64,000 nucleotides of DNA, from contig CAMYXP010000007.1 of NCBI GenBank assembly GCA_947303085.1, positions 1 through 64,000 of the forward strand. The letters run 5' to 3'. The translations under genes and the position numbers were made by a program. A model generated the notes under the pieces. The model did no database searches and was not told the DNA's origin. It was given only the letters and a program-made list of their open reading frames with translations. Numbering within the stretch: position 1 is the stretch's first letter; the number at the start of each line of letters is the position of its first letter. Of the stretch, positions 1 through 64,000 are shown one piece after another. The DNA comes from an uncultured Bacteroidales bacterium (GTDB taxonomy: Bacteria > Bacteroidota > Bacteroidia > Bacteroidales > F082).

Positions 1-118
1 AAATAATCGATATAACCAAATGAAATTTAGCTGTTTAATTTATAGAACTCCCCTTTAATCAGTTTAATCCGTGGTCAAATGAAATTTTCGAGCCTTTCGA
101 ATTTTTCGATGTTTACGG

Positions 119-236
119 GATCCAGATCTACCCGGGGAGAAACTCTTTCTCCAATTACAGAAGGTATTACCGAACCTGATTCGTTTTCAGTTGCCCGCAG
201 GTTGTAAGGACTTTAGTGACTACTACCTGAAGTCCC
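119..236 (+). pseudogene. Remnant of a Toprim-type primase C-terminus
   Basis: Read from 119 this stretch encodes a D-P-D-L-P-G-E-K-L-F segment followed by L-P-A-G-C-K-D-F-S-D-Y. It resembles the end of the Toprim domain of mobile-element primases (an aspartate-x-aspartate motif, then LP-x-G-x-KD-x-x-DY). Nothing upstream continues the domain: the frame has a stop at 80-82. Downstream it runs without a natural stop into a CCTCAACCCTCAT-type repeat array. I read it as the broken 3' end of a primase-like gene that once preceded the cell-wall hydrolase. The call rests on motif resemblance alone. Confidence 0.3.
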
Positions 237-279
237 TCAACCCTCATCCCTCAACCCTCATCCCTCATCCCTCAACCTT
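237..279. repeat. CCTCAACCCTCAT low-complexity array
   Basis: Degenerate tandem copies of CCCTCAACCCTCAT fill this stretch. The array runs directly into the first codons of the M15 peptidase frame and seems to have replaced its start codon. It is the same sort of spacer as the CTCAAC/TTTAAAC arrays seen elsewhere in the window. Confidence 0.75.
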
Positions 280-741
280 AGTGAACATTTCACCCTTCAC
301 GAATTTGAAAAGTCAGCCACAGCTGACAAGTATGGAATCAACAATTCGGTTCCGCATCAGTACATTCCCGTTCTGCAGCAACTCTGCCAGGAAGTCCTCG
401 AGCCCCTCCGTTCCTTCGTCGGTGGCCCCATCATCATCACCTCCGGCTACCGCTGCAACCAACTCAACGTCAAGGTTGGTGGCGCCTACGCCTCCCAGCA
501 CACTCTCGGAGAGGCTGCCGACATCCGCCTGCCCTTAACACCTTACACCTCTTGGACAGACAACAAGCAGCACACTGATTTAAACATTGCCCATCAGTGG
601 ATGGATTGGTTGGAACATCATGTTGACTTTGACCAACTGATTCTCGAAACCGCCAACGGTAAAGACTTCTGGATCCATGTCAGCTGTCGGAAGAACCGAC
701 GCAAGAACCGCCATCAGGTCATTCGCTACTTGAAGAAGTGA
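271..741 (+). pseudogene. M15 family zinc peptidase (D,D-carboxypeptidase-like), start codon missing
   Basis: This frame ends at TGA 739-741 and encodes a complete peptidase M15A core. It has I-I-I-T-S-G-Y-R-C, then the zinc motif S-Q-H-T-L-G-E-A-A-D, then F-W-I-H-V-S with the last zinc-binding histidine. The family cleaves peptidoglycan cross-bridges or stem peptides. Homology to the intact paralogue at 19883 starts near 280, where the sequence reads CTT-AGT-GAA-CAT. No ATG, GTG or TTG lies in frame before that point, back to the in-frame stops at 214-219. The bases just upstream are the low-complexity array, so the start was either lost to the repeat or is non-canonical. All catalytic residues are intact, which suggests recent damage. 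A hairpin terminator follows at 771. Confidence 0.6.
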
Positions 742-770
742 CAACAAGAGCCTTCGAGCCTTTCAACACA

Positions 771-802
771 ACGGAACTTCATACAGTGGGGTTCCGTTTT
801 TC
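771..802 (+). terminator. Hairpin terminator after the M15 frame
   Basis: A 7-bp perfect stem (ACGGAAC at 771-777 with GTTCCGT at 791-797) is followed by TTTTT. It lies about 30 bases after the M15 stop and fits intrinsic termination on the plus strand. The terminator after the amidase at 22233 shares the same ACGGA/TCCGT stem base. Confidence 0.7.
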
Positions 803-849
803 GTTTTGGTTTTTCTTTCCCTCAACTCTCAACCCTAAACTATCATCCT

Positions 850-1080
850 TCAAACATACTGGTTCTTTCGTTTATTCTCTTCCACAAGGGCGAGCAGTTC
901 TTTGAACAGCTCTGCCCTTTCTGGTTTCAACTCCCCGGCATTCATCAGTTTTCTTCCTCTCTTCAGGAAATGCACCATCAGTTTTTCTTCATCGTAATAT
1001 TTTGAAGGGTTTCTATGGTTTGTTTCAATGAAGGTCTTCACCTCATTGTAGCGCGACAACCATCTTTCATCTTGTGTCAT
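850..1080 (-). CDS. Small helicase-associated-domain-like protein, copy 1
   Basis: This 76-residue protein starts MTQDERW and contains W-L-S-R-Y-N-E-V-K, N-H-R-N-P-S and H-F-L-K-R-G-R-K-L. The layout resembles a single helicase-associated (HA) repeat as found at the ends of some bacterial helicases. I know of no proven role for stand-alone copies. The ATG at 1080 was chosen because the close paralogue at 22386-22616 starts at exactly this methionine and a GGTGGAGA ribosome-binding site precedes it; the longer upstream frame has no support. It is the last gene of the fucose and mannose operon, convergent with the plus-strand M15 frame. The paralogue occupies the same position at the end of the next sugar operon. 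Confidence 0.75.
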   Translation of the reverse strand: MTQDERWLSRYNEVKTFIETNHRNPSKYYDEEKLMVHFLKRGRKLMNAGELKPERAELFKELLALVEENKRKNQYV

Positions 1081-1093
1081 ATCATCTCCACCT

Positions 1094-1126
1094 TGGCCAA
1101 AACAAATAACTGCAAAATTGCCAAAC
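1094..1126. repeat. 33-base conserved intergenic motif, copy 1
   Basis: The stretch from TGGCCAAAAC to TTGCCAAAC matches 30056-30088 at roughly 29 of 33 positions. Both copies lie upstream of a minus-strand gene (here 14 bases before the small HA-type protein). On the minus strand it reads as spaced TTTG-containing blocks and could hold promoter elements, but no exact TAnnTTTG box is present. It could also be just another dispersed spacer repeat. Confidence 0.5.
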
Positions 1127-1176
1127 TCCCTTAAAAACACCCGCTAACGTCATACTCACCCAAAAACAAGTAACTA

Positions 1177-2271
1177 TTATTCAGCTGAAAACTCTCTGAT
1201 TCGTTGTTCCTCACTCCGCTTGCAGACCAATATCTGGCCGTTCTTCTCGCTCACGATGTAGCCGTCCAAGCCTTGAAGAACCACCTTCTTGGCATCCTCT
1301 GCATGGACAACACAGTTGCTGCACTCGAAGAGCTTGATATTGCCTACTGCTCCGTTTCCAGCGGCATCCTTGTTCAGTTTGTCGTGCAGTGAGGCCCAGT
1401 TGCCGAGGTCGCTCCAGCCGAAGTCAGCGGGATGGGTATAAACCTTGCCATCAGCGGCAGCGGGCTCCATCACGGCAAAATCGATGGAGATTTTTTCGCA
1501 AGTCGGGAAGATTTCTTTCAGTTTAGAGTTTAGTGTTGAGAGTTTAGAGTCAGTGGTTAGTGTAGAGTTGGAAAGTTGTGAGCCCACAATCTCGTCCATT
1601 TGGGAGGCTAAGACGGGTTTGTAGGTCTTGATACTCTCGGTAATAGTATCAATATTCCATACGAAGATACCAGCGTTCCACAAGTAGTTACCAGCCTTCA
1701 CGTACTTCTCTGCTGTTGCAAGGTCAGGTTTTTCCTTAAACTCGCGTACCTTCCTTATCTCACCACTCTCAACTTTACACTCTCCACTCTCAACTATTTC
1801 CACGTATCCATATCCAGTCTCAGGTCTTGACGGTTTAATACCTATGGTGACAATGGCGTTATTCTTCTCTGTGAAAGCCAAAGCGTTCTTGATGACACGA
1901 CGGAACTCCTCTGGGTTCATCACCACGGCATCGGCTGGGGTAACTACCACGTTGGCGTTAGGGTCTTCTTTCTTGATGCTCCAGCAAGCCCAGGCGATGC
2001 AAGGTGCTGTATTCCTTGCGGCAGGCTCCGCAAGGATATGCGAAGCGGGCATATCGGGAATCTGCTGCTTCACGATGTCAACGTAGGCGGCATTGGTCAC
2101 CACCCAGAAGTTGCTCATCGGGGCGATGCCTTTGAATCGGTCAACGGTGAGCTGTATCAGGGTGCGACCGCAGCCTAAAATATCAATAAACTGTTTCGGA
2201 TATTCAGGAGTACTAAGAGGCCAAAAGCGGCTTCCCACGCCACCGGCCATGATAACGATATGATTGTTCAT
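1177..2271 (-). CDS. manC: Mannose-1-phosphate guanylyltransferase
   Basis: Makes GDP-mannose from mannose-1-phosphate and GTP, the precursor of GDP-fucose made by the gmd and fcl products in this operon. The N-terminus has the nucleotidyltransferase signature A-G-G-V-G-S-R-F-W (residues 9-17) and P-K-Q-F (25-28). Next come the family segments H-I-L-A-E-P-A-A-R-N-T-A-P and T-P-A-D. The length of 364 residues fits the short form without the C-terminal isomerase domain. I place the start at ATG 2271 because the longer frame starts with TTG inside a repeat array. Two short low-complexity stretches (coding 1760-1800 and 1519-1581) add peptides rich in V-E-S-G-E and L-S-T-L-N-S-K-L that do not belong to the family. 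Confidence 0.9.
   Translation of the reverse strand: MNNHIVIMAGGVGSRFWPLSTPEYPKQFIDILGCGRTLIQLTVDRFKGIAPMSNFWVVTNAAYVDIVKQQIPDMPASHILAEPAARNTAPCIAWACWSIKKEDPNANVVVTPADAVVMNPEEFRRVIKNALAFTEKNNAIVTIGIKPSRPETGYGYVEIVESGECKVESGEIRKVREFKEKPDLATAEKYVKAGNYLWNAGIFVWNIDTITESIKTYKPVLASQMDEIVGSQLSNSTLTTDSKLSTLNSKLKEIFPTCEKISIDFAVMEPAAADGKVYTHPADFGWSDLGNWASLHDKLNKDAAGNGAVGNIKLFECSNCVVHAEDAKKVVLQGLDGYIVSEKNGQILVCKRSEEQRIREFSAE
1519..1581. repeat. Low-complexity spacer repeat inside manC
   Basis: Degenerate GTTTAGAGTT/GTTGAGAGTT units like those of the intergenic arrays, here in frame within manC. They encode a peptide rich in S, T, L and K (N-S-T-L-T-T-D-S-K-L-S-T-L). A frame-breaking length would have truncated the enzyme. 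Confidence 0.75.
1760..1800. repeat. Second low-complexity repeat inside manC
   Basis: CACTCTCAACTTTACACTCTCC units encode the V-E-S-G-E-C-K-V-E-S-G-E stretch of the enzyme. This is the same unit type as the intergenic CTCAAC arrays. Confidence 0.7.
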
Positions 2272-2275
2272 ATTT

Positions 2276-2343
2276 GATAAAGTTTCAAGATTCAAGTTTC
2301 AAGATTATCAGTTCAAAGTTCAAGGGTTCAAGGGTTCAAGAGT
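2276..2343. repeat. TTCAAGGGTTCAAGG spacer array
   Basis: The gap between manC and the aldose epimerase gene is filled with degenerate TTCAAG/TTTAAG units. No separate promoter is obvious; the array seems to be a transcribed spacer. Confidence 0.7.
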
Positions 2344-3195
2344 TTAAGAGTTCAAGGTTATAGAATAACAGAACTCGAAGCTCTTGCCTGGTTCAAGGCT
2401 ATGAATGCAGTCGCGTTCGGAAATATCTCCTTTGAATCCTGCATTATCGGCAATGCCGCACCAAGGCTCGATGCAGACAAACGGACAGCCTGGCTTGTTG
2501 GGCGCCCACAATCCAAAGGCATCGGCTTGCTGACAGCTGACTGTCAACACTCTCTTGCCTTGCTTGTCGAATAATGCCACTTTGGCCACCTGATGAGCCT
2601 CAATCAAAATGGCATCGTCGGCAAAGGTAGTGTTGGTCAACGCAAGAATGCCCTTATCATTCAATAGCGTCTTAGGTTGACCATAATGGGCTCTCAAACC
2701 GTTTACAAGGGTACTAAACACCATTGGTGAAACAACGTTGTCGTTAGCATCATAGCACTGGATATAGCCATGAATCACATCTTTGGCATCATAATCGGGC
2801 AACAGGAAAGCCGGATGCGCTCCTATCTGAAAGTACATGTTTTCATCGCCACGGTTCGTCACCTGCCAGTTGCAAGTCAGCGTATTATCGTCAACCGTAT
2901 AGCGCACACGCAGGTCGAAGTCGTAAGGATACTGGATTGCTTCGTCGTTCCTCCTCGCAATGACGTACCACCCATCCTGCTCCACAAACTCAGTATCACG
3001 GGCAAAGCCGTGCTGCTTCATCGTGTATTCATAGCCATTGATGCGCAACTTGTCGTCAGCCAACTTTCCAACAATCGGGAACAATATCGGTGCACGACGG
3101 CCCCAAAACTCCGGGTCGCCTTGCCACAGGTACTCACGACCGTTGGCAACTATGCTTTGTAGCTCCGCACCTATTTTAGAAACACTGATGTTCAT
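2344..3195 (-). CDS. Aldose 1-epimerase (galactose mutarotase-like) family protein
   Basis: Predicted cytosolic beta-sandwich enzyme that interconverts alpha and beta anomers of a hexose. The sequence carries G-A-E-L-Q-S-I near the N-terminus, W-G-R-R-A-P-I-L-F-P-I-V-G, the catalytic-region K-Q-H-G-F-A-R, and I-G-A-H-P-A-F further on. At 283 residues it matches the short LacX-like branch rather than GalM. The start at ATG 3195 gives the usual M-N-I-S-V-S-K-I-G beginning; the upstream TTG lies in repeat sequence. Together with the mutarotase at 3386 and the fucose permease, it points to use of imported free sugar. Confidence 0.82.
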   Translation of the reverse strand: MNISVSKIGAELQSIVANGREYLWQGDPEFWGRRAPILFPIVGKLADDKLRINGYEYTMKQHGFARDTEFVEQDGWYVIARRNDEAIQYPYDFDLRVRYTVDDNTLTCNWQVTNRGDENMYFQIGAHPAFLLPDYDAKDVIHGYIQCYDANDNVVSPMVFSTLVNGLRAHYGQPKTLLNDKGILALTNTTFADDAILIEAHQVAKVALFDKQGKRVLTVSCQQADAFGLWAPNKPGCPFVCIEPWCGIADNAGFKGDISERDCIHSLEPGKSFEFCYSITLNS

Positions 3196-3221
3196 GGTTT
3201 CAAGTTTCAAGTATTTATTTA

Positions 3222-3384
3222 TCAAGAATTCGAGAATTTAAGAATTTCTTTTTTTTGAATTATTGAGAATCAGAGAATTCGTTTGCTTCGCAAACTTTCC
3301 TACCGGCAGCCCAAAACTGTCCGTCAGGACAGAAATTTCTCTCTTTCTTATCAATTCAATATTCTCTAATTCTATAATTCTTGA
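3222..3384. repeat. Palindromic intergenic element, copy 1
   Basis: The ends are inverted repeats: TCAAGAATTCGAGAATT at the left and a matching AATTCTATAATTCTTGA-like right end. Inside are two perfect small hairpins, GTTTGC-TTC-GCAAAC (3281-3295) and CTGTCC-GTCA-GGACAG (3317-3332). The second copy is at 21393-21526; its first hairpin differs by a paired change. It lies between the mutarotase and aldose epimerase genes and encodes nothing I can see. Confidence 0.8.
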
Positions 3385-3385
3385 C

Positions 3386-3709
3386 TTAAAAGATTCTCTC
3401 CATCAGAGTCCACTTCTCATCGCTCCTGGCATCGGCTTTGCAGCCTTGGAATTGACTTACGTAGGCTTCCCATTCGGCTTGTCGGGGCAAAGTGGCAAGC
3501 CTTGCCATATCACGCTCGAAATCGAAGTTGTCAACGGTGTCCATAATCATGAACAGCGAGCGGCCACGACAGTAGATTTGCATATCAAGGATGCCGACCT
3601 CACGCTGACCTTCAATAATCTCCGGCCACACGTGAGCGTGTGCTTCCAGGTACTTCTTTATCATTTCCTCGTCGTCAACGAGAGTGAGCGTCTGACAATA
3701 TCTTTTCAT
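3386..3709 (-). CDS. L-rhamnose/L-fucose mutarotase (RhaM family)
   Basis: A 107-residue protein with the RhaM-family features: M-K-R-Y-C-Q-T-L at the start, H-A-H-V-W-P-E (with the histidine and tryptophan typical of the active site), I-Y-C-R-G-R-S-L-F and a C-terminal W-E-A-Y. The family interconverts anomers of 6-deoxy-L-sugars. Because the next genes upstream encode a fused kinase/nucleotidyltransferase and a fucose permease, L-fucose is the likelier substrate than rhamnose; that is inference from context. The start at ATG 3709 matches the family length of about 104 residues. Confidence 0.8.
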   Translation of the reverse strand: MKRYCQTLTLVDDEEMIKKYLEAHAHVWPEIIEGQREVGILDMQIYCRGRSLFMIMDTVDNFDFERDMARLATLPRQAEWEAYVSQFQGCKADARSDEKWTLMERIF

Positions 3710-3744
3710 AATCTCACACTGAATAATGTTTTTTGTCACACAGA

Positions 3745-3768
3745 TCCTTCGACGGGCTCAGGATAAAT
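3745..3768. repeat. TCCTTCGACGGGCTCAGG-type dispersed repeat
   Basis: A 24-base unit starting TCCTTCGACGGGCTCAGGAT, recognisable as a short repeat seen in many bacterial genomes. It sits inside a TCACACAG...CACAGATAGCACAG repeat of the other spacer family, so one repeat is nested in another. Diverged relatives lie at 22013-22037 and 22677-22700. Confidence 0.65.
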
Positions 3769-3783
3769 CACAGATAGCACAGA

Positions 3784-4968
3784 TTAGCGCCTGCGGCGAA
3801 TTGTCAATCTAATTGCCTCTTTGTGCTCATTAGCAAAGGTTTCAGCGTTCTCTACTACACAGGCGAGATAGCCACCACCTCCGGCTCCGGGCATCTTGTA
3901 GGCCATTACCTGTTTTTCGTATTTTTCGATGTAGGCTGGAACCGTGCCTTGTATCATAGCAGGGAACATGTCCACTTGCGCATCAAACGATGCTTTGTAG
4001 GCAGCAGCAAACGCTACCAAGTCTTTGTTCATTATCGCCTCCCAGCAGTCATCAGCAGCTTTGGCGAGGGCTTTCACTTTAGGTTCCGTGATGTCTTTTC
4101 CTTCCACTACGGAGCAGCCCGGCTTTCGGGGTTCCATGGGAATCATCACCAAGTGGCTTTCTAACCACGAGAGAACACCCTCATCATCGCAGTTCTCTAT
4201 CTTCGATGGCCAATACTTGTTGTCGTAGTAATGGCGACACAAACCAGGAATGCAGATGCCTATCGAGTCTTGCGCTCCAGAAATGATGCCGTCAGAACGC
4301 TCAGGATTGTTCTCGTAGCAGAACACAAGGCGAGCCAAGGTTTCAGGCTCCATATCGGGCAATTCCAATGGCCATATCTTCTTAATCATGTTCCGTGTAG
4401 AGGTACTTAAACCGCAACGCTCACGCACCTCAAAGGTGGGTTCCATGCTGATGGTAATGGCCCAACCTGGAGCATAACAGCTCACATACGGCTGGTCAAT
4501 CCATGTACCTGCAAGGTCAAGCCTCGTTGGGATGCGGCACAACTTTTCCTTGATGGCGGTACTCGAATGTGCTTCCAAACCCTCATGTGGGTTGCGTTTC
4601 AGCACGATGTATTCCATGCCTCGTTCCTCGCAAAACTTCCGTTTCTCTTCCGATGCGCCATCCTCATTCACCACCAATATATCAGGTTTCAACATATCAA
4701 CCGTGGGAATGAAGTCCAAAATGCCGCTGCCTTCGTTGATGTAAGCATCCTTCACATAGCGGATGCTCTTCACCATGAAGAGCCTGTCCTGCTCGTTATA
4801 CAGCGTACGATGACCCTTGTAATGCAGTATCGTCTCATCCGAGCCTAGTCCCACATACAGGTCGCCATACTCAGCCGCCTGACGGAAGAACTCCACATGC
4901 CCTGAATGGAGTAAATCATAACACCCCGAAACAAAAACCTTAGGCTTTCTTTCTTGCTCTAATGCCAT
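3784..4968 (-). CDS. Fused nucleotidylyltransferase (HxGH type) and GHMP sugar kinase
   Basis: Two-domain enzyme of 394 residues. Residues about 9-140 are a cytidylyltransferase-fold domain (F-V-S-G-C-Y-D-L-L-H-S-G-H, the HxGH nucleotide-binding motif). Residues about 145-394 are a GHMP kinase: motif 1 R-I-P-T-R-L-D-L-A-G-T-W-I-D is close to the fucokinase/HddA type, G-A-Q-D-S-I-G lies where those kinases carry WQDQ, and motif 3 is G-A-G-G-G-G-Y-L. Neighbours are a fucose permease and a 6-deoxysugar mutarotase. It may phosphorylate L-fucose and couple it to a nucleotide, a small functional analogue of Fkp built from a different transferase fold; the substrate is inferred. The start ATG 4968 overlaps fucP by 29 bases. 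Confidence 0.75.
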   Translation of the reverse strand: MALEQERKPKVFVSGCYDLLHSGHVEFFRQAAEYGDLYVGLGSDETILHYKGHRTLYNEQDRLFMVKSIRYVKDAYINEGSGILDFIPTVDMLKPDILVVNEDGASEEKRKFCEERGMEYIVLKRNPHEGLEAHSSTAIKEKLCRIPTRLDLAGTWIDQPYVSCYAPGWAITISMEPTFEVRERCGLSTSTRNMIKKIWPLELPDMEPETLARLVFCYENNPERSDGIISGAQDSIGICIPGLCRHYYDNKYWPSKIENCDDEGVLSWLESHLVMIPMEPRKPGCSVVEGKDITEPKVKALAKAADDCWEAIMNKDLVAFAAAYKASFDAQVDMFPAMIQGTVPAYIEKYEKQVMAYKMPGAGGGGYLACVVENAETFANEHKEAIRLTIRRRR

Positions 4969-6247
4969 AAATTGAAACAATTACAAAACAAATAAAGGGC
5001 AATGCATAACTCACATTGACGGCTGGATGCCCGGCAATGGTGCCGCAGTCGATAATCACACCTTGCAATGGGGGCATCAGTGCGCCACCTACGATGGCCA
5101 TCACTAAGAAGGCTGCACCAAGGGAAGCATCTTCCAACGAGACTTTCTCCAAGGCGGTTCCGTAGATGGTTGGAAACATTAAGCTCATAAATAGGCTGAT
5201 GCCTACCAAGCAGAAAAGACCTGCTTTGCCTACTATCAGGATGGCACCAAGTGAGCAAAATGCCGCTCCAATACCAAAAATGGTGAGCAATCGCCTTCCG
5301 TCGGTGTATTTCATCAACCAAGTGGAGAGGAAACGACCTCCCAAGAAAAGGCACATGGCCGCGATGTTATAGTTCTGCGCTGTAGCCTTGCTGATACCCA
5401 AATTGTCGGCATACTGGATAATGAACGTCCAGACCATGATTTGAGCCGCCACATAAAACACCTGCGCTATTACGCCCTCGCGATAGGTCTTATTTGACCA
5501 CAAACGCTTCAATGTCTTTTTTGTTGAACACGAATTGCTAGAATCTAACGAATCTTTATTCGTGTCATTCGTGTCATTCGTGTTCGGAACCTTGACGAGT
5601 GCGATAATAACAAACATTAGCATTACCACAATGCCGAGTGCCACATACGGGTCACGAATCACTGCCAAGTCATGCAGACGTATCTCTGCTTTCTCAGCCT
5701 CTGAAAGCATCGGAAAGATAATGTTCCCTGCTGCATCGCGCTTATCTGAAAGCAAGTTTGGCAGCACTATCAGCGAAGCCACCGCCATACCACTCAGGCT
5801 GCCCACAGGGTTGAAGGCTTGCGCCATATTCAGGCGACGAGTAGCATTCTCTTTCGAACCAAGTGAAAGAATAAAAGGATTGGCTGTGGTTTCCAAAAAG
5901 GCCAGACCAAAGGTGAGGATATACAACGAGAAGCAGAAGAAAGTGAAACTCTGCCGTGCTGCTGCTGGAATGAAGAGAAAGGCCCCAATAGCATATAGTG
6001 CCAAGCCTAATAGGATGCCGCTCTTGTAGCTATACTTGCGGATAAAGAGAGCCGCTGGTATCGCCATCGTGGCATAGCCGCCATAGAAGGCAAACTGTAT
6101 CAGGCTTGCCTTAGCCGCTGGCAACTCCATCAACGTCTGGAATGCCGCCACCATGGGATTCGTTATATCATTCGCAAAGCCCCACAATGCAAACAAGCAC
6201 GTGATGACAATAAACGGCAGCAGATACTTCCTCTCAACCAACTTCAT
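4940..6247 (-). CDS. fucP: L-fucose:proton symporter (FucP family)
   Basis: A 435-residue major-facilitator permease of the inner membrane with about twelve hydrophobic segments. It has the FucP hallmarks W-G-F-A-N-D-I-T-N-P near residue 24, Q-F-A-F-Y-G-G-Y around residue 51 and F-L-E-T-T-A-N-P-F in TM4, which contain the acidic residues tied to proton coupling in E. coli FucP. It probably imports L-fucose (some relatives take glucose or galactose). A short loop rich in N-D-T-N-K-D-S near the middle is low-complexity. It overlaps the following kinase fusion by 29 bases, so the two are translationally coupled. Confidence 0.88.
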   Translation of the reverse strand: MKLVERKYLLPFIVITCLFALWGFANDITNPMVAAFQTLMELPAAKASLIQFAFYGGYATMAIPAALFIRKYSYKSGILLGLALYAIGAFLFIPAAARQSFTFFCFSLYILTFGLAFLETTANPFILSLGSKENATRRLNMAQAFNPVGSLSGMAVASLIVLPNLLSDKRDAAGNIIFPMLSEAEKAEIRLHDLAVIRDPYVALGIVVMLMFVIIALVKVPNTNDTNDTNKDSLDSSNSCSTKKTLKRLWSNKTYREGVIAQVFYVAAQIMVWTFIIQYADNLGISKATAQNYNIAAMCLFLGGRFLSTWLMKYTDGRRLLTIFGIGAAFCSLGAILIVGKAGLFCLVGISLFMSLMFPTIYGTALEKVSLEDASLGAAFLVMAIVGGALMPPLQGVIIDCGTIAGHPAVNVSYALPFICFVIVSIYGIRARKKA

Positions 6248-6312
6248 TTTTTTCTAACATCGAAAAACACGAAAGACACTAAAAATCTTGAACTCTTAAA
6301 CCCTTGAACTTC

Positions 6313-7518
6313 TTAAACCTTTAAACTCTCCTTGTACCAGTCGAACAGCTTCTGCACTCCGTCCTCAATCTCAACTTTGTGCGTCCAGCCCAATGAATGC
6401 AATTTGCTAACATCGATGAGCTTGCGCATGGTGCCATCGGGCTTGGAGGCGTCGAATTCCACCTTCCCGGAGAAGCCCACGGCTTTCACCACCAGCTCCG
6501 AAAGTTCGCGGATGGTCAGCTCCTTGCCTGTACCTACATTAATGTGGCAGTTGCGAATCTCGCCCAGCGATGGGATGTAACCGCCACGACCTGTGCTGTG
6601 GTTTCTGTCAACCACTCCGTCAGCTGCCACGCCATAGTGTACCGACGAATATTTCTCAATGCCAATGATGTCCTTGAAATCCACGTTCAGCAGCACGTGC
6701 ACCGAGGCGTCGGCCATATCCTCGCTCCACAGGAACTCGCGCAGCGGCTTGCCCGTGCCCCACAAGGTCACTTTGTTATCCTCAATGCCGTACCAGGCCA
6801 GTATCTTGCGAATCAAGGCCTCGTCGCTGTTGCCGTCAATCACGTAGCGCACCTGTTCACCATTCTCTTTCAGGTTAGCTCCCACAGGACGAATTGCGAG
6901 GTCGCTACGAATCAGCGACCAGTCGCCATCGTGTATCAGTTTGGCCAGATACACCTTGCGCATCATGGCGGGCATCACATGGCTGTTCTCCAAGTGGAAG
7001 TTGTCATTCGGACCGTAGAGGTTGGTAGGCATCACGGCAATATAGTTCGTACCATACTGCAAGTTATAGCTTTCGCACATCTTCAGGCCGGCAATCTTGG
7101 CGATGGCGTATTCCTCGTTGGTGTACTCCAAGGGCGAAGTCAGCAGGCAGTCCTCCTTCATGGGTTGTGGGGCGTTCTTAGGATAGATGCAAGTGGAACC
7201 CAGGAACAGCAATTTTTTCACCCCATGGGCATACGCCTCGCTGATGACGTTGCACTGAATCTTCATGTTCATCATGATGAAATCAGCCCTGTAGAGCATG
7301 TTGGCCATGATGCCACCAACGAAGGCCGCTGCCAGCACCACTGCATCGGGCTGTTCCTCGTCGAAGAACTTCTTCACTGCATACTGGTCAGTCAAGTCCA
7401 GCTCCTTGTGACTACGGCCAACAAGGTTGGTATAACCACGAGACTTCAGGTTGTTCCATATGGCAGAGCCAACCAATCCGTTGTGCCCAGCCACATATAT
7501 CTTACTATCTTTGTTCAT
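6313..7518 (-). CDS. fcl: GDP-L-fucose synthase
   Basis: Epimerase/reductase that turns GDP-4-keto-6-deoxymannose into GDP-L-fucose with NADPH. The short-chain dehydrogenase features are G-H-N-G-L-V-G-S-A near residue 11 and the catalytic Y-A-I-A-K; N-L-Y-G-P-N-D-N-F and L-W-G-T-G-K-P-L-R-E-F-L are family-specific. At 401 residues it is longer than the E. coli enzyme (321) because of an insertion around residues 190-230, as in many Bacteroidota homologues. Its partner gmd lies upstream, with the GxxExxY gene in between. Confidence 0.92.
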   Translation of the reverse strand: MNKDSKIYVAGHNGLVGSAIWNNLKSRGYTNLVGRSHKELDLTDQYAVKKFFDEEQPDAVVLAAAFVGGIMANMLYRADFIMMNMKIQCNVISEAYAHGVKKLLFLGSTCIYPKNAPQPMKEDCLLTSPLEYTNEEYAIAKIAGLKMCESYNLQYGTNYIAVMPTNLYGPNDNFHLENSHVMPAMMRKVYLAKLIHDGDWSLIRSDLAIRPVGANLKENGEQVRYVIDGNSDEALIRKILAWYGIEDNKVTLWGTGKPLREFLWSEDMADASVHVLLNVDFKDIIGIEKYSSVHYGVAADGVVDRNHSTGRGGYIPSLGEIRNCHINVGTGKELTIRELSELVVKAVGFSGKVEFDASKPDGTMRKLIDVSKLHSLGWTHKVEIEDGVQKLFDWYKESLKV

Positions 7519-7545
7519 CTCACTCAGATTTGTTATTATTTTGTT

Positions 7546-7632
7546 TCACACAGAAAGCGCAGAAATCACAGAAATTTGCTTGCCTTACGGCAAGCGCCTG
7601 CCGGATCACGGTTTTCTGTGATTTCCGCGTGA
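7546..7632. repeat. TCACACAGAAAGC palindromic spacer, copy 1
   Basis: Arms TCACACAGAAAGCGCAGAAA and ATTTCCGCGTGA are inverted relative to each other. They enclose a perfect hairpin GCTTGCC-TTAC-GGCAAGC (7578-7595). It lies directly after the GxxExxY stop; a similar element lies directly before the start of that gene. Confidence 0.75.
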
Positions 7633-7638
7633 CGACAT

Positions 7639-8010
7639 TTAATTCACAATGCGTTTGATTGATGACAGGATATCATCTGTGTTGAAATTGACCAAAAGAC
7701 CAACTCTTTTGTCCATCAGTCGGAGGTATGTAAGAAGTTGTTTCGCAAATACTTTCTTCATTTCCTCTACTGATTTTAACTCAACTATGACTTGATTCTC
7801 TACGAGAACATCAAGTCTGAGTTCCGTCTTCAACACATTGCCCTTGTACTTTATTGGCACTTGTACCTGTCGTTCTACCGTCAAGCCCCGTTGCTCCAGT
7901 TCGAAGCACAAAGCCTCTTCGTAAACCGATTCAAGTAATCCCGGACCCAGTTCCTTGTACACGTCATAGACGGCTCCTCTTATCTCGTATGTAATTTCGT
8001 TGTCTGTCAT
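7639..8010 (-). CDS. GxxExxY family protein (PDDEXK-like)
   Basis: A 123-residue protein with the naming motif G-P-G-L-L-E-S-V-Y (residues 22-30) and the core R-L-D-V-L-V-E-N-Q-V-I-V-E-L-K-S, a D-x(n)-E-x-K nuclease-like signature. The family is placed in the PDDEXK superfamily and is very common near nucleotide-sugar genes in Bacteroidota, but I know of no proven role. Here it lies between fcl and gmd and is flanked on both sides by palindromic TCACACAGAAAGC spacers. Confidence 0.85.
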   Translation of the reverse strand: MTDNEITYEIRGAVYDVYKELGPGLLESVYEEALCFELEQRGLTVERQVQVPIKYKGNVLKTELRLDVLVENQVIVELKSVEEMKKVFAKQLLTYLRLMDKRVGLLVNFNTDDILSSIKRIVN

Positions 8011-8020
8011 TGTTCTGATT

Positions 8021-8117
8021 TCACACAGAAAGCACAGATAGCACAGAAAGTTTACTTGCGGCAGCCAGTTCGCCAGTTGGCGAACTATTTCTGTGATTTC
8101 CGTGATTTCTGTGTGAC
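8021..8117. repeat. TCACACAGAAAGC palindromic spacer, copy 2
   Basis: Arms TCACACAGAAAGCACAG and GTGATTTCTGTGTGA enclose a perfect 8-bp hairpin GTTCGCCA-GT-TGGCGAAC (8068-8085). A further half copy (CTTTCTGTGTGACC) follows at about 8130. The element sits upstream of the GxxExxY start. The core hairpin differs in sequence from copy 1 but is equally perfect. Confidence 0.75.
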
Positions 8118-8162
8118 TTATATAGTATGCTTTCTGTGTGACCTTTAAATATCCTCTGTGTG

Positions 8163-9296
8163 CTATTTGACTATACCTTTTTCGAGGTATTCAGCGAGGT
8201 TAGTGCGGACTTTCGCTGCGGCTCCTTCCGCAGCTACCTTGGCGATGTCGTGTTCCACCATCAGCTTCACCAATTGTTCAAAGCTGGTCTTAGCTGGGTT
8301 CCAGCCCAACTTGGCCTTGGCCTTGGTGGGATCGCCCCAGAGGTTGACCACGTCCGTCGGACGGTAGAAGTCCTCAGAAACAGCCACCACGGTCTTGCCT
8401 ACAAGAGACTTTGGCTCTTGGCCATTGGCTGTTGGCCTGTGGTCTGCGACCACGATACCTTTTTCGTTAATGCCCTTGCCTTCGAACTTCAGCTCAATAC
8501 CCGCGTGCTTGAAAGCCAGTTGGGTGAACTCGCGCACCGAGTGCTGCACGCCTGTAGCAATCACGAAATCCTCCGGCTCCTTGTTCTGCAGTATCAGCCA
8601 CATGCACTCCACATAGTCCTTGGCATAACCCCAGTCGCGCAGCGAGTCCATATTGCCCAGGTAGAGGCAATCCTGCAGGCCCTGGCTGATGCGTGCCGCC
8701 GCCAGCGTAATCTTGCGGGTCACGAAGGTTTCGCCCCGGCGTTCGCTCTCGTGGTTGAACAGGATGCCCGAGCAGCAGAACATATTGTAGGCCTCGCGGT
8801 ACTCCTTCACAATCCAGAAGCCGTAGAGCTTGGCCACGGCATACGGGCTGTAGGGATGGAAAGGCGTGTTCTCGTTCTGCGGCACCTCCTCCACCTTGCC
8901 GTACAGCTCCGAGGTCGAAGCCTGATAGATGCGGCAAGTCTTCTCCAGGTGGCAGGCGCGCACGGCTTCCAACACACGAAGTACGCCCGTCGCGTCCACG
9001 TCGGCCGTAAACTCAGGCGAGTCGAAGCTCACCTGCACATGGCTCTGTGCCGCCAGGTTGTAAATCTCGTCGGGCTTCACCTTGTCCACCACCTTCACGA
9101 TACTCATCGAGTCGCCCAGGTCGGCATAGTGCAGGTGGAAACCTTTCTTGCCTTCCAGATGGGCGATGCGCTCGCGGAAGTCCACCGAGCTGCGGCGGAT
9201 GATGCCGTGCACCTCGTAACCTTTTTCCAATAAGAACTCAGAGAGGTATGACCCGTCCTGTCCGGTCACACCCGTAATCAATGCTTTCTTTGCCAT
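8163..9296 (-). CDS. gmd: GDP-mannose 4,6-dehydratase
   Basis: First committed step from GDP-mannose to GDP-fucose. The NADP-binding [10 protein letters not shown] lies at residues 8-17, S-T-S-E-L-Y-G holds the catalytic Thr/Ser-Glu region and Y-A-V-A-K is the Tyr-Lys pair. [14 protein letters not shown] near the end is highly typical. Length is 377 residues. A short stretch [15 protein letters not shown] (coding about 8403-8450) comes from GGCCATTGGC/GTTGGCC repeat DNA just before the conserved G-K-T-V-V-A-V-S segment, another in-frame repeat insertion. Confidence 0.93.
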
Positions 9297-9506
9297 TTTA
9301 ATAAATATGTTAAGTTATTTGATTATTTTCATCTTTAAACTTTAAACTATCAACTGACTTTAAACTATAAACTATCAACTTTCAACTATAGCCCAGTCAG
9401 TGCGCTGGCAGCAATCTCCCAAGCCTTTGGCAAGCCCAAAGGGTTTGCTTAGGTTTGCCAAGTCCTTGCCATATCGCTAAAAGGGTTTGCCTGGGGTTTG
9501 CCTGTG
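9297..9506. repeat. Low-complexity intergenic spacer
   Basis: The 210-base gap between the PfkB gene and gmd holds two kinds of repeat: TTTAAACTATCAACT units (about 9337-9390) and GGTTTGCC/TTGGCAAG units (about 9420-9502), some inverted so that hairpins are possible. I see no coding sequence and no exact promoter box. This is the longest such spacer in the fucose operon. Confidence 0.65.
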
Positions 9507-10406
9507 TTATATCTGCATCATCCCCCTGGCACCTTCGTAGGAGCAACTTTTCGCCCCCACTTTCTGGGCTTCGTTCAATGCCGACTCTATCTCAGCCTTC
9601 GAGAATCCACCAATCCGACGGACTTCTTTGTCCTTATACAGCCCGTTGATCAATGCCGCAGCCGTCCAGTCGCCCGCACCGGCCGTGTCAACAACATTCC
9701 CGTTCAAAACCGGCTCCAGATGAGTCCACCCGGAATTGAGCCTGTAAATCAAACCATTGGTCCCTTGTGTCTGGATAAAGAGCTTATCCTTGTAGCCCTC
9801 AAACTGCTGAATGTCCTTGATGCGCTGTTCTGAGAACTTGACGATGTCCGCGACTTCCACACATTGGTTGAACCGCTTGACGTCGCCCCCTCTGCTGGAT
9901 GGCTCAAAGAAAACAACGGAGCCTTTTGCCTTGAATGCGGCTGCCAGTTTCAGTATGGCAGGTGCCACACGGTCGAAGAAAAACACCTTGGGCACAAAGC
10001 CAATGTGACTGATCACCTCGTTGGCTTGTTTCAGCGTCAAGGGCTTGAAGTCAAGATAAAACCGACCCACATTGTTCCTCGACTCGAACTTATGCGTCGG
10101 TATTCCGTCTTTGTTGACGAAGTTGCGCTGCACAATGACCGGGGTCTTGCCGTCGCTGGTCGAGACATAATCGGTGTGTACCTTGTGCTTATCCATATCA
10201 GCCAACACCCTCTTTCCGTCCTTTGTGCCGTCGAGCCGGGCTATGGGATAAGCCTCCCATCCCATGTGGGAGAGAATCATCATCACATTGCCACACGTGC
10301 CGCCCACATAATAAGACACAGGGATTCGTTCCCCGTCCCTAATCAAGACATCCAGACTTATCAGCCCTGCACCAACGCAAATATTTTTATTAGTTTCTTG
10401 TTTCAT
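9507..10406 (-). CDS. PfkB family carbohydrate kinase
   Basis: A ribokinase-fold kinase of 299 residues. The N-terminal A-G-L-I-S-L-D-V-L-I and Y-V-G-G-T-C-G-N-V segments form the sugar-binding side. The C-terminal signature D-T-A-G-A-G-D-W-T-A-A-A-L carries the catalytic aspartate and anion hole. The substrate is unknown; fructose, adenosine-type nucleosides or another furanose are possible for the family. It starts 10 bases after the AbiEii stop, so it seems to be the third gene of the AbiE operon rather than a member of the fucose set, from which a 210-base repeat spacer separates it. Confidence 0.8.
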   Translation of the reverse strand: MKQETNKNICVGAGLISLDVLIRDGERIPVSYYVGGTCGNVMMILSHMGWEAYPIARLDGTKDGKRVLADMDKHKVHTDYVSTSDGKTPVIVQRNFVNKDGIPTHKFESRNNVGRFYLDFKPLTLKQANEVISHIGFVPKVFFFDRVAPAILKLAAAFKAKGSVVFFEPSSRGGDVKRFNQCVEVADIVKFSEQRIKDIQQFEGYKDKLFIQTQGTNGLIYRLNSGWTHLEPVLNGNVVDTAGAGDWTAAALINGLYKDKEVRRIGGFSKAEIESALNEAQKVGAKSCSYEGARGMMQI

Positions 10407-10416
10407 GTTTCAAGTT

Positions 10417-11220
10417 TCAAGATGCTGGATTTAACCTCTCCACCAACTTCGTTTTTACCACTTTCCAAGCTTCAGACGGCTGGTACTCCACCTGCGGGCC
10501 AAGGATGATGTCGGTGTCTGTCAGGAACTCCTCATCCTGCAGTTTCTCTTCCATGTTGAGCACGAACTCCTTGTAGGTGGGCAGATGCGATGCCGTGAAG
10601 CCCAGATACCGCTCGTAGCTCTGCATCACCTTCGCACAGTCCAAATTGGGGTTCATTGTCAGTATCTTCCACAGGTCGAACAGGTCGCGGCCTTTCCTGC
10701 GCTGATAGACGGCTCGGAGCTTCGTGCCCGTCATCTCGGCCAGCTCATACGTCAGCACCTCGCACTGTCCGCTGAACCACGAGTTTTGCACCACAAACGG
10801 CACCCGTACCATCGGGAACACCGAGAAATGCTCCTTGCAGTTAATCTCCACCTTCAGGTGAATCTCACCCGCATCGGTGTCGGTGGGCTGCGCCTTGAAC
10901 ACCAGCGTGTTGTTGTGCTTTTTCTGCTTCACCACCGGTGTGCCCAGCCAAGCCAGCGCATCGCGCAGGTGGTCGATGGTCTCCTTGATGGGTTCCGCCT
11001 GCACCTGCACCAGGTCAATGTCCTCTGAATAGCGAGGCTGCGGATGGAGGTAGAGCTTGCCCAAAGCAGTACCGCCTCGGAACGCCAGATGCTCCTTCAG
11101 GAACGCATCGCTATAGATGCTCACCAGCGCACGGCAGATGATCAAGTCCTGCTCGATGAACTTATTCTCCACCCAAGGGGCCTGCTCGCTCCATTCTGTT
11201 ATATATCGTACGGGTATCAT
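10417..11220 (-). CDS. AbiEii-type nucleotidyltransferase toxin
   Basis: Toxin component of an AbiE (type IV toxin-antitoxin) pair, which can cause abortive infection. The nucleotidyltransferase signature F-R-G-G-T-A-L-G-K (residues 47-55) is followed by R-Y-S-E-D-I-D-L-V with the metal-binding D-x-D. K-L-R-A-V-Y-Q-R-R-K-G-R-D-L-F-D-L is the typical C-terminal motif. Length is 267 residues. It overlaps the upstream antitoxin gene by 4 bases. Confidence 0.88.
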   Translation of the reverse strand: MIPVRYITEWSEQAPWVENKFIEQDLIICRALVSIYSDAFLKEHLAFRGGTALGKLYLHPQPRYSEDIDLVQVQAEPIKETIDHLRDALAWLGTPVVKQKKHNNTLVFKAQPTDTDAGEIHLKVEINCKEHFSVFPMVRVPFVVQNSWFSGQCEVLTYELAEMTGTKLRAVYQRRKGRDLFDLWKILTMNPNLDCAKVMQSYERYLGFTASHLPTYKEFVLNMEEKLQDEEFLTDTDIILGPQVEYQPSEAWKVVKTKLVERLNPAS

Positions 11221-12023
11221 AACTCGTCAATCTCTATCGTTTCGTTCACAATGATTTTCCACTTTGCGTTGCGCTCGCAGCCTGTGCTTTCCTTTCCCGC
11301 TTTCAGCGGCACATATTGCAGCACGGCACCTGAGCCCTTCAACAGCCCCATCACCTGCTCTGCCGCCACTGTTTCGTCCAGCACCTCGTCGAGGATATAG
11401 CCCAGACGCTGCATACTGCTCACCGGCACCTGCTCGACGAACTCGGGAGTGAGCCGTGAGAAGTCGGTCTTTTCCGCCAGCTCTGCCAGCACTGTGGCCG
11501 CCCTGGTGATGCTGCCCGACTTGGCCTGATAGGTAATCAGGTCAACGGCCGTCAGCTCGGGGCACGACACGTTGATGTAGCCGGTACGGGTCTGCCTGCG
11601 CTCGACATACGCATCGGGGATGCTGCTTTTGCAGAAATAGTGGGTGAGGTACTTCTCGCCCTTCTTGTCGCGCATCGACGGGGGCTCAATCATCACGCTG
11701 AATCGCAGCGGCACCTGATGCGACGCTCCGTGATAGCTAGCTGCACTCATCAGTGCCACATAGTACTTGCGACCCGCGTGACGCATCATATCGTCGAGAT
11801 AAAACGGCTGCGGCACGGCTCCGCGAAGCATATACTCGTCGGGCACAATGACATAGAACCCTCTGAGGGGCGACATCACCTTGCCCTTGCTCACCTCGCG
11901 GGTCAGCGCACGGGCAATGCTGCCGGCACTCATGTCGGGGAACGCCCTGACCACCTCGTCGTGCGTAAAGGTGTAATGGCCTCTGAGCGGCTTGTCGTAT
12001 ATCCAGCTTGCTATGCTTGCCAT
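11217..12023 (-). CDS. AbiEi-type antitoxin / transcriptional repressor
   Basis: Antitoxin of the pair, 268 residues. Residues about 15-60 look like a winged helix (F-T-H-D-E-V-V-R-A-F ... R-G-F-Y-V-I-V-P), followed by the family core Y-Y-V-A-L-M-S-A-A-S-Y-H-G-A. Characterised AbiEi proteins repress their own operon by binding inverted repeats upstream. Here a perfect AGACA/TGTCT inverted repeat lies between the promoter boxes 29 bases before the start, so autoregulation is likely. Confidence 0.87.
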   Translation of the reverse strand: MASIASWIYDKPLRGHYTFTHDEVVRAFPDMSAGSIARALTREVSKGKVMSPLRGFYVIVPDEYMLRGAVPQPFYLDDMMRHAGRKYYVALMSAASYHGASHQVPLRFSVMIEPPSMRDKKGEKYLTHYFCKSSIPDAYVERRQTRTGYINVSCPELTAVDLITYQAKSGSITRAATVLAELAEKTDFSRLTPEFVEQVPVSSMQRLGYILDEVLDETVAAEQVMGLLKGSGAVLQYVPLKAGKESTGCERNAKWKIIVNETIEIDEL

Positions 12024-12044
12024 TTTTTATTAATATTTCGACTG

Positions 12045-12077
12045 CAAAGATAGACATTTTTTGTCTAACTGCGCAAA
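12045..12077 (-). promoter_or_regulatory. Bacteroidota-type promoter of the AbiE operon
   Basis: On the minus strand the -33 element TTTG (12074-12077) is followed after 21 bases by TATCTTTG (12045-12052), an exact match to the TAnnTTTG -7 box. The AbiEi ATG follows 21 bases downstream. This is the clearest promoter I found in the window. Confidence 0.8.
12052..12066. promoter_or_regulatory. Inverted repeat, probable AbiEi operator
   Basis: A perfect AGACA-TTTTT-TGTCT repeat lies between the two promoter boxes and touches the -7 box. A repressor bound here would block polymerase. Assignment to AbiEi is by position and family knowledge. Confidence 0.6.
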
Positions 12078-12122
12078 CAATACAACGAAATTCTTTTTTT
12101 ATTATTGTTTTGAAGATTCTTT

Positions 12123-13205
12123 TTACACGTAAGGCTCCCCATTTATCCACATCAAGAATGGCTCACTATGCTTATTGGCATCAATGATTTTGCGTTTGTC
12201 CGCAATGTCATATTTCGACGAGTTCACATTATATACCTGCACCTCATCCTCATACTTCAAGCCAATAAGCAAAACACCAAGTGCCAAAAGCTTGCTGGTC
12301 AGAAGGGCAAAACCGAAACATATCTGGCCATCAATCAGATGCAGCGTATCCTTATAGTCCTGCATCAACTTTTCCAACCGGTTATACAACTCGAAGGGGT
12401 CGCGTTCCGGTGCATACAGCAGGTTCTGCGGCTCCACCATCAAAGTGTCTGTCAGGAAATCATTATACTCCCACAGCAACTGGTCTGAACGACCGGGCTC
12501 CTTCGACGGGAACGGCAAAACAGGACAAACCTCTTTGGGATGGAATGTGTCGTACACTAGTTTCAGATGCTCCTTTTTGTCTTCACCCATCAGTGGCACA
12601 AAGATATTGATAGGATTGAACACCGACTCCATACCGTAGGAAGCCCTGAAATTGTATAGCGGGGTTATCGTCTCTTCGTTGTATTTCTTCTTTATCAACT
12701 TGTCTATCTCCACATTCTCTGAAACGGTGATGAAGAAATTGGTCTGGTCATACTGTGTCTTCTTATAGAGCAATTTGGCGATATTGTAATAATAAGCACA
12801 CGGGATGGCACTGACATCCAATATGATATCGGTATAGGAGGTATAGGCAATCTGGTTCAATTGCCTGAGCATACTCTTGATGCGGTTGTCCCAAGTCAGC
12901 CTCGCATCAATTGTAATCGTCTGATAAGTTACACCTTTTTCATTCAGCAGCGCCTCAAACTCAGCCACATTCTGTTTATAGAACTCGTCACCGTCTGTTT
13001 CTTCCCTTGCCGGGAAGTCAACGGCCAGACAATCCATCGACTGGTAGGCCACGTCCTCAAAGATCTTCTTCAAAGTGTTGTTCATCCTTGGGTCAAAACC
13101 TTTCCCCATCACGAACAACAACTTAGCGTTTCTTTGTGCATAATAGCTCCTCCAAAAATCAGAGACTTCTTCCTGTTGAAAGAACATATAGGAATTCCAC
13201 TTCAT
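12123..13205 (-). CDS. Unknown protein, last gene of the five-gene operon
   Basis: A 360-residue protein I do not recognise. The N-terminal half looks like an alpha/beta Rossmann-type fold: A-K-L-L-F-V-M-G-K-G-F-D-P-R (about residues 27-40), then C-L-A-V-D-F-P-A-R-E and D-I-I-L-D-V-S-A-I-P-C-A-Y-Y-Y, with strands ending in small or acidic residues as in nucleotide-binding folds. There is no signal peptide, and hydrophobic runs near residues 295-315 are short. It starts 14 bases after the stop of the AAA-type ATPase gene and is probably co-transcribed with it. A sensor or effector role is possible but not shown. Confidence 0.6.
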   Translation of the reverse strand: MKWNSYMFFQQEEVSDFWRSYYAQRNAKLLFVMGKGFDPRMNNTLKKIFEDVAYQSMDCLAVDFPAREETDGDEFYKQNVAEFEALLNEKGVTYQTITIDARLTWDNRIKSMLRQLNQIAYTSYTDIILDVSAIPCAYYYNIAKLLYKKTQYDQTNFFITVSENVEIDKLIKKKYNEETITPLYNFRASYGMESVFNPINIFVPLMGEDKKEHLKLVYDTFHPKEVCPVLPFPSKEPGRSDQLLWEYNDFLTDTLMVEPQNLLYAPERDPFELYNRLEKLMQDYKDTLHLIDGQICFGFALLTSKLLALGVLLIGLKYEDEVQVYNVNSSKYDIADKRKIIDANKHSEPFLMWINGEPYV

Positions 13206-13219
13206 AGCTCACCCTTTCT

Positions 13220-15088
13220 TTATAGCCAGGATTTAATCTGATCAAGCTTCAGTTTTCGCCATCCCCCATAGTTCAGCGGGATGCCTGCATATACACACAA
13301 GGCACGGTTAAGATAGAATACCGACCACAACTGCCCCTTCTTCCCCTGCACCTCATCAGGCTTTAACGTCAGCAAGTTGTAGGCCACACAGGTTCTCAAC
13401 AAGTCTATTAACCGGGCGTTCTCTGGGTCTTTATGCCAAGGCACATCACTCTTCTGTCGTCGCGTACCGAAGTCGTCATTCACGGCAAAACCGCTGACCG
13501 TCCTGTACGAATAGCTATCTGTAAATGTCTGCTTCTTGCAGAAGTCAATCATCCTCAGCAGGAAAACCTTCATTTCATCGCCCCGCGGCATTTTCTCTAT
13601 TCTGGCAAAATACTCAACCGCCTTATCCCTGATAACGTCATCCTGCTCTTTTGCCGTCAGCGAGTAATCCGTTGGACTCGTTATCTTTTTCGCTGTGATA
13701 CGGCTGAACAGGGCCGATGAGAAATCAAGGAACTGCTCAACGTTTACGTTGGCCACGTTGATAAGCGTCTTTTCGCCATAATACTTGGGCAAGCCCAGTT
13801 CCGCAGGCAGGATTTCTTCCGTGGCCTTCAACGTATCCGACAACAAGGAGTTTAGTTCGTCCTGCTCATAAGGGAACAGACGCATCGTCTCAACCTCTTC
13901 CGTTTTGCGGTTCGCACACATCAAAAGTGCTCTGGCATAATATGCCCGTTCCTTCAAATCAGTTATGGATTCCACAGCTTCAATAAGATTCTGGTATGAC
14001 CTTATTTCAGGATCGGAAGTGAGTTTCTGCAAATATTTCTGGGCTCCCGCCCGATACTTTTGTTCCCACTCCCCTTCGTCGCTGTTGGCCAACAGCATCA
14101 TCAGGTCGATGTCGGCCATGGCGTATGTCGACCGCCTGTTGGCAATCAACTTGACCATCCTCTCAAATTCGGTGGACTTGTCTTTATACTTGTTCAGTTC
14201 TATTACTTGGTAGTCACGCTCCTGCTTGTCCGTTTCAAGCAGTTCGTTTGAAACCAGGTTGTCCAGTCGCTCTGCTATCCAGAAGGTGACGTTCAACCGT
14301 GTTTCAACGCATACCTTTTCGAGCGTGCCGCGCTGACCCTTTGTCAACTTATGGGCATCGTCAAGCTGAAAAATGAACTCATCACAAAGACTGTGGCCGG
14401 GATACGAGAACCACTGAGCATTCATCAGTGGTAGCACAAACAGCGACGAGCAGGAGAAAACGCTGTTTCCCTCCCGCTCGAAGGAGTTGATGGCTTTATA
14501 TATCTCTTTTTCTTTTTCAGAAGCCCAGTCCAGCAAGTCTTTGCAGCTGCATCTCGTTCTGGGAAAATCCAACTCTGCATCCAAAATATTGGCATCCTGA
14601 GGTGCGTAAGTTATCTTATACAAATCATCAGCCCCCGCTCCCGTCAGTTTCATCAACGTCTTAATCGTGGCTATGACAAAGCGTACATTGAGCAATGCCA
14701 GAAACAATGATGTCTGCTCTGCCTTGGAATACATTTCCTCATCATCAATCAGGGCATAGTCGCTCCGCGTCAGCAGATAGACTGCACTTCGCTTGATTCT
14801 GTTCTTGTCCTTTACCCCAAGTTTGTTCAATGCCTCAAACACATCCCTCGTTTCCTTGTTATGACTCACAATCTTTTTTAAGACCGTGGGGTGGAAAATA
14901 CGCAATAGGGATGTCTTTCCAAATCCGGGAGGGCTTTGGATAAATGTTACGAAATGCCACAACTTGCCGTCATCGTTCTGCTTTTGCAGTTTCTTCATGG
15001 GTTCCGTTGAAAACAGCCTCAGAAACAGCTCGTCAGAATCGATATTCTCGGTTGTGCGCAGTGCAAAAGGATTAGAGGGACGCTCCAT
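13220..15088 (-). CDS. AAA/STAND-like ATPase of the five-gene operon
   Basis: A 622-residue protein. A Walker A motif S-P-P-G-F-G-K-T-S-L lies at about residues 52-61 and a Walker B-like F-I-F-Q-L-D-D-A-H-K-L near residue 240, with a long helical C-terminal part. The order resembles Orc/Cdc6-like or STAND ATPases, which often act as switches in defence or signalling. It starts one base after the PRTase-like stop, so translation is coupled. The motifs support NTP binding; the partner or target is unknown. Confidence 0.7.
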   Translation of the reverse strand: MERPSNPFALRTTENIDSDELFLRLFSTEPMKKLQKQNDDGKLWHFVTFIQSPPGFGKTSLLRIFHPTVLKKIVSHNKETRDVFEALNKLGVKDKNRIKRSAVYLLTRSDYALIDDEEMYSKAEQTSLFLALLNVRFVIATIKTLMKLTGAGADDLYKITYAPQDANILDAELDFPRTRCSCKDLLDWASEKEKEIYKAINSFEREGNSVFSCSSLFVLPLMNAQWFSYPGHSLCDEFIFQLDDAHKLTKGQRGTLEKVCVETRLNVTFWIAERLDNLVSNELLETDKQERDYQVIELNKYKDKSTEFERMVKLIANRRSTYAMADIDLMMLLANSDEGEWEQKYRAGAQKYLQKLTSDPEIRSYQNLIEAVESITDLKERAYYARALLMCANRKTEEVETMRLFPYEQDELNSLLSDTLKATEEILPAELGLPKYYGEKTLINVANVNVEQFLDFSSALFSRITAKKITSPTDYSLTAKEQDDVIRDKAVEYFARIEKMPRGDEMKVFLLRMIDFCKKQTFTDSYSYRTVSGFAVNDDFGTRRQKSDVPWHKDPENARLIDLLRTCVAYNLLTLKPDEVQGKKGQLWSVFYLNRALCVYAGIPLNYGGWRKLKLDQIKSWL

Positions 15089-15089
15089 A

Positions 15090-16226
15090 TCAATGTCTAC
15101 TTATTCGTGGGAAAAGGCCTCTGAATTTACTTGTATCTTCCCATATCACGGGCATGGTGTTGTTGGGTGTGTTGTGCGAGAGTACCAACAGCAACCCACA
15201 CTCATTGAAACCCCAGTAGGGTTCATCATGCTTGCCTTTTCGATAACTGTCGGTCAGAATGGCCGTCCAGTCATAGTACTTGTCTTTTTTCAGTACGTTC
15301 TTAAGTCCGGAATGGTTCTTTATAAGTTCAATTTCTTCTGACTTGATCAATTGCACGCAGTCCACGTTGAACTGAATCAGGTCGTTCATGCCGTTGTCCG
15401 AAAGATAATTGCCTACTTCACGGTTGATATTCTCGACAGCCTCTTCTGTGGCTACACAGAACAGGGCGTTGACCTTGATTTTATCCTTCACGAACAGGTC
15501 TGAAAGCTCAATGCTCGATTCATCACCCGATTTGCCGTCCGTGCTTGCCTCCTTAGGTTTCAAACCCTTTAGAACCTTAATGATTTTGCCCTTGAACTTA
15601 CCCTCCTCCTTTCTGGCAAAGCTGGTTCCACTCGCAGTGAAATCATCCACAAGAAACAACGACTCAAACAGATTCCTGCTGGTTCCCTTGAGCAAGCTAT
15701 CCTTCTGCAATTCATCATACATATCCTGCAATTTCTCCTGATTGGGATAATACATCGGGAGCACCTGCTCGTTGCTGAATCCAGCCGTTCGCCTGAGAAT
15801 GTCTGTGTGGGAACCGTCGCTCAAGCCTACAACCAATGAGAGACGCTTCTGGATTTTGTATTCCTGTGAGGTTTCAATCTTGTTCAACTGGTATCTTGAC
15901 AAACCTGCCCTGCTTGCAGCCAAGTCTCTGATGAACGGTTTTATCTTTGAGCTGTACATCAAGTCCACAAGATACTTGATTTGCTCAGACGAGATAAAGG
16001 TCAGGTGCTTGTTGAAAGCCGAATAGATGGTTTCCACATCTTCCTTGTCAAACTGTGACATCCATTGGGCAAAACTCGACATGAACCTGAAGCCAGGGTC
16101 AAACTGGCTATAAGAATCATATTTCGTTCTGGCCATGAAGGACAATTTCGGTAGCTCCTTGCTCAGGCGCTTATCGTCCCACTTCGTGACCTTCGCTAAC
16201 AATGAAACTGCAAGATTGTCATTCAT
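15090..16226 (-). CDS. Phosphoribosyltransferase-like protein of the five-gene operon
   Basis: A 378-residue protein with the phosphoribosyl-pyrophosphate binding loop L-F-L-V-D-D-F-T-A-S-G-T-S-F (about residues 190-203): hydrophobic strand, two aspartates and a T-A-S-G-T loop as in type I PRTases. The helical N-terminal 100 residues and the long C-terminal extension are unlike the housekeeping purine or pyrimidine enzymes. It could attach a base to a ribose phosphate or act as a regulator. It overlaps the SIS-HAD gene by 4 bases (ATGA). Confidence 0.65.
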   Translation of the reverse strand: MNDNLAVSLLAKVTKWDDKRLSKELPKLSFMARTKYDSYSQFDPGFRFMSSFAQWMSQFDKEDVETIYSAFNKHLTFISSEQIKYLVDLMYSSKIKPFIRDLAASRAGLSRYQLNKIETSQEYKIQKRLSLVVGLSDGSHTDILRRTAGFSNEQVLPMYYPNQEKLQDMYDELQKDSLLKGTSRNLFESLFLVDDFTASGTSFARKEEGKFKGKIIKVLKGLKPKEASTDGKSGDESSIELSDLFVKDKIKVNALFCVATEEAVENINREVGNYLSDNGMNDLIQFNVDCVQLIKSEEIELIKNHSGLKNVLKKDKYYDWTAILTDSYRKGKHDEPYWGFNECGLLLVLSHNTPNNTMPVIWEDTSKFRGLFPRISRH

Positions 16227-18115
16227 ACGCTAAACTTACATTTGATAACACCGTCTTTTGCGGTGAGGCGGCTCAGATAGTATAGTGTGGCATCCAGTCC
16301 CTTCAGGCCCGAGGGGGCTATGTTCCAGCAACTCTCGGCATTCTTCGACACCCTGTCCACGCTGAGGGAGGCCGGGCTGGAAAGCAGTTCGTAGTCGTTG
16401 CCCTCCACGCTGCCGTAGTCACCGATGCACAGGGTTTTGGCGGCATCTTCGATGACACGGAGTTTGCTCACTTCGCGATAGGCCACTATGTCCATGCTGT
16501 GGCTGCTGCGCCACACGCGGATGCCTTTTAGCTGCTTGTCCCAGATGATTTCGCAACAGGTGTCGTATATGATTTCCGCATCCGACGCGGTTTTTACCTC
16601 TTCAATGGAAAGCTGCTGGTTGCGTTCCGACAGGTCATATTTGATGCAATCCTTTGGCAGACGCTTTTGCAACTCTTCACTCAACGCCTTCAGTTCACTG
16701 TCGAAAGGCTGGTTTTTCCACTCCTCCAGTAGCGCTTCCTCGCCCAGTGTCAGAAGACAGGCGCCATTGTAGTAGCCCACCTTGATTTGTGGCCAATATT
16801 TCTTGTCGAACGATGGCTTGAACGACTTGCTTATCGACTGGCCACGACCCGTGGCTATCACAATCTGTACTCCTTTTTCCAAGAGCGAAGTCAGCGCATC
16901 TTTTATCTCGTCACAAAGGCCATTGGTATAACGGCTTTTACGGTCGGAGGCCGAAAGTGTACCGTCATAGTCGAAGGCTATTGTGGTGTATTTCCCCCTG
17001 TTCAGCTGCCGCACAAAACGCTGGCAGGCTTCGCTGTAATGCTGCCGTAAAGCGACATTCTCCATTCCCGCAGCACCCAGTTTGCGACGCACGGCCACAT
17101 CCAGTGTCTTTTCCGTTGGCAGGATACGGCTGATCAGTTTGTAGTAGTCCAGGTTATAGAGCGTCCGTCCGTATGAGGGCACTCCTGGTCTGCCTGGGTC
17201 AATGCCACGTGCCATGCCCAAATCGTTCACGAAACGGAATGCTTTCAGCAGCAGGTCGATGGATGCCGCTGCCGTTTCCAGCTCGGTTTCAAGATAGATG
17301 ACCGGCACATCCTTGGGCAGACAACCTATTGTTTTGTAAGCCAACTCACGCTCAACGGGCGACACCAGAGCGATGATGCAGGAGTTCTTTCCACGTTTGG
17401 CAAACCAGTGATGACGGCCATGCCCGAAGTTGCGGTAGTCGCTGAGCAAGGCAGCACCCAATGCGGCCTCGGTCAGCTTGGACTCAATATCCCACGCCAC
17501 GGGTTCGCCAGCCGCACCGTACAGCACGATGAAGTTCTGGATGGTTGAGAGTTCAAGGTTCAAGGGTTCAAGGTTCAAGGGTTTGGAACTTTGAACTTTA
17601 AACTTTGAACCAACCGCAGCTTTGCAGAGCAAAGCGAAGGTGGCAACCAGTGAGTTGGTGGCCAAGAATCCGTCTTTCTCGCTGGGAATGTCTTCACACC
17701 AACGCTGCACCTTGGGGTGCTGTTCCAGCAACACCTCGGTGGGGTTGTTCTTGCGGAGCGTCAGGCTCATCATGCCCGTCTCGTTATATTTCACGCCATA
17801 CTTGATGGCATTCAGTATGTCCTTGTTCTTGCCACTGGCACTGAGGAAGAGCAATTTGCTGTTACGGATAATATCCTGCCCGGCATACATCAGCTGCAAG
17901 GGGGTCATGGCTTCTGCCAACACGCCATTGCGACGCTGATACAACTGTGCCGCATAATGGCAGGCACTCAGCGAGCCTCCCGATCCGATGCACACCAGCG
18001 GGGTTTGTCTGTCCTCACCAAAAAGGAACTTCGAGAGACAAGTCACATCCTGCCCCTCGGCCCATTCGATGGTACTGGACAATTTCTCCAACTCACCTTT
18101 AAACGGTTTTCCCAT
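16223..18115 (-). CDS. SIS domain fused to a HAD hydrolase
   Basis: A 630-residue fusion. Residues about 1-340 are a sugar isomerase (SIS) double domain, with C-I-G-S-G-G-S-L-S-A-C at 42-52 and F-L-S-A-S-G-K-N-K-D at 90-99 as phosphosugar-binding loops. Residues about 375-630 are a HAD phosphatase with A-F-D-Y-D-G-T-L-S-A (DxDGT nucleophile motif) and I-A-T-G-R-G, of the sugar phosphatase type. The pairing suggests successive isomerisation and dephosphorylation, or sensing, of a phosphosugar. A low-complexity stretch (coding 17544-17611) inserts K-F-K-V-Q-S-S-K-P-L-N-L-E-P in the SIS part. I do not know a characterised homologue with this architecture. Confidence 0.72.
   Translation of the reverse strand: MGKPFKGELEKLSSTIEWAEGQDVTCLSKFLFGEDRQTPLVCIGSGGSLSACHYAAQLYQRRNGVLAEAMTPLQLMYAGQDIIRNSKLLFLSASGKNKDILNAIKYGVKYNETGMMSLTLRKNNPTEVLLEQHPKVQRWCEDIPSEKDGFLATNSLVATFALLCKAAVGSKFKVQSSKPLNLEPLNLELSTIQNFIVLYGAAGEPVAWDIESKLTEAALGAALLSDYRNFGHGRHHWFAKRGKNSCIIALVSPVERELAYKTIGCLPKDVPVIYLETELETAAASIDLLLKAFRFVNDLGMARGIDPGRPGVPSYGRTLYNLDYYKLISRILPTEKTLDVAVRRKLGAAGMENVALRQHYSEACQRFVRQLNRGKYTTIAFDYDGTLSASDRKSRYTNGLCDEIKDALTSLLEKGVQIVIATGRGQSISKSFKPSFDKKYWPQIKVGYYNGACLLTLGEEALLEEWKNQPFDSELKALSEELQKRLPKDCIKYDLSERNQQLSIEEVKTASDAEIIYDTCCEIIWDKQLKGIRVWRSSHSMDIVAYREVSKLRVIEDAAKTLCIGDYGSVEGNDYELLSSPASLSVDRVSKNAESCWNIAPSGLKGLDATLYYLSRLTAKDGVIKCKFSV
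17544..17611. repeat. Spacer repeat inside the SIS-HAD gene
   Basis: TTCAAGGGTTCAAGG and GAACTTTAAACTTTG units, identical in kind to the intergenic array at 2276-2343, lie in frame between the two SIS halves. They encode a linker-like peptide rich in K, S, N, L and P. Confidence 0.8.
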
Positions 18116-18118
18116 AAC

Positions 18119-19597
18119 TCATTCTCCTTTTAAGTATTCGCCATGTACGGCATTCAGAACTTTGGCTGCTTCCAGCCATTTGGCTTCCTTGCAGAAGTCG
18201 GGGTTGCGGAAATATTTGTTGAACGATGGACCTGCTATCGGAAACTCCTCGTCGTCCCTGCTCTGCACCTTGGTCAAGGCAGCATACAATTTGTCGCTCA
18301 TGGGGGTCATCCGCTTGAACAGGCTCAGCTCCGAGGCTTCCCTGAGCAGGTGGACGTAGGTCTCCATCTTGATTTTGTCAAGACCGTCTTCCAGCAGTTT
18401 CAGCAGATCCTCCTGCGGCTTCCTCAGGGCGACGTCAATCTTCCCTGAGAACCAGCGGTCGAACAGTCCGTTCAGGTCTTCCAGCGTCTTGCCCGTGGCC
18501 ATGCAGGGCAGCAGTCTGGCATTATATGTCTTCACCTTCTTCAGCACACGGTCAATCCGCTGCTGAAAGTCATCGGAATGTCCTGCCGTGCGTTCAAACC
18601 TGTTTTGTAGTGTTCCCTCCAACTGCCGGCCCATCGCCTCCATCAGCACAAACAGCGTCTGCAGGTGTTCTTCCTCTCCGTCGCTCAGTGTCACGTCTTT
18701 CCTTACAAGGAAGTCAACAATGCCGTCCTCGTCCAGCACGGGGAAACGTTGGCCGCAATGCAGGTCAACAAAGCTCAATACTTTTGAGAACAGCTCGTCG
18801 TTCGCCCAGGGCTTTGCCTTGGCCGGAATATGTTTGGCATCGGGATGTATCTCGTTTTCCTCAAAGAGGTTCTTAAGGTCGCAAAGCAATTCGTGCTGCT
18901 CACTTTCCGACAAGTCCAAGTCTGCCAGTTCATCCTTGCCCACGAGGGCTTGTATGCGCTGTTTCAGATAGAGCAACTGACGGACAACCGTTTTGTTGCG
19001 CTTGGTGCTACAATAGTACGTATAGTCCTGAAGCTCCGTTGTGACGGTCTCTTTCGCTGAGGCCTTGTCAAGATAATCCTTCAGCGCCTTGCTGCGCGAT
19101 TCCTTGGAGATTCTCAGCGGCAGCATGGCCAGATTGCTCAGGTTGGTTTTTAGCGAGTCGAGTGCCATCTCCAAATCCACAATGGATTCGTGGTAGGGTT
19201 TGCGGGCAATCTCCTTATAGGGGTGTTCCATCTTGGCCTTTGGGTCAAGTGTCACATTCCTGTCACACAGTTTCTCCATGAGTGTTCTCAATCGGATAGC
19301 CCTGCCTTCGCCCATTGCCGTGTCGTGCTCCAGCTGGAATTCCGGCTTGTTGAGCTTCTCCTTCCAGTTCTGGATTTTGCGCAGCCATTCGTCGAAGGGG
19401 AAACTCACGTAGAAACTGATGTCGAGGTTTCCCGACATCCGCTGATACTGCGTAGTCACCCCCTCCGCCACGTTCTGGGCATACATCACAAAGAGGAGTA
19501 TGTCAGTATGACGGAACAGGTCGGCAAGGTTGGCTTGAGTCATCAGAAACTCAAGCACTTGCAAACGTGCGGTAATATGTTTTGTTTCTTCAGTCAT
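18119..19597 (-). CDS. Unknown helical protein, first gene of the five-gene operon
   Basis: A 492-residue protein I do not recognise. It is almost entirely charged and helical, with probable coiled-coil stretches (for example around D-L-E-M-A-L-D-S-L-K-T-N-L and Q-Q-R-I-D-R-V-L-K-K-V-K). There is no signal peptide, transmembrane segment or obvious catalytic motif. ATG 19597 opens the operon; the SIS-HAD gene begins 3 bases after its stop. By position it may be a scaffold or sensor for the enzymes that follow. Confidence 0.6.
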   Translation of the reverse strand: MTEETKHITARLQVLEFLMTQANLADLFRHTDILLFVMYAQNVAEGVTTQYQRMSGNLDISFYVSFPFDEWLRKIQNWKEKLNKPEFQLEHDTAMGEGRAIRLRTLMEKLCDRNVTLDPKAKMEHPYKEIARKPYHESIVDLEMALDSLKTNLSNLAMLPLRISKESRSKALKDYLDKASAKETVTTELQDYTYYCSTKRNKTVVRQLLYLKQRIQALVGKDELADLDLSESEQHELLCDLKNLFEENEIHPDAKHIPAKAKPWANDELFSKVLSFVDLHCGQRFPVLDEDGIVDFLVRKDVTLSDGEEEHLQTLFVLMEAMGRQLEGTLQNRFERTAGHSDDFQQRIDRVLKKVKTYNARLLPCMATGKTLEDLNGLFDRWFSGKIDVALRKPQEDLLKLLEDGLDKIKMETYVHLLREASELSLFKRMTPMSDKLYAALTKVQSRDDEEFPIAGPSFNKYFRNPDFCKEAKWLEAAKVLNAVHGEYLKGE

Positions 19598-19671
19598 ATA
19601 CTTGAATCTTGAAACATGAAACTAATAGAGTGATTTCTCAGGAGATTGTCCGGGATGGAGGCGTGCCATAA

Positions 19672-19688
19672 GGTGATTACCCATCACC
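19672..19688. promoter_or_regulatory. Inverted repeat upstream of the five-gene operon
   Basis: GGTGAT-TACCC-ATCACC is a perfect 6-bp inverted repeat about 75 bases before the first gene of the unknown operon. It could be an operator, but no matching TAnnTTTG box was found beside it. The 285-base gap (19598-19882) divides divergent genes, so promoters for both must lie here. Confidence 0.35.
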
Positions 19689-19755
19689 CAGCTTCAACAA
19701 CGCTTGTAAATCAATAGTTTAAAAATAATTCAAAACAAGATGAAAGATGATTTTT

Positions 19756-19770
19756 AAGAGGGATCCTCTT
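19756..19770. other. Hairpin in the divergent intergenic region
   Basis: AAGAGG-GAT-CCTCTT is a perfect 6-bp stem with a 3-base loop. On the plus strand it is followed by GCCTTTTGTTTG, only weakly T-rich. It may be a terminator relic or a protein site. Confidence 0.35.
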
Positions 19771-19882
19771 GCCTTTTGTTTGCAAATCGAAATCAGTCGG
19801 GAAACCGCATCCCGGGTAGCAGTTGACCGCTGGTTTCACGAGAATTAAAACAAGTTGTATCACCTTTTAAAGAAGTAGAGAA

Positions 19883-20386
19883 ATGAACGACATTCAATTC
19901 ACCCCGCACTTCAAGCTGAGCGAGTTCGTCCGCAGTGAGACGGCCGAGAAGCAGGGCATCGAGAACAATCCCTCGCCTGAGGCTGTCGAGAACCTGCGCC
20001 TGCTCAGCATCCATACGCTCGAACCGCTTCGCGAAGCACTGGGCTTGCCCATCGTCATCACCAGCGGCTACCGCTGCAAGGCCTTGAACGACCTCATCGC
20101 CCACCACTCGCAGCGCAGCCAGCACATGAAAGGTCAGGCAGCTGACCTTCTGGTTCAAGGTTCAAAGTTTCAGGTTCAAGGGGCTTCGCCTAGAGAACTG
20201 TTGATCAAGGCGTTTAAAACCATCATCACCAGCCCAGAGATTGACTACGATCAACTCATCATCTACCCCACCTTCATCCACGTGAGCTTCGTCAGCCACA
20301 GCGACAACCGCCACAAAATCATGTCGGCCAACGGACAAGGCACCTACCGTGCCCTAACCCGCGCCGCCGCTCTCAACATCCAGTAA
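19883..20386 (+). CDS. M15 family zinc peptidase (D,D-carboxypeptidase-like)
   Basis: A 167-residue peptidoglycan peptidase of the M15A type, common in Bacteroidota phage-like cassettes. I-V-I-T-S-G-Y-R-C precedes the zinc motif S-Q-H-M-K-G-Q-A-A-D (about residues 75-84), and F-I-H-V-S carries the final zinc histidine. No signal peptide is visible. An AAGAAG ribosome-binding site precedes the ATG. A spacer-type repeat (20152-20190) inserts V-Q-G-S-K-F-Q-V-Q-G-A-S-P just after the zinc motif. It is the intact paralogue of the damaged frame at 271-741. Confidence 0.85.
   Translation: MNDIQFTPHFKLSEFVRSETAEKQGIENNPSPEAVENLRLLSIHTLEPLREALGLPIVITSGYRCKALNDLIAHHSQRSQHMKGQAADLLVQGSKFQVQGASPRELLIKAFKTIITSPEIDYDQLIIYPTFIHVSFVSHSDNRHKIMSANGQGTYRALTRAAALNIQ
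20152..20190. repeat. Spacer repeat inside the M15 gene
   Basis: GGTTCAAGGTTCAAAG units, identical in kind to the intergenic arrays, continue the reading frame and add about 13 residues between the zinc motif and the next helix. Confidence 0.75.
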
Positions 20387-20390
20387 CCAA

Positions 20391-20455
20391 CTTTCAACTT
20401 TAAACTTAAAAACTGACTTTAAACTTTAAACCTTAAACTTTAAACTTTATAAAAA
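20391..20455. repeat. TTTAAACTTTAAACC spacer array
   Basis: The whole gap between the M15 gene and the next plus-strand gene is built from AACTTTAAAC and CAACTTT units. No promoter box can be separated from it. Confidence 0.7.
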
Positions 20456-21370
20456 ATGGCTCAAGTAAAACAAATCGGTCCTGGCCGTAAAACCAGCGGT
20501 ACCATCGACGGTATCACCTACGTAACCCGCAACGGAAAAACCTACGTCCGTTCCACCCCCACCATGCCTGTCAGCGCCTACCGCACCCCTGCGGCCCGCA
20601 AGCGCCAGGCCATCTTCACCCTCATCCAGATGCACCTCAAGTTCCATCTGCGCACCATCCGTCAGACCGTCACCCCCAAGGGCAACGGCACTCCCACCAA
20701 CCGCTACTACTCGCTCAACGCCAAGGCCCTCAACCGCGCCCTCGACGCACTGGCCGAGCGTTTCGTGGCTGGTGACGACGTGAGCATCACTGACGTGGAG
20801 GCCGCCATTGCAGCTTACGCTGCCGAGCACCCCACCTCCATCCGCATCGCCTCGCTCAGCGGCTACCAGGAGGTCTATCTCACCGGTGAGTGGCCCGCCA
20901 CCATCACTCTCAACGCCAACGCTGGCGACAGCACCGTCATCATCATCGTGGCCGAAAACGGTAGCACCACCACCATCGAACCCAACGGCACGGCCACGGT
21001 CGTGAGCGGCACGGGTAACGAAAACCAGACACCGAACGGTGGTTCTTCGACAGGTGGCAACACTGGTGGTAACACTGGTGGCGGAACTGAAACTCCCGTA
21101 ACTGTCGCCGCCCCGACGATCACTGGCACCACTCCGTTTGAGGAGACTACCGAGGTGACCATCAGCGGACCTGCGGGTGCCTCGATCTACTACACGCTTG
21201 ACGGTAGCACGCCTACTGCCTCCAGCACTCAGTACAGCGAGGCCCTGACCCTCTCTGACACCACCACCGTGAAGGCCATCGCCATCAAGGACGGTGTCTC
21301 CAGCTCAGTCGCCTCGAAGACCTTCACCAAGGGCACTGGCAACGGTGGCGGCCTGCAAGGCGAAGACTAA
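20456..21370 (+). CDS. Two-domain protein: DUF6266-like N-terminus and chitobiase-type C-terminal domain
   Basis: A 304-residue protein without a signal peptide. Residues 1-135 (M-A-Q-V-K-Q-I-G-P-G ... R-N-G-K-T-Y-V-R-S) resemble Bacteroidota DUF6266-like or HU-like proteins of phage-related cassettes. A glycine/threonine-rich linker (G-G-N-T-G-G-N-T-G-G) follows at about 195-215. The end (A-P-T-I-T-G-T-T-P-F ... I-Y-Y-T-L-D-G-S-T-P-T) matches the CHB_HEX_C_1 beta-sandwich found at the ends of chitobiases. The position between M15 and a small membrane protein is typical for this cassette. Function unknown; DNA binding or a structural role is possible. Confidence 0.65.
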   Translation: MAQVKQIGPGRKTSGTIDGITYVTRNGKTYVRSTPTMPVSAYRTPAARKRQAIFTLIQMHLKFHLRTIRQTVTPKGNGTPTNRYYSLNAKALNRALDALAERFVAGDDVSITDVEAAIAAYAAEHPTSIRIASLSGYQEVYLTGEWPATITLNANAGDSTVIIIVAENGSTTTIEPNGTATVVSGTGNENQTPNGGSSTGGNTGGNTGGGTETPVTVAAPTITGTTPFEETTEVTISGPAGASIYYTLDGSTPTASSTQYSEALTLSDTTTVKAIAIKDGVSSSVASKTFTKGTGNGGGLQGED

Positions 21371-21372
21371 GC

Positions 21373-21385
21373 GTCGCTACGCGAC
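21373..21385. other. Perfect GTCGC-TAC-GCGAC hairpin after the stop codon
   Basis: A 5-bp stem with a TAC loop starts 3 bases after the preceding stop codon, just ahead of the palindromic element. Its loop and layout resemble the hairpins within that element. Confidence 0.4.
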
Positions 21386-21392
21386 TAGTTTA

Positions 21393-21526
21393 TCAAGAAT
21401 TAGAGAATTTTAGAATTTTTATTTGAATTATTGAGAATCAGAGAATTGGTCTGCTACGCAGACTGTCCGCAGGACAGCATTCTACCCTTTCTTATCAATT
21501 CAGTTCTCTAATTCTCTAATTCTTGA
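21393..21526. repeat. Palindromic intergenic element, copy 2
   Basis: TCAAGAATTAGAGAATT at the left end and AATTCTCTAATTCTTGA at the right end are exact inverted repeats. Inside are GTCTGC-TAC-GCAGAC (21449-21463) and CTGTCC-GCA-GGACAG (21463-21477). Against copy 1 (3222-3384) the first stem has a compensated base-pair change, so pairing is kept while sequence drifts. Confidence 0.82.
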
Positions 21527-21562
21527 CCTAAAAATAATTATTCACTTAAAATTCAAATCAAA

Positions 21563-21745
21563 ATGAAAATCAAGTTAAGCAAATCACAGATTGAAGACAT
21601 CATCTCTGACCCTGAGAAAGCTCAGGAAGCCGGAATCAAGACCAACGACCCTTGGTGGGTTATCGTCCTCAAAGTGTTGGCCTACCTCATCGGCCTCATC
21701 CTTGCCGGTGCCGTAACCACCAGTTGTGCTTCTCACATCATCTAA
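21563..21745 (+). CDS. Small membrane protein, smalltalk-like
   Basis: A 60-residue protein with a charged N-terminus and one C-terminal hydrophobic segment (W-W-V-I-V-L-K-V-L-A-Y-L-I-G-L-I-L-A-G-A) that ends T-T-S-C-A-S. Size, shape and position directly before an amidase-fold gene fit the smalltalk family of Bacteroidota, whose function is unknown. A holin-like role beside cell-wall hydrolases is a possible reading. ATG at 21563. Confidence 0.65.
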   Translation: MKIKLSKSQIEDIISDPEKAQEAGIKTNDPWWVIVLKVLAYLIGLILAGAVTTSCASHII

Positions 21746-21757
21746 AACTCACAAGCC

Positions 21758-22192
21758 ATGCGTCAAATCAAATACATTCTCATCCATGAAGCACTTCCCG
21801 AAAACTCTCCTGGTGTGCCTCGTATTCGTCGTGACCGTGACCGCGGATACCACTACGTCGTCAACGCTGCAGGCGTCGTCCGCAACCCGCTCGACATCCA
21901 CCAGCCCGGCACCTTTGCCGCAGTCATCCGCAACCTCAACCCCTTCGACCGAAGGGACTACAACGCCTTCTCCATCGGCATCCATTACAACGGTTCGTTG
22001 GAAGAAGACCTTAAATTTATGGTGAGCTCGTCGAACCACTCTCAACTTTCAAGTCTCGTTGACTTGATTGTCGACCTCCGCAGTCACTTCCCCGAAGCCA
22101 AAATTCTCTCCACCTCCGAAATCGACGGCAAGACCATCCGCCCCTCCAACGCCATGAACCAACTCAGGCTTCAACTCAGCGACCTCCCATGA
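21758..22192 (+). CDS. N-acetylmuramoyl-L-alanine amidase-fold protein, probably inactive
   Basis: A 144-residue amidase_2-like protein: I-L-I-H at the first zinc position and G-Y-H-Y-V-V with the conserved tyrosine. The C-terminal G-H-R-D and K-x-C-P motifs of the family are missing; the aligned stretch reads I-L-S-T-S-E-I-D-G-K-T-I-R-P-S-N-A. That removes two of the three usual zinc ligands (the second histidine and the cysteine). Coding 22013-22060 includes a dispersed repeat that adds V-S-S-S-N-H-S-Q-L-S-S. It may have become a binding protein or be decaying. A terminator follows. Confidence 0.7.
   Translation: MRQIKYILIHEALPENSPGVPRIRRDRDRGYHYVVNAAGVVRNPLDIHQPGTFAAVIRNLNPFDRRDYNAFSIGIHYNGSLEEDLKFMVSSSNHSQLSSLVDLIVDLRSHFPEAKILSTSEIDGKTIRPSNAMNQLRLQLSDLP
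22013..22037. repeat. Dispersed TTCGAC-type repeat inside the amidase gene
   Basis: ATTTATGGTGAGCTCGTCGA is the inverted, diverged form of the unit at 3745-3768. It is followed by CTCTCAACTTTCAAG spacer units, all within the reading frame. Confidence 0.55.
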
Positions 22193-22232
22193 AACCTACT
22201 AAGCGATTAAGCCATTAAGCTACTAAGCCACC

Positions 22233-22272
22233 AACGGAACCCCATCACCCCCGATGAGGCTCCGTTTTTTTT
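22233..22272 (+). terminator. Terminator after the amidase-fold gene
   Basis: ACGGAACCCCATC pairs with GATGAGGCTCCGT (two mismatches) around a short C-rich loop and is followed by eight T. It ends the plus-strand cassette. The preceding 35 bases are TTAAGC/CTAAGC repeats. Confidence 0.82.
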
Positions 22273-22385
22273 ATGCCGCAATCCCCTTGCATTGACAAAT
22301 GAGGGAATAAACATGCAAATTACTGATTTTTAGCCTCGGGACAGGTACCTGTCCCTCTGTCCCTGCCGGGCTTGACCCGGAATCT

Positions 22386-22616
22386 CTATTCGTACTGATT
22401 CTTATGTTTATTCCGTTCACTCAACTCCAGCAACTCCTTAAACATCCCCAACCTCGGTTCCTGCAACGCCCCTGCATTCATCAACTTTCTCCCTCTTTTC
22501 AGGAAATGCACCATCATTTTTTCCTCATCATAGTATTTCGACGGATTCCTGTGATTGGTCTCAATGAAGCTCTTTACTTCATTGTATCTTGCCAACCATC
22601 TCTCATCTTGCGTCAT
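22386..22616 (-). CDS. Small helicase-associated-domain-like protein, copy 2
   Basis: A 76-residue paralogue of the protein at 850-1080, sharing M-T-Q-D-E-R-W-L, R-Y-N-E-V-K, T-N-H-R-N-P-S-K-Y-Y-D-E-E-K and H-F-L-K-R-G-R-K-L-M-N-A-G. It again lies at the very end of a sugar operon (after the UDP-glucuronate epimerase gene) and converges on a plus-strand hydrolase cassette. Role unknown; the repeated position suggests a marker or regulator of the locus boundary. Confidence 0.75.
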   Translation of the reverse strand: MTQDERWLARYNEVKSFIETNHRNPSKYYDEEKMMVHFLKRGRKLMNAGALQEPRLGMFKELLELSERNKHKNQYE

Positions 22617-22710
22617 AAGCCTTGAACTTCAAACTCTCATCTCTAAACTTCTAAACTGACTCTCAACCCTAAACCCATTTATGGTGAGTGTGTCGAACCA
22701 ACTCTAAACT
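22617..22710. repeat. Spacer with CTCAACCCTAAAC units and a TTCGAC-type repeat
   Basis: Holds AAACTTCTAAACTGACTCTC-type units and, at 22677-22700, a diverged ATTTATGGTGAGTGTGTCGA repeat related to those at 3745 and 22013. Confidence 0.6.
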
Positions 22711-23751
22711 TTAGCTACGATAGTAGCTCTTATACCACTCTGCGAACTTCCTTAACCCTTCCCTCAACGTGATTTTTGGCGTAAATCCATAATCCCTTTG
22801 CAAAGCCTCGGAATCTGCATACGTAGTCGGCACATCTCCTGGCTGCATAGGCACCAGTTCCTTGTGCGCCTCAAAGTCGTAATCCTTGGGCAATACACCA
22901 GCACGTACCAGTTCCTCTTGCAGGATATTCACAAAGTCCAGCAGGTTCTCGGGCTGGCCGCCACCTATATTATAGACGGCATACGGCGGTATCGGCAGGC
23001 CATCCTCACCGTTGCGCTTCTCTGGAGCTTTGGCCATCACGCGCACGATGCCTTCCACGATGTCATCCACATAGGTGAAATCCCTGCGGCAGTTGCCGTA
23101 GTTGTAGATTTGGATGGTTTCACCACGCAGCAACTTGTTCGTAAAGCCAAAGTAAGCCATATCGGGCCGACCGGCAGGGCCATATACTGTGAAGAAACGC
23201 AATCCCGTGCTGGGGATGTTATAGAGTTTCGAGTAGCAATGGGCAAACAGCTCATTGCTCTTCTTTGTGGCGGCATAGAGCGAAACGGGATTGTCCACCC
23301 TGTCTTCCACCGCAAACGGCACCTTCTTGTTGCCGCCATAGACGCTGGAGCTGGATGCATACACAAGGTGTTCCACGGGGTTGTGGCGGCACGCTTCAAG
23401 AATATTGTAGAAACCAATGATATTGCTCTCGATATACACATCAGGGTTCTCAATGCTGTAGCGGACTCCTGCTTGTGCAGCAAGGTTCACCACCACATCG
23501 AACTTATAGTCAGCAAACAGTTTATCAACCAAAGCCTTGTCTGCAATTGAGCCTTTCACGAACTTATAATTCACACCTTCGGGAACCATCGTTTCAAGTT
23601 CCTTCAAGCGATAATCTTTGAGAGAAACATCGTAATACGCATTCATATTGTCGATGTTCACAATCGTTGCGCCTTTCAATTCCTTAAACAGGCGCTTTAT
23701 CAGGTTGCTGCCAATAAACCCAGCGCCACCTGTTACAAGAATGTTCTTCAT
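22711..23751 (-). CDS. UDP-glucuronate 4-epimerase-like NAD-dependent epimerase
   Basis: Extended short-chain dehydrogenase of 346 residues, predicted to turn UDP-glucuronate into UDP-galacturonate for the glycan. G-G-A-G-F-I-G-S-N at residues 8-16 binds NAD; S-S-S-S-V-Y-G and Y-A-A-T-K-K-S-N-E-L hold the catalytic Ser and Tyr-Lys. M-N-A-Y-Y-D-V-S-L-K, F-T-V-Y-G-P-A-G-R-P-D-M-A and R-D-F-T-Y-V-D-D-I are characteristic of the glucuronate branch. Substrate by family resemblance. Confidence 0.87.
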   Translation of the reverse strand: MKNILVTGGAGFIGSNLIKRLFKELKGATIVNIDNMNAYYDVSLKDYRLKELETMVPEGVNYKFVKGSIADKALVDKLFADYKFDVVVNLAAQAGVRYSIENPDVYIESNIIGFYNILEACRHNPVEHLVYASSSSVYGGNKKVPFAVEDRVDNPVSLYAATKKSNELFAHCYSKLYNIPSTGLRFFTVYGPAGRPDMAYFGFTNKLLRGETIQIYNYGNCRRDFTYVDDIVEGIVRVMAKAPEKRNGEDGLPIPPYAVYNIGGGQPENLLDFVNILQEELVRAGVLPKDYDFEAHKELVPMQPGDVPTTYADSEALQRDYGFTPKITLREGLRKFAEWYKSYYRS

Positions 23752-23756
23752 TGTTA

Positions 23757-24143
23757 TTATTGTGTTTTCGTTAATTTTTCTGCGTTTTCTGCGCTATCTG
23801 CGAGACAACCAATGGTCATCATCCGCACATCTGTTTTCGCGTGCAGTTCATGACTCGTACCACTTTCTACCCACACAAAATCCTCTGCCTTGCAGTTGCC
23901 AATCTCGTCATTCAACTTAATATCCAACACCCCGCTCATCACATAAAACCCCTCCTGCATATCCTCATGCACATGCGCCTCCGCCACCTCCCCTGCCTTC
24001 AAATCGATGACGGCTATCTGCGTTATCGCGCAGCCGCTTTCCTCTGCTGCCAGCAGCACTCGCTTCATGCCCACTTTGTGGGAAGATGGTATAGGTGATA
24101 TGTCGCTTAATGAACGTTTCTTCTGAAAAATATTATCACTCAT
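23757..24143 (-). CDS. Cupin domain protein (sugar-locus type)
   Basis: A 128-residue single cupin with A-H-V-H-E-D-M-Q-E-G-F-Y-V-M-S-G (the HxH-x4-E-x6-G metal motif) and a second half S-G-T-S-H-E-L. Possible roles are isomerase or dehydratase of a nucleotide sugar, or an unlinked accessory. The start at ATG 24143 overlaps the GajB-like stop by 8 bases. The last residues (S-A-E-N-A-E-K-L-T-K-T-Q) are encoded by GCGTTTTCTGCGCTATC-type spacer sequence, so the natural C-terminus may have been replaced by repeat DNA. Confidence 0.78.
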   Translation of the reverse strand: MSDNIFQKKRSLSDISPIPSSHKVGMKRVLLAAEESGCAITQIAVIDLKAGEVAEAHVHEDMQEGFYVMSGVLDIKLNDEIGNCKAEDFVWVESGTSHELHAKTDVRMMTIGCLADSAENAEKLTKTQ

Positions 24144-25293
24144 TCCAAATTTCAATGTTATGAATCTTAGAGCATTCTGCATCGGGGATAACAAATGCCA
24201 CACTATATCTTGCCCTTGTTACGGCAACATAGAGACCAGCTCTTGTTTTATTTTTCATATCAACACTTTGACCAAACAGCCACTTTTTAATATTATCTGT
24301 TGGGAAAATAAGAACTCTGTTGAAAGTTGCACCTTTCGATTGTCCGTAGTTGTATGCGGAAAAACCTCTATGCGTATGTGCTCTAATGCTATGTCTAAGT
24401 TGCACTGGTCGGTATAATTCAAGATACCGCATCACATCACTTTCCTTTACAATGAAAACACCTTGATGTTCAACTGCAAGAGGATGACATTCTGGGCAAT
24501 CACAAGGAAACGTTTGCGGCATGAGAGGATAGATAGTCGATGAAAACTCACATATTTGAAGGTTATTCCTGTGCGACCTCGACAGCAAGGTTTCTTCTAT
24601 GACAACATTATCGCCCTTGTAACACTCCTCAAGAATAAACTGTTTCACCAATCCATCATTATATTGCTTTCGTTTGCGTTCACAATGTGTATGATATGTT
24701 ACCTGTCTTGGATCGCCAACACAAACAACGGTTGATTTACTGTGAAACAATTCCTTTAGTATATCAAGGTCATAGCCTGCCAAATCTTGCACCTCGTCAA
24801 TGTATATTACTGGAAAGATTCTTGAAATCCTGTCAATCACTCTACCTTCTGTTTTTTCATTCGCACGTATCACAAACTTTGCAATCTTGTCGGTATAGAT
24901 ACGCATGTCATTGGTAAAATAGTGTTTGAAGAACTCAGTCTCTTCACTGTAATAAACCGGAATTTCCTTTCCTCCTTTCCGATACCTGTATTTTACGCCA
25001 CTCTGATCATTGACCAGCAGCACGCCGTTTATCCACTTCTCAAACAAGTCTTGATAGCAACCTCCTTGATAGGGTCTTACTCCATGTTGCAACAGAAACG
25101 AAAACCAAGGCTGAATGGTGACATGGCTTGGAACACAACCATACTTTTCAATGAACTTCTTATTTATCTCGGCCTCATTCTCGTTGGTGAATGTTGTTAT
25201 CAGCACATTCGCCTTATGTTTATATGCCTCCTCAACCAAGTATGTTGTTTTGCCCGAACCGGCTGCAGCAATAATCAGTTTATTTTCCTTCAT
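24136..25293 (-). CDS. gajB: GajB-like UvrD/Rep-type helicase (Gabija)
   Basis: Superfamily 1 helicase of 385 residues: A-A-G-S-G-K-T-T (residues 10-17), Walker B I-Y-I-D-E-V-Q-D-L, motif III G-D-P-R-Q-V-T-Y, S-R-S-H-R-N-N, Q-S-K-G-A-T-F motif V and L-Y-V-A-V-T-R-A-R motif VI. It is coupled to a GajA-like gene (14-base overlap), so it is best read as the helicase half of Gabija, which senses nucleotide depletion in characterised systems. It is shorter than the well-studied GajB (about 494 residues). ATG 25293 was chosen because the ORF upstream is not M-initiated. Confidence 0.82.
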   Translation of the reverse strand: MKENKLIIAAAGSGKTTYLVEEAYKHKANVLITTFTNENEAEINKKFIEKYGCVPSHVTIQPWFSFLLQHGVRPYQGGCYQDLFEKWINGVLLVNDQSGVKYRYRKGGKEIPVYYSEETEFFKHYFTNDMRIYTDKIAKFVIRANEKTEGRVIDRISRIFPVIYIDEVQDLAGYDLDILKELFHSKSTVVCVGDPRQVTYHTHCERKRKQYNDGLVKQFILEECYKGDNVVIEETLLSRSHRNNLQICEFSSTIYPLMPQTFPCDCPECHPLAVEHQGVFIVKESDVMRYLELYRPVQLRHSIRAHTHRGFSAYNYGQSKGATFNRVLIFPTDNIKKWLFGQSVDMKNKTRAGLYVAVTRARYSVAFVIPDAECSKIHNIEIWNE

Positions 25294-26908
25294 GCACCCA
25301 TTCAATGGCACGTGCTATATAATCAGGATAGGCGAATCGCTTCTCTGACTTGAACACGCACAAAGCCCAATCTGTTTTGTTTTTCTCCATATAATCACTC
25401 ACATTCCTCCATTCAGGATAGCTGGCCTCATCAACGCCAACCACTTCCCTCAAATTTGAGAGATCCACCCTGTTTGCATATACAAACTGAGGTTCCAATG
25501 TTTTCAACTCCTCATTGTCGCTGGCACAAATCTTAATACAGGCTATTTCGCTATAATCTTTGTATTTATTGGTCACACGCTCGGTATATTTCCCATCATT
25601 ATCAGTAACAACCGCCACTTTCTGCGAAACACTCTTTGCTATATCAAGAAAGCGTTTAAACGACAATCCTCTCACAGAGATAACATCTATTCCTTCCTCA
25701 ATCGGCAATTTCCCATACTTGTCTTTGTAAGCACGCTGTACAATCAGTTCATCAGATGGGCCTTCAACCAATATAGTCCGATTTGACAAAATCAACCGCA
25801 AAGTGTCGTACCCAGGAAGCTTTTCAAAATACTCAGCATCCCCTTCAGGCAATGCATCGAATCTTGTTATCTGCTGTTTATAAAGAAGTATCAGGTTTTT
25901 CAGATTCAGTTTATTGGCAACAAAGTTGCTGTGAGTTGTGATGATAAGTTGCTTGTCGGAACATTTCTGCCGGATTCCCTCAAGCAGTTCATTCAATTTG
26001 GTATGCGACAAGTGGTTCTCTGGTTCTTCAATCAATATCAGATTTGAAGTTTGGGCTTTCTTGTGAGCGAGAGCCAAATTTGTCTTTATCATACATTGTT
26101 CGCCCTTCCCCACTTGATGGAACGGAATGTCGTCAATATATGTCATCAATATGGTTTCCCACGAACTCTTAACCGACATATCTACTGAAACAGTCACTTT
26201 CTTGCTTGAAATGCCAGCATTTTCCGACACCTTTTGATTGATGGCCTTCACGGCTTCATCTTCACTGAAATTTTCCTTCAACTTTCTGTAACCTAGTGCC
26301 AAAGCCGCAATTTCCTTTTCATCAAGGCTATCTTTTATTATTTTCGATATGTAAACATCCGAGCCATTTTGGAACCTGTTTGACGAGGAGTCAATAATAA
26401 CTGATTTTAGCGGTATGCTCCTGTTAGTAACAGCTTCTCTTCCAAATGAGAATCGTTCAATTTTATAGTACTCTACGGGGATGGTTTTCAAATCCTCGCT
26501 TTGCACAATAGCTTCGTATTCACCTTGATATTGATCATTAAAGCAAATCCTAAAACACAAACCACATTTGCTCATCCGTTCGCTATTGCCATCACCCTCA
26601 AACTTCGGTAACTCATCACTCTTGAGAAAAACCTCTATCAAAATATCTGGTAACGGCAATTTGTTATCTGTTTTCAGGCTCTGTATATACTCGTCAACAA
26701 CCGTTTTATTAAACAGACTTTCATAAACGTCAGTAAACAGCGTTCTGCCATTGAGCATGCCAGACAAAGCCAACTGCAAAGCTTCAAGAATAGTGGATTT
26801 CCCCTCCTCGTTATTACCGACAATGATATTAATACCCTCATTGAAGGTAATTTCAAAGTCTTTGAAGCATTTGTAGTTCTTTATCTTTAATTTCTCTACC
26901 AAGATCAT
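25280..26908 (-). CDS. gajA: GajA-like OLD family ATPase/Toprim nuclease (Gabija)
   Basis: A 542-residue OLD protein. The N-terminal ABC-type ATPase has Walker A G-N-N-E-E-G-K-S-T (31-39) and Walker B L-I-L-I-E-E-P-E-N-H (about 290). A C-terminal Toprim domain follows, with I-L-V-E-G-P-S-D-E (about 380) and V-V-T-D-N-D-G-K (about 435). In Gabija, GajA is the DNA-nicking nuclease controlled by nucleotide levels. Directly downstream lies the UvrD-type partner; upstream by 18 bases ends the HNH gene of the Septu-like pair. Confidence 0.85.
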   Translation of the reverse strand: MILVEKLKIKNYKCFKDFEITFNEGINIIVGNNEEGKSTILEALQLALSGMLNGRTLFTDVYESLFNKTVVDEYIQSLKTDNKLPLPDILIEVFLKSDELPKFEGDGNSERMSKCGLCFRICFNDQYQGEYEAIVQSEDLKTIPVEYYKIERFSFGREAVTNRSIPLKSVIIDSSSNRFQNGSDVYISKIIKDSLDEKEIAALALGYRKLKENFSEDEAVKAINQKVSENAGISSKKVTVSVDMSVKSSWETILMTYIDDIPFHQVGKGEQCMIKTNLALAHKKAQTSNLILIEEPENHLSHTKLNELLEGIRQKCSDKQLIITTHSNFVANKLNLKNLILLYKQQITRFDALPEGDAEYFEKLPGYDTLRLILSNRTILVEGPSDELIVQRAYKDKYGKLPIEEGIDVISVRGLSFKRFLDIAKSVSQKVAVVTDNDGKYTERVTNKYKDYSEIACIKICASDNEELKTLEPQFVYANRVDLSNLREVVGVDEASYPEWRNVSDYMEKNKTDWALCVFKSEKRFAYPDYIARAIEWVHEGK

Positions 26909-26926
26909 TTTAACTTATTTTTTAAA

Positions 26927-28012
26927 CTACATCCCATACTCTCTCTTTATCTGTTCAAACAAGTCCTTCCTGAATTTGTACATTAACCTTCTCGGAGCTT
27001 CGTTCTCGTCCAATTTGTAGCCCAATGTTCGTTCCTCCATATCATGAAGGTAAGTTTTGTTTAGGCCCAAGTTGTATAGGAATTTTTTCAACGAATTAGT
27101 GGCCGTAGTAAATCTTCTATAGACATCTTTAACCTCCAAAGTTTGGTTGGAATAGAATTTACGAAGTTTCAGTTTTTGCAGGTAACCTTCTTCCAAATGG
27201 CCATTCTCAGCATTTGATAATATCTTGAAATTCTCTTCCTTATTCTCTCCTTGATGATTGTAACTGTATCCAAAGGTAACCGCAGCGTCATAAAACTCAT
27301 GTGGATTGATGAGTTTAAGCTCGTGATTCGGATAAATTAATGGGTCTAAAGCACCTTTGTTTGCATCTTCGTTACAGGTATGGCATGCCGGTATCAAATT
27401 CATATAGCTCATGGCAAGAAAAGGATATTTTCGCTTGGGGAGAAAATGGTCTATATAAGGCTTTGAAACGCTGCCATCAACCTCTGCCACATCAATTGGC
27501 ACTCGACCACAATATGGACATACGCTTAAATCACGCTCCGTAATAAAAGACTTTTTATCCAAATGGACATCTTTCTTACCATCAAATAATTGGTCAACAA
27601 ACAACCAATATATTATCTCGTTGAAATCTTCTACTATTTCTTTTCCATTGGCATCCTGACCATATATCGTATAAATACCAGCATCAAAGTTACCCTTGGT
27701 CATCCTTTTTTGCCAACTTAAATTGGGAAATATTTGACAAACCTCATCTATTATTTCCAAATGATCTTCCCAACCGCCACACAACAATTTTCGCATATTA
27801 TCCTCTTTTGCATATCTAGCAAGAAAGAGATATGTCGGACTACCTGTCTGAACCTTCAGCGTTAAATGCACAGCAGTTCCGTCTTGCCCCAATGAGATAG
27901 GAATAGTCTGCGTACCGTCAGCCAAATTCTTCATTAACGTTTGAATCCGGGGGCTATATGCATCATAGTAATCCGACAGTTGTTTATCGGTCGGCCTTTT
28001 CAGTTTGTACAT
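26927..28012 (-). CDS. PtuB-like HNH endonuclease (Septu)
   Basis: A 361-residue protein with a central HNH zinc nuclease: C-P-Y-C-G-R (about 165-170), Y-I-D-H-F-L-P-K and C-H-T-C-N-E (about 210). It overlaps the upstream ATPase gene by 29 bases; this ATPase-HNH pairing defines Septu. It could alternatively be an HNH/ATPase pair of a retron-like system, but no reverse transcriptase is present. Confidence 0.75.
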   Translation of the reverse strand: MYKLKRPTDKQLSDYYDAYSPRIQTLMKNLADGTQTIPISLGQDGTAVHLTLKVQTGSPTYLFLARYAKEDNMRKLLCGGWEDHLEIIDEVCQIFPNLSWQKRMTKGNFDAGIYTIYGQDANGKEIVEDFNEIIYWLFVDQLFDGKKDVHLDKKSFITERDLSVCPYCGRVPIDVAEVDGSVSKPYIDHFLPKRKYPFLAMSYMNLIPACHTCNEDANKGALDPLIYPNHELKLINPHEFYDAAVTFGYSYNHQGENKEENFKILSNAENGHLEEGYLQKLKLRKFYSNQTLEVKDVYRRFTTATNSLKKFLYNLGLNKTYLHDMEERTLGYKLDENEAPRRLMYKFRKDLFEQIKREYGM

Positions 28013-29969
28013 CTTCTGCAGCTTTTTTATGATGATCCACCTGCAAGTATTTTCTCACAAACGGATCACCTACCATACCTAACACTTCATCAGACAGAGG
28101 TGGCTGATTGGAGTCATTATGCAGCCTTACCCAACGTCTCGTAGCCCTTGCGGAAATATCGCCAATGGCAGTCCTCTCAAAGAAGAAACTATTGTCAAGC
28201 AAATCGTAGTAGTTGCCCCCAAATGTCTGAGCCTCCACATTCATTCTTTTGCCTTCTTTCAAATAGAGCGTTCTTTCGGTTAGCACATCGGTAAGAACAA
28301 AAGGTGAGTGAGTGGCTATTAAAACATGAATGCTGCGTATCCTGCGCCTGTCAATTTTTGTCCACGAAAAACTCTCAATCAACATCGAGAGGAACCTGCG
28401 TTGATAGTCGGGGTGGAAATATAGCTCCACCTCGTCGAATACAATACAAACATGATGATATGGCACTCTGAATTGAGAGGCACCAACACTTTGAAGGTTC
28501 TTGAGGTGATAAAGCACATAACTAATCGCCACAAGCACCTGTTTCTCCCCGGAACTCATTGAAGAGAGCCTAAACGACTCCCTTTTCTCATCGCCCCATG
28601 AAGAATCGTATTGCCAAGTTTCCTCATTTTTCCAACGTCCGGCACGTTTTTTTGCTTTTTCAAAAGTAACATCAAGATTATAGAAGGCTGGTGGAAGGAT
28701 TTTTACCACATCATCATAATCCTCTGGCTTTTTTACAACTAAAAGAGTGCTAACCTGGTATTCCCCCTCAGCCGACCAATTGGTATCTGTTAGATAATTG
28801 ATAGCTTGATGGATTTTAAGTGTGATATGGTCGTCAACATCATATAAACTTTCAACTATTTTGCCTATGTTTTGTGGCAACATTCCATTATTGATAAAAC
28901 GCTCTATCTCGGAATGTTTTTTTTCTTCATACAACTTTTGAGGATAGGCTGCCTCCATCATTAAATAATAATCATTATAGGTTAATGAAATCTTGGCCGA
29001 CTTATATGCCAGATAAAACAGTGCCAATTTGTATTCATTACTATTTATAGAGCGTTTGATCGTCAGTTTCTCTTTTTCAAAGAAGTTTTCCCAAGCCAAC
29101 TGAAACATATCTATCAACTTGTCCAGTTCAATCCATGGGCAATGGTTTTGATAGCTTTTCTTAAAACTGGCTCTTTTCGTATTTTCGTAGTCAAGATTAA
29201 GTGTGAGGTGTAGTTTGTATGGATAATAGCCCTCTGGAAATTGTTTGCCTTTTGCTCTGCTTAAAATCGAAAGGGCGGTTATGCGCTGCATGGCCAACTC
29301 ATTCTCCTTGACCATCGATATTTCACCATTTTCGCGATAAGGCACCAATGTCAGCGGTGCAAGATAACCATCGTTTTTATGAAAAACCCCTGTCAACCAA
29401 TCCCCATTAATTCTTTTATTCGAATCCGACTTGAACGACTCATGGTTGAAAGAGTAAAGGCTATAGTTCACACCTATTGTATAGAAAAGTTGGCTCAATA
29501 TCTTTACTGGATTATTATCTTCTTCCATCCGAGGAAATGACTTTAAGGCTTTTCGGTTTCTGTACCTAAAACATTTTATCTCATCATCCCTACATCTTAT
29601 CCAGTTAATGTAACGGTCGCATTCACAGTAAAGGTCAGCATATACGCCGTAGGCATATTCCATTTCAGTGGATAGCAGCGGATTCATCTTGCTGCATTGC
29701 CTAACGGCAATGTTGTTCAAAATCCTGAAAACAACTTCAAGAATTGTTGACTTCCCTGACCCGTTCATACCAACCACACACGACACCGACACCTCTGGTT
29801 GATTTTTTCTTAAACGATAAACCGACTTTTCCAAATGGGTAACAGGTATAACGTCTATATACCCATCAGCATCCGGTTCTTTATAGTTGCCAAATGGATA
29901 CCACCCTGGATTCAACACCTTATGGATAGAAGAATCCATCCTCTCTATTTTTAATCCTATAAGCCTCAT
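27984..29969 (-). CDS. PtuA-like AAA ATPase (Septu)
   Basis: A 661-residue SMC/ABC-like ATPase: Walker A G-M-N-G-S-G-K-S-T (67-75), signature S-S-M-S-S-G-E-K-Q, Walker B V-C-I-V-F-D-E-V-E-L-Y-F-H-P and H-loop A-T-H-S-P-F-V-L. As the first of four genes packed with overlaps or short gaps, it probably starts the defence operon. Together with the HNH protein it matches Septu; it is longer than many PtuA proteins because of a helical insertion between residues about 150 and 450. The 33-base motif at 30056 lies upstream. Confidence 0.77.
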   Translation of the reverse strand: MRLIGLKIERMDSSIHKVLNPGWYPFGNYKEPDADGYIDVIPVTHLEKSVYRLRKNQPEVSVSCVVGMNGSGKSTILEVVFRILNNIAVRQCSKMNPLLSTEMEYAYGVYADLYCECDRYINWIRCRDDEIKCFRYRNRKALKSFPRMEEDNNPVKILSQLFYTIGVNYSLYSFNHESFKSDSNKRINGDWLTGVFHKNDGYLAPLTLVPYRENGEISMVKENELAMQRITALSILSRAKGKQFPEGYYPYKLHLTLNLDYENTKRASFKKSYQNHCPWIELDKLIDMFQLAWENFFEKEKLTIKRSINSNEYKLALFYLAYKSAKISLTYNDYYLMMEAAYPQKLYEEKKHSEIERFINNGMLPQNIGKIVESLYDVDDHITLKIHQAINYLTDTNWSAEGEYQVSTLLVVKKPEDYDDVVKILPPAFYNLDVTFEKAKKRAGRWKNEETWQYDSSWGDEKRESFRLSSMSSGEKQVLVAISYVLYHLKNLQSVGASQFRVPYHHVCIVFDEVELYFHPDYQRRFLSMLIESFSWTKIDRRRIRSIHVLIATHSPFVLTDVLTERTLYLKEGKRMNVEAQTFGGNYYDLLDNSFFFERTAIGDISARATRRWVRLHNDSNQPPLSDEVLGMVGDPFVRKYLQVDHHKKAAEDVQTEKADR

Positions 29970-30055
29970 TATCCTTGTTGCTTATTGAAAGTATATTATT
30001 CTTGAAAAAACATCTTCCTTCTGCCCTCTTCCATCTTACATCACTACTTCCATTG

Positions 30056-30088
30056 TGGCCAGAACAAATAAGAGCAAAACTGCCAAAC
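30056..30088. repeat. 33-base conserved intergenic motif, copy 2
   Basis: Matches 1094-1126 at about 29 of 33 positions (TGGCCAGAACAAATAAGAGC...). It lies in the 133-base gap upstream of the Septu-like operon and downstream of the nucleotidyltransferase gene. It may hold the defence-operon promoter. Confidence 0.5.
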
Positions 30089-30102
30089 AGCTTTCAATAC
30101 CT

Positions 30103-31305
30103 TCATACTTCTGGTTTAATTAAATGATTCCCAATTCCACTCCAAAATGCACTCCACATGCTCTCGTTGTAACAAAGCTTGTGTTTCCACTCATTGCCTT
30201 TCCAGCGACGGTACATATACCATGCCTTGGGCAAAAACCTCTTATCTGGTGGCACACGTGAAAATTTTGGCTCCAGAATATCCGCCAGTACCCGTTCTTT
30301 CAACTTTCTAAACTCTACACTTTCCAACTGACTTTCAACTTTCAACCTTAAACTCTCAACCAGCTTAAAGCCCAAGTCCTCCACGCAGATTGCGTTGATG
30401 CAGTTATAGTAATCTGTCATGTGATATTGTTCCGCAACGCCCTCAAGCCACTCCCAGTCAATCTCCTTGCCGTATCTTTCCACATGGAAACCCCAGTCGA
30501 GCACATGGCGCAGCGTGACATAGAATGCCGCGAAATCCGTCATTGAATTTTTCAGAAGCAGCAACGCATGATGATTCGGTGATGGTAGATAAATCCTGGT
30601 TGCAGTGCCTGTCGAAGCACCTTCTATCTCCACGAAGTGTGAATCATCCTTTCCTAACTCTTTGAAAACCTTCTCCAATTCCACACTCGACTTATGATGA
30701 TGCACATTCTCGAAGTCATAGTGGTTCTCCACTGTAAACCCCATCCAGTTGAACACCGTATGGTGGTGATGCGATTTGTCAACCTTAATACTTCCAACTT
30801 TCAACTCTCCACTATCAACTGACTCTAAACTCTCTGCTATGGCCCGCGAGCTTGATGAGCGAACTTTAAACTCTAAACTTTCAATAAGGGCATCAGCTTC
30901 TTTCTGCCGCCCAAACATCCAAATGTCAATATCCCCGTACGGCCGGTGCTCAATCTTAGGCCAGTTCAATCCACAGGCGTAGCCTTTCAGCACCATCATC
31001 TTATAGCCATGGCTGTCGTAAAAAGCAGCCAGTTCAGCCAAGGCATTGCGGTATTCTCTATACCGTAACTCATAACCCTGCATCACCTGCCCCAACCATT
31101 CCAGTTTCTTCTTGTATGGTATGGTTTCTGTGCTTTCTGCGCTGTTAGCGAGCTGTTGTATGCCATCCAACACCACACCCAGAAGCCCCTGCCTCGTGGC
31201 AAAAGCTTCCACCTCGTTCCAATCGACGGGTCCATGCAAAGGCTCGGCACTATGGCCAATTCCCAAACGAACCAGTTGGAGAAAAGCCCGATTAGATGAT
31301 GGCAT
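30103..31305 (-). CDS. Nucleotidyltransferase family protein (NTP_transf_5 type)
   Basis: A 400-residue member of the uncharacterised nucleotidyltransferase family common in Bacteroidota glycan loci. It has Y-K-M-M-V-L-K-G (about 108-115) and R-P-Y-G-D-I-D-I-W with the D-x-D metal pair, then N-H-Y-D-F-E-N-V-H-H-H and N-H-H-A-L-L-L-L-K. The target molecule is unknown. Three spacer-type repeats lie in frame: 31118-31155 (A-E-S-T-E-T), 30776-30893 (S-S-S-S-R-A-I-A-E-S-L-E-S-V) and 30297-30362 (L-R-L-K-V-E-S-Q-L-E-S-V). It is the gene most heavily invaded by repeats here. ATG 31305 is preferred over an upstream GTG. Confidence 0.78.
   Translation of the reverse strand: MPSSNRAFLQLVRLGIGHSAEPLHGPVDWNEVEAFATRQGLLGVVLDGIQQLANSAESTETIPYKKKLEWLGQVMQGYELRYREYRNALAELAAFYDSHGYKMMVLKGYACGLNWPKIEHRPYGDIDIWMFGRQKEADALIESLEFKVRSSSSRAIAESLESVDSGELKVGSIKVDKSHHHHTVFNWMGFTVENHYDFENVHHHKSSVELEKVFKELGKDDSHFVEIEGASTGTATRIYLPSPNHHALLLLKNSMTDFAAFYVTLRHVLDWGFHVERYGKEIDWEWLEGVAEQYHMTDYYNCINAICVEDLGFKLVESLRLKVESQLESVEFRKLKERVLADILEPKFSRVPPDKRFLPKAWYMYRRWKGNEWKHKLCYNESMWSAFWSGIGNHLIKPEV
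30297..30362. repeat. Spacer repeat near the 3' end of the nucleotidyltransferase gene
   Basis: CAACTTTC/TAAACTCT units continue the reading frame and encode a helix-like L-R-L-K-V-E-S-Q-L-E-S peptide. Confidence 0.75.
30776..30893. repeat. Spacer repeat in the middle of the nucleotidyltransferase gene
   Basis: Two blocks of TCCAACTTTCAACTCTCC and TTTAAACTCTAAACTTTC units flank a short GC-rich stretch, all in frame just after the D-x-D region. Confidence 0.75.
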
Positions 31306-31335
31306 TCTTGACACTATCACTAAAAGCCATAAGTA

Positions 31336-32415
31336 TTATTTCTGGTCAAAAATCTCTTCACTCTCCAGAATAATCGGTTCCACGTCAACGTCGCGGAGGA
31401 AGATGTAAGGTTTGTCGTAGTGGTGGTATTGGTCGCGCACAATGCGGTCGGCATTGCCGTCTTCCATGATGGTCATGGTGTCGCTGATGAGGTCGAAACC
31501 TACATGTGCCATTACGCCAGTATAGGCCATGTGGCGGATGTTGACCTCGGTCACTTTCATGTTGCCGTTTTTGTCCTCTTTCAGGTCAAAGCTGAGGATG
31601 CCATGAGCAGGAACCTGCAACTTGTTGCACAAATACTTGATGCAGTCGTCGCAGAACTTGTTGATCTTATCCTCGTTCAGGAAGCGGGCAAAATGGGTGT
31701 TTCCGGTCACATGGCTTGGGGCTGCATTCGCCATCACATATTCGGCACACTCCAATGCGGCACCCTTCACATACTCGTTGTTGTAGTAGAGCATCTGGTT
31801 GGCCAAGTGGCGACCAGTGAGGAACTCGCTCACGGTAAACTCCTCAATGCGGCTGTTGATGAAGAGCCACGACTTGTAGCTGTCCAAGTTGTCCAACCGC
31901 AGCGAACCCAGTCCACCAGTACCCTCGGTGGCACGAATCCAGCAGGGGAAGCCTATTTCATTGACAACCTCGTCAAACTTCGGTTCCTTCTGTGTCACCT
32001 TGATGGTCTTGGGGATGAAGTCGGTACCTTCGAGCAGAGAGGCCATGATCGCCTTGTCACGTAAAGACTCTGACAAAAGCTTGCAGCCCATAAAAGTCTC
32101 TACAGGGAACTTACCATTCTTCTCATAATACGCACCCCATTCCACAATTTCAGCTTCAGGTTCCACAAAAGCATAGTCAATGTGCTTTTCGGCAACCAGT
32201 TTCTCAATAAATGGGAAATATTCAGGGTTGTCGCAACGGGGACAAACAAAGTATTCGTCCACCAACTTCTTTCCTTTGGTGTACATGAAAAAGCCCATTG
32301 ATTTCTTGTCGGCATCGATGCCGATAACGTGATAATGGGGATATTTCTCGCGAATGACGGTGGCGATGCTACGAGGAGTCAAACCACCAATACCAGTGAT
32401 TAATAAGGTCTTCAT
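31336..32415 (-). CDS. ATP-grasp protein (carbamoyl-phosphate-synthase-like fold)
   Basis: A 359-residue ATP-grasp enzyme: Rossmann-like start M-K-T-L-L-I-T-G-I-G-G-L-T, ATP-binding segment I-R-A-T-E-G-T-G-G-L-G-S (about 160-171), and metal-site T-E-V-N-I-R near the end. ATP-grasp enzymes join a carboxylate to an amine or thiol through an acyl-phosphate. In this locus it may attach an amino acid to a sugar precursor. The start overlaps the acyltransferase stop by one base. Confidence 0.8.
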   Translation of the reverse strand: MKTLLITGIGGLTPRSIATVIREKYPHYHVIGIDADKKSMGFFMYTKGKKLVDEYFVCPRCDNPEYFPFIEKLVAEKHIDYAFVEPEAEIVEWGAYYEKNGKFPVETFMGCKLLSESLRDKAIMASLLEGTDFIPKTIKVTQKEPKFDEVVNEIGFPCWIRATEGTGGLGSLRLDNLDSYKSWLFINSRIEEFTVSEFLTGRHLANQMLYYNNEYVKGAALECAEYVMANAAPSHVTGNTHFARFLNEDKINKFCDDCIKYLCNKLQVPAHGILSFDLKEDKNGNMKVTEVNIRHMAYTGVMAHVGFDLISDTMTIMEDGNADRIVRDQYHHYDKPYIFLRDVDVEPIILESEEIFDQK

Positions 32416-34268
32416 TATTTTTTGAAAATTAATATGTCGTCAAAAATTGATTCAAAATCTATTACGGAAGCATAGTATTGCGCCCCGCCACGAACAAGGT
32501 GTTCGCAATCAGGACTAATAAACTTGTGCTCTGGGGAGAATACTCTCACCTGGTCTTCACCAACCATAGCCAATTGCATCATGTCGATAAAATACTCGCC
32601 CCATTCTTGTTTCCAATTTCTGTTTATTTCAAGCACTGTTTCGTTTACGGGAACGGTCTGGTCAAAATACCATGGTTTATTGTGGTTCCAATATATTGCA
32701 CCATTTGATATTCCAAAACTCTTGGTACTGATACCCCAAACTTCAACATTTTCATTCTTTAGATTCTCCCAAAGATACTCGGGCACACTCGACTTCGATC
32801 CAAAAATAAAGATTTTATCGGCTTGGGCTATCCTCTCAGAGTATGAAGGATTTGGTTTGTAGATATATGAAAAGTTTATGCTGTCTTTTATTTTTGATTC
32901 AAGTATTACATTGCTCATATCTCTTGAGAAAGAGTTTCCAATCACCAACACATTAGGCTTGCCGTTACTCGGAAAATCTTTGTCGTAAGAATAAATCCTA
33001 TCACAATAAGCAATATGCATTCCCCTTTGAGCATTGTTGACATAGGCATCGATTTCGGGTACATCCCTTACAACACCTGCATTGAGATATATCAACCCTG
33101 CCGCCACACTAACAACAACATCGCCTATAATGAAACCGATTAATGCTTTATTCGTAGGTTTGATTCTTTGTTCCACCAGTTTATATGTAACATACGACAG
33201 AGCCAACACTGCTGCAAAGTATATCAATAATGTGATGATGGTGATTTCAGACGAGAAGCTATACCTGTAAAATGCTATTAAAATTTGATGCCATACAAAA
33301 ATGCTAAAACTCATTTTTCCAACAAAAGCAAGGGTGTTGTCTTTAAACAAGAAACGATTGACTAGTGAATCTTCATTATTTTGAACTATTACCAAACTGG
33401 AGAAAACTACAGTTAATACCACCAAAACATTGTTAGGCAAAAGAAGCGGTCTTGGCGTATTTGTTGCACCTATAACAGTTTGAACGCCTCCTATACTATG
33501 AACATCGAAAGTAAACAGGCTTATACAGATTGTAAGAACAAGTAGAATATAGGTTAAAGTAGATACTATGGCATTTTTAAATCTCAATTTCTTTATATTC
33601 ATACCGACCAAACCGCCAGCTACAAACTCAAAGTAACGGAACTGAACATGGTAGAATTTATGGCCAGAAACACCCGGTATCAAATACAAAGACAAAGAAA
33701 CAGCAAATAAAACAATCAGTAATATATTTATAAACGATTGATTATCAACAAAATACCCCCCCCCAGTTCGGTTATTGAAGCCATTGGTTATCAGTCGTTT
33801 ACAACGGTTGGCCAGCATTATGATTAGAGGAAATGTTACGTAGAACTCAAAGATAACGCCCACATACCACATGTGCATGAGCGGTTTGTATTCATTGAAG
33901 GCAGCCCAATAGTTGCTCGAAGAAATGGCTGACATGATGTTGCCGGACAGCACATTTGATGCAATAACATACTCACTAAGATTTTCGTAATCGTCAGGCA
34001 ACATAGAATAGAAGCCCCATGCCATACAACAAAAAGTTGCAATAACTATGAGTGGCAGAATTCTTATCACTCTTTTCTTTATGAATTGCCAATAAGAGAA
34101 ATCCCCATTCACAATATGACGGCACACCGACGGGATAATCAGAAAGCCATTGATTACAAGGAATAAATCCACACCCAAATAGCCAGACTTTAATATGCCT
34201 AAATGATAAAACACTACGGCAAGAATGGCAAAGCCTTTTAAAACATCAAGATCTTTTCTATGTTCCAT
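32415..34268 (-). CDS. Membrane O-acyltransferase (acyltransferase 3 with SGNH domain)
   Basis: A 617-residue OafA/OatA-like protein. Residues 1-370 have about ten or eleven membrane segments with the family start R-K-D-L-D-V-L-K-G-F-A-I-L-A-V-V. The C-terminal part (about 400-617) is an SGNH esterase-like domain: V-L-V-I-G-N-S-F-S-R-D (GNS block) and D-C-E-H-L near the end (the D-x-x-H pair). It is expected to carry acetyl groups across the inner membrane onto the glycan. A run of nine G at codons 169-171 (33756-33764) makes the gene prone to slippage; the present length is in frame. Confidence 0.88.
   Translation of the reverse strand: MEHRKDLDVLKGFAILAVVFYHLGILKSGYLGVDLFLVINGFLIIPSVCRHIVNGDFSYWQFIKKRVIRILPLIVIATFCCMAWGFYSMLPDDYENLSEYVIASNVLSGNIMSAISSSNYWAAFNEYKPLMHMWYVGVIFEFYVTFPLIIMLANRCKRLITNGFNNRTGGGYFVDNQSFINILLIVLFAVSLSLYLIPGVSGHKFYHVQFRYFEFVAGGLVGMNIKKLRFKNAIVSTLTYILLVLTICISLFTFDVHSIGGVQTVIGATNTPRPLLLPNNVLVVLTVVFSSLVIVQNNEDSLVNRFLFKDNTLAFVGKMSFSIFVWHQILIAFYRYSFSSEITIITLLIYFAAVLALSYVTYKLVEQRIKPTNKALIGFIIGDVVVSVAAGLIYLNAGVVRDVPEIDAYVNNAQRGMHIAYCDRIYSYDKDFPSNGKPNVLVIGNSFSRDMSNVILESKIKDSINFSYIYKPNPSYSERIAQADKIFIFGSKSSVPEYLWENLKNENVEVWGISTKSFGISNGAIYWNHNKPWYFDQTVPVNETVLEINRNWKQEWGEYFIDMMQLAMVGEDQVRVFSPEHKFISPDCEHLVRGGAQYYASVIDFESIFDDILIFKK
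33756..33764. repeat. Poly-G tract (9) in the acyltransferase gene
   Basis: Nine C on the plus strand read as nine G in the gene (T-G-G-G-Y codons). A gain or loss of one base would shift the frame about a quarter of the way into the protein. It is one of four such tracts, all within the glycan operon. Confidence 0.85.
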
Positions 34269-34283
34269 ATACTGATTCGTTTT

Positions 34284-34781
34284 TTATAGTTCACATTCCA
34301 TTTTACATCTACCATTGTCTTCCTCAGAGATGACAACAAAACCATGCCTTGAGTAAAGCTGAAAAGCACTTGTTTGTTGCTTCGAGACGAAGAGGGTTAT
34401 CTTTTCGAAGCCGTTCTTGAGGGCATACTCTTTCACTGCATTCAGTAGATGTAGCGAAAGGTGCTGCCCCCGATATTCATGCTTGGTATGGACCAAGGTG
34501 ATAAAGCCCACCTTAGTGGTAGGTTCGTAGAAATAGGAGCAGATAAGCCCTGCAACCGCTCCATCTTTGTAGATGATAAAAGTGGATGACAGGTCGCTCA
34601 GCTTTTGGCTGAAGGCATCCATGTCAACCCTTGCGGACAGCGGCTCATAAAAATCGTTGTCGTATTGCAGGATATACTCCTTGATAAACTCTTTCTGCGG
34701 ATGTCCTGCAACAACGCACGTCTGCCCATCAATGGGGCAAACAGCCCCGACATCTTTCAGTTGTTCTTTCGGTTTAATCAT
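34284..34781 (-). CDS. GNAT family N-acetyltransferase
   Basis: A 165-residue acetyltransferase with the acetyl-CoA binding block H-E-Y-R-G-Q-H-L-S-L-H-L-L (the R-G-Q-x-L form of motif A) and F-V-S-K-Q-Q-T-S-A-F-Q-L-Y-S-R-H-G-F. It probably acetylates an amino sugar, since it is coupled (4-base ATGA overlap) to the initiating sugar transferase gene, as with PglD/PglC-type pairs. The substrate is inferred. Confidence 0.82.
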   Translation of the reverse strand: MIKPKEQLKDVGAVCPIDGQTCVVAGHPQKEFIKEYILQYDNDFYEPLSARVDMDAFSQKLSDLSSTFIIYKDGAVAGLICSYFYEPTTKVGFITLVHTKHEYRGQHLSLHLLNAVKEYALKNGFEKITLFVSKQQTSAFQLYSRHGFVVISEEDNGRCKMECEL

Positions 34782-35401
34782 CTTTGAGGTTGTCTTTGTT
34801 GACTCAACTTGCTTGTCTTTTGGTCACCAGTGATGACCTGCACATCCTTACGCGCCAACACGTTATAGATAGTTCTGAAAAATACCTTCATATCGTTCAT
34901 GAAAGTCAGATGCTCGACATACCAGGCATCCATCTCCAACCGCTCATCCCATGAAAGGTTGTTGCGGCCATGTGTCTGGGTATAACCAGTAATACCCGGA
35001 CGCACAGTATGGCGAAGCCTTTCGCGTTCTTTATAGTAGGGCAGATACTCCACCAAAAGCGGACGTGGGCCTATCAATGCCATGTCGCCTTTCAGCACGT
35101 TGATAATTTGAGGCAGCTCGTCAATCGATGTAGCCCTTACGAAACGTCCCACCTTGGTGAGGCGTTGTGCATCGGGCAACAGGTTGCCGTCGGCATCACG
35201 TTCGTCGGTCATCGACTTGAACTTGATAACCTTGAAAATCTTTTCATCCTTGCCCGGACGTTCCTGAGTGAAGAATGCCCCAGCACCCTTATTGGCAAAG
35301 TGCAGCCAAATGGTTATAATCACCAACAGCCATCCAATCAACAGCAAGGCAATCAATGCTATTGAAAAATCAAAAACTCTTTTAAAAAAATGAGCGTACA
35401 T
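34778..35401 (-). CDS. Initiating sugar-phosphate transferase (PglC-like)
   Basis: Monotopic phosphoglycosyl transferase of 207 residues that moves a sugar-1-phosphate from a nucleotide sugar to undecaprenyl phosphate and so starts repeat-unit assembly. It has one N-terminal re-entrant membrane helix (I-A-L-I-A-L-L-L-I-G-W), R-P-G-K-D-E, F-K-S-M-T-D-E-R, I-D-E-L-P-Q-I-I-N-V-L-K-G-D-M-A-L-I-G-P-R-P and R-P-G-I-T-G-Y-T-Q. The size matches the PglC-type core without the WbaP/WcaJ extra membrane domain. Confidence 0.9.
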   Translation of the reverse strand: MYAHFFKRVFDFSIALIALLLIGWLLVIITIWLHFANKGAGAFFTQERPGKDEKIFKVIKFKSMTDERDADGNLLPDAQRLTKVGRFVRATSIDELPQIINVLKGDMALIGPRPLLVEYLPYYKERERLRHTVRPGITGYTQTHGRNNLSWDERLEMDAWYVEHLTFMNDMKVFFRTIYNVLARKDVQVITGDQKTSKLSQQRQPQR

Positions 35402-35402
35402 A

Positions 35403-36431
35403 CTAATGTTTATATTCGTTATAATATTTGTCGAGTACAGGTTTCAAGCCATGCTTAGCAGGAAGTTGGTAAAGAAGCTTACACCATTCGCGATTGCCCT
35501 CAATCAAATCGGGACCAGCCGAAGTGATGGCCAAATCCCAGCCAATCGATTTGTTGCGGGGGTCTAAAGCCGCCACTTCTTTCGCCAAGGCTATTGACTC
35601 TTTCCAGAAAGGTATCTGAGTTCCCTTTATCTTTAAGCCTGTCACTGGATGGAATTCTTCCTCTGGCTTGGTAATGTCACTATAGATGGCATTGTCGGTA
35701 ATAACACCAGTCTCTGGGTCAATAAATGCGGCTATGTTGCCACCAGCAAGGTTGTCGGTAACACCATGTACACTGATGCGCAAACGGCATCCAACAATAT
35801 CCACCTCGCCATTAGGTCGCAATTGGGTAATGATACGCACCGTGTTCAGTGCCGTAGGTGCAAGTTGGTTGATTACCTCATGCTGCTGCACGAAATCCTC
35901 CACAATGTCAGCACCTGTCTCTTCCATGTGAGCAATCATCTTCTCCACATCATAATCCTTAGCTTGAGCTACTTCTACACCACGACCGCAGCCCCCATCC
36001 TTAATCTTAAAGACAATCTTACCAGATGGGTTGGCCAGCACCTGTTCGCCAAGGCTTTTGTTGGCCTTCAATTCATCCAGAGGTATGGCATGGTGGTGCA
36101 TGTATTTGCCATACAACTTGTCAAATACGGTTTTGTCCTCCAATAAAGCACGGTGTTCACGAGGGTTCATATAACCCTGGAACTCATACATAAAGCCTGT
36201 GCCTGCCCATGCTGCTTTCTGTTCCTCTGTACATTCCGGTTTGTAGAAACCAAACTGGAAATACTCCAAAATGGATGTATTGTACTTCATGCTGTGACGG
36301 AATATGTCGCACCAAATTGCCAGACTGCTTCTGCCAGTCTCTTTCTTTACATAGTTTAAGAATTTCTTGAACAAAGGCTTGTTCAACTTCTTGATGTAAT
36401 ACCCAAAATAAAGGATACGTTTGACTTTCAT
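35403..36431 (-). CDS. Sugar-transfer-associated ATP-grasp protein
   Basis: A 342-residue member of the ATPgrasp_ST family. Shown by N-P-R-E-H-R and the lysine strand I-V-F-K-I-K-D-G-G-C-G-R-G-V (about 125-138), N-T-V-R-I-I-T, the G-C-R-L-R-I-S-V-H block and W-D-L-A-I-T-S-A-G-P-D-L-I-E-G-N. These proteins occur almost only in polysaccharide loci; a role in amide or peptide decoration is inferred. The ATG at 36431 gives the usual M-K-V-K-R-I-L-Y start. Confidence 0.82.
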   Translation of the reverse strand: MKVKRILYFGYYIKKLNKPLFKKFLNYVKKETGRSSLAIWCDIFRHSMKYNTSILEYFQFGFYKPECTEEQKAAWAGTGFMYEFQGYMNPREHRALLEDKTVFDKLYGKYMHHHAIPLDELKANKSLGEQVLANPSGKIVFKIKDGGCGRGVEVAQAKDYDVEKMIAHMEETGADIVEDFVQQHEVINQLAPTALNTVRIITQLRPNGEVDIVGCRLRISVHGVTDNLAGGNIAAFIDPETGVITDNAIYSDITKPEEEFHPVTGLKIKGTQIPFWKESIALAKEVAALDPRNKSIGWDLAITSAGPDLIEGNREWCKLLYQLPAKHGLKPVLDKYYNEYKH

Positions 36432-36475
36432 AATGTGCCTTACTTTTTGCACAGACACACTATGAAAAAGCGTGC

Positions 36476-37792
36476 CTATGCGGGTTTATAATTATTTACT
36501 ACTTGTTTTCTTTTCCCAGATTTCAGAACAGGAATCTCGTCAACATAGCGGACACCGATATTTGCATCCAGCCCAAGATACGATTTGAGCATTGCCACCA
36601 TATCGCTCTCACGATCGAAGGAATGACCATCCTTCAGATTGAGCAGCATCGTATAATCGCGTTCTCCTTCCTGTATGAATTGATATTGCTGTATCTCAAG
36701 ATACTCGTGCATCGGGGTATTGATGACGTATGGCGACACCAACTCTCCACGGGTATCGAAAATATAATCTACTCTACGACCACCAACTTTTTCAAAAATG
36801 AGACGTTCGCAACCTGGTTTACGAACCGCAATGTCACCAGTATCATAGCGAATTAGAGGCATTGCGCGATTGAACAGGTCGGTCACGACAATCCTTCCCT
36901 CTTCGCCATCCCCCACTGGCTCATCCTTATCCATTGCCAGCAACTCGATATGAAAACTGGCCGTGTTGACAATGAAGTCCGAACTCCCCTCCATCTGCTG
37001 GGCCATAATGCCCAACTCCTCATCAGAATAGCGCGAGAATACGGGAGTGCCAAAGCGTTTTTCAATCGTTTGTTTCGTCCAAGGGTTTAAAGCCTCTGAA
37101 ATAGTGATGAAAGAGGCGACTTTTGCCTTGGGAGTGATATTATTGCGTTCCAGATACTTCGCAATGGCCGTCAGAGAGGATGCGAAAATGATAACTGTTT
37201 TTGTTGAGCAATCCTTTTCAAGCTGTAATAAGAAACGTGCTATGGCCTCATCCGTAAGACTGCTTGCATCGTGCATCACCCAATTCTGGCGCAAGCATTG
37301 CATTTTCGACCTTGTGGTCTTCTTGTCCCACACACGGGAGAAATACAGCCGCGCCCCCAATTCATAGTGGGCTTCCTTCGAGAACCACAAAGTGTCGGCA
37401 GTGGCACGTTGACGCTTACGAGCATCCTGATATACCTTAAAAGGCATTCCAGTGGAGCCGCTGGTCTCGCGTACAGTCAGATTGGCTTTATCAAATTCAT
37501 CACTTAAGAATTGTATCTCATTATCACGGATAATGTTCTTGTTAACGACTGGAAAATCCTGTAAATCTGTTTTTCCATTAAATGATCGATAAAACGGAAC
37601 ATGCTCTGTAGCATATTTCAAAATATCAGCAACATAACACTTTGATTTAGAAGGACTTACCCCCCCCCATTCACATGCAGCATTGGCCGACATGATGCTC
37701 TCAACATCAGCCAACTGCCGACCAATTGGACTTCCTTTCATTGTATCAATGGCCCAAAAGGTTTTCTGTCGTAATATCTCTAATAATCTCAT
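36476..37792 (-). CDS. CapK/PaaK-family adenylate-forming ligase
   Basis: A 438-residue adenylate-forming protein of the phenylacetate-CoA ligase/CapK type. T-S-G-S-T-G-M-P-F-K (about 111-120) is the P-loop, Y-S-D-E-E-L-G lies at the A5 position, and M-P-L-I-R-Y-D-T-G-D-I-A is the adenosine-binding block. CapK relatives in capsule loci have no settled substrate. A run of nine G at codons 42-45 (37660-37668) would abolish almost the whole protein on slippage; it is in frame here. Confidence 0.83.
   Translation of the reverse strand: MRLLEILRQKTFWAIDTMKGSPIGRQLADVESIMSANAACEWGGVSPSKSKCYVADILKYATEHVPFYRSFNGKTDLQDFPVVNKNIIRDNEIQFLSDEFDKANLTVRETSGSTGMPFKVYQDARKRQRATADTLWFSKEAHYELGARLYFSRVWDKKTTRSKMQCLRQNWVMHDASSLTDEAIARFLLQLEKDCSTKTVIIFASSLTAIAKYLERNNITPKAKVASFITISEALNPWTKQTIEKRFGTPVFSRYSDEELGIMAQQMEGSSDFIVNTASFHIELLAMDKDEPVGDGEEGRIVVTDLFNRAMPLIRYDTGDIAVRKPGCERLIFEKVGGRRVDYIFDTRGELVSPYVINTPMHEYLEIQQYQFIQEGERDYTMLLNLKDGHSFDRESDMVAMLKSYLGLDANIGVRYVDEIPVLKSGKRKQVVNNYKPA
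37660..37668. repeat. Poly-G tract (9) in the CapK-type ligase gene
   Basis: Nine C on the plus strand encode E-W-G-G-V in the gene. The early position means a one-base slip acts as an off switch. Confidence 0.85.
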
Positions 37793-37802
37793 AGTTGTAA
37801 AA

Positions 37803-38927
37803 TTAAAATACTATTTCACACATTTGTGTCCCGTCCATGAACTCCACGTCGGGCCAGCGTTTTGTTATTTCTTGTAATAATGTTTTCAACTGCTGCAAGC
37901 TGTCATCACGGTGCGAAGCTTCGAGACTCCCCACAAAGTTCACCCTGTGGGTGCTGATGATAGCGGGTGCATGCATTCTGAACGCCGCTGCCACGTTTTC
38001 CAAACAACCTGCTACGGCATTATCGTTCCGCTTGCAGTTGTCCCAATAAGGCTCAAAAGCACAATTGCGCACCACATATTTCTGTCCCACCTCATTCTTT
38101 TTGCCGTTGGAAAGGAATTTCTTCACATACTTACCATCGCCAAGCGGGTACGGGAAATATCGTTGAACATTAATATAATCTATCCCTTCTTCTTTTAGTA
38201 CGCCATGAAGTGCTGGACTATAATTACCAGCACCTGGGGTAAACTGTTTGGGCCTGTAACCAAGCAATTCCTCAAACATCCTCATTCCAACACGGATATC
38301 CTCTTTCAGCGATTCGTTTTCTTCCGCCTTCTCAATATAGAACACAGTGGATTCGTGCTTCAAAGGCTCATCGCCAGGAATAATTGGAAGAGCCACGCTT
38401 TCATTGTCAAAAGCCAAATGGGAGGTTTTATGTCCTCTTTGCAAAGCCTGCATAAACCGCAGCACATTGATATGCTCTGTACCGTGATACTCAGGATGGA
38501 ACAGATGTTCTGCTATGCCTTGCTTCCACAATTCATAGCTGCCCTCATGAGAAGAGCCATAGCGTTTCAGCGTCTCGGTAAACGGCTCACGGAAATATTG
38601 TGTAAAACCAGACTCTCTTATCTTGTCAAAATCGGGGTTTGCAATATTGGCGTATGGCGTTAAGCAGGCATAATGTCCTTGCGGGTCCTTCACAGATTGC
38701 AACACTTCAAACATCATCTGCAAGTCTTCCACAGATGCCAACGTGTCGAACTTGGAATAGCGGGTGCTATCCATTGGCAAGCCTGCAGCTTTAAGTGTTT
38801 CGTATGCTTTTTTGTCTTTCACACGAATGCTGCCGTAATCGTCAATGTAGATACAGACGATTTTACGGTTGGTTTTTTTACCGGGAAGGTTTTTAATATC
38901 CCTAATTATATCATCCTTTAAGCTCAT
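37803..38927 (-). CDS. Polysaccharide deacetylase-like protein, copy 1
   Basis: A 374-residue protein with a distant NodB-like fold: I-V-C-I-Y-I-D-D-Y-G-S-I-R near residue 30 takes the place of the catalytic aspartate region, then Y-H-G-T-E-H-I-N, and I-S-T-H-R-V-N-F-V-G near the end. It is a clear paralogue of the protein at 46735 (shared F-T-E-T-L-K-R-Y, E-H-x-N-V, H-R-x-N-F). Either hydrolase of an acetyl group or an acetyl-binding accessory; not confirmed. Confidence 0.7.
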   Translation of the reverse strand: MSLKDDIIRDIKNLPGKKTNRKIVCIYIDDYGSIRVKDKKAYETLKAAGLPMDSTRYSKFDTLASVEDLQMMFEVLQSVKDPQGHYACLTPYANIANPDFDKIRESGFTQYFREPFTETLKRYGSSHEGSYELWKQGIAEHLFHPEYHGTEHINVLRFMQALQRGHKTSHLAFDNESVALPIIPGDEPLKHESTVFYIEKAEENESLKEDIRVGMRMFEELLGYRPKQFTPGAGNYSPALHGVLKEEGIDYINVQRYFPYPLGDGKYVKKFLSNGKKNEVGQKYVVRNCAFEPYWDNCKRNDNAVAGCLENVAAAFRMHAPAIISTHRVNFVGSLEASHRDDSLQQLKTLLQEITKRWPDVEFMDGTQMCEIVF

Positions 38928-39748
38928 AATTCTATTTTTTTACAAGAATTCCATTCGATAGATTCTACTGCATTTCGCACATTGGTGAAATCAAAATCAG
39001 TCAGTAATCTTCCTAATTTCTTCATTGAAGTTCTATTGCCATAATAGTTTTTAAAATATCTGGCAGATATGATTCTCTTCTGCTTGCCATTGAAGTCATG
39101 AACATGCATGTATATCATATTGTAATCATGCTCACTCACTAATTTTTTGACAAGCCAATATGGCAGTATCCTGAAATAGCCACCCCCTGAATAGGCCAAC
39201 TTCCTTCCGCAAACAGCTGCCAAGCTAATGGGCAATTCTTTTAAGGCAATACCATTATGGGTAATTAAGCAGGGTTCCGAAGAAGTAAACTCGGGGAAAC
39301 CACCAAAATCCCTTACCCCAGGGAAAATGGAGCAATCGACCGTTATGCCATTCTCAGCCAAAACCTCCAATGCCCAGACGTTCTTTTTCCCGATAGAGAA
39401 TGCCGGAGCCCGATATTCAGTCACTTTCTGTCCTGTCAGTTGTTCAATAGAATCCAACGACTCTTGGGTGTCTTTCTTCAATTGTTCAGCATCAAATTCC
39501 CATAGTTTTTTATGTACATCCGAATGGCACCCGATATCATGACCTCTTGCCGCTATGTTCTTCACCACATAAGGATACTCACGAGCCACCACACCCAGCA
39601 CAAAGAAAGTGGCTTTTATTTGATGTTCATCCAATTTGTCGAGCAATTCGTTCTGCACCCTATCCACGTCAGGCAAAAAATCACCTTTCTTGCCATCCAT
39701 TTGGGCATAGTTGAACCACTCCTCGGTATCGAAAGTTAGTATGTTCAT
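38924..39748 (-). CDS. NodB-type polysaccharide deacetylase
   Basis: A 274-residue deacetylase of the DUF3473-associated type. L-T-F-D-T-E-E-W-F-N (metal and catalytic aspartates near residue 6), A-T-F-F-V-L-G, H-D-I-G-C-H-S-D-V-H (the H-x3-5-H metal site) and Y-R-A-P-A-F-S-I are present. It removes N- or O-acetyl groups from the glycan or its lipid-linked precursor. Overlaps by 4 bases with genes on both sides. Confidence 0.87.
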   Translation of the reverse strand: MNILTFDTEEWFNYAQMDGKKGDFLPDVDRVQNELLDKLDEHQIKATFFVLGVVAREYPYVVKNIAARGHDIGCHSDVHKKLWEFDAEQLKKDTQESLDSIEQLTGQKVTEYRAPAFSIGKKNVWALEVLAENGITVDCSIFPGVRDFGGFPEFTSSEPCLITHNGIALKELPISLAAVCGRKLAYSGGGYFRILPYWLVKKLVSEHDYNMIYMHVHDFNGKQKRIISARYFKNYYGNRTSMKKLGRLLTDFDFTNVRNAVESIEWNSCKKIEL

Positions 39749-40893
39749 ATAGCTTTTACAAATTGTTTAGCCAAATCATTGGTATATAATGTTGCACAAT
39801 CTTCCGCATTCTTAGAATAATTTGACAACTTTTCCGGATTTTTATATGAATCCAAAATAAATTGTGCTATTTCATCAATGGAACGAGAACTAATGCACTT
39901 GCCTATATTATGTTTACTGACTAATTTGGCAATCTCGGAGCTCTGTTCGGCAATACACAATACCGGTTTCCCAATCTTAATCAAATCAAACACCTTGCTT
40001 GGGATGCTTTCATCACCGCCTTTGACGCTGGTTGACACCACGGCAATATTTGACGAAGACAATGAGTAAGGCAACATCTCAAGCGACTGATACGGCAGGA
40101 AACGACATGTTTTTTCCAAGCCCAATTCCCTTGCCCGATCTTGCAAAATAGGTTTTAAATAGCCTTCACCAATAAAATAGAACAATATATCATCGTGCGA
40201 TTCCAGCTTTTTTGCTGCTTCAACCAAACACAACAAGTCATGCCCCCTTCCGATGTTGCCCGAATACATTACAACAAACTTGTCGGTGATTTGCTGCTCC
40301 ACCCTGAACTTATTTTCAGACAACGAGTCTTTTACGATGGCAAGATTAGGATCACTCCACAATGATACCACTTCGATTTTATCCGCTGGGCAATATTGGC
40401 TAACCGTCTTGGCCATTCCCTCTGTAATAGTGTAAACATGCCCGGCTCTTTTATAAAACTTTCTGTTGTGTTTCGCCCATATTTTATAGATTAAATTACT
40501 GGTTTTCATAAACCCGGTAATTGCCAATCCATCAGGGTAAACATCGTAAATCAACGTATCGTACTTGTTTCTACAAAACCTTGTCACAAAAGAACTTGTA
40601 GGCGGATTTGACACCAAAAACAGTTCATAGTCCCGGTATTTGAACCAACACAAAAACACAAGTTTGACAGTCGCTTTAATCCACGACATCGTTCTTGTTA
40701 ACGTGCTTTTGGTGTTGTATTTGGCAATCTTCTGCAATTTTACGGATTGATTCAAGCGAAACCTTGCAGGAATCTCGTTACCGCATGCCAATACAACTTC
40801 ATCGTATAAACCAGAATTTGCATGAGCGTTAACTATTTCTACCATCAAAGCCCTTGAAGCCTGGTTCACCAACAACACTTTTCTGCCTTTCAT
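39745..40893 (-). CDS. Glycosyltransferase, family 4-like (GT-B)
   Basis: A 382-residue GT-B enzyme. M-Y-S-G-N-I-G-R-G-H-D (about 212-222) marks the C-terminal nucleotide-sugar domain, and D-E-S-I-P-S-K-V-F-D-L-I-K-I-G-K-P-V is the WbuB-like donor site. It adds one sugar of the repeat unit on the cytosolic face; donor and acceptor are unknown. Confidence 0.83.
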   Translation of the reverse strand: MKGRKVLLVNQASRALMVEIVNAHANSGLYDEVVLACGNEIPARFRLNQSVKLQKIAKYNTKSTLTRTMSWIKATVKLVFLCWFKYRDYELFLVSNPPTSSFVTRFCRNKYDTLIYDVYPDGLAITGFMKTSNLIYKIWAKHNRKFYKRAGHVYTITEGMAKTVSQYCPADKIEVVSLWSDPNLAIVKDSLSENKFRVEQQITDKFVVMYSGNIGRGHDLLCLVEAAKKLESHDDILFYFIGEGYLKPILQDRARELGLEKTCRFLPYQSLEMLPYSLSSSNIAVVSTSVKGGDESIPSKVFDLIKIGKPVLCIAEQSSEIAKLVSKHNIGKCISSRSIDEIAQFILDSYKNPEKLSNYSKNAEDCATLYTNDLAKQFVKAI

Positions 40894-40897
40894 CGTT

Positions 40898-42022
40898 TCA
40901 TTTTTTTGATATTGTCTCCAATAGTTTTAAAATCGCTTTTGTTCTGTCAGCAGATGTTCCGAATTGGCTCAACTGCCGTTTTCCTTTTTCAATCAAATCC
41001 CTACGCAATGTTCCATCATTGACTAAAGTTATGATTTTTTCGGCAATGTCTTTGGGACTATCCGGATCAAAATAAATGGCCGCATCCTTGCATATAACAT
41101 GGGCAAAACTCAAGTCAGATGTCAATATGGGTTTTTCCATAATCATGGCCTCGGCATAGGAAGCTGAAAAACACTCCAGCAATGTAGGCAGAAACATTAT
41201 GTCACATTCCTTATAAAGCGATGGTCCTTCCTTTGAGGGAACAAAACCTACATTAATTATCCTTTCCGAGTGTTTAGTATTGGCTGCAATCTCTTCAAAT
41301 TGCTCCTTCGGTAATGTCAGAACAAAACGGATGTTGTTGACGTTTCTCTTTTCAAGCTCGTCAAGAACTGGGCCGATTATTTCGATGTTCTTATGGAAAT
41401 AATAGGATGAAAACAGCAGAAGTCGAACTTCGTCATTTTGACGTTCAGGAAGTTTGTTGGGGAACACCTCCGGATTTTTGTATGCGGTATTGTACGTGTT
41501 AGGTATTGTATAAACCTTTTCGGTTTTCAGATACTTCTTAGCCCTGTCCCGCACATCGTCTGTCTGCACAAAGAACACATCGCCTTCCCGTTTCAAATAA
41601 AAACGATGAAATGCTTTTTTGAAATCCCACCTGCGATTCTTGTACCACGAGATACGTTTGAAGAAGGGTGAGTCGGGATATACATATTGTGGCAAGTTAT
41701 AGCCCATCAAGCATGGCGTTTTAGGTGCCCAGTACATCGGACCGGAAGTACACAACACGCAATCCGGCTTTATCTCCTTTTCCTTCCTTTTAAAAAATGG
41801 GCGAGGAAGATATAAGTTCAACACCCTCGATTTGGAAGGCAACGGGATGTCATAGAAATGGAAATTGGAAGGAAAAGAAACGTTAGTGAGTTGCTTTTTT
41901 ATTTCCGGATATTGGAGTATATAATACTCATGTTGCGGAAAATTCACCAACTCTTTAATAATAGATACAATTCCTTGTAACGAGCCACCTTTAAACTGGA
42001 CTCCACAAATTAAGATTTTCAT
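40898..42022 (-). CDS. Glycosyltransferase, family 4 (GT-B)
   Basis: A 374-residue glycosyltransferase with L-L-F-S-S-Y-Y-F-H-K-N-I-E at the C-terminal domain start and E-C-F-S-A-S-Y-A-E-A-M-I, the E-x7-E motif of retaining GT4 enzymes. Predicted cytosolic. Sugar specificity not deducible. Confidence 0.83.
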   Translation of the reverse strand: MKILICGVQFKGGSLQGIVSIIKELVNFPQHEYYILQYPEIKKQLTNVSFPSNFHFYDIPLPSKSRVLNLYLPRPFFKRKEKEIKPDCVLCTSGPMYWAPKTPCLMGYNLPQYVYPDSPFFKRISWYKNRRWDFKKAFHRFYLKREGDVFFVQTDDVRDRAKKYLKTEKVYTIPNTYNTAYKNPEVFPNKLPERQNDEVRLLLFSSYYFHKNIEIIGPVLDELEKRNVNNIRFVLTLPKEQFEEIAANTKHSERIINVGFVPSKEGPSLYKECDIMFLPTLLECFSASYAEAMIMEKPILTSDLSFAHVICKDAAIYFDPDSPKDIAEKIITLVNDGTLRRDLIEKGKRQLSQFGTSADRTKAILKLLETISKK

Positions 42023-42028
42023 ATTTTT

Positions 42029-42883
42029 TTAAGCTACATCAAAGTCATACAATTGGAAAAACACATTCTCTTTGGTTATTTTAGGAAGTGTGCCATCGGT
42101 CAAATCGAGAAATATGAGATTGAATGGGGAATGTTTCACCCAACGGGGCACTTTGAAATAAGGGCTTTTAAAATTGGCGCCAAACCCTACATATAATTTG
42201 GGTTTCAAAGAAGGCTTTTTATTGGGTTCAAAACCGTCTAAAATATTTGAATTGAACGTTCCCATCAACGTTTGCACATATTTATTGTAATTACCAACTA
42301 TTCCGTTCTTCTCACGCCAATAGTTGCCCTTGCAGCAGGTTCTTCGCCAATTGATGGTCTGCTGATCCCACAACACAGAAAACGCCTTATCTCCATTTTT
42401 GATTACATTGGTACCAAAGCCAACTCTAACTTCCAACTGCCCCACAAATGTGAAAGGGAAGTATTTCATATATCCGGGGAAACTGTTGGCATTAGCAACT
42501 CCCAAAACAAATTCAAAGCCTTGCTGTTTGGCATAATCGAAAGTGCTTTTTGCCAACAATTTGAACAAGCCCTTGCCGCGATGATTGGGATGGGTAACCG
42601 TTGCCAAATCGAACAATCCCAAAACCTCTCTGCCTTCAATTAACATTTTATAAGGCGAACAGGCATAATGAGCCACTAATTCATCTCCATAGAATGCATT
42701 GAAGGATATCACCTTACCCATAGGGTTATTCAGATACCAGTTTCTGAAAGGCTCGATATGGAAAACATGCTGGCCTTCATAAACAATATTCTGAAGATTA
42801 ATAATTTTTTTTAATGATTCTTCGTTGTCATTAAAGTCCAATAGTTTTATGGTATAACCTGATTCCGTTATTATATCATTCAT
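42029..42883 (-). CDS. GNAT family acetyltransferase
   Basis: A 284-residue protein with a GNAT domain in the first 170 residues: V-T-H-P-N-H-R-G-K-G-L-F-K-L-L (acetyl-CoA motif) and G-V-A-N-A-N-S-F-P-G-Y. The C-terminal 110 residues are family-specific and of unknown function. It may acylate an amino sugar made in the locus. Confidence 0.8.
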   Translation of the reverse strand: MNDIITESGYTIKLLDFNDNEESLKKIINLQNIVYEGQHVFHIEPFRNWYLNNPMGKVISFNAFYGDELVAHYACSPYKMLIEGREVLGLFDLATVTHPNHRGKGLFKLLAKSTFDYAKQQGFEFVLGVANANSFPGYMKYFPFTFVGQLEVRVGFGTNVIKNGDKAFSVLWDQQTINWRRTCCKGNYWREKNGIVGNYNKYVQTLMGTFNSNILDGFEPNKKPSLKPKLYVGFGANFKSPYFKVPRWVKHSPFNLIFLDLTDGTLPKITKENVFFQLYDFDVA

Positions 42884-42899
42884 ATTACTATTATTTCAA

Positions 42900-43979
42900 T
42901 TAGCACTGTTTTGTAATAAACTGATAAAAATCAGACACTATCCTTTCTACCTCAAATCGTTTGATCGATTCCTTTGCAGCTTTACCCATCTTCTCTCGTT
43001 TTTCCTCATCATCCATCAATTCCAAAAGTCTTTTCTTAAACATTTCATCATCAAACACAGGAATAAGATATCCATTCACGCCATCTTCTATCATGTCGGA
43101 TGGCCCCGCCACACAGTCGTATGAGATTACTGGCAATCCTGCCGACATGGCTTCACCTACCACATTTGGAAAGCCCTCGCTGCTGGAGGTGAAGGCGAAG
43201 ATTTTACTCTTCAACAGATAGGATTCCACATCTTTCTGCGTCCCTGCCAGTTCAATATTGGATGGATCCCCCATTTCAGCCAACTGCGCTTGCAATTTCT
43301 CCATGTTGTTTTGGTTCTGGGCATCTCCGCCTACAATTATTAATTTCCAATCATCTCGGTTCAATTCTGCAAAGAGATTAATCATCCTATCATAATGTTT
43401 GGTGTGGATCAAACGACCAACAGAAACCACAATCTTTTCTCGTTGGTTTTTGTTGGGGATATTTATATTACGGATTGGGTTACCAATTATAGCATAGTTC
43501 TTCTGATGGAACAATTTGTCGTAATATTCTTTTGCCTTTGAGGTTTGGGCTATCACACCCGTTGCCTTGGGGTATAGGATATTTCTCAGCTTGTTTTGAA
43601 AAGCCCCCATATTCTTAGCAGGTGAGCTTCGGTCGGAAACATAGACTGGATATTTCAAACCTCTGGTTGCCAGCAGCACAAAGTTGTTCCAATAATTACC
43701 GAAACTCAGCACCGTGTCTGGCTTAATATGCTTGATTTCTTTGCGTAGATAGGCCATCGTCTTCAGCGTACTCCAGGTGCGATGCTTATTAGTAAATTTG
43801 AAGGGCGGCCTATGAATAATCGCTCGCGTGTCAATATCATAAAACACCTCCTGCTCAATGCCATACATTATCACATGCACTTCGGCATCATGTTTGCGAA
43901 TAAAACCGTTGACAAGCTCGCTCATCACACGTTCCATACCGCCTGGGCCGAGAGAATGGATACAACAACAGATTTTCAT
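42900..43979 (-). CDS. Glycosyltransferase, family 4 (GT-B)
   Basis: A 359-residue GT4 enzyme: N-terminal S-L-G-P-G-G-M-E-R-V-M-S-E-L (acceptor side), V-G-R-L-I-H-T-K-H-Y-D (start of the donor domain) and E-G-F-P-N-V-V-G-E-A-M-S-A-G-L-P-V-I (E-x7-E). Resembles GalNAc- or glucuronate-type retaining transferases, but the donor cannot be fixed from sequence. Confidence 0.87.
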   Translation of the reverse strand: MKICCCIHSLGPGGMERVMSELVNGFIRKHDAEVHVIMYGIEQEVFYDIDTRAIIHRPPFKFTNKHRTWSTLKTMAYLRKEIKHIKPDTVLSFGNYWNNFVLLATRGLKYPVYVSDRSSPAKNMGAFQNKLRNILYPKATGVIAQTSKAKEYYDKLFHQKNYAIIGNPIRNINIPNKNQREKIVVSVGRLIHTKHYDRMINLFAELNRDDWKLIIVGGDAQNQNNMEKLQAQLAEMGDPSNIELAGTQKDVESYLLKSKIFAFTSSSEGFPNVVGEAMSAGLPVISYDCVAGPSDMIEDGVNGYLIPVFDDEMFKKRLLELMDDEEKREKMGKAAKESIKRFEVERIVSDFYQFITKQC

Positions 43980-44023
43980 TGTTATAAGAACATTTACAAA
44001 CAGCTATAATTTTATGATAATAA

Positions 44024-44557
44024 TCACAGATCCTCACCGTGTTTTTCTTTCATCACATCCATCCAGTTTTTAGACCCAATTTTCACAACCTTTGCCGGAA
44101 CACCGGCAATTATCGAATATGGCTCAAGAAAAGACTTATTCACAACTGCATTAGCACCAATCCAGCAATTGTCTGCTATTTCAATATTACCATACAGATT
44201 TGCACCAGGTCCGACATATACATTATCTCCTAACTTTGGACTTTCTGAAGTACCAAAAGCAGGACCGATACTTGTCATTTTCTGAATACGGCAGTTTTTG
44301 CCGATTTTGGCACCTGGATTAATGGCAATGAGTTCAGGATGCGGAATACTTAAACCTTCTCCACATGTTCCAATAGGTATTCTAATAAACAATTTCCTGG
44401 ATAGTTTCTCGTACTTATAATATGTAATTAGGAATAATAGCTTATGCCTGATTCCTTTCGATTTTTTATGATATTCAACTTTTTCCCATAAAGCAATAAA
44501 ACGCTCGGAATAATTAGGCAGGATAATCTCTTGGATTCTTTTGCTAAAACTTTTCAT
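44024..44557 (-). CDS. Hexapeptide-repeat acetyltransferase (serine O-acetyltransferase-like)
   Basis: A 177-residue left-handed beta-helix protein with repeats such as I-A-I-N-P-G-A-K-I-G-K-N-C-R-I, L-G-D-N-V-Y-V-G-P-G-A and I-A-D-N-C-W-I-G-A-N-A-V-V, closing with G-V-P-A-K-V-V. It lies among glycosyltransferase genes, so it most likely acetylates a sugar rather than serine. Confidence 0.84.
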   Translation of the reverse strand: MKSFSKRIQEIILPNYSERFIALWEKVEYHKKSKGIRHKLLFLITYYKYEKLSRKLFIRIPIGTCGEGLSIPHPELIAINPGAKIGKNCRIQKMTSIGPAFGTSESPKLGDNVYVGPGANLYGNIEIADNCWIGANAVVNKSFLEPYSIIAGVPAKVVKIGSKNWMDVMKEKHGEDL

Positions 44558-44559
44558 AT

Positions 44560-45591
44560 TTAATTATTATTTTGAACATTCACTTTAGTAATAATATCAT
44601 CAACCATCCAACCACAGAAATCAAAATGAGAGCCTTCATGCCAAACCATATCATCGGTCCAATAACCCTCGCAATTGTCATAAGCCTTTACTGCATAGCC
44701 AAAACTAATTTCCACTACTAAAGGATTATTGTTCTGGTCAAAAACAAAGTCGAACGCAATGCTTTGGGCTTTTAAAGTTTTATTGATTTTGAATGCAAGC
44801 GAAACACATCGCTCATCAAGTTGAGCCCTGTCAAAAATAATATTTCCACTACCTGAAGCACGGAAATCGCCTTTTCTTACCAAACGTTTCAAGGCGAATG
44901 CTTTGTTTGAAACCACACAAACTCTTAAATCAGCTTTATTGTTTGGAATAAAATCTTGGAAGTAGACATAACCTTTTTCAGGTGCATGCATTTTAGCGAA
45001 CTGATTACCTACAAATATCCTAGTAAAAGCGTGCATTACTTCTTTAAAACCAACAATCCCATTCTTATATTGCTTATACATATCCTTAAAGAAGTAAACA
45101 AAGTCTTTCTGAGCGAAACCCTTACCAAATGCCCTCTTTATTAATCTTTTGGCATCCCCTTTTGTTTTAGCCAATCTAACATTAGTGGCACCGGCACCGC
45201 CACGAAGTTTAAACACTTTAGGGAATGTGGTCTTTTCAACCCAGTCGAGTGCTTCTTTTTTTGTATAAAACACATACGATGGCACAAGAGGGGCACCTAT
45301 GGCCTCAAGTAAATACTTTTGGCCTACCTTGTCATCAAAATGCCATCCGGTATTGAAATCAGGGAAAACACTTTTCCCTGAATGTTGTAGCGAAAACAAT
45401 AGTTGTTTTGAAAAAAGTGCATCCTTATAATTGTTATGATGATGATGCCACATGAACGCATCACAATCTGACACCTGCTCTATGATATCAGAATCGTATG
45501 CATTAACGATTTTGTAGTCAATACCTTCTTTTTTACAATAATCAATCCAGCGGTCTGAAAAACCGCCATTTTTACTAATAGCTATTTTCAT
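44560..45591 (-). CDS. ATP-grasp protein (RimK-like)
   Basis: A 343-residue ATP-grasp enzyme. F-K-L-R-G-G-A-G-A-T-N-V-R-L-A (about 129-143) is the glycine-rich ATP loop, D-L-R-V-C-V-V lies on the core strand and V-V-E-I-S-F-G-Y near residue 303 carries metal ligands. Probably an amide- or ester-forming ligase in glycan decoration. The next ATP-grasp gene ends one base upstream, which suggests joint action. Confidence 0.8.
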   Translation of the reverse strand: MKIAISKNGGFSDRWIDYCKKEGIDYKIVNAYDSDIIEQVSDCDAFMWHHHHNNYKDALFSKQLLFSLQHSGKSVFPDFNTGWHFDDKVGQKYLLEAIGAPLVPSYVFYTKKEALDWVEKTTFPKVFKLRGGAGATNVRLAKTKGDAKRLIKRAFGKGFAQKDFVYFFKDMYKQYKNGIVGFKEVMHAFTRIFVGNQFAKMHAPEKGYVYFQDFIPNNKADLRVCVVSNKAFALKRLVRKGDFRASGSGNIIFDRAQLDERCVSLAFKINKTLKAQSIAFDFVFDQNNNPLVVEISFGYAVKAYDNCEGYWTDDMVWHEGSHFDFCGWMVDDIITKVNVQNNN

Positions 45592-45592
45592 A

Positions 45593-46738
45593 TTAGTTAA
45601 TTATAATACTTGTTTTTGTCGTTTTGTATTTCTCCCAACAATACTCCATTATCTCGTCTGTAAATTCACCAAACACAGAACCTGTGGCGAATTGGTAAAA
45701 CCAACCAGAAAAACCACCAACATTCGCTTCAATTAAAAGTGGGTTATTATTCTCATCCAATGCAATGTCCAATGCAATAAGATTACCAAAAAGTATTTTT
45801 TCAGAAACCTGTTTCGCAAATAGACAGACATTATCCCACCCCGGTATAATAAAGCTTTGTTTTGAAAAGTCTATTCCATTGAATTCTGTTGCACTACCGC
45901 CTAACCAATCAAATACTTTATTGCCTACTCTACCATTGTTTTTATCAAGCCCAACAAACATTCCGCCAGAGTGTGCATTGTCCACCTCTTTACCTTTTGA
46001 ACCGATTCGTAGGACAGCACCAAGAATATTTATATAACCTGTTTTAACACTCCTATATGTAGCAACACGCAGTGTATTAACAGATGACGGATTAAAGGAA
46101 GCTATGTAAGGACTTTGTTTTATTGCCTCTTGAATCAAATAGTTTTGTTTATATGCCCCGTTTAAATAATCTTGGTTTAAAACGGCTCCTTCGGTATCTA
46201 TATACTGCCCGTCTTTATATTTGAAAAGTTTTACGCCACGGCCACTCTGTTCTCTTGATGGTTTTAATATTATTTTTTCTGGATTGTTCACACCTATAAA
46301 AAACAATGGATCATCAACCGGCGCATAGTTCTTGTCATAACAAGCTCCATTAATATTCCTTGCTAAAGTCTCAGGCATAGCAACACCTTGAAAGAGAATC
46401 CCTAAATTATTCTTGTCACCATATTGAGCTCTGAATGGTTCAGGAGTAAGCACCGGTTCTACAATACCTGCTAAGATTTCAAGAGGGATAATGTTGATAT
46501 CTTCTCCAATATATCGTGAAAAAATCTGGTATGATGTAACGGATAGATCGTTATCATATTTACACCACTTTGATTTCCAATTATTTACCCCCCCCCCACA
46601 CACACACACCACCATGTTACTAGCAGTATCTATAGAAATATGTGAAAGCATTTTCTTATAAAGGCCATGATAACCTTTCTTAACACCATTATACCTGTGC
46701 TTTTTCAATGCTGTATTGGCTATTGATTTAATATTCAT
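45593..46738 (-). CDS. Sugar-transfer-associated ATP-grasp protein, poly-G tract
   Basis: A 381-residue ATPgrasp_ST member: I-I-L-K-P-S-R-E-Q-S-G-R-G-V-K-L (about 155-170), N-T-L-R-V-A-T, L-D-I-A-L-D-E-N-N-N-P-L-L-I-E-A-N-V-G-G. Codons 43-51 consist of a TG repeat followed by ten G (V-V-C-V-C-G-G-G-V). Both are slippage-prone; the frame is open at present. It overlaps the deacetylase-like gene upstream by 4 bases. Confidence 0.84.
   Translation of the reverse strand: MNIKSIANTALKKHRYNGVKKGYHGLYKKMLSHISIDTASNMVVCVCGGGVNNWKSKWCKYDNDLSVTSYQIFSRYIGEDINIIPLEILAGIVEPVLTPEPFRAQYGDKNNLGILFQGVAMPETLARNINGACYDKNYAPVDDPLFFIGVNNPEKIILKPSREQSGRGVKLFKYKDGQYIDTEGAVLNQDYLNGAYKQNYLIQEAIKQSPYIASFNPSSVNTLRVATYRSVKTGYINILGAVLRIGSKGKEVDNAHSGGMFVGLDKNNGRVGNKVFDWLGGSATEFNGIDFSKQSFIIPGWDNVCLFAKQVSEKILFGNLIALDIALDENNNPLLIEANVGGFSGWFYQFATGSVFGEFTDEIMEYCWEKYKTTKTSIIIN
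46588..46609. repeat. Poly-G tract (10) next to a TG dinucleotide repeat
   Basis: On the plus strand ten C (46588-46597) run into about six CA units (46597-46609). In the gene it is a TG repeat followed by G10, a double simple-sequence repeat. It is the longest tract in the window and the likeliest to slip. Confidence 0.87.
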
Positions 46739-47829
46739 AATTTTTCTCTTTTAATAAGTTCAACTAATTGATCCGAAGACATAAATTCGGCATCAGGCCA
46801 TTGTTTTAATATTTGCGCAAGTAATGCATCTAATTGCTTAAGATTATCTGTTCTATTTCGCTCGTTTATTGCGCCAATAAAATTCAGTCGATGTGCTGAA
46901 ATCACAGCTGGTTTGTTCCATCTGAAAGCATATTTCATCCTATCCAAACATTCATCCATGTCCGAGCCTTGAGTGGGTTCAAATGAACAGTTTCTCATGG
47001 TATATATTTGTCCCGAGCTGTTGTATGATCCCATGAAATGGCGAATATGTTTCTTGCCAGGGTTTCTCTGATATAAAGAGCCTTGTATGCCCACAACGCC
47101 TTTATTAAATAGCGTTTTTTCCAAATCTGGTTTCCATGTGTAACAAGGAGCGATAAAAGTTTTAGATTTAAAGCCAAAGATTTGCTCAAACAAATCCAAA
47201 CCTTCTGAAACAATCTCATTTTTAGGCTGTAATTGATATTCACTGTCATCAAGCGCCACCTGATAATAGTTGCGATAATCGGATTTGGGGAAAAGACCCA
47301 TAACCCCATATCCAAAAACATGCCGAGTATCGGCATCACCTATTTGAAGGTCGTGCATCCATTTTGCCACATTCAAATGCTCTCTTGCGTGGAATTGAGG
47401 CATAAATAAATTATCATTCATGCCTTGTTGCCATAACTCGAAAGAGTGCTCACAGCCTTTATATCGTTTTAACGTTTCTGTAAACGGCTCATAGTAATAA
47501 TGCCGGTAATCGTCTTTTTTTATCTTTTCAAAGTCAGGATTGGCCACAGCGCAATTAGCAGTGATAATAGGGTGGTTGCCGTTTTTGTCTTTGTATTTAT
47601 ACAACACTTCAAACAAAGCCGACAAGTCATCCTCTCTGGCAAGCGAATCATTGCTCTCATAAACATTCTTGTCAACACGATAACCTTCCGAGAGAAGTTT
47701 ATTGTAAACCTCTTTAGATGGCATTCGTATTGCGCCCCAATCATCGCTTTCTATTACAACGATGTGACGCTTGGTGCGCCAGCCTGGGATGTTTAATAGA
47801 TTATGAGTAAAAACATGTCTTAAACTCAT
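46735..47829 (-). CDS. Polysaccharide deacetylase-like protein, copy 2
   Basis: A 364-residue paralogue of the protein at 37803. I-V-V-I-E-S-D-D-W-G-A-I-R (metal aspartate region), F-H-A-R-E-H-L-N-V-A-K-W and I-S-A-H-R-L-N-F-I-G are all conserved. No signal peptide, so action on cytosolic or lipid-linked precursors is likelier than on finished polymer. Exact reaction unknown. Confidence 0.75.
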   Translation of the reverse strand: MSLRHVFTHNLLNIPGWRTKRHIVVIESDDWGAIRMPSKEVYNKLLSEGYRVDKNVYESNDSLAREDDLSALFEVLYKYKDKNGNHPIITANCAVANPDFEKIKKDDYRHYYYEPFTETLKRYKGCEHSFELWQQGMNDNLFMPQFHAREHLNVAKWMHDLQIGDADTRHVFGYGVMGLFPKSDYRNYYQVALDDSEYQLQPKNEIVSEGLDLFEQIFGFKSKTFIAPCYTWKPDLEKTLFNKGVVGIQGSLYQRNPGKKHIRHFMGSYNSSGQIYTMRNCSFEPTQGSDMDECLDRMKYAFRWNKPAVISAHRLNFIGAINERNRTDNLKQLDALLAQILKQWPDAEFMSSDQLVELIKREKL

Positions 47830-47850
47830 ATTAAAACTTCATTTAGAATC

Positions 47851-48774
47851 TTATATAGCAGAACTGATTTCTGGTATTATTATTTGCATAAACGCTTGAG
47901 CTCCTTTTTGGTTCAAGTGGCTACAATCTTTGAAATAGGTTGAGTCTGTTTGGAATCTTTCGTCACACCTATAGTCAAAATAAGAAACATTCAAAGAATC
48001 CATTAATGATTCGAACATTTGTGCCTGTATTGTGCTATTCAAATTTGTTATTTCATACTGGGGGGAAGACACAAGCACCATCCTACACCCTTTTCGACCT
48101 GCAAACTCAAGTGTACTTTTCAATAAATCGTACCTGTACTTTGAAAAATCGTCATCAAACAAATGCTCTTTTTTTGATGGGAATATATATCCTGAGGTGG
48201 ACAGAGGGTTATACCCTTTTAGATTATCATCATGATGGCCGCTTGCAATAATGAGTAACAGTCCAACAAGTTTATTATTATTCCTATAAGCATTTGATTG
48301 CATCTTTATCCATTCATAGCCGTCTCTTTGTTGCACAAGGTATCTTGATAAAGAATCCGATTTATAGAACGGAGTCAGATCCAAAGCAGCATCAAGTTCA
48401 TCCGATTGAAATGTCTCCATCAAAGATGTTGGATTAACTTCCCATATAATTAATTGAGGAACGTATCTATTCAGCATCATTCTGATAACCGCTGCCTGTT
48501 GTGACATATAACTACCGTTGCTTGCAGCATTAACTACCGACATCCCCAAGCTGTCCTCCAATATAGACGGAATGAAATTACCGTGTGCTCGTGATTCACC
48601 TATAATTACAACATCATCCTCTAAATTACGAGCTGCTTTCAAATAGGCATTTCCATAATTTATCGGATAATCAATCACTTTATCCTCCAACGAAGTAAAC
48701 AACAGCCCTATCCCATAGTCAAAAGCTATGAATAAAGCAATAAAAACCAATGTCTTATACAATAACTTTTTCAT
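47851..48774 (-). CDS. DltD/AlgJ-like SGNH protein of the O-acylation module
   Basis: A 307-residue protein with one N-terminal membrane anchor (about 7-28) and an SGNH-like domain outside the membrane: V-V-I-I-G-E-S-R-A-H-G-N (the serine block), N-A-A-S-N-G, and D-C-S-H-L-N near the end (D-x-x-H). Next to an MBOAT, a carrier and an adenylation enzyme, it should be the final acyl-transfer partner, as DltD is in D-alanylation. Confidence 0.8.
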   Translation of the reverse strand: MKKLLYKTLVFIALFIAFDYGIGLLFTSLEDKVIDYPINYGNAYLKAARNLEDDVVIIGESRAHGNFIPSILEDSLGMSVVNAASNGSYMSQQAAVIRMMLNRYVPQLIIWEVNPTSLMETFQSDELDAALDLTPFYKSDSLSRYLVQQRDGYEWIKMQSNAYRNNNKLVGLLLIIASGHHDDNLKGYNPLSTSGYIFPSKKEHLFDDDFSKYRYDLLKSTLEFAGRKGCRMVLVSSPQYEITNLNSTIQAQMFESLMDSLNVSYFDYRCDERFQTDSTYFKDCSHLNQKGAQAFMQIIIPEISSAI

Positions 48775-48779
48775 AGTAT

Positions 48780-50213
48780 TTAAAATTGGAAATAGATAAA
48801 TTGACCAGCATTAAGCACACCCAACAAAAGTATTAAGAAACAAATCAAAAGATACGAACCAAAACGCACAACGATACTTTTTGATTCAAAGCATCTTAAT
48901 TTATTGGGGAAGAATTCATCTCGCAAATCTTTAAAGAAAAGGATTACAGTCATTAATACAGCCACCGATAAAGTAGTCTTATCTATGAACAACGCACCAG
49001 GTTCTGTAAATATTTTCTTCACAATAAGATTTGCCTCTGCAAACGAAGAACTCATGCCATAAATCTCCGTAAAGGCAAAGATTATATACACTACAACACA
49101 GCAGACAAAGATATAAAGTCCGTTTTTCTTAAGTTTGAACTTCTCTTCAAAGTTATTACGCTTATTCTGAAATACTGTCTCAATACTAAGCAACACTCCC
49201 TGCATCAAGCCCCAGCAAATCACAGTCAAAGCGGCTCCGTGCCATATACCACTTACGAGAAATGTCACAAGAAGGGCTATTACTATTCCCCACATTTTCT
49301 TGCTACGTAAGGCGTATGAAATGGGGGTATAGATATAATCTGTCAGCCACTTGATGAGCGACATGTGCCAACGACGCCAGAAGTTTGACATGGAGGTGGA
49401 GAAGAATGGCCTGTTGAAGTTAGGAACTATCTTGAAACCAAAACAGCGAGCTGCACCGATTGCCAATAAAGAATAACCGCCAAGATCACCATACTCCTGG
49501 ATAGGAAACAACAAAGCTGCAAGAGCCAATGATGTTCCATTGTGTTGTGCCACGTTGGAATAAACGGCATCGATATAAATCCCCAACCTGTCAGCAACAC
49601 AAAGTTTCATAAAGTAGCCCCAAAGCATCAGTTTTGCACCAGAGGTCAGGTCGATGGGTTTGCTACGCTCCATTGCCTTGATTTGTGGAAACATATTGCC
49701 AGCTCTCTCGATAGGACCAGATAGCACTATCGGGAAGAAAGAGAGGAACAACCCTACAGCACATACATTGTGCTCTACTTCCACGTCTTCATTATAGACA
49801 TCAACCAAATAACCTATTGCCATAAAGGTATAATAGGAAATACCAAGCGGCAGCATCCATCTGATAGTTGGCATGGTGATGCCTATCCCCATCGACTGGA
49901 ATAATGAGGTGATTGACTCGTCAACAAAGTTGAAGTACTTGAAGAAAAAGAGTGGGAGCAATATGACTACGATGCCCCATATCATAATTTTATGCTTCTT
50001 GTCGTCGTCATCAACGTTTTCCATCCAACGGGTGAAACCGTATGTAGTGGCAGTAACAGCAGCCAGCAGTATTAAATACACCGGCTGCAAAAAAGCATAG
50101 AACACATAACTTGCTGCCAACAAGTAGAATAATCTCCACTTCTGCGGTATGATATTGTATAACAACACCACCGCAGGGAAGAACAGCAAGAATTCAAACG
50201 ATGTAAAAGTCAT
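48780..50213 (-). CDS. MBOAT membrane O-acyltransferase (DltB/AlgI-like)
   Basis: A 477-residue polytopic protein of about eleven membrane segments. L-P-L-G-I-S-Y-Y-T-F-M-A-I-G-Y-L-V-D-V-Y and the conserved histidine in S-G-I-W-H-G-A-A-L-T define the MBOAT family. It passes an acyl group from a carrier across the inner membrane. Here the donor is most likely the small carrier protein encoded 9 bases upstream. Confidence 0.9.
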   Translation of the reverse strand: MTFTSFEFLLFFPAVVLLYNIIPQKWRLFYLLAASYVFYAFLQPVYLILLAAVTATTYGFTRWMENVDDDDKKHKIMIWGIVVILLPLFFFKYFNFVDESITSLFQSMGIGITMPTIRWMLPLGISYYTFMAIGYLVDVYNEDVEVEHNVCAVGLFLSFFPIVLSGPIERAGNMFPQIKAMERSKPIDLTSGAKLMLWGYFMKLCVADRLGIYIDAVYSNVAQHNGTSLALAALLFPIQEYGDLGGYSLLAIGAARCFGFKIVPNFNRPFFSTSMSNFWRRWHMSLIKWLTDYIYTPISYALRSKKMWGIVIALLVTFLVSGIWHGAALTVICWGLMQGVLLSIETVFQNKRNNFEEKFKLKKNGLYIFVCCVVVYIIFAFTEIYGMSSSFAEANLIVKKIFTEPGALFIDKTTLSVAVLMTVILFFKDLRDEFFPNKLRCFESKSIVVRFGSYLLICFLILLLGVLNAGQFIYFQF

Positions 50214-50222
50214 GAAACTGGA

Positions 50223-50465
50223 TTATTTTGTTTTTTCTTCCAATACGGTTATCATATCACCTACATTCTGAAGTTTCTTCAGTTCCTTCAACTTGAAGGT
50301 TATTCCGAAGGTCTCTTCAATCTTGGTCATGATTAACATGTGAGTCAGTGATGTCCAGTTATCAACATCGTTGGCAGAAAGTTCATCCGCCAACACTAAA
50401 TCACTCATTTCAAGCACTTCCCTGAAAATAGGGGTAAGCTTTTCGATAATTTCATTCTTGTTCAT
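50223..50465 (-). CDS. Acyl carrier protein (DltC-like)
   Basis: An 80-residue carrier with the phosphopantetheine serine in D-N-W-T-S-L-T-H-M (about residues 34-42) and the usual four-helix pattern. It would carry an acyl or aminoacyl group loaded by the adenylation enzyme encoded just upstream (6-base gap). Confidence 0.87.
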   Translation of the reverse strand: MNKNEIIEKLTPIFREVLEMSDLVLADELSANDVDNWTSLTHMLIMTKIEETFGITFKLKELKKLQNVGDMITVLEEKTK

Positions 50466-50471
50466 TGTAAT

Positions 50472-51968
50472 CTACTTTATTAATGATTTTAAAATATTTT
50501 TGTCAATTTTACCATTCATGTTCAACTGAAATTCCGGAACATAGAACAAGCGGGTTGGTATCATATAAGAAGGCATCTTTGTTCTCATGTAGGCCAGCAT
50601 TTCATCAGGATTGAATTCGTTAGATTCAATGAACATAGCGATTTCTGTCAAAGCATCCTTATTGTCAAACGCCAAACAAACTACATTTGTGCCCCCCCCA
50701 AGGAACTCTCTGGCATGATACTCTATTTCACCCATCTCCACGCGGAATCCTTGAATCTTAGCCTGATGATCCAAACGGCCTGAATACATAATGTCCCCAT
50801 CCTCGTCCTTGTAGCAGAGATCACCTGTATGATAGAATCTCATTTTTTTACCATCAACTTCTTTATTGAAGAAGGAACTCTCATTCTTTTCAGGGTTCTT
50901 CCAATATCCCTTAGTCACCTGGTCACCGGCAATACAAAGTTCGCCCTTTTCGCCAGATGGCAGTTCATTTCCGCTTTCATCCAAAATCAAACCTACACAA
51001 TTAGCGAGTGGTTTCCCGATAGATATAATACCATTCAGTGTTTTGTTCTTACCACCTTTGGTTAACTTATAATAGGTGCAATAGATGGTGCATTCGGTCG
51101 GACCGTAGAAATCATACAATTCCGTATTGGTTGCACATTGATACCAGTCCTCCATCAAATTGAGCGGACAAGCCTCTGCGGTTAAAATGCAGGCCTTAAG
51201 ACTAGTGGCATCAATCTCCTCAAAATAAGGTTTGAGATATCGCAACATTGATGGAGCCATCGCGCCAAATGTCAGTTTATGGTCTTCTATCAGACCACTG
51301 GCATAGATATATTTTATTTGACCGTACGGAATGGTGTAACAACAAGCACCCTTTGTCAGAGCAACCAGATAGCTCTGCACAGACACATCAAATGTCAAGT
51401 CAAAAGCCTGCAAGCAACGATCTTCCTCTGTAATTACGATTCCAGTCTTCCAGAACGAATCCATAAAAGCTGCTACATTCTTTCGCATCAGCATAACCCC
51501 TTTGGGCTTGCCCGTGCTACCTGAGGTAAAAAGAATGTATGCAAGATCTTCGTCAGAAACGCCTTCCTTGGGTTCCAGGTAATCTTTCTCATATACCAAT
51601 TCGGAAGTATGAAGAACTTGAATACCATCATATCTTGATTTCTTTGAAGAATCAAGAACCAAGTCCAATTCTACCTGCTCACAAATATCCAAGCAACGCT
51701 CCAAGGGCCAGTCAGGATGAAGAGGCACATAGCAGTTTCCTTCAAGCCAAAGGGCAATGATGGAGGCATACGACTCCAAATCATCGTTAATCACTAAACC
51801 GACATTCGTACTCTTGTAGCTGCACTGCTGCAATGCGGTTCTTATCTTTGAAACACACTGCCCCAATTGAGCGTAAGTGAAATGCGCTTCATTAATACAA
51901 AAAGCGTTATGGGCAGGGAATTGCTTTATTGAATTGAGAATGGGGTACAAGATTTCTTTTTCAAACAT
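50472..51968 (-). CDS. DltA-like aminoacyl/acyl adenylation enzyme, poly-G tract
   Basis: A 498-residue adenylate-forming enzyme: F-T-S-G-S-T-G-K-P-K-G (about 146-156), Y-G-P-T-E-C-T, Y-H-T-G-D-L, Q-G-F-R-V-E-M-G-E-I-E and the catalytic lysine in M-N-G-K-I-D-K. It activates an acid (D-alanine in DltA; unknown here) and loads the neighbouring carrier. Eight G at codons 424-426 (50692-50699) could switch off the C-terminal lid domain. ATG 51968 is preferred over an ATG two codons upstream. Confidence 0.86.
   Translation of the reverse strand: MFEKEILYPILNSIKQFPAHNAFCINEAHFTYAQLGQCVSKIRTALQQCSYKSTNVGLVINDDLESYASIIALWLEGNCYVPLHPDWPLERCLDICEQVELDLVLDSSKKSRYDGIQVLHTSELVYEKDYLEPKEGVSDEDLAYILFTSGSTGKPKGVMLMRKNVAAFMDSFWKTGIVITEEDRCLQAFDLTFDVSVQSYLVALTKGACCYTIPYGQIKYIYASGLIEDHKLTFGAMAPSMLRYLKPYFEEIDATSLKACILTAEACPLNLMEDWYQCATNTELYDFYGPTECTIYCTYYKLTKGGKNKTLNGIISIGKPLANCVGLILDESGNELPSGEKGELCIAGDQVTKGYWKNPEKNESSFFNKEVDGKKMRFYHTGDLCYKDEDGDIMYSGRLDHQAKIQGFRVEMGEIEYHAREFLGGGTNVVCLAFDNKDALTEIAMFIESNEFNPDEMLAYMRTKMPSYMIPTRLFYVPEFQLNMNGKIDKNILKSLIK
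50692..50699. repeat. Poly-G tract (8) in the adenylation enzyme gene
   Basis: Eight C on the plus strand encode F-L-G-G-G-T. A slip would remove the last 75 residues, including the catalytic lysine. Confidence 0.8.
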
Positions 51969-52046
51969 AATCATTAAAGTTATTTCACATACATGTGTTT
52001 TCACCACAAATTAAAGTAGTGCTTATTGTAAATTCTTTAACAACGG

Positions 52047-53144
52047 TTAAAATGATATTGATTTACATAGATCAACAAATTGTTGGGCGACATTTTTTAT
52101 ATTATATTGCTCAATATCTGCAATTTTATATTGTCTTGAATAATTACCTTTAAAAAACTCATCAATTAAACCGAAATCAATATTTTTTATATTTAAAGCT
52201 AATATTGGACGACCAGATAATGTATAGTCTATTAGTTTACTAGGCGTTTGTTTTGATGTTCCAAATTCAAAATGAACTAAAAAATCCATACTGCTTAGCT
52301 TTTTAATAAGTTCAAGTCTAGGTATGAATGATGAAACAATTAGCTTTTCATTCAATTTTTCTTTGTATGAATCCAATATGTGCTCATCTTGAGCATAAAC
52401 ATAAAAACGAAAATCTTGCTTTATACCACATAAATAATCTAAGAAAGGACGAGGATCTTTGCTACCACTCCATATTGAACCACTATACACAAAAGTAGGC
52501 ACTTCATTCTTTACATAAGGCACCTTTTCTATCTCTTCGAAATTAAAAGCCTGAGGCAATACCCTTATTTTGTATCGGAATTCAGGATAATAACCATCAA
52601 TGGCACCCTCTGTCGGAACGGTAATGTAATCACACAGTCTGCACCATAGTTTTTCAAATGGTTTCAGATAAAAAGGATGTTTCCTATTCAATGTCCCTGC
52701 CAACATGAATGGGTCGCCACAATCAGCTACCCAAGTTCTGGCCAAAAACTTTCCTTTTTTATACATCCTACCTATTGTCCAATGGATTGGGTGTGGAACC
52801 GCAATGGAAATTAATAAGTCATATTGTTCCTCCTCTTTTACTAATGCGTTCTTGAGGTTTTTTAATAAAAAGATTTCCGGATATTGCGCATAATATACTA
52901 AAATCCGACCTATTATATATACCAATTTGTTTTTTGATTTGGAGAGTTTATCCTCATGACGCTTATAATAGCGTATGGATATATGATAATCTTGTGAAAA
53001 TTGACACCTATCTATATTATCTTGTGGAATGTACAATGTAACATCATTACCCTTTCGAGATAATTCTTTTGCAAGTTCAGTAGTACGGAAAGAACGAGGT
53101 GAAATTTGCGGATAAAAAGCGCCTGAAACGATTAATATTTTCAT
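52047..53144 (-). CDS. Glycosyltransferase, family 4-like (GT-B)
   Basis: A 365-residue protein with the GT-B start M-K-I-L-I-V-S-G-A-F-Y-P-Q-I-S-P-R, F-V-Y-S-G-S-I-W-S-G-S-K-D-P at the C-domain border and Q-T-P-S-K-L-I-D-Y-T-L-S-G-R-P-I-L at the donor site. It is AT-rich compared with the fucose genes. ATG 53144 chosen. Confidence 0.8.
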   Translation of the reverse strand: MKILIVSGAFYPQISPRSFRTTELAKELSRKGNDVTLYIPQDNIDRCQFSQDYHISIRYYKRHEDKLSKSKNKLVYIIGRILVYYAQYPEIFLLKNLKNALVKEEEQYDLLISIAVPHPIHWTIGRMYKKGKFLARTWVADCGDPFMLAGTLNRKHPFYLKPFEKLWCRLCDYITVPTEGAIDGYYPEFRYKIRVLPQAFNFEEIEKVPYVKNEVPTFVYSGSIWSGSKDPRPFLDYLCGIKQDFRFYVYAQDEHILDSYKEKLNEKLIVSSFIPRLELIKKLSSMDFLVHFEFGTSKQTPSKLIDYTLSGRPILALNIKNIDFGLIDEFFKGNYSRQYKIADIEQYNIKNVAQQFVDLCKSISF

Positions 53145-53158
53145 ATACAATATATTAT

Positions 53159-54448
53159 CTAAAAAATTCTTTTAATAATATCAATAATCGGAACATTATT
53201 TTCCCAAAAGAAAACTGTAATAAAATTACCAAATAATAGAGTTATACTATAATATTCTAAGAATTTCCTAGTTTCAACAACAAGCGGAATAAGAAGAACT
53301 ATCAAAGCTACATTAACAAACTTTCTGAAATTATCAGTTTTCGAAACACTCATTGCGACAAGAAGGATAAGAGGGACCTTAAACAAGTTGGAAAGAACTT
53401 GAAACCTACCTCCACTTGGAATTAAGGCCATAATGTTCGCAAAAGTGCCCAACAACAAAGCAAATAAGCATAAATTATACAACCCTTTCTCGTCCTTAAA
53501 ATTTCTCCTCAAACATGGAGCCGCCATAATGAGCAATAAGCAAAAACTCCAATGCATAATATTGCCTGACGCTGCAACATACCAATTATTCATTTTTTTA
53601 TTTTCCATGCGCATGTCTAGAACATCTTGACTAACATACTGATCAATACGTTCTTCATATGATTCAGGAGACAATTCCATTAAAATTCCATTTACGGAAC
53701 CCAGATTTAATGTGTTGATAAATAATGTGAATAAAAAAAGTAACATGGCTCCAGACAAAACCGCACGGTTATTTGTCTTAATCCTGTATGGCAGAAAATA
53801 ATAAACCAATGCAAATATAGAAACATATAAAAAAGAAAAGTGGATTAAAGGAGTTACTAAAACCCACCATATCTTTGTCCTATCCCTTTCCAATAAATAA
53901 GGCATCATGCCATAAACAAACACATGAGTTGCAGTCCACATACGTACTCCATTAATAGAAGTTATTGGACATACTAAAAAATAAAGCGTAACAACAATAG
54001 CTAATCCTCCCATTTTCTTGTTTGGAAGTTTTTCAAGGATGTACCAAATATTTCTAGAATAGAAAAAACCAAAAACAAAAGCGTAAATAGCAAACAAAAC
54101 GTGTCCATTATCAGTAAAACGTGAAATAAAGTACGTAATCAACGGCTGATACAAATCCATTGTTCTCTGATCTATCAAATATCGACCCAATATCTGCGAT
54201 AAAGTAATACCAGAGCCATGCATATCCATTAATTCCAGAACATACCTACCACCGTCAGCACCAATGCCCAACACAGTACCTTCTGGCCAATAAACTTGTA
54301 TGGCACCCAAATATACACATACAAGCCAAAAAACATTCTTCGCCCAAGGCTCCCTCCAGCGGCTTAGACAATAGACCAAACCTGCAAAAGGGGAAAAAAG
54401 TGTAAGTAAAAAAGACGTGGTATTATTTTTTCCCTTATGATTCTGCAT
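53159..54448 (-). CDS. wzy: Repeat-unit polymerase, EpsG/Wzy-like
   Basis: A 429-residue integral membrane protein with about eleven segments and one larger loop (about residues 250-300). It has N-G-V-R-M-W-T-A-T in mid-protein, the signature stretch of the EpsG branch, where arginine is essential in relatives. It is the only polymerase candidate and lies next to the flippase, as expected for a Wzx/Wzy pathway. Confidence 0.83.
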   Translation of the reverse strand: MQNHKGKNNTTSFLLTLFSPFAGLVYCLSRWREPWAKNVFWLVCVYLGAIQVYWPEGTVLGIGADGGRYVLELMDMHGSGITLSQILGRYLIDQRTMDLYQPLITYFISRFTDNGHVLFAIYAFVFGFFYSRNIWYILEKLPNKKMGGLAIVVTLYFLVCPITSINGVRMWTATHVFVYGMMPYLLERDRTKIWWVLVTPLIHFSFLYVSIFALVYYFLPYRIKTNNRAVLSGAMLLFLFTLFINTLNLGSVNGILMELSPESYEERIDQYVSQDVLDMRMENKKMNNWYVAASGNIMHWSFCLLLIMAAPCLRRNFKDEKGLYNLCLFALLLGTFANIMALIPSGGRFQVLSNLFKVPLILLVAMSVSKTDNFRKFVNVALIVLLIPLVVETRKFLEYYSITLLFGNFITVFFWENNVPIIDIIKRIF

Positions 54449-54453
54449 ATTGT

Positions 54454-55929
54454 TTAATTATGTTTATTTTTAGACAATTTAAATCTCAGGCCATTTATTA
54501 CTGGCATCAACAAAGATTGTACAAAGAAAGACTGACGATAAAACAGCCATATCATGCAGCCATAAACTATCATAAAAATGGTTGCTCCACATACCAACCA
54601 ACCAATTGATGTGGTATGCCCAAATACGAAATAAAAAGGCAGCGCAATTAATACCGTATAACACAATGGTTTAAAAGTTATTAAAAAACAATCCCAAAAA
54701 CGCCCCCCAACCAATGGTTTTATTGATATTCTCCAATAAATAGGATTAATCAAAATGTTACAAATAAACAAACTTGCTACAATAGCTTCTATCGAAATCA
54801 AAGAACCAACCCAAACCGCAAGTGCATTCACAGTTATTCGCACAAAAGTCCAATATAGACCCACATCTGTCCTTCCTAGAGCTATTTGGACGCTTCCAGT
54901 CACACTTCCTGGTGATATGTAACCTAGATATATGGCCAATAATGACAATACGAGACCATTTTCACTGTATTGAGCCCCATATAAGTTATAAAGAATACCC
55001 GTTGCAAAGGTAGCTATCATTAAAAATAACGGAAAATTAAATAAGGCAATACCCTCCATGACATTATACATGGCTTCTCTAATAACATCTACATTTTTCT
55101 GCAATTTTGCAAAAACAGGAGACATTACTTTTACCAAAATCTGATTAACAATACTATAAAGCATCTGCACCACCTTTTTGCATAGGTTATAAACACCCAA
55201 TGTCTCCATTCCAAAGGCAGCACTAATAATAATCGTATCAATCTCTCTGGAAAAATAATCAACCACATGTGTTCCAACAGAAAACACCCCAATTTTCAAA
55301 AAAGGATATGTTTCTTTCAATCTAAAATGGAAACTAATATTTTTATCTTTAATAAGACCTATACCTAAAAAGACCAAGTTAGAAAAGACAGCATTGAATA
55401 AAGTAGAATACACAAGGCTATATACTCCATAGCCATGCATTGCTGTAAATACTGCAACACAGAACGTAAGAATCGAAGATGCGATCTCTACAATTGAAAT
55501 ATATTGAAAGCGCATATATTTCTGCTGCATGGTTCTGTGTTGAGATCCTATTGAGGAAAACAGAATGCCGAAACTTAATAAAATCAATACTTTTGTAAGA
55601 GACGGCTCATTATACATTTTTGCTGCCAGAGGTGAAATCAAGCAAAGTATTGATGTTAATAAAACACCAGTAAAGATATTAAGCCAAAACAACGAACTAT
55701 AAACTTTAGGAGTAGTATCCTGTTTGTGCAATATTCCAACCGATATCCCAAGATTTAAAAATATCTGAGAGAAGCCAATGAATACAGTTGCAATGGCAAC
55801 CAGTCCAAAATCCGCCTTATCCAGATATCGTGTCAGAATAGTTATTTGTAATAATGACACCACACTACGAACAACGATAGAAACCGATGTCCACGCCATC
55901 CCTTTAATACCTGATTTTAATAATCCCAT
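54454..55929 (-). CDS. wzx: Lipid-linked oligosaccharide flippase, WzxC-like
   Basis: A 491-residue MOP-superfamily exporter with about fourteen membrane segments; G-I-K-G-M-A-W-T-S-V at the start, L-D-K-A-D-F-G-L-V-A-I-A-T-V and S-R-E-I-D-T-I-I-I-S-A are typical of the WzxC/TuaB branch. It moves the lipid-linked repeat unit to the periplasm for the polymerase encoded downstream. Confidence 0.9.
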   Translation of the reverse strand: MGLLKSGIKGMAWTSVSIVVRSVVSLLQITILTRYLDKADFGLVAIATVFIGFSQIFLNLGISVGILHKQDTTPKVYSSLFWLNIFTGVLLTSILCLISPLAAKMYNEPSLTKVLILLSFGILFSSIGSQHRTMQQKYMRFQYISIVEIASSILTFCVAVFTAMHGYGVYSLVYSTLFNAVFSNLVFLGIGLIKDKNISFHFRLKETYPFLKIGVFSVGTHVVDYFSREIDTIIISAAFGMETLGVYNLCKKVVQMLYSIVNQILVKVMSPVFAKLQKNVDVIREAMYNVMEGIALFNFPLFLMIATFATGILYNLYGAQYSENGLVLSLLAIYLGYISPGSVTGSVQIALGRTDVGLYWTFVRITVNALAVWVGSLISIEAIVASLFICNILINPIYWRISIKPLVGGRFWDCFLITFKPLCYTVLIALPFYFVFGHTTSIGWLVCGATIFMIVYGCMIWLFYRQSFFVQSLLMPVINGLRFKLSKNKHN

Positions 55930-55952
55930 AATATAGTATTTATTATATAGTA

Positions 55953-57119
55953 TTAATCATACAAGTTACACATCATTTCAATATACTTGTCCCAAGTCAT
56001 AAACGGGAGCATCTTTTCTTTATTAGATATGCATTTTGCCTGGTTGTCTTCATAATTAATAATAACATCAGATATAGTTTCTAGAAGGTTGTCCCAGTTA
56101 ACTTTCTTATAATAAACACCATTCTTATCCAATGGGTATTCAATCCAATCCGCTATCAGACAAACGTTCTGGCAATAAAAATGGGAACGTACCGAACCAG
56201 CAAAGGCATCAGTGTCTTGTACCATAATGAAAATGTTAGTTATTGCTCTAAGTACACAAATCTCTTTATTGGTAAGGAACTTGTCCAAAATCTTATACGA
56301 AACACCTGAATCTGAGACCATCTTCTCTATTTTCGCCAGATGGGATGGCGTTGCGGCATAGGTCATTGGGAAAACCAAATGTATCTTGTTTTTCAGCTCT
56401 GTTGGCAATTTCACCAGTATTTCTAAAACTTTGTCTTGATTTTGTTTAGGATTCCCATTATAACCTATTGTAACAATCAATTTTTTATCTTTTATATCAT
56501 GGAAGGTTGATTCGACCTTTTTAATATCCTTTTCCGTCAACCCATCCAACATGAAAATATCCTTGTTGCCATTTGTAATCCCATCAATGCTACCTTTATA
56601 TTTTGAACTATAACCAATACCAAAATACTCTGTGAAGAATTGGTCGATTTTTTTTGCCATGTGAGCGTCCACACATATCACTTTACTATGATCCAAAGAT
56701 TTTTTCTTTCTCTTCAAGATATCATCATCTGCACGAAGAAGATCTGACCCCCAAAATCCGATCATGTATTCTTTTTGTTTTGAGATACAATACTCTGCGA
56801 GTTCTACTTGAGAATCAGGGAAAGATTGAAAATCAATAAAATCATACTTATCAATCAACTGCTTATAATATTTATTTCCTAAACGCGTGCGAAAGAAACC
56901 CTGTGCTTTGGGAAACTTGAGTTTGTTGATGAAAAAATTTGCTATGTATATCAACCATGGCCAACGCATTTTTGTTCCCTTGATATACCTGAACGACGTT
57001 ACACATATCGCATCCATTTGTATGCCCCGTTCCAACATCAATCTAGTTGTTGTTTCAACTAACTCGTGCTGGTTATCATACACATAAAATGCCAATATTT
57101 TTCTTCCTTTGTCTTTCAT
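55953..57119 (-). CDS. Glycosyltransferase-like protein (GT-B)
   Basis: A 388-residue protein with a GT-B-like layout: I-L-A-F-Y-V-Y-D at the start, I-G-F-W-G-S-D-L-L-R-A-D-D near residue 125, and I-V-T-I-G-Y-N-G-N-P-K-Q-N-Q-D beginning the second domain. G-S-D resembles TDP-Fuc4NAc/WecF-like transferases, but similarity is weak. Sugar unknown. Confidence 0.7.
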   Translation of the reverse strand: MKDKGRKILAFYVYDNQHELVETTTRLMLERGIQMDAICVTSFRYIKGTKMRWPWLIYIANFFINKLKFPKAQGFFRTRLGNKYYKQLIDKYDFIDFQSFPDSQVELAEYCISKQKEYMIGFWGSDLLRADDDILKRKKKSLDHSKVICVDAHMAKKIDQFFTEYFGIGYSSKYKGSIDGITNGNKDIFMLDGLTEKDIKKVESTFHDIKDKKLIVTIGYNGNPKQNQDKVLEILVKLPTELKNKIHLVFPMTYAATPSHLAKIEKMVSDSGVSYKILDKFLTNKEICVLRAITNIFIMVQDTDAFAGSVRSHFYCQNVCLIADWIEYPLDKNGVYYKKVNWDNLLETISDVIINYEDNQAKCISNKEKMLPFMTWDKYIEMMCNLYD

Positions 57120-57140
57120 TTAAACTGGTTTATTTCAAAG

Positions 57141-58196
57141 TTAAAGCACGTTAATCATTTTCAAATACTCTGGCCATTCACCCATATCTTTCCAAGCGTG
57201 TTCACTTACAGGAAAGCAACCAACACGCCCACCACGAGCTTTAATTTTCTCCATCAAGTGAGTAATATGGAAGAACTCACCTTCGGGGATTTCGTCTATG
57301 CAGCTTGGGTTGAGTATATATACACCTGTGTTCACCTGATAGGTCAATTCCGGCTTCTCACTCAACGAGGTCATGAGTCCATCTTCGCCTGTTTCAATCA
57401 CACCGTATGGGATTCTAAATGTCTTCACCATTGTTACTATGGTAAGGTCGTTGTGGTTCTCAACATGGTAATCATACACATCACGGTAATCCTGCTCATT
57501 GATGCTGTCGCAGTTACTTACGAAGAAAGGTGTTGTTATTTTTCCTTTCAAAAGGCTCACACTTCCAATGGTACCTAGGGGCTTCTCCTCCTGGAAGAAC
57601 TCTATATCGTACTTATGGTCAAGTTGTCCCAGATAGTATTTCATCATGTCAGCCTTATAATTGACCGACATGTAAAACTTTGTGCAGCCTATCTCTTCAA
57701 ATTGGTCAAGGATAGTCTCTAAGATAGTCTTATCTCCGACGGGGACGAGTGGCTTCGGAATAACATTGGTAATAGGTTTTAGCCGAGTTCCTTTGCCACC
57801 AGCCATGATAACTACAGGCAGATTTATTTTTTCTCTCTCTTGAGATTCTTCATTTTCAAATAAATCCACCCAAAAATAAACATCCACCAAATCACCAAGT
57901 TCATTCAGAATTGGCATTACCTCAGCTCGCAGTTTTCGCATTTTGTCCTTAATGCCAGCTATACTTTCGTTTTCGTAGCCATATACTTTCTCTTTATCTA
58001 GAATATGGTTTACTTTATCAGAGAGGCTAACATTGTTTATAATAGCTCGTTGGATGTCACCAATGGTAACTATTCCTTCAAAATGCACCCCATTATACAC
58101 AAATAATGTTTTAACTTTGCTTTCATCCATCAACTTCATTGCTCCCAGAAGTGATGTATCCAAGCCAATAACTAAATTCTTTATTTTTTCTACCAT
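57141..58196 (-). CDS. Sugar-1-phosphate nucleotidyltransferase with CBS domains (PtmE-like)
   Basis: A 351-residue protein. Two CBS modules occupy residues about 5-115; a nucleotidyltransferase domain follows with V-I-M-A-G-G-K-G-T-R-L-K-P-I-T and I-P-K-P-L-V-P-V-G. The same layout occurs in PtmE, the glucosamine-1-phosphate guanylyltransferase of the legionaminate pathway. With a NeuB-type synthase in the same operon, a legionaminate-like route is plausible. The CBS pair may bind a nucleotide for feedback control. ATG 58196 was chosen over TTG. Confidence 0.83.
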   Translation of the reverse strand: MVEKIKNLVIGLDTSLLGAMKLMDESKVKTLFVYNGVHFEGIVTIGDIQRAIINNVSLSDKVNHILDKEKVYGYENESIAGIKDKMRKLRAEVMPILNELGDLVDVYFWVDLFENEESQEREKINLPVVIMAGGKGTRLKPITNVIPKPLVPVGDKTILETILDQFEEIGCTKFYMSVNYKADMMKYYLGQLDHKYDIEFFQEEKPLGTIGSVSLLKGKITTPFFVSNCDSINEQDYRDVYDYHVENHNDLTIVTMVKTFRIPYGVIETGEDGLMTSLSEKPELTYQVNTGVYILNPSCIDEIPEGEFFHITHLMEKIKARGGRVGCFPVSEHAWKDMGEWPEYLKMINVL

Positions 58197-58223
58197 AAAC
58201 AATTGTTCTCTTAATTGTAATAG

Positions 58224-59150
58224 TTAGTGATTTAATAGCGATACACTTTCTTTAACTCCCTGATATGATATATCAAGTCTCACTTTATCATCATCATCCA
58301 ATTCCAATTCAATAACTCTTTCTACACCATTCTTTCCAAGAACAACCGGTACACCAAGATAAATATCATTATACCCATACTCACCTTTTAAATAAGCACA
58401 TGCAGTAAAAACTCTCCTCTGGTCACAGATTACGGCTTCCACCATTTCGCATACCGCAGCACCAGCAGCAAACCAACCACTACGACCAAGATAATTGATG
58501 ATTTCTTCACCTCCCAACTGAGTACGATGTATTGCATCTTGCACTTTCTCTTCGCTCAGCAGGTTGCGGATTGGGATGCCACCAATAGTGGTGTAGCGAG
58601 GCATGGGTACCATGCTTTTACCGTGACCACCCAAAATCAAAGCTTGAATGTCTTTTGTTGAAACATTCAATGCCTCTGCTATGAATGATTTGTAACGGGC
58701 CACGTCTAACTGGCCGCTCATGCCTAACACCCTATTGGATGGGAACGCACAGCTTTTCCATGCGCAATAACAAAGCACATCTAGTGGGTTACTAACAACA
58801 ACTATTACCGCATCCGGTGAATACTTTGCCACTTGTTGACTTACTTCACGGACAATGCCAGCATTGGTAGCTATCAAATCACTACGCTCCATACCGGGCT
58901 TACGTGTGATACCAGAAGTAATAACAACCACATCGCTATTTACAGTAGCTGAATAATCAGCGGTATATCCTTTAACAATAGTGTCAAAACGCTTCAATGC
59001 GGCACTCTGTCGCAAATCCAGAGCCTTACCTTCGGCAAGGCCAGGTTTGACATCTACAATAACGATCTCATTAACAAAATCACGGTCGGCAAGACAGGTG
59101 GCACACGAAGCACCCACTTCTCCTGCTCCTATAATTGATACTTTACTCAT
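58224..59150 (-). CDS. Malate/lactate dehydrogenase family protein
   Basis: A 308-residue NAD-dependent 2-hydroxyacid dehydrogenase: G-A-G-E-V-G-A-S-C (NAD loop, residues 8-16), T-S-G-I-T-R-K-P-G-M-E-R (arginine-rich substrate loop, malate type), Q-L-D-V-A-R-Y and G-G-H-G-K-S-M-V-P with the catalytic histidine. A metabolic malate dehydrogenase would not be expected inside a glycan operon, so it may make or use a hydroxyacid for glycan acylation, working with the LuxE-LuxC, ligase and ACP genes. Confidence 0.84.
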   Translation of the reverse strand: MSKVSIIGAGEVGASCATCLADRDFVNEIVIVDVKPGLAEGKALDLRQSAALKRFDTIVKGYTADYSATVNSDVVVITSGITRKPGMERSDLIATNAGIVREVSQQVAKYSPDAVIVVVSNPLDVLCYCAWKSCAFPSNRVLGMSGQLDVARYKSFIAEALNVSTKDIQALILGGHGKSMVPMPRYTTIGGIPIRNLLSEEKVQDAIHRTQLGGEEIINYLGRSGWFAAGAAVCEMVEAVICDQRRVFTACAYLKGEYGYNDIYLGVPVVLGKNGVERVIELELDDDDKVRLDISYQGVKESVSLLNH

Positions 59151-59155
59151 CGCAA

Positions 59156-61423
59156 CTATATTATATTCACAATTCTTGAAAGCGTGGTAATCAAATCATA
59201 ACCATCCCAAATCAAGGTAAAATCCATTGATTTGCCCATCGGCACAAAGCGGTCAACACCTTGTGGATGGTCTTCGTTCACAAACTTCACTATTTGCTCA
59301 CGGGTCAGTCCATAGTAAGTAACCGTCTGACTCTTCACTGTGGCGATAGGCAGCAGATCAGTCAACGACTTGGCATCATACTCGTAGAAATAACCACTGT
59401 TGAAACGGTAATCCATAATGCCAGGATAAAGCGAATCCATTTGGATGCGGGTCAGCAAAGGCAAATCAACCGTAACACCAGCCAACTTCATATTGGCAGC
59501 AGCCTTATAAAGCGCGTTGATCTTACCAATGGTCTGTACAGGAGCAATGTTGTAATGCTCTTTGGCGTAGGCCAACACCTTGTTCCAGAATATTTCTTTG
59601 GCTTCAGCCTTCTTCTCGCCCAGCCAAACGATGATGCGAGGTGCTGTGCAAGCGTTCTGGTCACTAAAGTAAGTATCGTTGTAGAAGTTCTGAACAATCA
59701 TGTCTTGGTCATCAGCCTCCAAGAACTTATCACCTTCAATCACCGCGAATGAGTAACGGTCGGCAAAGTTCACCTCATTGGCGCGAGGTTGCAGTGGCGA
59801 CTGACGAATCTCAGCAATGGTAGCATCACCGCCCCAAACCACACGGCTATGGCACATGGCGGAGAAGTGGTCGGTAATTTCCTTGATAGGCGGATATTTC
59901 ACAAAGCAGATATATGAAGCCATATCCTTATGGGTGGTCTGCAACAGTTCATTCACGCAGTCGCTGATAATTTGTACCTGTGGGAAGTCTTTGGCTGGCA
60001 GACGAACGATGTTGGCATTACCGGCCAACAGACCAGCGGCAAAGCTGAAAGCACAATTCACGGGCACATTGCTCGGGGTGCTATGGAACACAATGCCCCG
60101 ACCCAAACGACGTTTCAAATCGTGATATTTTTCTTTCTCTTTCAACAAAGCACCTTTACGGCACCAGAAGCCAAAGGTCATTACATCAGAGAAACTTCTC
60201 CCACGCCGCATCACCAGCTTGGAAAGGTCGTTGAAGAATGAAATTACTTTTTCGTCAAACGGTGGCAAGGCTGGCACAGAAGGCATCTCCTCCAAGGTCT
60301 TGTCGTCACCAATCACATACTCCAGTCCACTCAGTTTACCAAATTTGGCTGCGTAGGTGTCAGAACAACCACGAATCTCAGCATTTTTTATACGACCTAT
60401 GATATGGAAGTATTTGCCTTTGCGTCCGCAGGGGCAGTCGTCCTCACCTACGATGTAGCCTTGGTCTTCCGTGAGCAACACATGACCGGGATAGCTCTTC
60501 GGCAACACGGAAACCACCTCGATGATGCCCGTCTCACCGTTTTTGGCCACTGTAAAGTCGTTAGGATTACGGATGATGATATCCGAGAAGTTGGAGGCGT
60601 GTAAATGGCCGTGTTCGCACTCAATGTAGATAGTGCCTGTTTGCTCCACCATGCCATAATAATCGTGTACATTCTCAACCTTGATGCCGCACACATCGTT
60701 CAGACACTGTTTGAACTGGGCTGTGGAAACCGATTCAGCCACCAGTTTCTTCCAACCACCACCATGAATAAGCACACCCTTGGAGAGGTCTGGCTTGTAG
60801 CCGCTCTCTAACAGTTTCTTATAAAAGTGCTGCCAAATCATAAAAGTGAACCCAAAAAGGAAAATGGTTTCGTCTTTATGCTCTTCCAAGAAGGCTTTCA
60901 TCCCCTCCACATCGAGTTCCATATTCTCGTCGAGCGCGTACATACGCTTGCTGCCGAACATCGAGAAGCCCAATATGCCTGCACCACGGGCTGAAAACAT
61001 ATTGCGGTCTTTCACCACATTGCTGCTGTCCAAGATAATCATCGGAACGCGCTTATTGCCCAACAAGGAAGCTACAATTTTGGTTAGCGTCTTCGTCTGG
61101 TTGGCAGAGGTTTCGCGGTCGAGATAAATCTTCGATGTTTTTTGACCTGTGGTTCCCGAGGATGTCATGGTCTTCACCACCTCATCCTTAGCCACACTCC
61201 GCAGAGTCAAGTCTTTGAACAGACTCACCGGTAAATAAGGCAAATCCTCGTAATGCTGAATATTGTTCAATTCCACGCCTGTGGAATCCAGCATCTTTCT
61301 GTATTCTTCGCTATGCTCGTAATGATACTTGCTCAGATTGAGCAGATACTCGTCGAGCACCGCATGTTTGTCCTCTTTACCAAGGGAATATGGAGCAATC
61401 TCCAGTAATTCTTCCAGTGTCAT
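59156..61423 (-). CDS. LuxE-LuxC fusion (acyl-protein synthetase and acyl reductase)
   Basis: A 755-residue fusion. Residues 1 to about 360 match LuxE-type acyl-protein synthetase (M-T-S-S-G-T-T-G-Q-K-T-S, Y-G-M-V-E-Q-T-G). The rest matches the LuxC acyl-CoA reductase, an aldehyde-dehydrogenase relative, with F-H-S-T-P-S-N-V-P-V-N and the active-site cysteine in S-D-Q-N-A-C-T-A-P. Such pairs reduce an activated acid to an aldehyde; there is no luciferase here. Within this operon it may convert an ACP-bound acid to an aldehyde used for glycan modification. The fusion makes acid transfer between the two active sites direct. Confidence 0.86.
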   Translation of the reverse strand: MTLEELLEIAPYSLGKEDKHAVLDEYLLNLSKYHYEHSEEYRKMLDSTGVELNNIQHYEDLPYLPVSLFKDLTLRSVAKDEVVKTMTSSGTTGQKTSKIYLDRETSANQTKTLTKIVASLLGNKRVPMIILDSSNVVKDRNMFSARGAGILGFSMFGSKRMYALDENMELDVEGMKAFLEEHKDETIFLFGFTFMIWQHFYKKLLESGYKPDLSKGVLIHGGGWKKLVAESVSTAQFKQCLNDVCGIKVENVHDYYGMVEQTGTIYIECEHGHLHASNFSDIIIRNPNDFTVAKNGETGIIEVVSVLPKSYPGHVLLTEDQGYIVGEDDCPCGRKGKYFHIIGRIKNAEIRGCSDTYAAKFGKLSGLEYVIGDDKTLEEMPSVPALPPFDEKVISFFNDLSKLVMRRGRSFSDVMTFGFWCRKGALLKEKEKYHDLKRRLGRGIVFHSTPSNVPVNCAFSFAAGLLAGNANIVRLPAKDFPQVQIISDCVNELLQTTHKDMASYICFVKYPPIKEITDHFSAMCHSRVVWGGDATIAEIRQSPLQPRANEVNFADRYSFAVIEGDKFLEADDQDMIVQNFYNDTYFSDQNACTAPRIIVWLGEKKAEAKEIFWNKVLAYAKEHYNIAPVQTIGKINALYKAAANMKLAGVTVDLPLLTRIQMDSLYPGIMDYRFNSGYFYEYDAKSLTDLLPIATVKSQTVTYYGLTREQIVKFVNEDHPQGVDRFVPMGKSMDFTLIWDGYDLITTLSRIVNII

Positions 61424-61457
61424 ATCTCAAAAATTATCAATTGTCAATTATCAAATA

Positions 61458-62867
61458 TCAATTAAGCATGGCTTGCATGGCAGGGTAATCAATCTTGCCC
61501 GAACTTTTCACAGGGATGGAATCAATCACACGCACCTCGAAAGCCTTGCTGTTGAAGCCTGTCTTTTCTGACAGCATCTTAATGATCTCGTTTTCAAAGC
61601 CCTGCACGGTTACAAAGATAGTGATTTTATCATCCACACCCACACAGGCGCAACTGGTGGTGATAGTTTTCACCAACTGCTCGGTGGCATCCAAGTTGCA
61701 GCGGTTGCCCCATACCTTCACAAAGCGTTTCATGCGGCCTGTGATATAGTAGAAGCCATCGCTGTCGCGACGAGCCACATCGCCAGTGTGCAACTCGCCA
61801 TGGTTCTCGTCACCTTTGGCCAAATCGGCACGGCATTCGGCATAGCCTAATGATACATTAGGACCAATATATACCAATTCGCCATCCACATCAGGTTCCT
61901 CAATGGTGTTGCCATTCGCGTCAATCAGTGAAAACTTGCCACGTGGGATGGCAATGCCAATGCTGGCATATTTTTCCAAAGCATGCTCAAAAGGCAAATA
62001 GCTCATACGGGCAGTAGCCTCTGTTTGTCCGTACATCACGAAAAAACGCTTTCCTTTCTCCTTGGCATGCTCAATGTATTCCTTGGCAATATCCTTATTC
62101 AGTTTGCCACCTGCCTGAGTCATGGTTTTCAAGTAAGGCAAATCCATGCGGAAGAAGCGCAGCATCTTCAGCATTTCGTAGGTGTAAGGCACACCGGCAA
62201 TGGAAGTAGCTTTCTGCTCTTTCAGGAAACTCCAAAACTCACGCTGGGCCACTGTTCCTTCAGTCAGCAACAAAGTTGCTCCTTTAATCAAGTGGCTATT
62301 GATTACCGAAACACCATAGCTGTAATAGGACGGCAATGTTGTGATAGGCCGCTCGTTCTCATCAATCTCCAGATATTCGGCAATTGATTCTGCATTGGCC
62401 AAAACATTTACCGCAGACAATCTTACAAACTTGGGAGAGCCTGTGCTGCCCGAAGTGGTGAGACAAAGTGCCAATTCAGGATTGATTTCTGGTTTCGCGA
62501 CTTCCACCTCATAGCTCATCTTCTGCAATGAAAAGGTCGCAAATTTATAGATGGTCTTACCCCCAATGCTTTCAGTTTTGTCCGATGAAATCCATATATA
62601 CTCCGGCTGATAGATGGTTATAAGGTTTTGCAATACTGAAATATCTTTACTACCATCCAACAGCACGATGGGAATATGATGTTCCATGCATGCCACATAG
62701 CCCACCAGCGAGCCAAGCCTGTTTTCACAAAGACAGAAAACAAGTCCTTTCTTTGTGACAGCTTTGGCGAACACACCCGCCTCAGCGCTCAATTCGCCAT
62801 AACTTAACCGCTCTCCTTTATCTGTAATGAAAGCGGTATTATTCTGATATCTATCTAAATCAAACAT
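61458..62867 (-). CDS. Adenylate-forming acyl ligase
   Basis: A 469-residue ANL-family enzyme: L-T-T-S-G-S-T-G-S-P-K-F (AMP loop), Y-G-Q-T-E-A-T-A-R, H-T-G-D-V-A-R-R-D and the catalytic lysine in S-S-G-K-I-D-Y. It probably activates a small acid and loads the acyl carrier encoded at 63568. ATG 62867 is used; the longer frame starts at TTG. Confidence 0.85.
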   Translation of the reverse strand: MFDLDRYQNNTAFITDKGERLSYGELSAEAGVFAKAVTKKGLVFCLCENRLGSLVGYVACMEHHIPIVLLDGSKDISVLQNLITIYQPEYIWISSDKTESIGGKTIYKFATFSLQKMSYEVEVAKPEINPELALCLTTSGSTGSPKFVRLSAVNVLANAESIAEYLEIDENERPITTLPSYYSYGVSVINSHLIKGATLLLTEGTVAQREFWSFLKEQKATSIAGVPYTYEMLKMLRFFRMDLPYLKTMTQAGGKLNKDIAKEYIEHAKEKGKRFFVMYGQTEATARMSYLPFEHALEKYASIGIAIPRGKFSLIDANGNTIEEPDVDGELVYIGPNVSLGYAECRADLAKGDENHGELHTGDVARRDSDGFYYITGRMKRFVKVWGNRCNLDATEQLVKTITTSCACVGVDDKITIFVTVQGFENEIIKMLSEKTGFNSKAFEVRVIDSIPVKSSGKIDYPAMQAMLN

Positions 62868-62869
62868 AA

Positions 62870-63568
62870 TCAAATGTTTTTTGTATCTTTCAAAACAAAT
62901 GGATCACCATGCCCAGGCATGATAATCGTATCTTTTGGCAATGCCCTCAAATAAGGCAATGCTTTTTTCTCGTAATCATCTTTTACACTTTCACGGAAAC
63001 TGAGAATTACAGGATTATGCTGCAAAAGAGTGTCTCCCGTGAAAACCATCTTATCAAAAAGTTTGTAACAAGAAGCCCCCGGGCAATGTCCTGGGGTTGA
63101 TGTTACTTGAAACTCAAGCTCCCCTATTTTTAGTCTATCTTCTTTATCAAAAGTTTTATCAACTATAATGGTGTAGGGTACAAATCTTTCTTTGAAATCC
63201 TTATACCTGTGACCGCCATCTTGTTTGTCCATATTTGCCCATACTAAAGCTATCAAAGCTGGATTATTCCCCTTTTTTGTCTGGATAACTTCAGCGCAGT
63301 TTTTCTGGCAATACAAATCCGCTCCAGTATGGTTAACCAACCAGTTTACCCCATTGGTATGATCGTAATGTTCATGGGTCAACAGGATATGGACCTTTTC
63401 TATACATTTTTCATGTAACAGTTGAAGCAGTTTATTGTTTTCATTAGGATCAAAAACCACGGCTTCCTTTCCTGTTATTAATACATACATATTGGTGTTT
63501 ACAGGAGCGAACTTGCTCCTGTAAACCAATACGTCTTTGTCTTGAATTTTGAAAGAGAATAAATCCAT
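62870..63568 (-). CDS. Metallo-beta-lactamase fold hydrolase
   Basis: A 232-residue metal hydrolase with T-H-E-H-Y-D-H-T-N-G (HxHxDH, about 66-75), T-P-G-H-C-P-G (third histidine), F-T-G-D-T-L-L and M-P-G-H-G-D. Glyoxalase II-like; a thioesterase acting on a carrier-bound acid would fit its place between the carrier and the ligase genes. Confidence 0.83.
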   Translation of the reverse strand: MDLFSFKIQDKDVLVYRSKFAPVNTNMYVLITGKEAVVFDPNENNKLLQLLHEKCIEKVHILLTHEHYDHTNGVNWLVNHTGADLYCQKNCAEVIQTKKGNNPALIALVWANMDKQDGGHRYKDFKERFVPYTIIVDKTFDKEDRLKIGELEFQVTSTPGHCPGASCYKLFDKMVFTGDTLLQHNPVILSFRESVKDDYEKKALPYLRALPKDTIIMPGHGDPFVLKDTKNI

Positions 63569-63804
63569 TAAAACTTTACGTCATATTTGGACAAAATCTC
63601 CTGAGCTTTTTCAAAAGAACTCATATCAATAATATCGTCAGTGTCAAGCTGGATATCGAACTCATCTTCAATAGCAGCCACAAGCGACATGTGACCTACA
63701 GAGTCCCACTGATCGATTCCTTGATACTGAAGTCCTTTGGTTTTTTCGGCATCAATTCCAAATGATTCGACGAATACTTTCGTCAACTTTTCTAAATTAG
63801 TCAT
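63568..63804 (-). CDS. Acyl carrier protein
   Basis: A 78-residue carrier with the phosphopantetheine serine in W-D-S-V-G-H-M-S-L (about residues 33-41). Differs from the DltC-like carrier at 50223, so the locus has two separate carrier systems. The stop overlaps the next start by one base. Confidence 0.88.
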   Translation of the reverse strand: MTNLEKLTKVFVESFGIDAEKTKGLQYQGIDQWDSVGHMSLVAAIEDEFDIQLDTDDIIDMSSFEKAQEILSKYDVKF

Positions 63805-63836
63805 AATTGATAAAATTTAAAAGTTATTAATAATGA

Positions 63837-64000
63837 TTATTCGTAATCTTCTCTTGTTATCAGAATGTCACCTTTGACATCCCTCACAAGTTTCTTGCCC
63901 ACCAGTGAATCAAGTTCATCGGCAGGAATACCCGTGCCAGGTCGTTTTGCGTCCAAATCATCAATGGTCAAAACATGACCTGCAGGCAAATCCTTGGTCA
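63837..64000 (-). CDS. NeuB-family nonulosonate synthase, C-terminal part
   Basis: Only the last 54 codons lie in the window; the gene continues beyond 64000. They encode an SAF (antifreeze-like) domain with G-H-V-L-T-I-D-D-L-D-A-K-R-P-G-T-G-I-P, then G-K-K-L-V-R-D-V-K-G-D, and end at TAA 63837-63839. The K-R-P-G-T-G-I block is typical of NeuB/LegI/PseI synthases, which join phosphoenolpyruvate to a hexosamine. Legionaminate is favoured only because of the PtmE-like gene. Confidence 0.75.
   Translation of the reverse strand, partial: TKDLPAGHVLTIDDLDAKRPGTGIPADELDSLVGKKLVRDVKGDILITREDYE

What the first reader, a model, noticed from the sequence alone, without database searches (positions are those of the whole stretch)
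12123..19597. Unrecognised five-gene operon: helical protein, SIS-HAD fusion, PRTase-like protein, AAA-type ATPase and an alpha/beta protein
The genes are separated by 3, -4, 1 and 14 bases, so they must be co-transcribed. Seen directly: SIS phosphosugar loops and a DxDGT HAD motif in one protein, a V-D-D-F-T-A-S-G-T PRPP loop in the next, and Walker A/B motifs in the third. Such a mix of phosphosugar isomerase, phosphatase and ribosyl-transfer chemistry beside an NTPase switch suggests synthesis, sensing or destruction of a nucleotide-like metabolite, as proposed for other conflict systems. It lies directly next to AbiE and 4.5 kb from Septu/Gabija. I do not know a described system with this order.
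Basis: partly seen in the sequence, partly recalled or inferred. Interest (0 to 1): 0.8.

Follow-up and report, generated by a model that had tools for sequence, protein, structure and literature searches.

The report
Two-module phosphoribosyl-transferase conflict operon
A set of five bacterial genes with no known function travels together in distantly related bacteria and on plasmids, and three of the five are swapped as one block between strains, which suggests an uncharacterised defence or conflict system built on ribose-transfer chemistry.

Summary
In detail: five minus-strand genes (A-E) at 12123-19597, spaced 3, -4, 1 and 14 bases. The boundaries are not. AbiE sits in a cargo pocket between E and F; A is optional. 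In 34 loci found with E, C-D-E occurs in 34, B (whole or cut) in 32 and F in 26, each miss being at a contig end. Bacteroidota, Acidobacteriota and Bacillota MAGs and plasmids of Pseudomonadota and Actinomycetota carry it. Key catalytic residues of B, C, D and F are invariant. C-D-E behaves as one exchangeable cassette: in three locus pairs, 91-97%-identical flanks stop at the B/C border and resume around the end of E, with C-D-E only 33-46% identical. Two plasmids carry two C-D-E copies per B+F, 8 of 17 add NADAR, and NADAR also pairs directly with other PRTase-CE genes. Best reading: a conflict system in which a gated PRTase makes a ribosylated product that B, F and NADAR make, recycle or undo.

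The parts
16223..18115 (-). B: double-SIS phosphosugar domain fused to a HAD phosphatase (core, module II)
   Evidence: Pfam Hydrolase_3 over cut-off, SIS below cut-off; SIS part aligns with 8eol/3hba at 5e-07; E216, H232, D382, D384, K551, D566 in 43 of 43 sequences that passed the length filter
15090..16226 (-). C: PRTase-CE phosphoribosyltransferase, PRPP loop VDDFTASGT (core, module I)
   Evidence: PF24390 2.8e-23; PADLOC PRTase_III-A 8.1e-20; D194 and D195 in 50 of 50
13220..15088 (-). D: ORC-CDC6-like AAA-type ATPase (core, module I)
   Evidence: PF24389 7.2e-24; Walker A K58 and Walker B D243 in 53 of 53
12123..13205 (-). E: CARF6-type protein (core, module I)
   Evidence: PADLOC PDLC01910 CARF6 8.6e-99; D38, D130, S132, E267, P270 in 53 of 53; no Pfam or PDB match
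9507..10406 (-). F: PfkB-family sugar kinase, last gene of the core operon (module II)
   Evidence: PF00294 4.8e-18; directly behind or overlapping E in L083, L092, L093, L096; D246 of GAGD in 42 of 42; subfamily in 4 of 4 searched genomes with the cassette and 0 of 6 whose PRTase-CE/ORC loci lack it
18119..19597 (-). A: helical protein, optional accessory gene
   Evidence: No convincing family hit; in 5 of 34 E loci plus the window; in 4 of 172 genomes of the family including the window's own, each beside the cassette
11217..12023 (-). AbiEi, cargo in the E-F pocket
   Evidence: PADLOC AbiEi 3.3e-83; AbiE genes or remnants in the pocket of 23 of 34 loci
10417..11220 (-). AbiEii, cargo in the E-F pocket
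   Evidence: PADLOC AbiEii 3.4e-108

Best explanation
This is a two-module conflict (probably anti-invader) system. Module I (C-D-E) is a swappable cassette: an ORC/CDC6-like ATPase (D) and a CARF-type sensor (E) gate a PRPP-using phosphoribosyltransferase (C) that acts as the effector and puts a phosphoribosyl group on a base, nucleotide or nucleic acid. Module II (B and F, in some plasmids also NADAR) is a shared set of ribosyl/phosphosugar enzymes (kinase, SIS isomerase or deglycase, HAD phosphatase, N-glycosidase) that prepares, recycles or removes that product and so sets or protects the host. Shown: gene content, conservation of catalytic residues, co-inheritance, swapping of C-D-E, NADAR pairing. 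Inferred: every enzymatic activity, what D and E sense, the direction of module II, and defence itself.
For: C-D-E in 34 of 34 loci, B 32, F 26, misses at contig ends. E and B on plasmids share 17 of 18 records each. Three exchanges of C-D-E with edges at the genes' borders; pairwise identities correlate 0.989-0.992 within C-D-E but 0.58-0.63 with B in 24 Bacteroidales loci, and B-F 0.87 over all loci. Two C-D-E copies per B+F+NADAR in L123 and in L118/L138. Relatives of C sit beside a reverse transcriptase, NA37, a weak HNH match or NADAR; retron III-A1 typically has PRTase/WH effectors (PMC12548924 passages) and a DprA+PRTase pair protects against T7 and lambda (PMC9122126 passages). NADAR reverses guanine ADP-ribosylation as an antitoxin (PMC11125620 passages). 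SIS and PfkB relatives of B and F sit with NADAR, an ADP-ribosyltransferase-like protein (below the Pfam cut-off) and ADP-ribosylglycohydrolase in L059. Defence neighbours: AbiE, AbiL, PDC-S01, type I R-M.
Against: I know of no activity or phage test. NADAR is absent from the window locus and from 9 of 17 plasmid loci. No nuclease or classical toxin is in the core set. E has no Pfam or PDB match, so 'CARF' rests on PADLOC labels alone. No relative of E was confirmed in viral contigs and none of B in phages. Over all loci B does follow C-D-E fairly well (r 0.77-0.81), so the modules are not independent at depth. C-D-E swapping would also follow from a plasmid-maintenance or inter-bacterial role.
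Confidence: 0.45

Rival explanations
1. Signal-making system: B, F and C together make a nucleoside- or nucleotide-like messenger, E binds it, and D (or the membrane or DNA through D) is the output, as proposed for the Ter system.
For: PRTase plus HAD enzymes are proposed to make a nucleoside signal in Ter (PMC7824862 passages); E is labelled as a ligand-binding class; isomerase, kinase and phosphatase residues are conserved; D-E also occurs with a putative metallophosphatase in L115.
Against: C-D-E occurs in L031 with no B or F within 19 kb and the F subfamily is not found in that genome (B was not searched genome-wide there), so B/F seem not needed for what E senses; E has no recognised fused effector; among Bacteroidales B is inherited apart from C-D-E, odd if B makes the ligand of E.
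Confidence: 0.27
2. Addiction or plasmid/island maintenance module: C is a toxin, B/F/NADAR the antidote, and spread rather than phage defence is what is selected.
For: 19 plasmid records in all, 9 of the 18 B-positive ones predicted conjugative; PRTase-CE next to NADAR as two-gene loci L033-L036, like DarT-NADAR; cargo pocket and optional A look like a mobile platform.
Against: Many Bacteroidales loci lie beside other defence genes in MAG contigs (whether chromosomal was not tested); addiction explains a three-gene swap at a fixed place less well than recognition diversity does.
Confidence: 0.18
3. Ordinary sugar metabolism: an Amadori (FrlB/FrlD-like) or heptose-like isomerase-kinase-phosphatase pathway that happens to carry a PRTase and two regulators.
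For: Double SIS aligning with GlmS-like structures at a Glu and a His plus a PfkB kinase is the FrlB/FrlD and FraB/FraD set (recalled); SIS+PfkB+HAD is also the heptose logic (recalled); genes that read like sugar-nucleotide enzymes flank the region in the window (by eye).
Against: No transporter or glycosidase in the conserved set; on plasmids the same set sits among conjugation, recombinase and toxin-antitoxin genes; patchy distribution (B in 1 of 294 other class genomes); nearly always with PRTase, ATPase and CARF, apart from L130 and the SIS-only relatives, three of four of which sit in a NADAR/PfkB context.
Confidence: 0.08
4. Chance neighbours or a housekeeping cluster.
For: None found.
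Against: Same set in five phyla by record titles and taxonomy; shared plasmid records 17 of 18; patchy presence.
Confidence: 0.02

Closest known systems
Retron type III-A (PRTase plus winged-helix effector)
   Same: C matches PADLOC PRTase_III-A models (8.1e-20); PRTase paired with a putative DNA-linked partner
   Different: No reverse transcriptase among A-F; ORC/CDC6 and CARF instead; extra sugar enzymes
CARF6 proteins (PADLOC label; described, as I recall, in Makarova 2020, not held here)
   Same: E matches CARF6 models at 8.6e-99
   Different: No CRISPR-like array in 8000-30000 and no Cas10 over the curated cut-off in the window's genome
PRTase-CE / ORC-CDC6-like / CARF6 triple (as in L031)
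   Same: Same three families in the same order
   Different: L031 has a DNA methylase upstream and no B or F within 19 kb; ours has SIS-HAD and PfkB
DarT1-NADAR and YarT-YbiA toxin-antitoxin pairs (PMC11125620 passages)
   Same: NADAR as reverser of N-ribosyl adducts beside a transferase; NADAR next to PRTase-CE in 4 of 13 loci and in 8 of 17 plasmid cassettes
   Different: PRPP-type transferase, not an NAD-type one; NADAR absent from the window
Ter stress-response system (PMC7824862 passages)
   Same: PRTase plus HAD plus ligand-binding parts proposed to make and sense a nucleoside-like compound
   Different: No Ter family among the six proteins; CARF and ORC/CDC6 instead
FrlB/FrlD and FraB/FraD deglycation pathways (recalled)
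   Same: SIS enzyme with Glu/His pair plus a PfkB kinase
   Different: HAD fusion, PRTase/ATPase/CARF partners, no conserved transport gene

Membership tests
Retron type III-A | PRTase effector of the III-A kind | tested here: met
   PADLOC PRTase_III-A 8.1e-20 and Pfam PRTase-CE 2.8e-23; that the label means the retron type is my reading
Retron type III-A | Retron reverse transcriptase beside it | tested here: not met
   None of the proteins A-F matches a reverse transcriptase in Pfam, whereas L040:7395-8579 does (RVT_1)
Retron type III-A | msr-msd noncoding RNA | not tested
   No RNA family search was run
Type III CRISPR ancillary (cOA) system | CARF-type protein | tested here: inconclusive
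   PADLOC CARF6 8.6e-99 but no Pfam or PDB match; fold prediction not available
Type III CRISPR ancillary (cOA) system | Cas10 cyclic-oligoadenylate synthase in the genome | tested here: not met
   Csm1 model over cut-off in 0 of 9 genomes with the cassette, Cmr2 in 1 of 9 (G723); window genome: Csm1 21.5 bits against a cut-off of 170, Cmr2 no match
PRTase-CE/ORC-CDC6-like/CARF6 triple | All three families contiguous in this order | tested here: met
   Window and, by HMMs of its own genes, 34 of 34 E loci; L031
DarT-NADAR toxin-antitoxin | NAD-using ADP-ribosyltransferase | tested here: not met
   No ART match among A-F in Pfam
DarT-NADAR toxin-antitoxin | NADAR partner | tested here: not met
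   No NADAR in window 8001-26000; in 8 of 17 plasmid cassettes
AbiE | AbiEi and AbiEii genes | tested here: met
   Genes 10417-12023 are AbiE, but as cargo: absent from the pocket in 11 of 34 loci
Ter system | TerB/C/D/F or TelA parts | tested here: not met
   No such match among A-E or F (Pfam only)
Any of the above | Phage resistance or enzymatic activity | not testable with these tools
   Needs experiments

The most novel reading that the evidence does not exclude
PRTase-CE enzymes are PRPP-using counterparts of DarT: they phosphoribosylate a base in DNA or RNA (or a nucleotide pool), loaded or licensed here by an ORC/CDC6-like ATPase and a CARF sensor, and NADAR together with a SIS-deglycase/PfkB/HAD set removes and recycles the adduct. 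That would be a new nucleic-acid modification and a new class of effector shared by retrons, NADAR pairs and this system.
Probability: 0.14. Interest if true: 0.95.

Novelty: new variant of a known kind. Interest (0 to 1): 0.77.

Why it matters
A 2026 article lists phosphoribosyltransferases among the retron effectors that still need characterising (PMC13158370 passage). Here a related PRTase is tied to a fixed set of sugar enzymes and, on plasmids or in two-gene loci, to NADAR, a known N-ribosyl hydrolase family. That turns 'what does the PRTase do' into a short list of assays. The precise exchange of three genes as one block shows which genes work together and which face diversifying pressure. 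The pocket between E and F is also a place to look for more defence cargo.

Tried and rejected
Rejected: A as a core gene (5 of 34 loci; found only beside the cassette in 172 genomes). Rejected: AbiE as part of the system (absent from 11 of 34 pockets; AbiL, PDC-S01 or nothing instead). Rejected: 'PRTase_III-A' meaning type III CRISPR; it fits retron type III-A. Rejected: F as an ordinary PfkB gene (0 of 6 genomes without the cassette locus at E<=1e-30). Led nowhere: an exact DNA pattern for the PRPP loop in the own genome (no match because the gene spells the serine AGT, which the pattern did not cover); E in viral contigs; B in phages; B in 299 genomes of the phylum of G724 (only G724 itself); PDB sequence searches for C, D and E (nothing convincing); literature searches for the combination (the lists of 111 and 112 were cut at 8 of 16 and 15 of 321). 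Dropped before counting: PF24390 hits below the family cut-off (they look like general phosphoribosyltransferases) and two at 28 bits that pass it (G289, G084). Neighbours of L032, L034, L035, L037 and L041-L043 were not scanned with Pfam; only my HMMs were run on them.
Full report
OBSERVATION. Five minus-strand ORFs lie at the given place with the given spacings. Their families are: A none; B HAD (4e-07) plus a sub-threshold SIS match; C PRTase-CE (PF24390, 2.8e-23); D ORC-CDC6-like (PF24389, 7.2e-24); E none in Pfam but CARF6 in PADLOC at 8.6e-99. C also matches PADLOC PRTase_III-A. Passages of PMC12548924 say that PRTase/WH effector genes are typical of retrons of type III-A1, so I read that label as the retron type. 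AbiEi/AbiEii lie directly downstream and Gabija genes 4.5 kb away.

THE REAL UNIT. A scan of genome contigs with an alignment of E gave 34 loci. HMMs of all genes on these loci show C-D-E in 34 of 34 in the same order; B in 32 of 34, in six of them cut by the contig start (L068, L076, L077, L078, L079, L094), the two misses being L069 and L072, where the contig starts in or just before C; and a PfkB kinase, F, in 26 of 34 (in the other eight the contig ends before the place of F: L066, L073, L076, L077, L078, L079, L080, L091). F lies directly behind or overlapping E in L083 (Sphingobacteriales MAG), L092 (Acidobacteria MAG), L093 (Syntrophopropionicum MAG; Bacillota) and L096 (G502). L072 comes from a MAG titled Gastranaerophilales but looks like the Bacteroidales loci, and may be a misbinned contig. 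In the Bacteroidales loci a cargo pocket separates E and F: AbiE genes or remnants in 23 of 34 loci, AbiL in 2 (L062; L089 by 97% DNA identity with it), PDC-S01 in 2 (L064, L066), nothing in 7. The window has AbiE there, so the operon ends at 9507, not at 12123. A is present in 5 of the 34 loci and the window; in 172 genomes of the family it occurs in 4 (the window's own included), each with the cassette.

F IS NOT A STRAY KINASE. At E<=1e-30 the F subfamily occurs in 4 of 4 genomes searched that have the cassette (G000, G390, G416, G502) and in 0 of 6 that have a PRTase-CE or ORC-CDC6-like locus of another make-up. B was not searched genome-wide in those six.

PLASMIDS. tblastn with the E protein of L118 finds 18 of 72,556 plasmid records, with its B protein also 18; by accession 17 records are shared. 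With the window's own E it finds 17 records, of which 10 were listed. All 19 records of the union were opened. HMMs on their loci show B, C, D and E in 17 of 19, F in 16 of those 17 (not L124), NADAR in 8 (L118, L120, L122, L123, L124, L126, L127, L129; also annotated as NADAR in the records). L130 has B alone, L131 a fragment of E, and L122 has C, E and B broken into pieces. Orders differ: B-C-D-E-F in 8, B-F-(NADAR)-C-D-E in 4 (in L123 NADAR precedes B), C-D-E-B-F in 4, NADAR-B-C-D-E in 1; C-D-E is contiguous and in that order in all 17. Two records carry a second C-D-E: L123 and the S. meliloti plasmid pRRI128_5, where B and F lie between the two triples (L118/L138).

C-D-E IS EXCHANGED AS ONE BLOCK. 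L062 and L089 are 95-96% identical in DNA up to 13 bases past the stop of B, have no alignable DNA over C-D-E (39, 35, 33% amino-acid identity), and are 97% identical again through the AbiL cargo and F. L063/L084 (97.0%, then 96.6%) and L061/L073 (91.3%, then 92.4%) show the same picture. The left edges lie 2 to 13 bases past the stop of B; the right edges lie 3 to 28 bases past the end of E in L062, L089, L063 and L061, and 9 to 16 bases before it in L073 and L084. Over 24 Bacteroidales loci pairwise identities correlate 0.989-0.992 among C, D and E but 0.58-0.63 between B and each of them. Over all loci the contrast is weaker: 0.976-0.987 within C-D-E, 0.77-0.81 between B and C-D-E, 0.61-0.69 between F and C-D-E, 0.87 between B and F. 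Trees of B and E disagree in the same way (21 of the loci, no support test made). These are descriptive correlations; pairs are not independent.

ENZYMES. Over the homologues from 52 cassette loci that passed a length filter (near-duplicates included): B E216 and H232 43 of 43 (aligned with a glutamate and a histidine of the GlmS-like structures 8eol and 3hba; their catalytic role and the FrlB/FraB parallel are recalled); HAD D382, D384, K551, D566 43 of 43, D574 42 of 43; C D194 and D195 50 of 50; D K58 and D243 53 of 53; F D246 42 of 42. E keeps D38, D130, S132, E267 and P270 in 53 of 53. Which residues are catalytic is recalled from the families. The PDB searches put F nearest to sugar kinases and ketohexokinases and found nothing convincing for C, D or E.

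WHAT SURROUNDS THE PARTS ELSEWHERE. Thirteen strong PRTase-CE loci besides the window came from 296 Bacteroidota genomes (two 28-bit hits over the cut-off were left out). NADAR is the neighbour in 4 of 13 (L033-L036; Pfam for L033 and L036, my HMM, built partly from those two, for L034 and L035). Pfam scans of chosen neighbours show a reverse transcriptase in L040, NA37 in L039, a weak HNH match below the cut-off in L038, and a DNA methylase plus ORC-CDC6-like in L031, whose next gene is CARF6; the other five loci were not scanned for partners. D-E also occurs with a protein that reads like a metallophosphatase (my reading; no PADLOC match) in L115. SIS-only relatives of B lie in L057-L060; L058-L060 also have an F-like kinase and NADAR, and L059 an ADP-ribosyltransferase-like protein (below the Pfam cut-off) and an ADP-ribosylglycohydrolase. 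So the SIS and PfkB pair is tied twice to enzymes that make or break ribosyl bonds.

LITERATURE. Ten searches (the last two only partly listed) showed no paper with this set. The two papers most likely to describe parts of it (Makarova 2020 on CARF, Burroughs and Aravind 2020) are not held, so prior mention of the C-D-E triple cannot be excluded. From passages only: Ter is proposed to make a nucleoside signal with PRTases and HAD enzymes (PMC7824862); a DprA+PRTase pair protects against T7 and lambda (PMC9122126); NADARs reverse guanine ADP-ribosylation, and YbiA lies in an operon with YbiB, predicted to have DNA-binding and phosphoribosyltransferase activity (PMC11125620); PRTase retron effectors are named among those still to be characterised (PMC13158370).

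MECHANISM. Shown: a coherent gene set across five phyla, often on plasmids, with conserved catalytic residues, split into two units of inheritance. Inferred: C is the effector because its relatives are effectors in retrons and because it travels with the candidate sensor parts D and E; module II handles the product because NADAR, SIS, PfkB and HAD act, in known relatives, on N-ribosyl bonds and sugar phosphates. The window genome has no Cas10 over the curated cut-offs (one sub-threshold Csm1 match) and no CRISPR-like array in 8000-30000, so E, if a CARF, probably does not read a type III CRISPR signal; one of the nine cassette genomes (G723) does have a Cmr2. Confidence (judgement): real two-module system 0.95; conflict or defence role about 0.7; the direction of chemistry given as best reading about 0.45.

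LIMITS. Most non-plasmid loci are MAG contigs; whether they are chromosomal was not tested. Plasmid and MAG samples are biased and related, so counts are not independent events. Exchange edges come from local alignments and are good to a few bases only.

Noticed in passing
window 24136-26908: GajB/GajA pair (Gabija), PADLOC 1e-138 and 3.9e-217.
   Followed up: no
window 9333-9380 and 20391-20453: Short direct repeats (CTTTAAACT type, 23 nt) occur on both sides of the stretch 9507-19597; they may mark the edges of a variable island or be common intergenic repeats.
   Followed up: no
L059:5376-15899 (also L058, L060): Another candidate conflict operon: ADP-ribosylglycohydrolase, F-like PfkB kinase, NADAR, ADP-ribosyltransferase-like protein, SIS protein, a large protein with a weak PDDEXK match and a UvrD helicase (Pfam on L059 only; HMMs on all three).
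   Followed up: partly
L033, L034, L035, L036: PRTase-CE gene directly beside a NADAR gene: looks like a two-gene toxin-antitoxin pair.
   Followed up: partly
L115:7692-11706: Putative metallophosphatase + ORC-CDC6-like ATPase + CARF6, next to a protein with a weak PDC-S20 match.
   Followed up: partly
L071:11211-12215: Single 334-aa ORF made of the front of AbiEi and the back of AbiEii in the E-F pocket: a deletion remnant.
   Followed up: no
window 8163-9296 and 22711-23751: Genes whose translations read like GDP-mannose dehydratase and a nucleotide-sugar epimerase flank the region (by eye).
   Followed up: no
window 16223-18115, residues about 171-190 of B: A low-complexity stretch of variable length between the two SIS halves, possibly an inserted repeat.
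   Followed up: no
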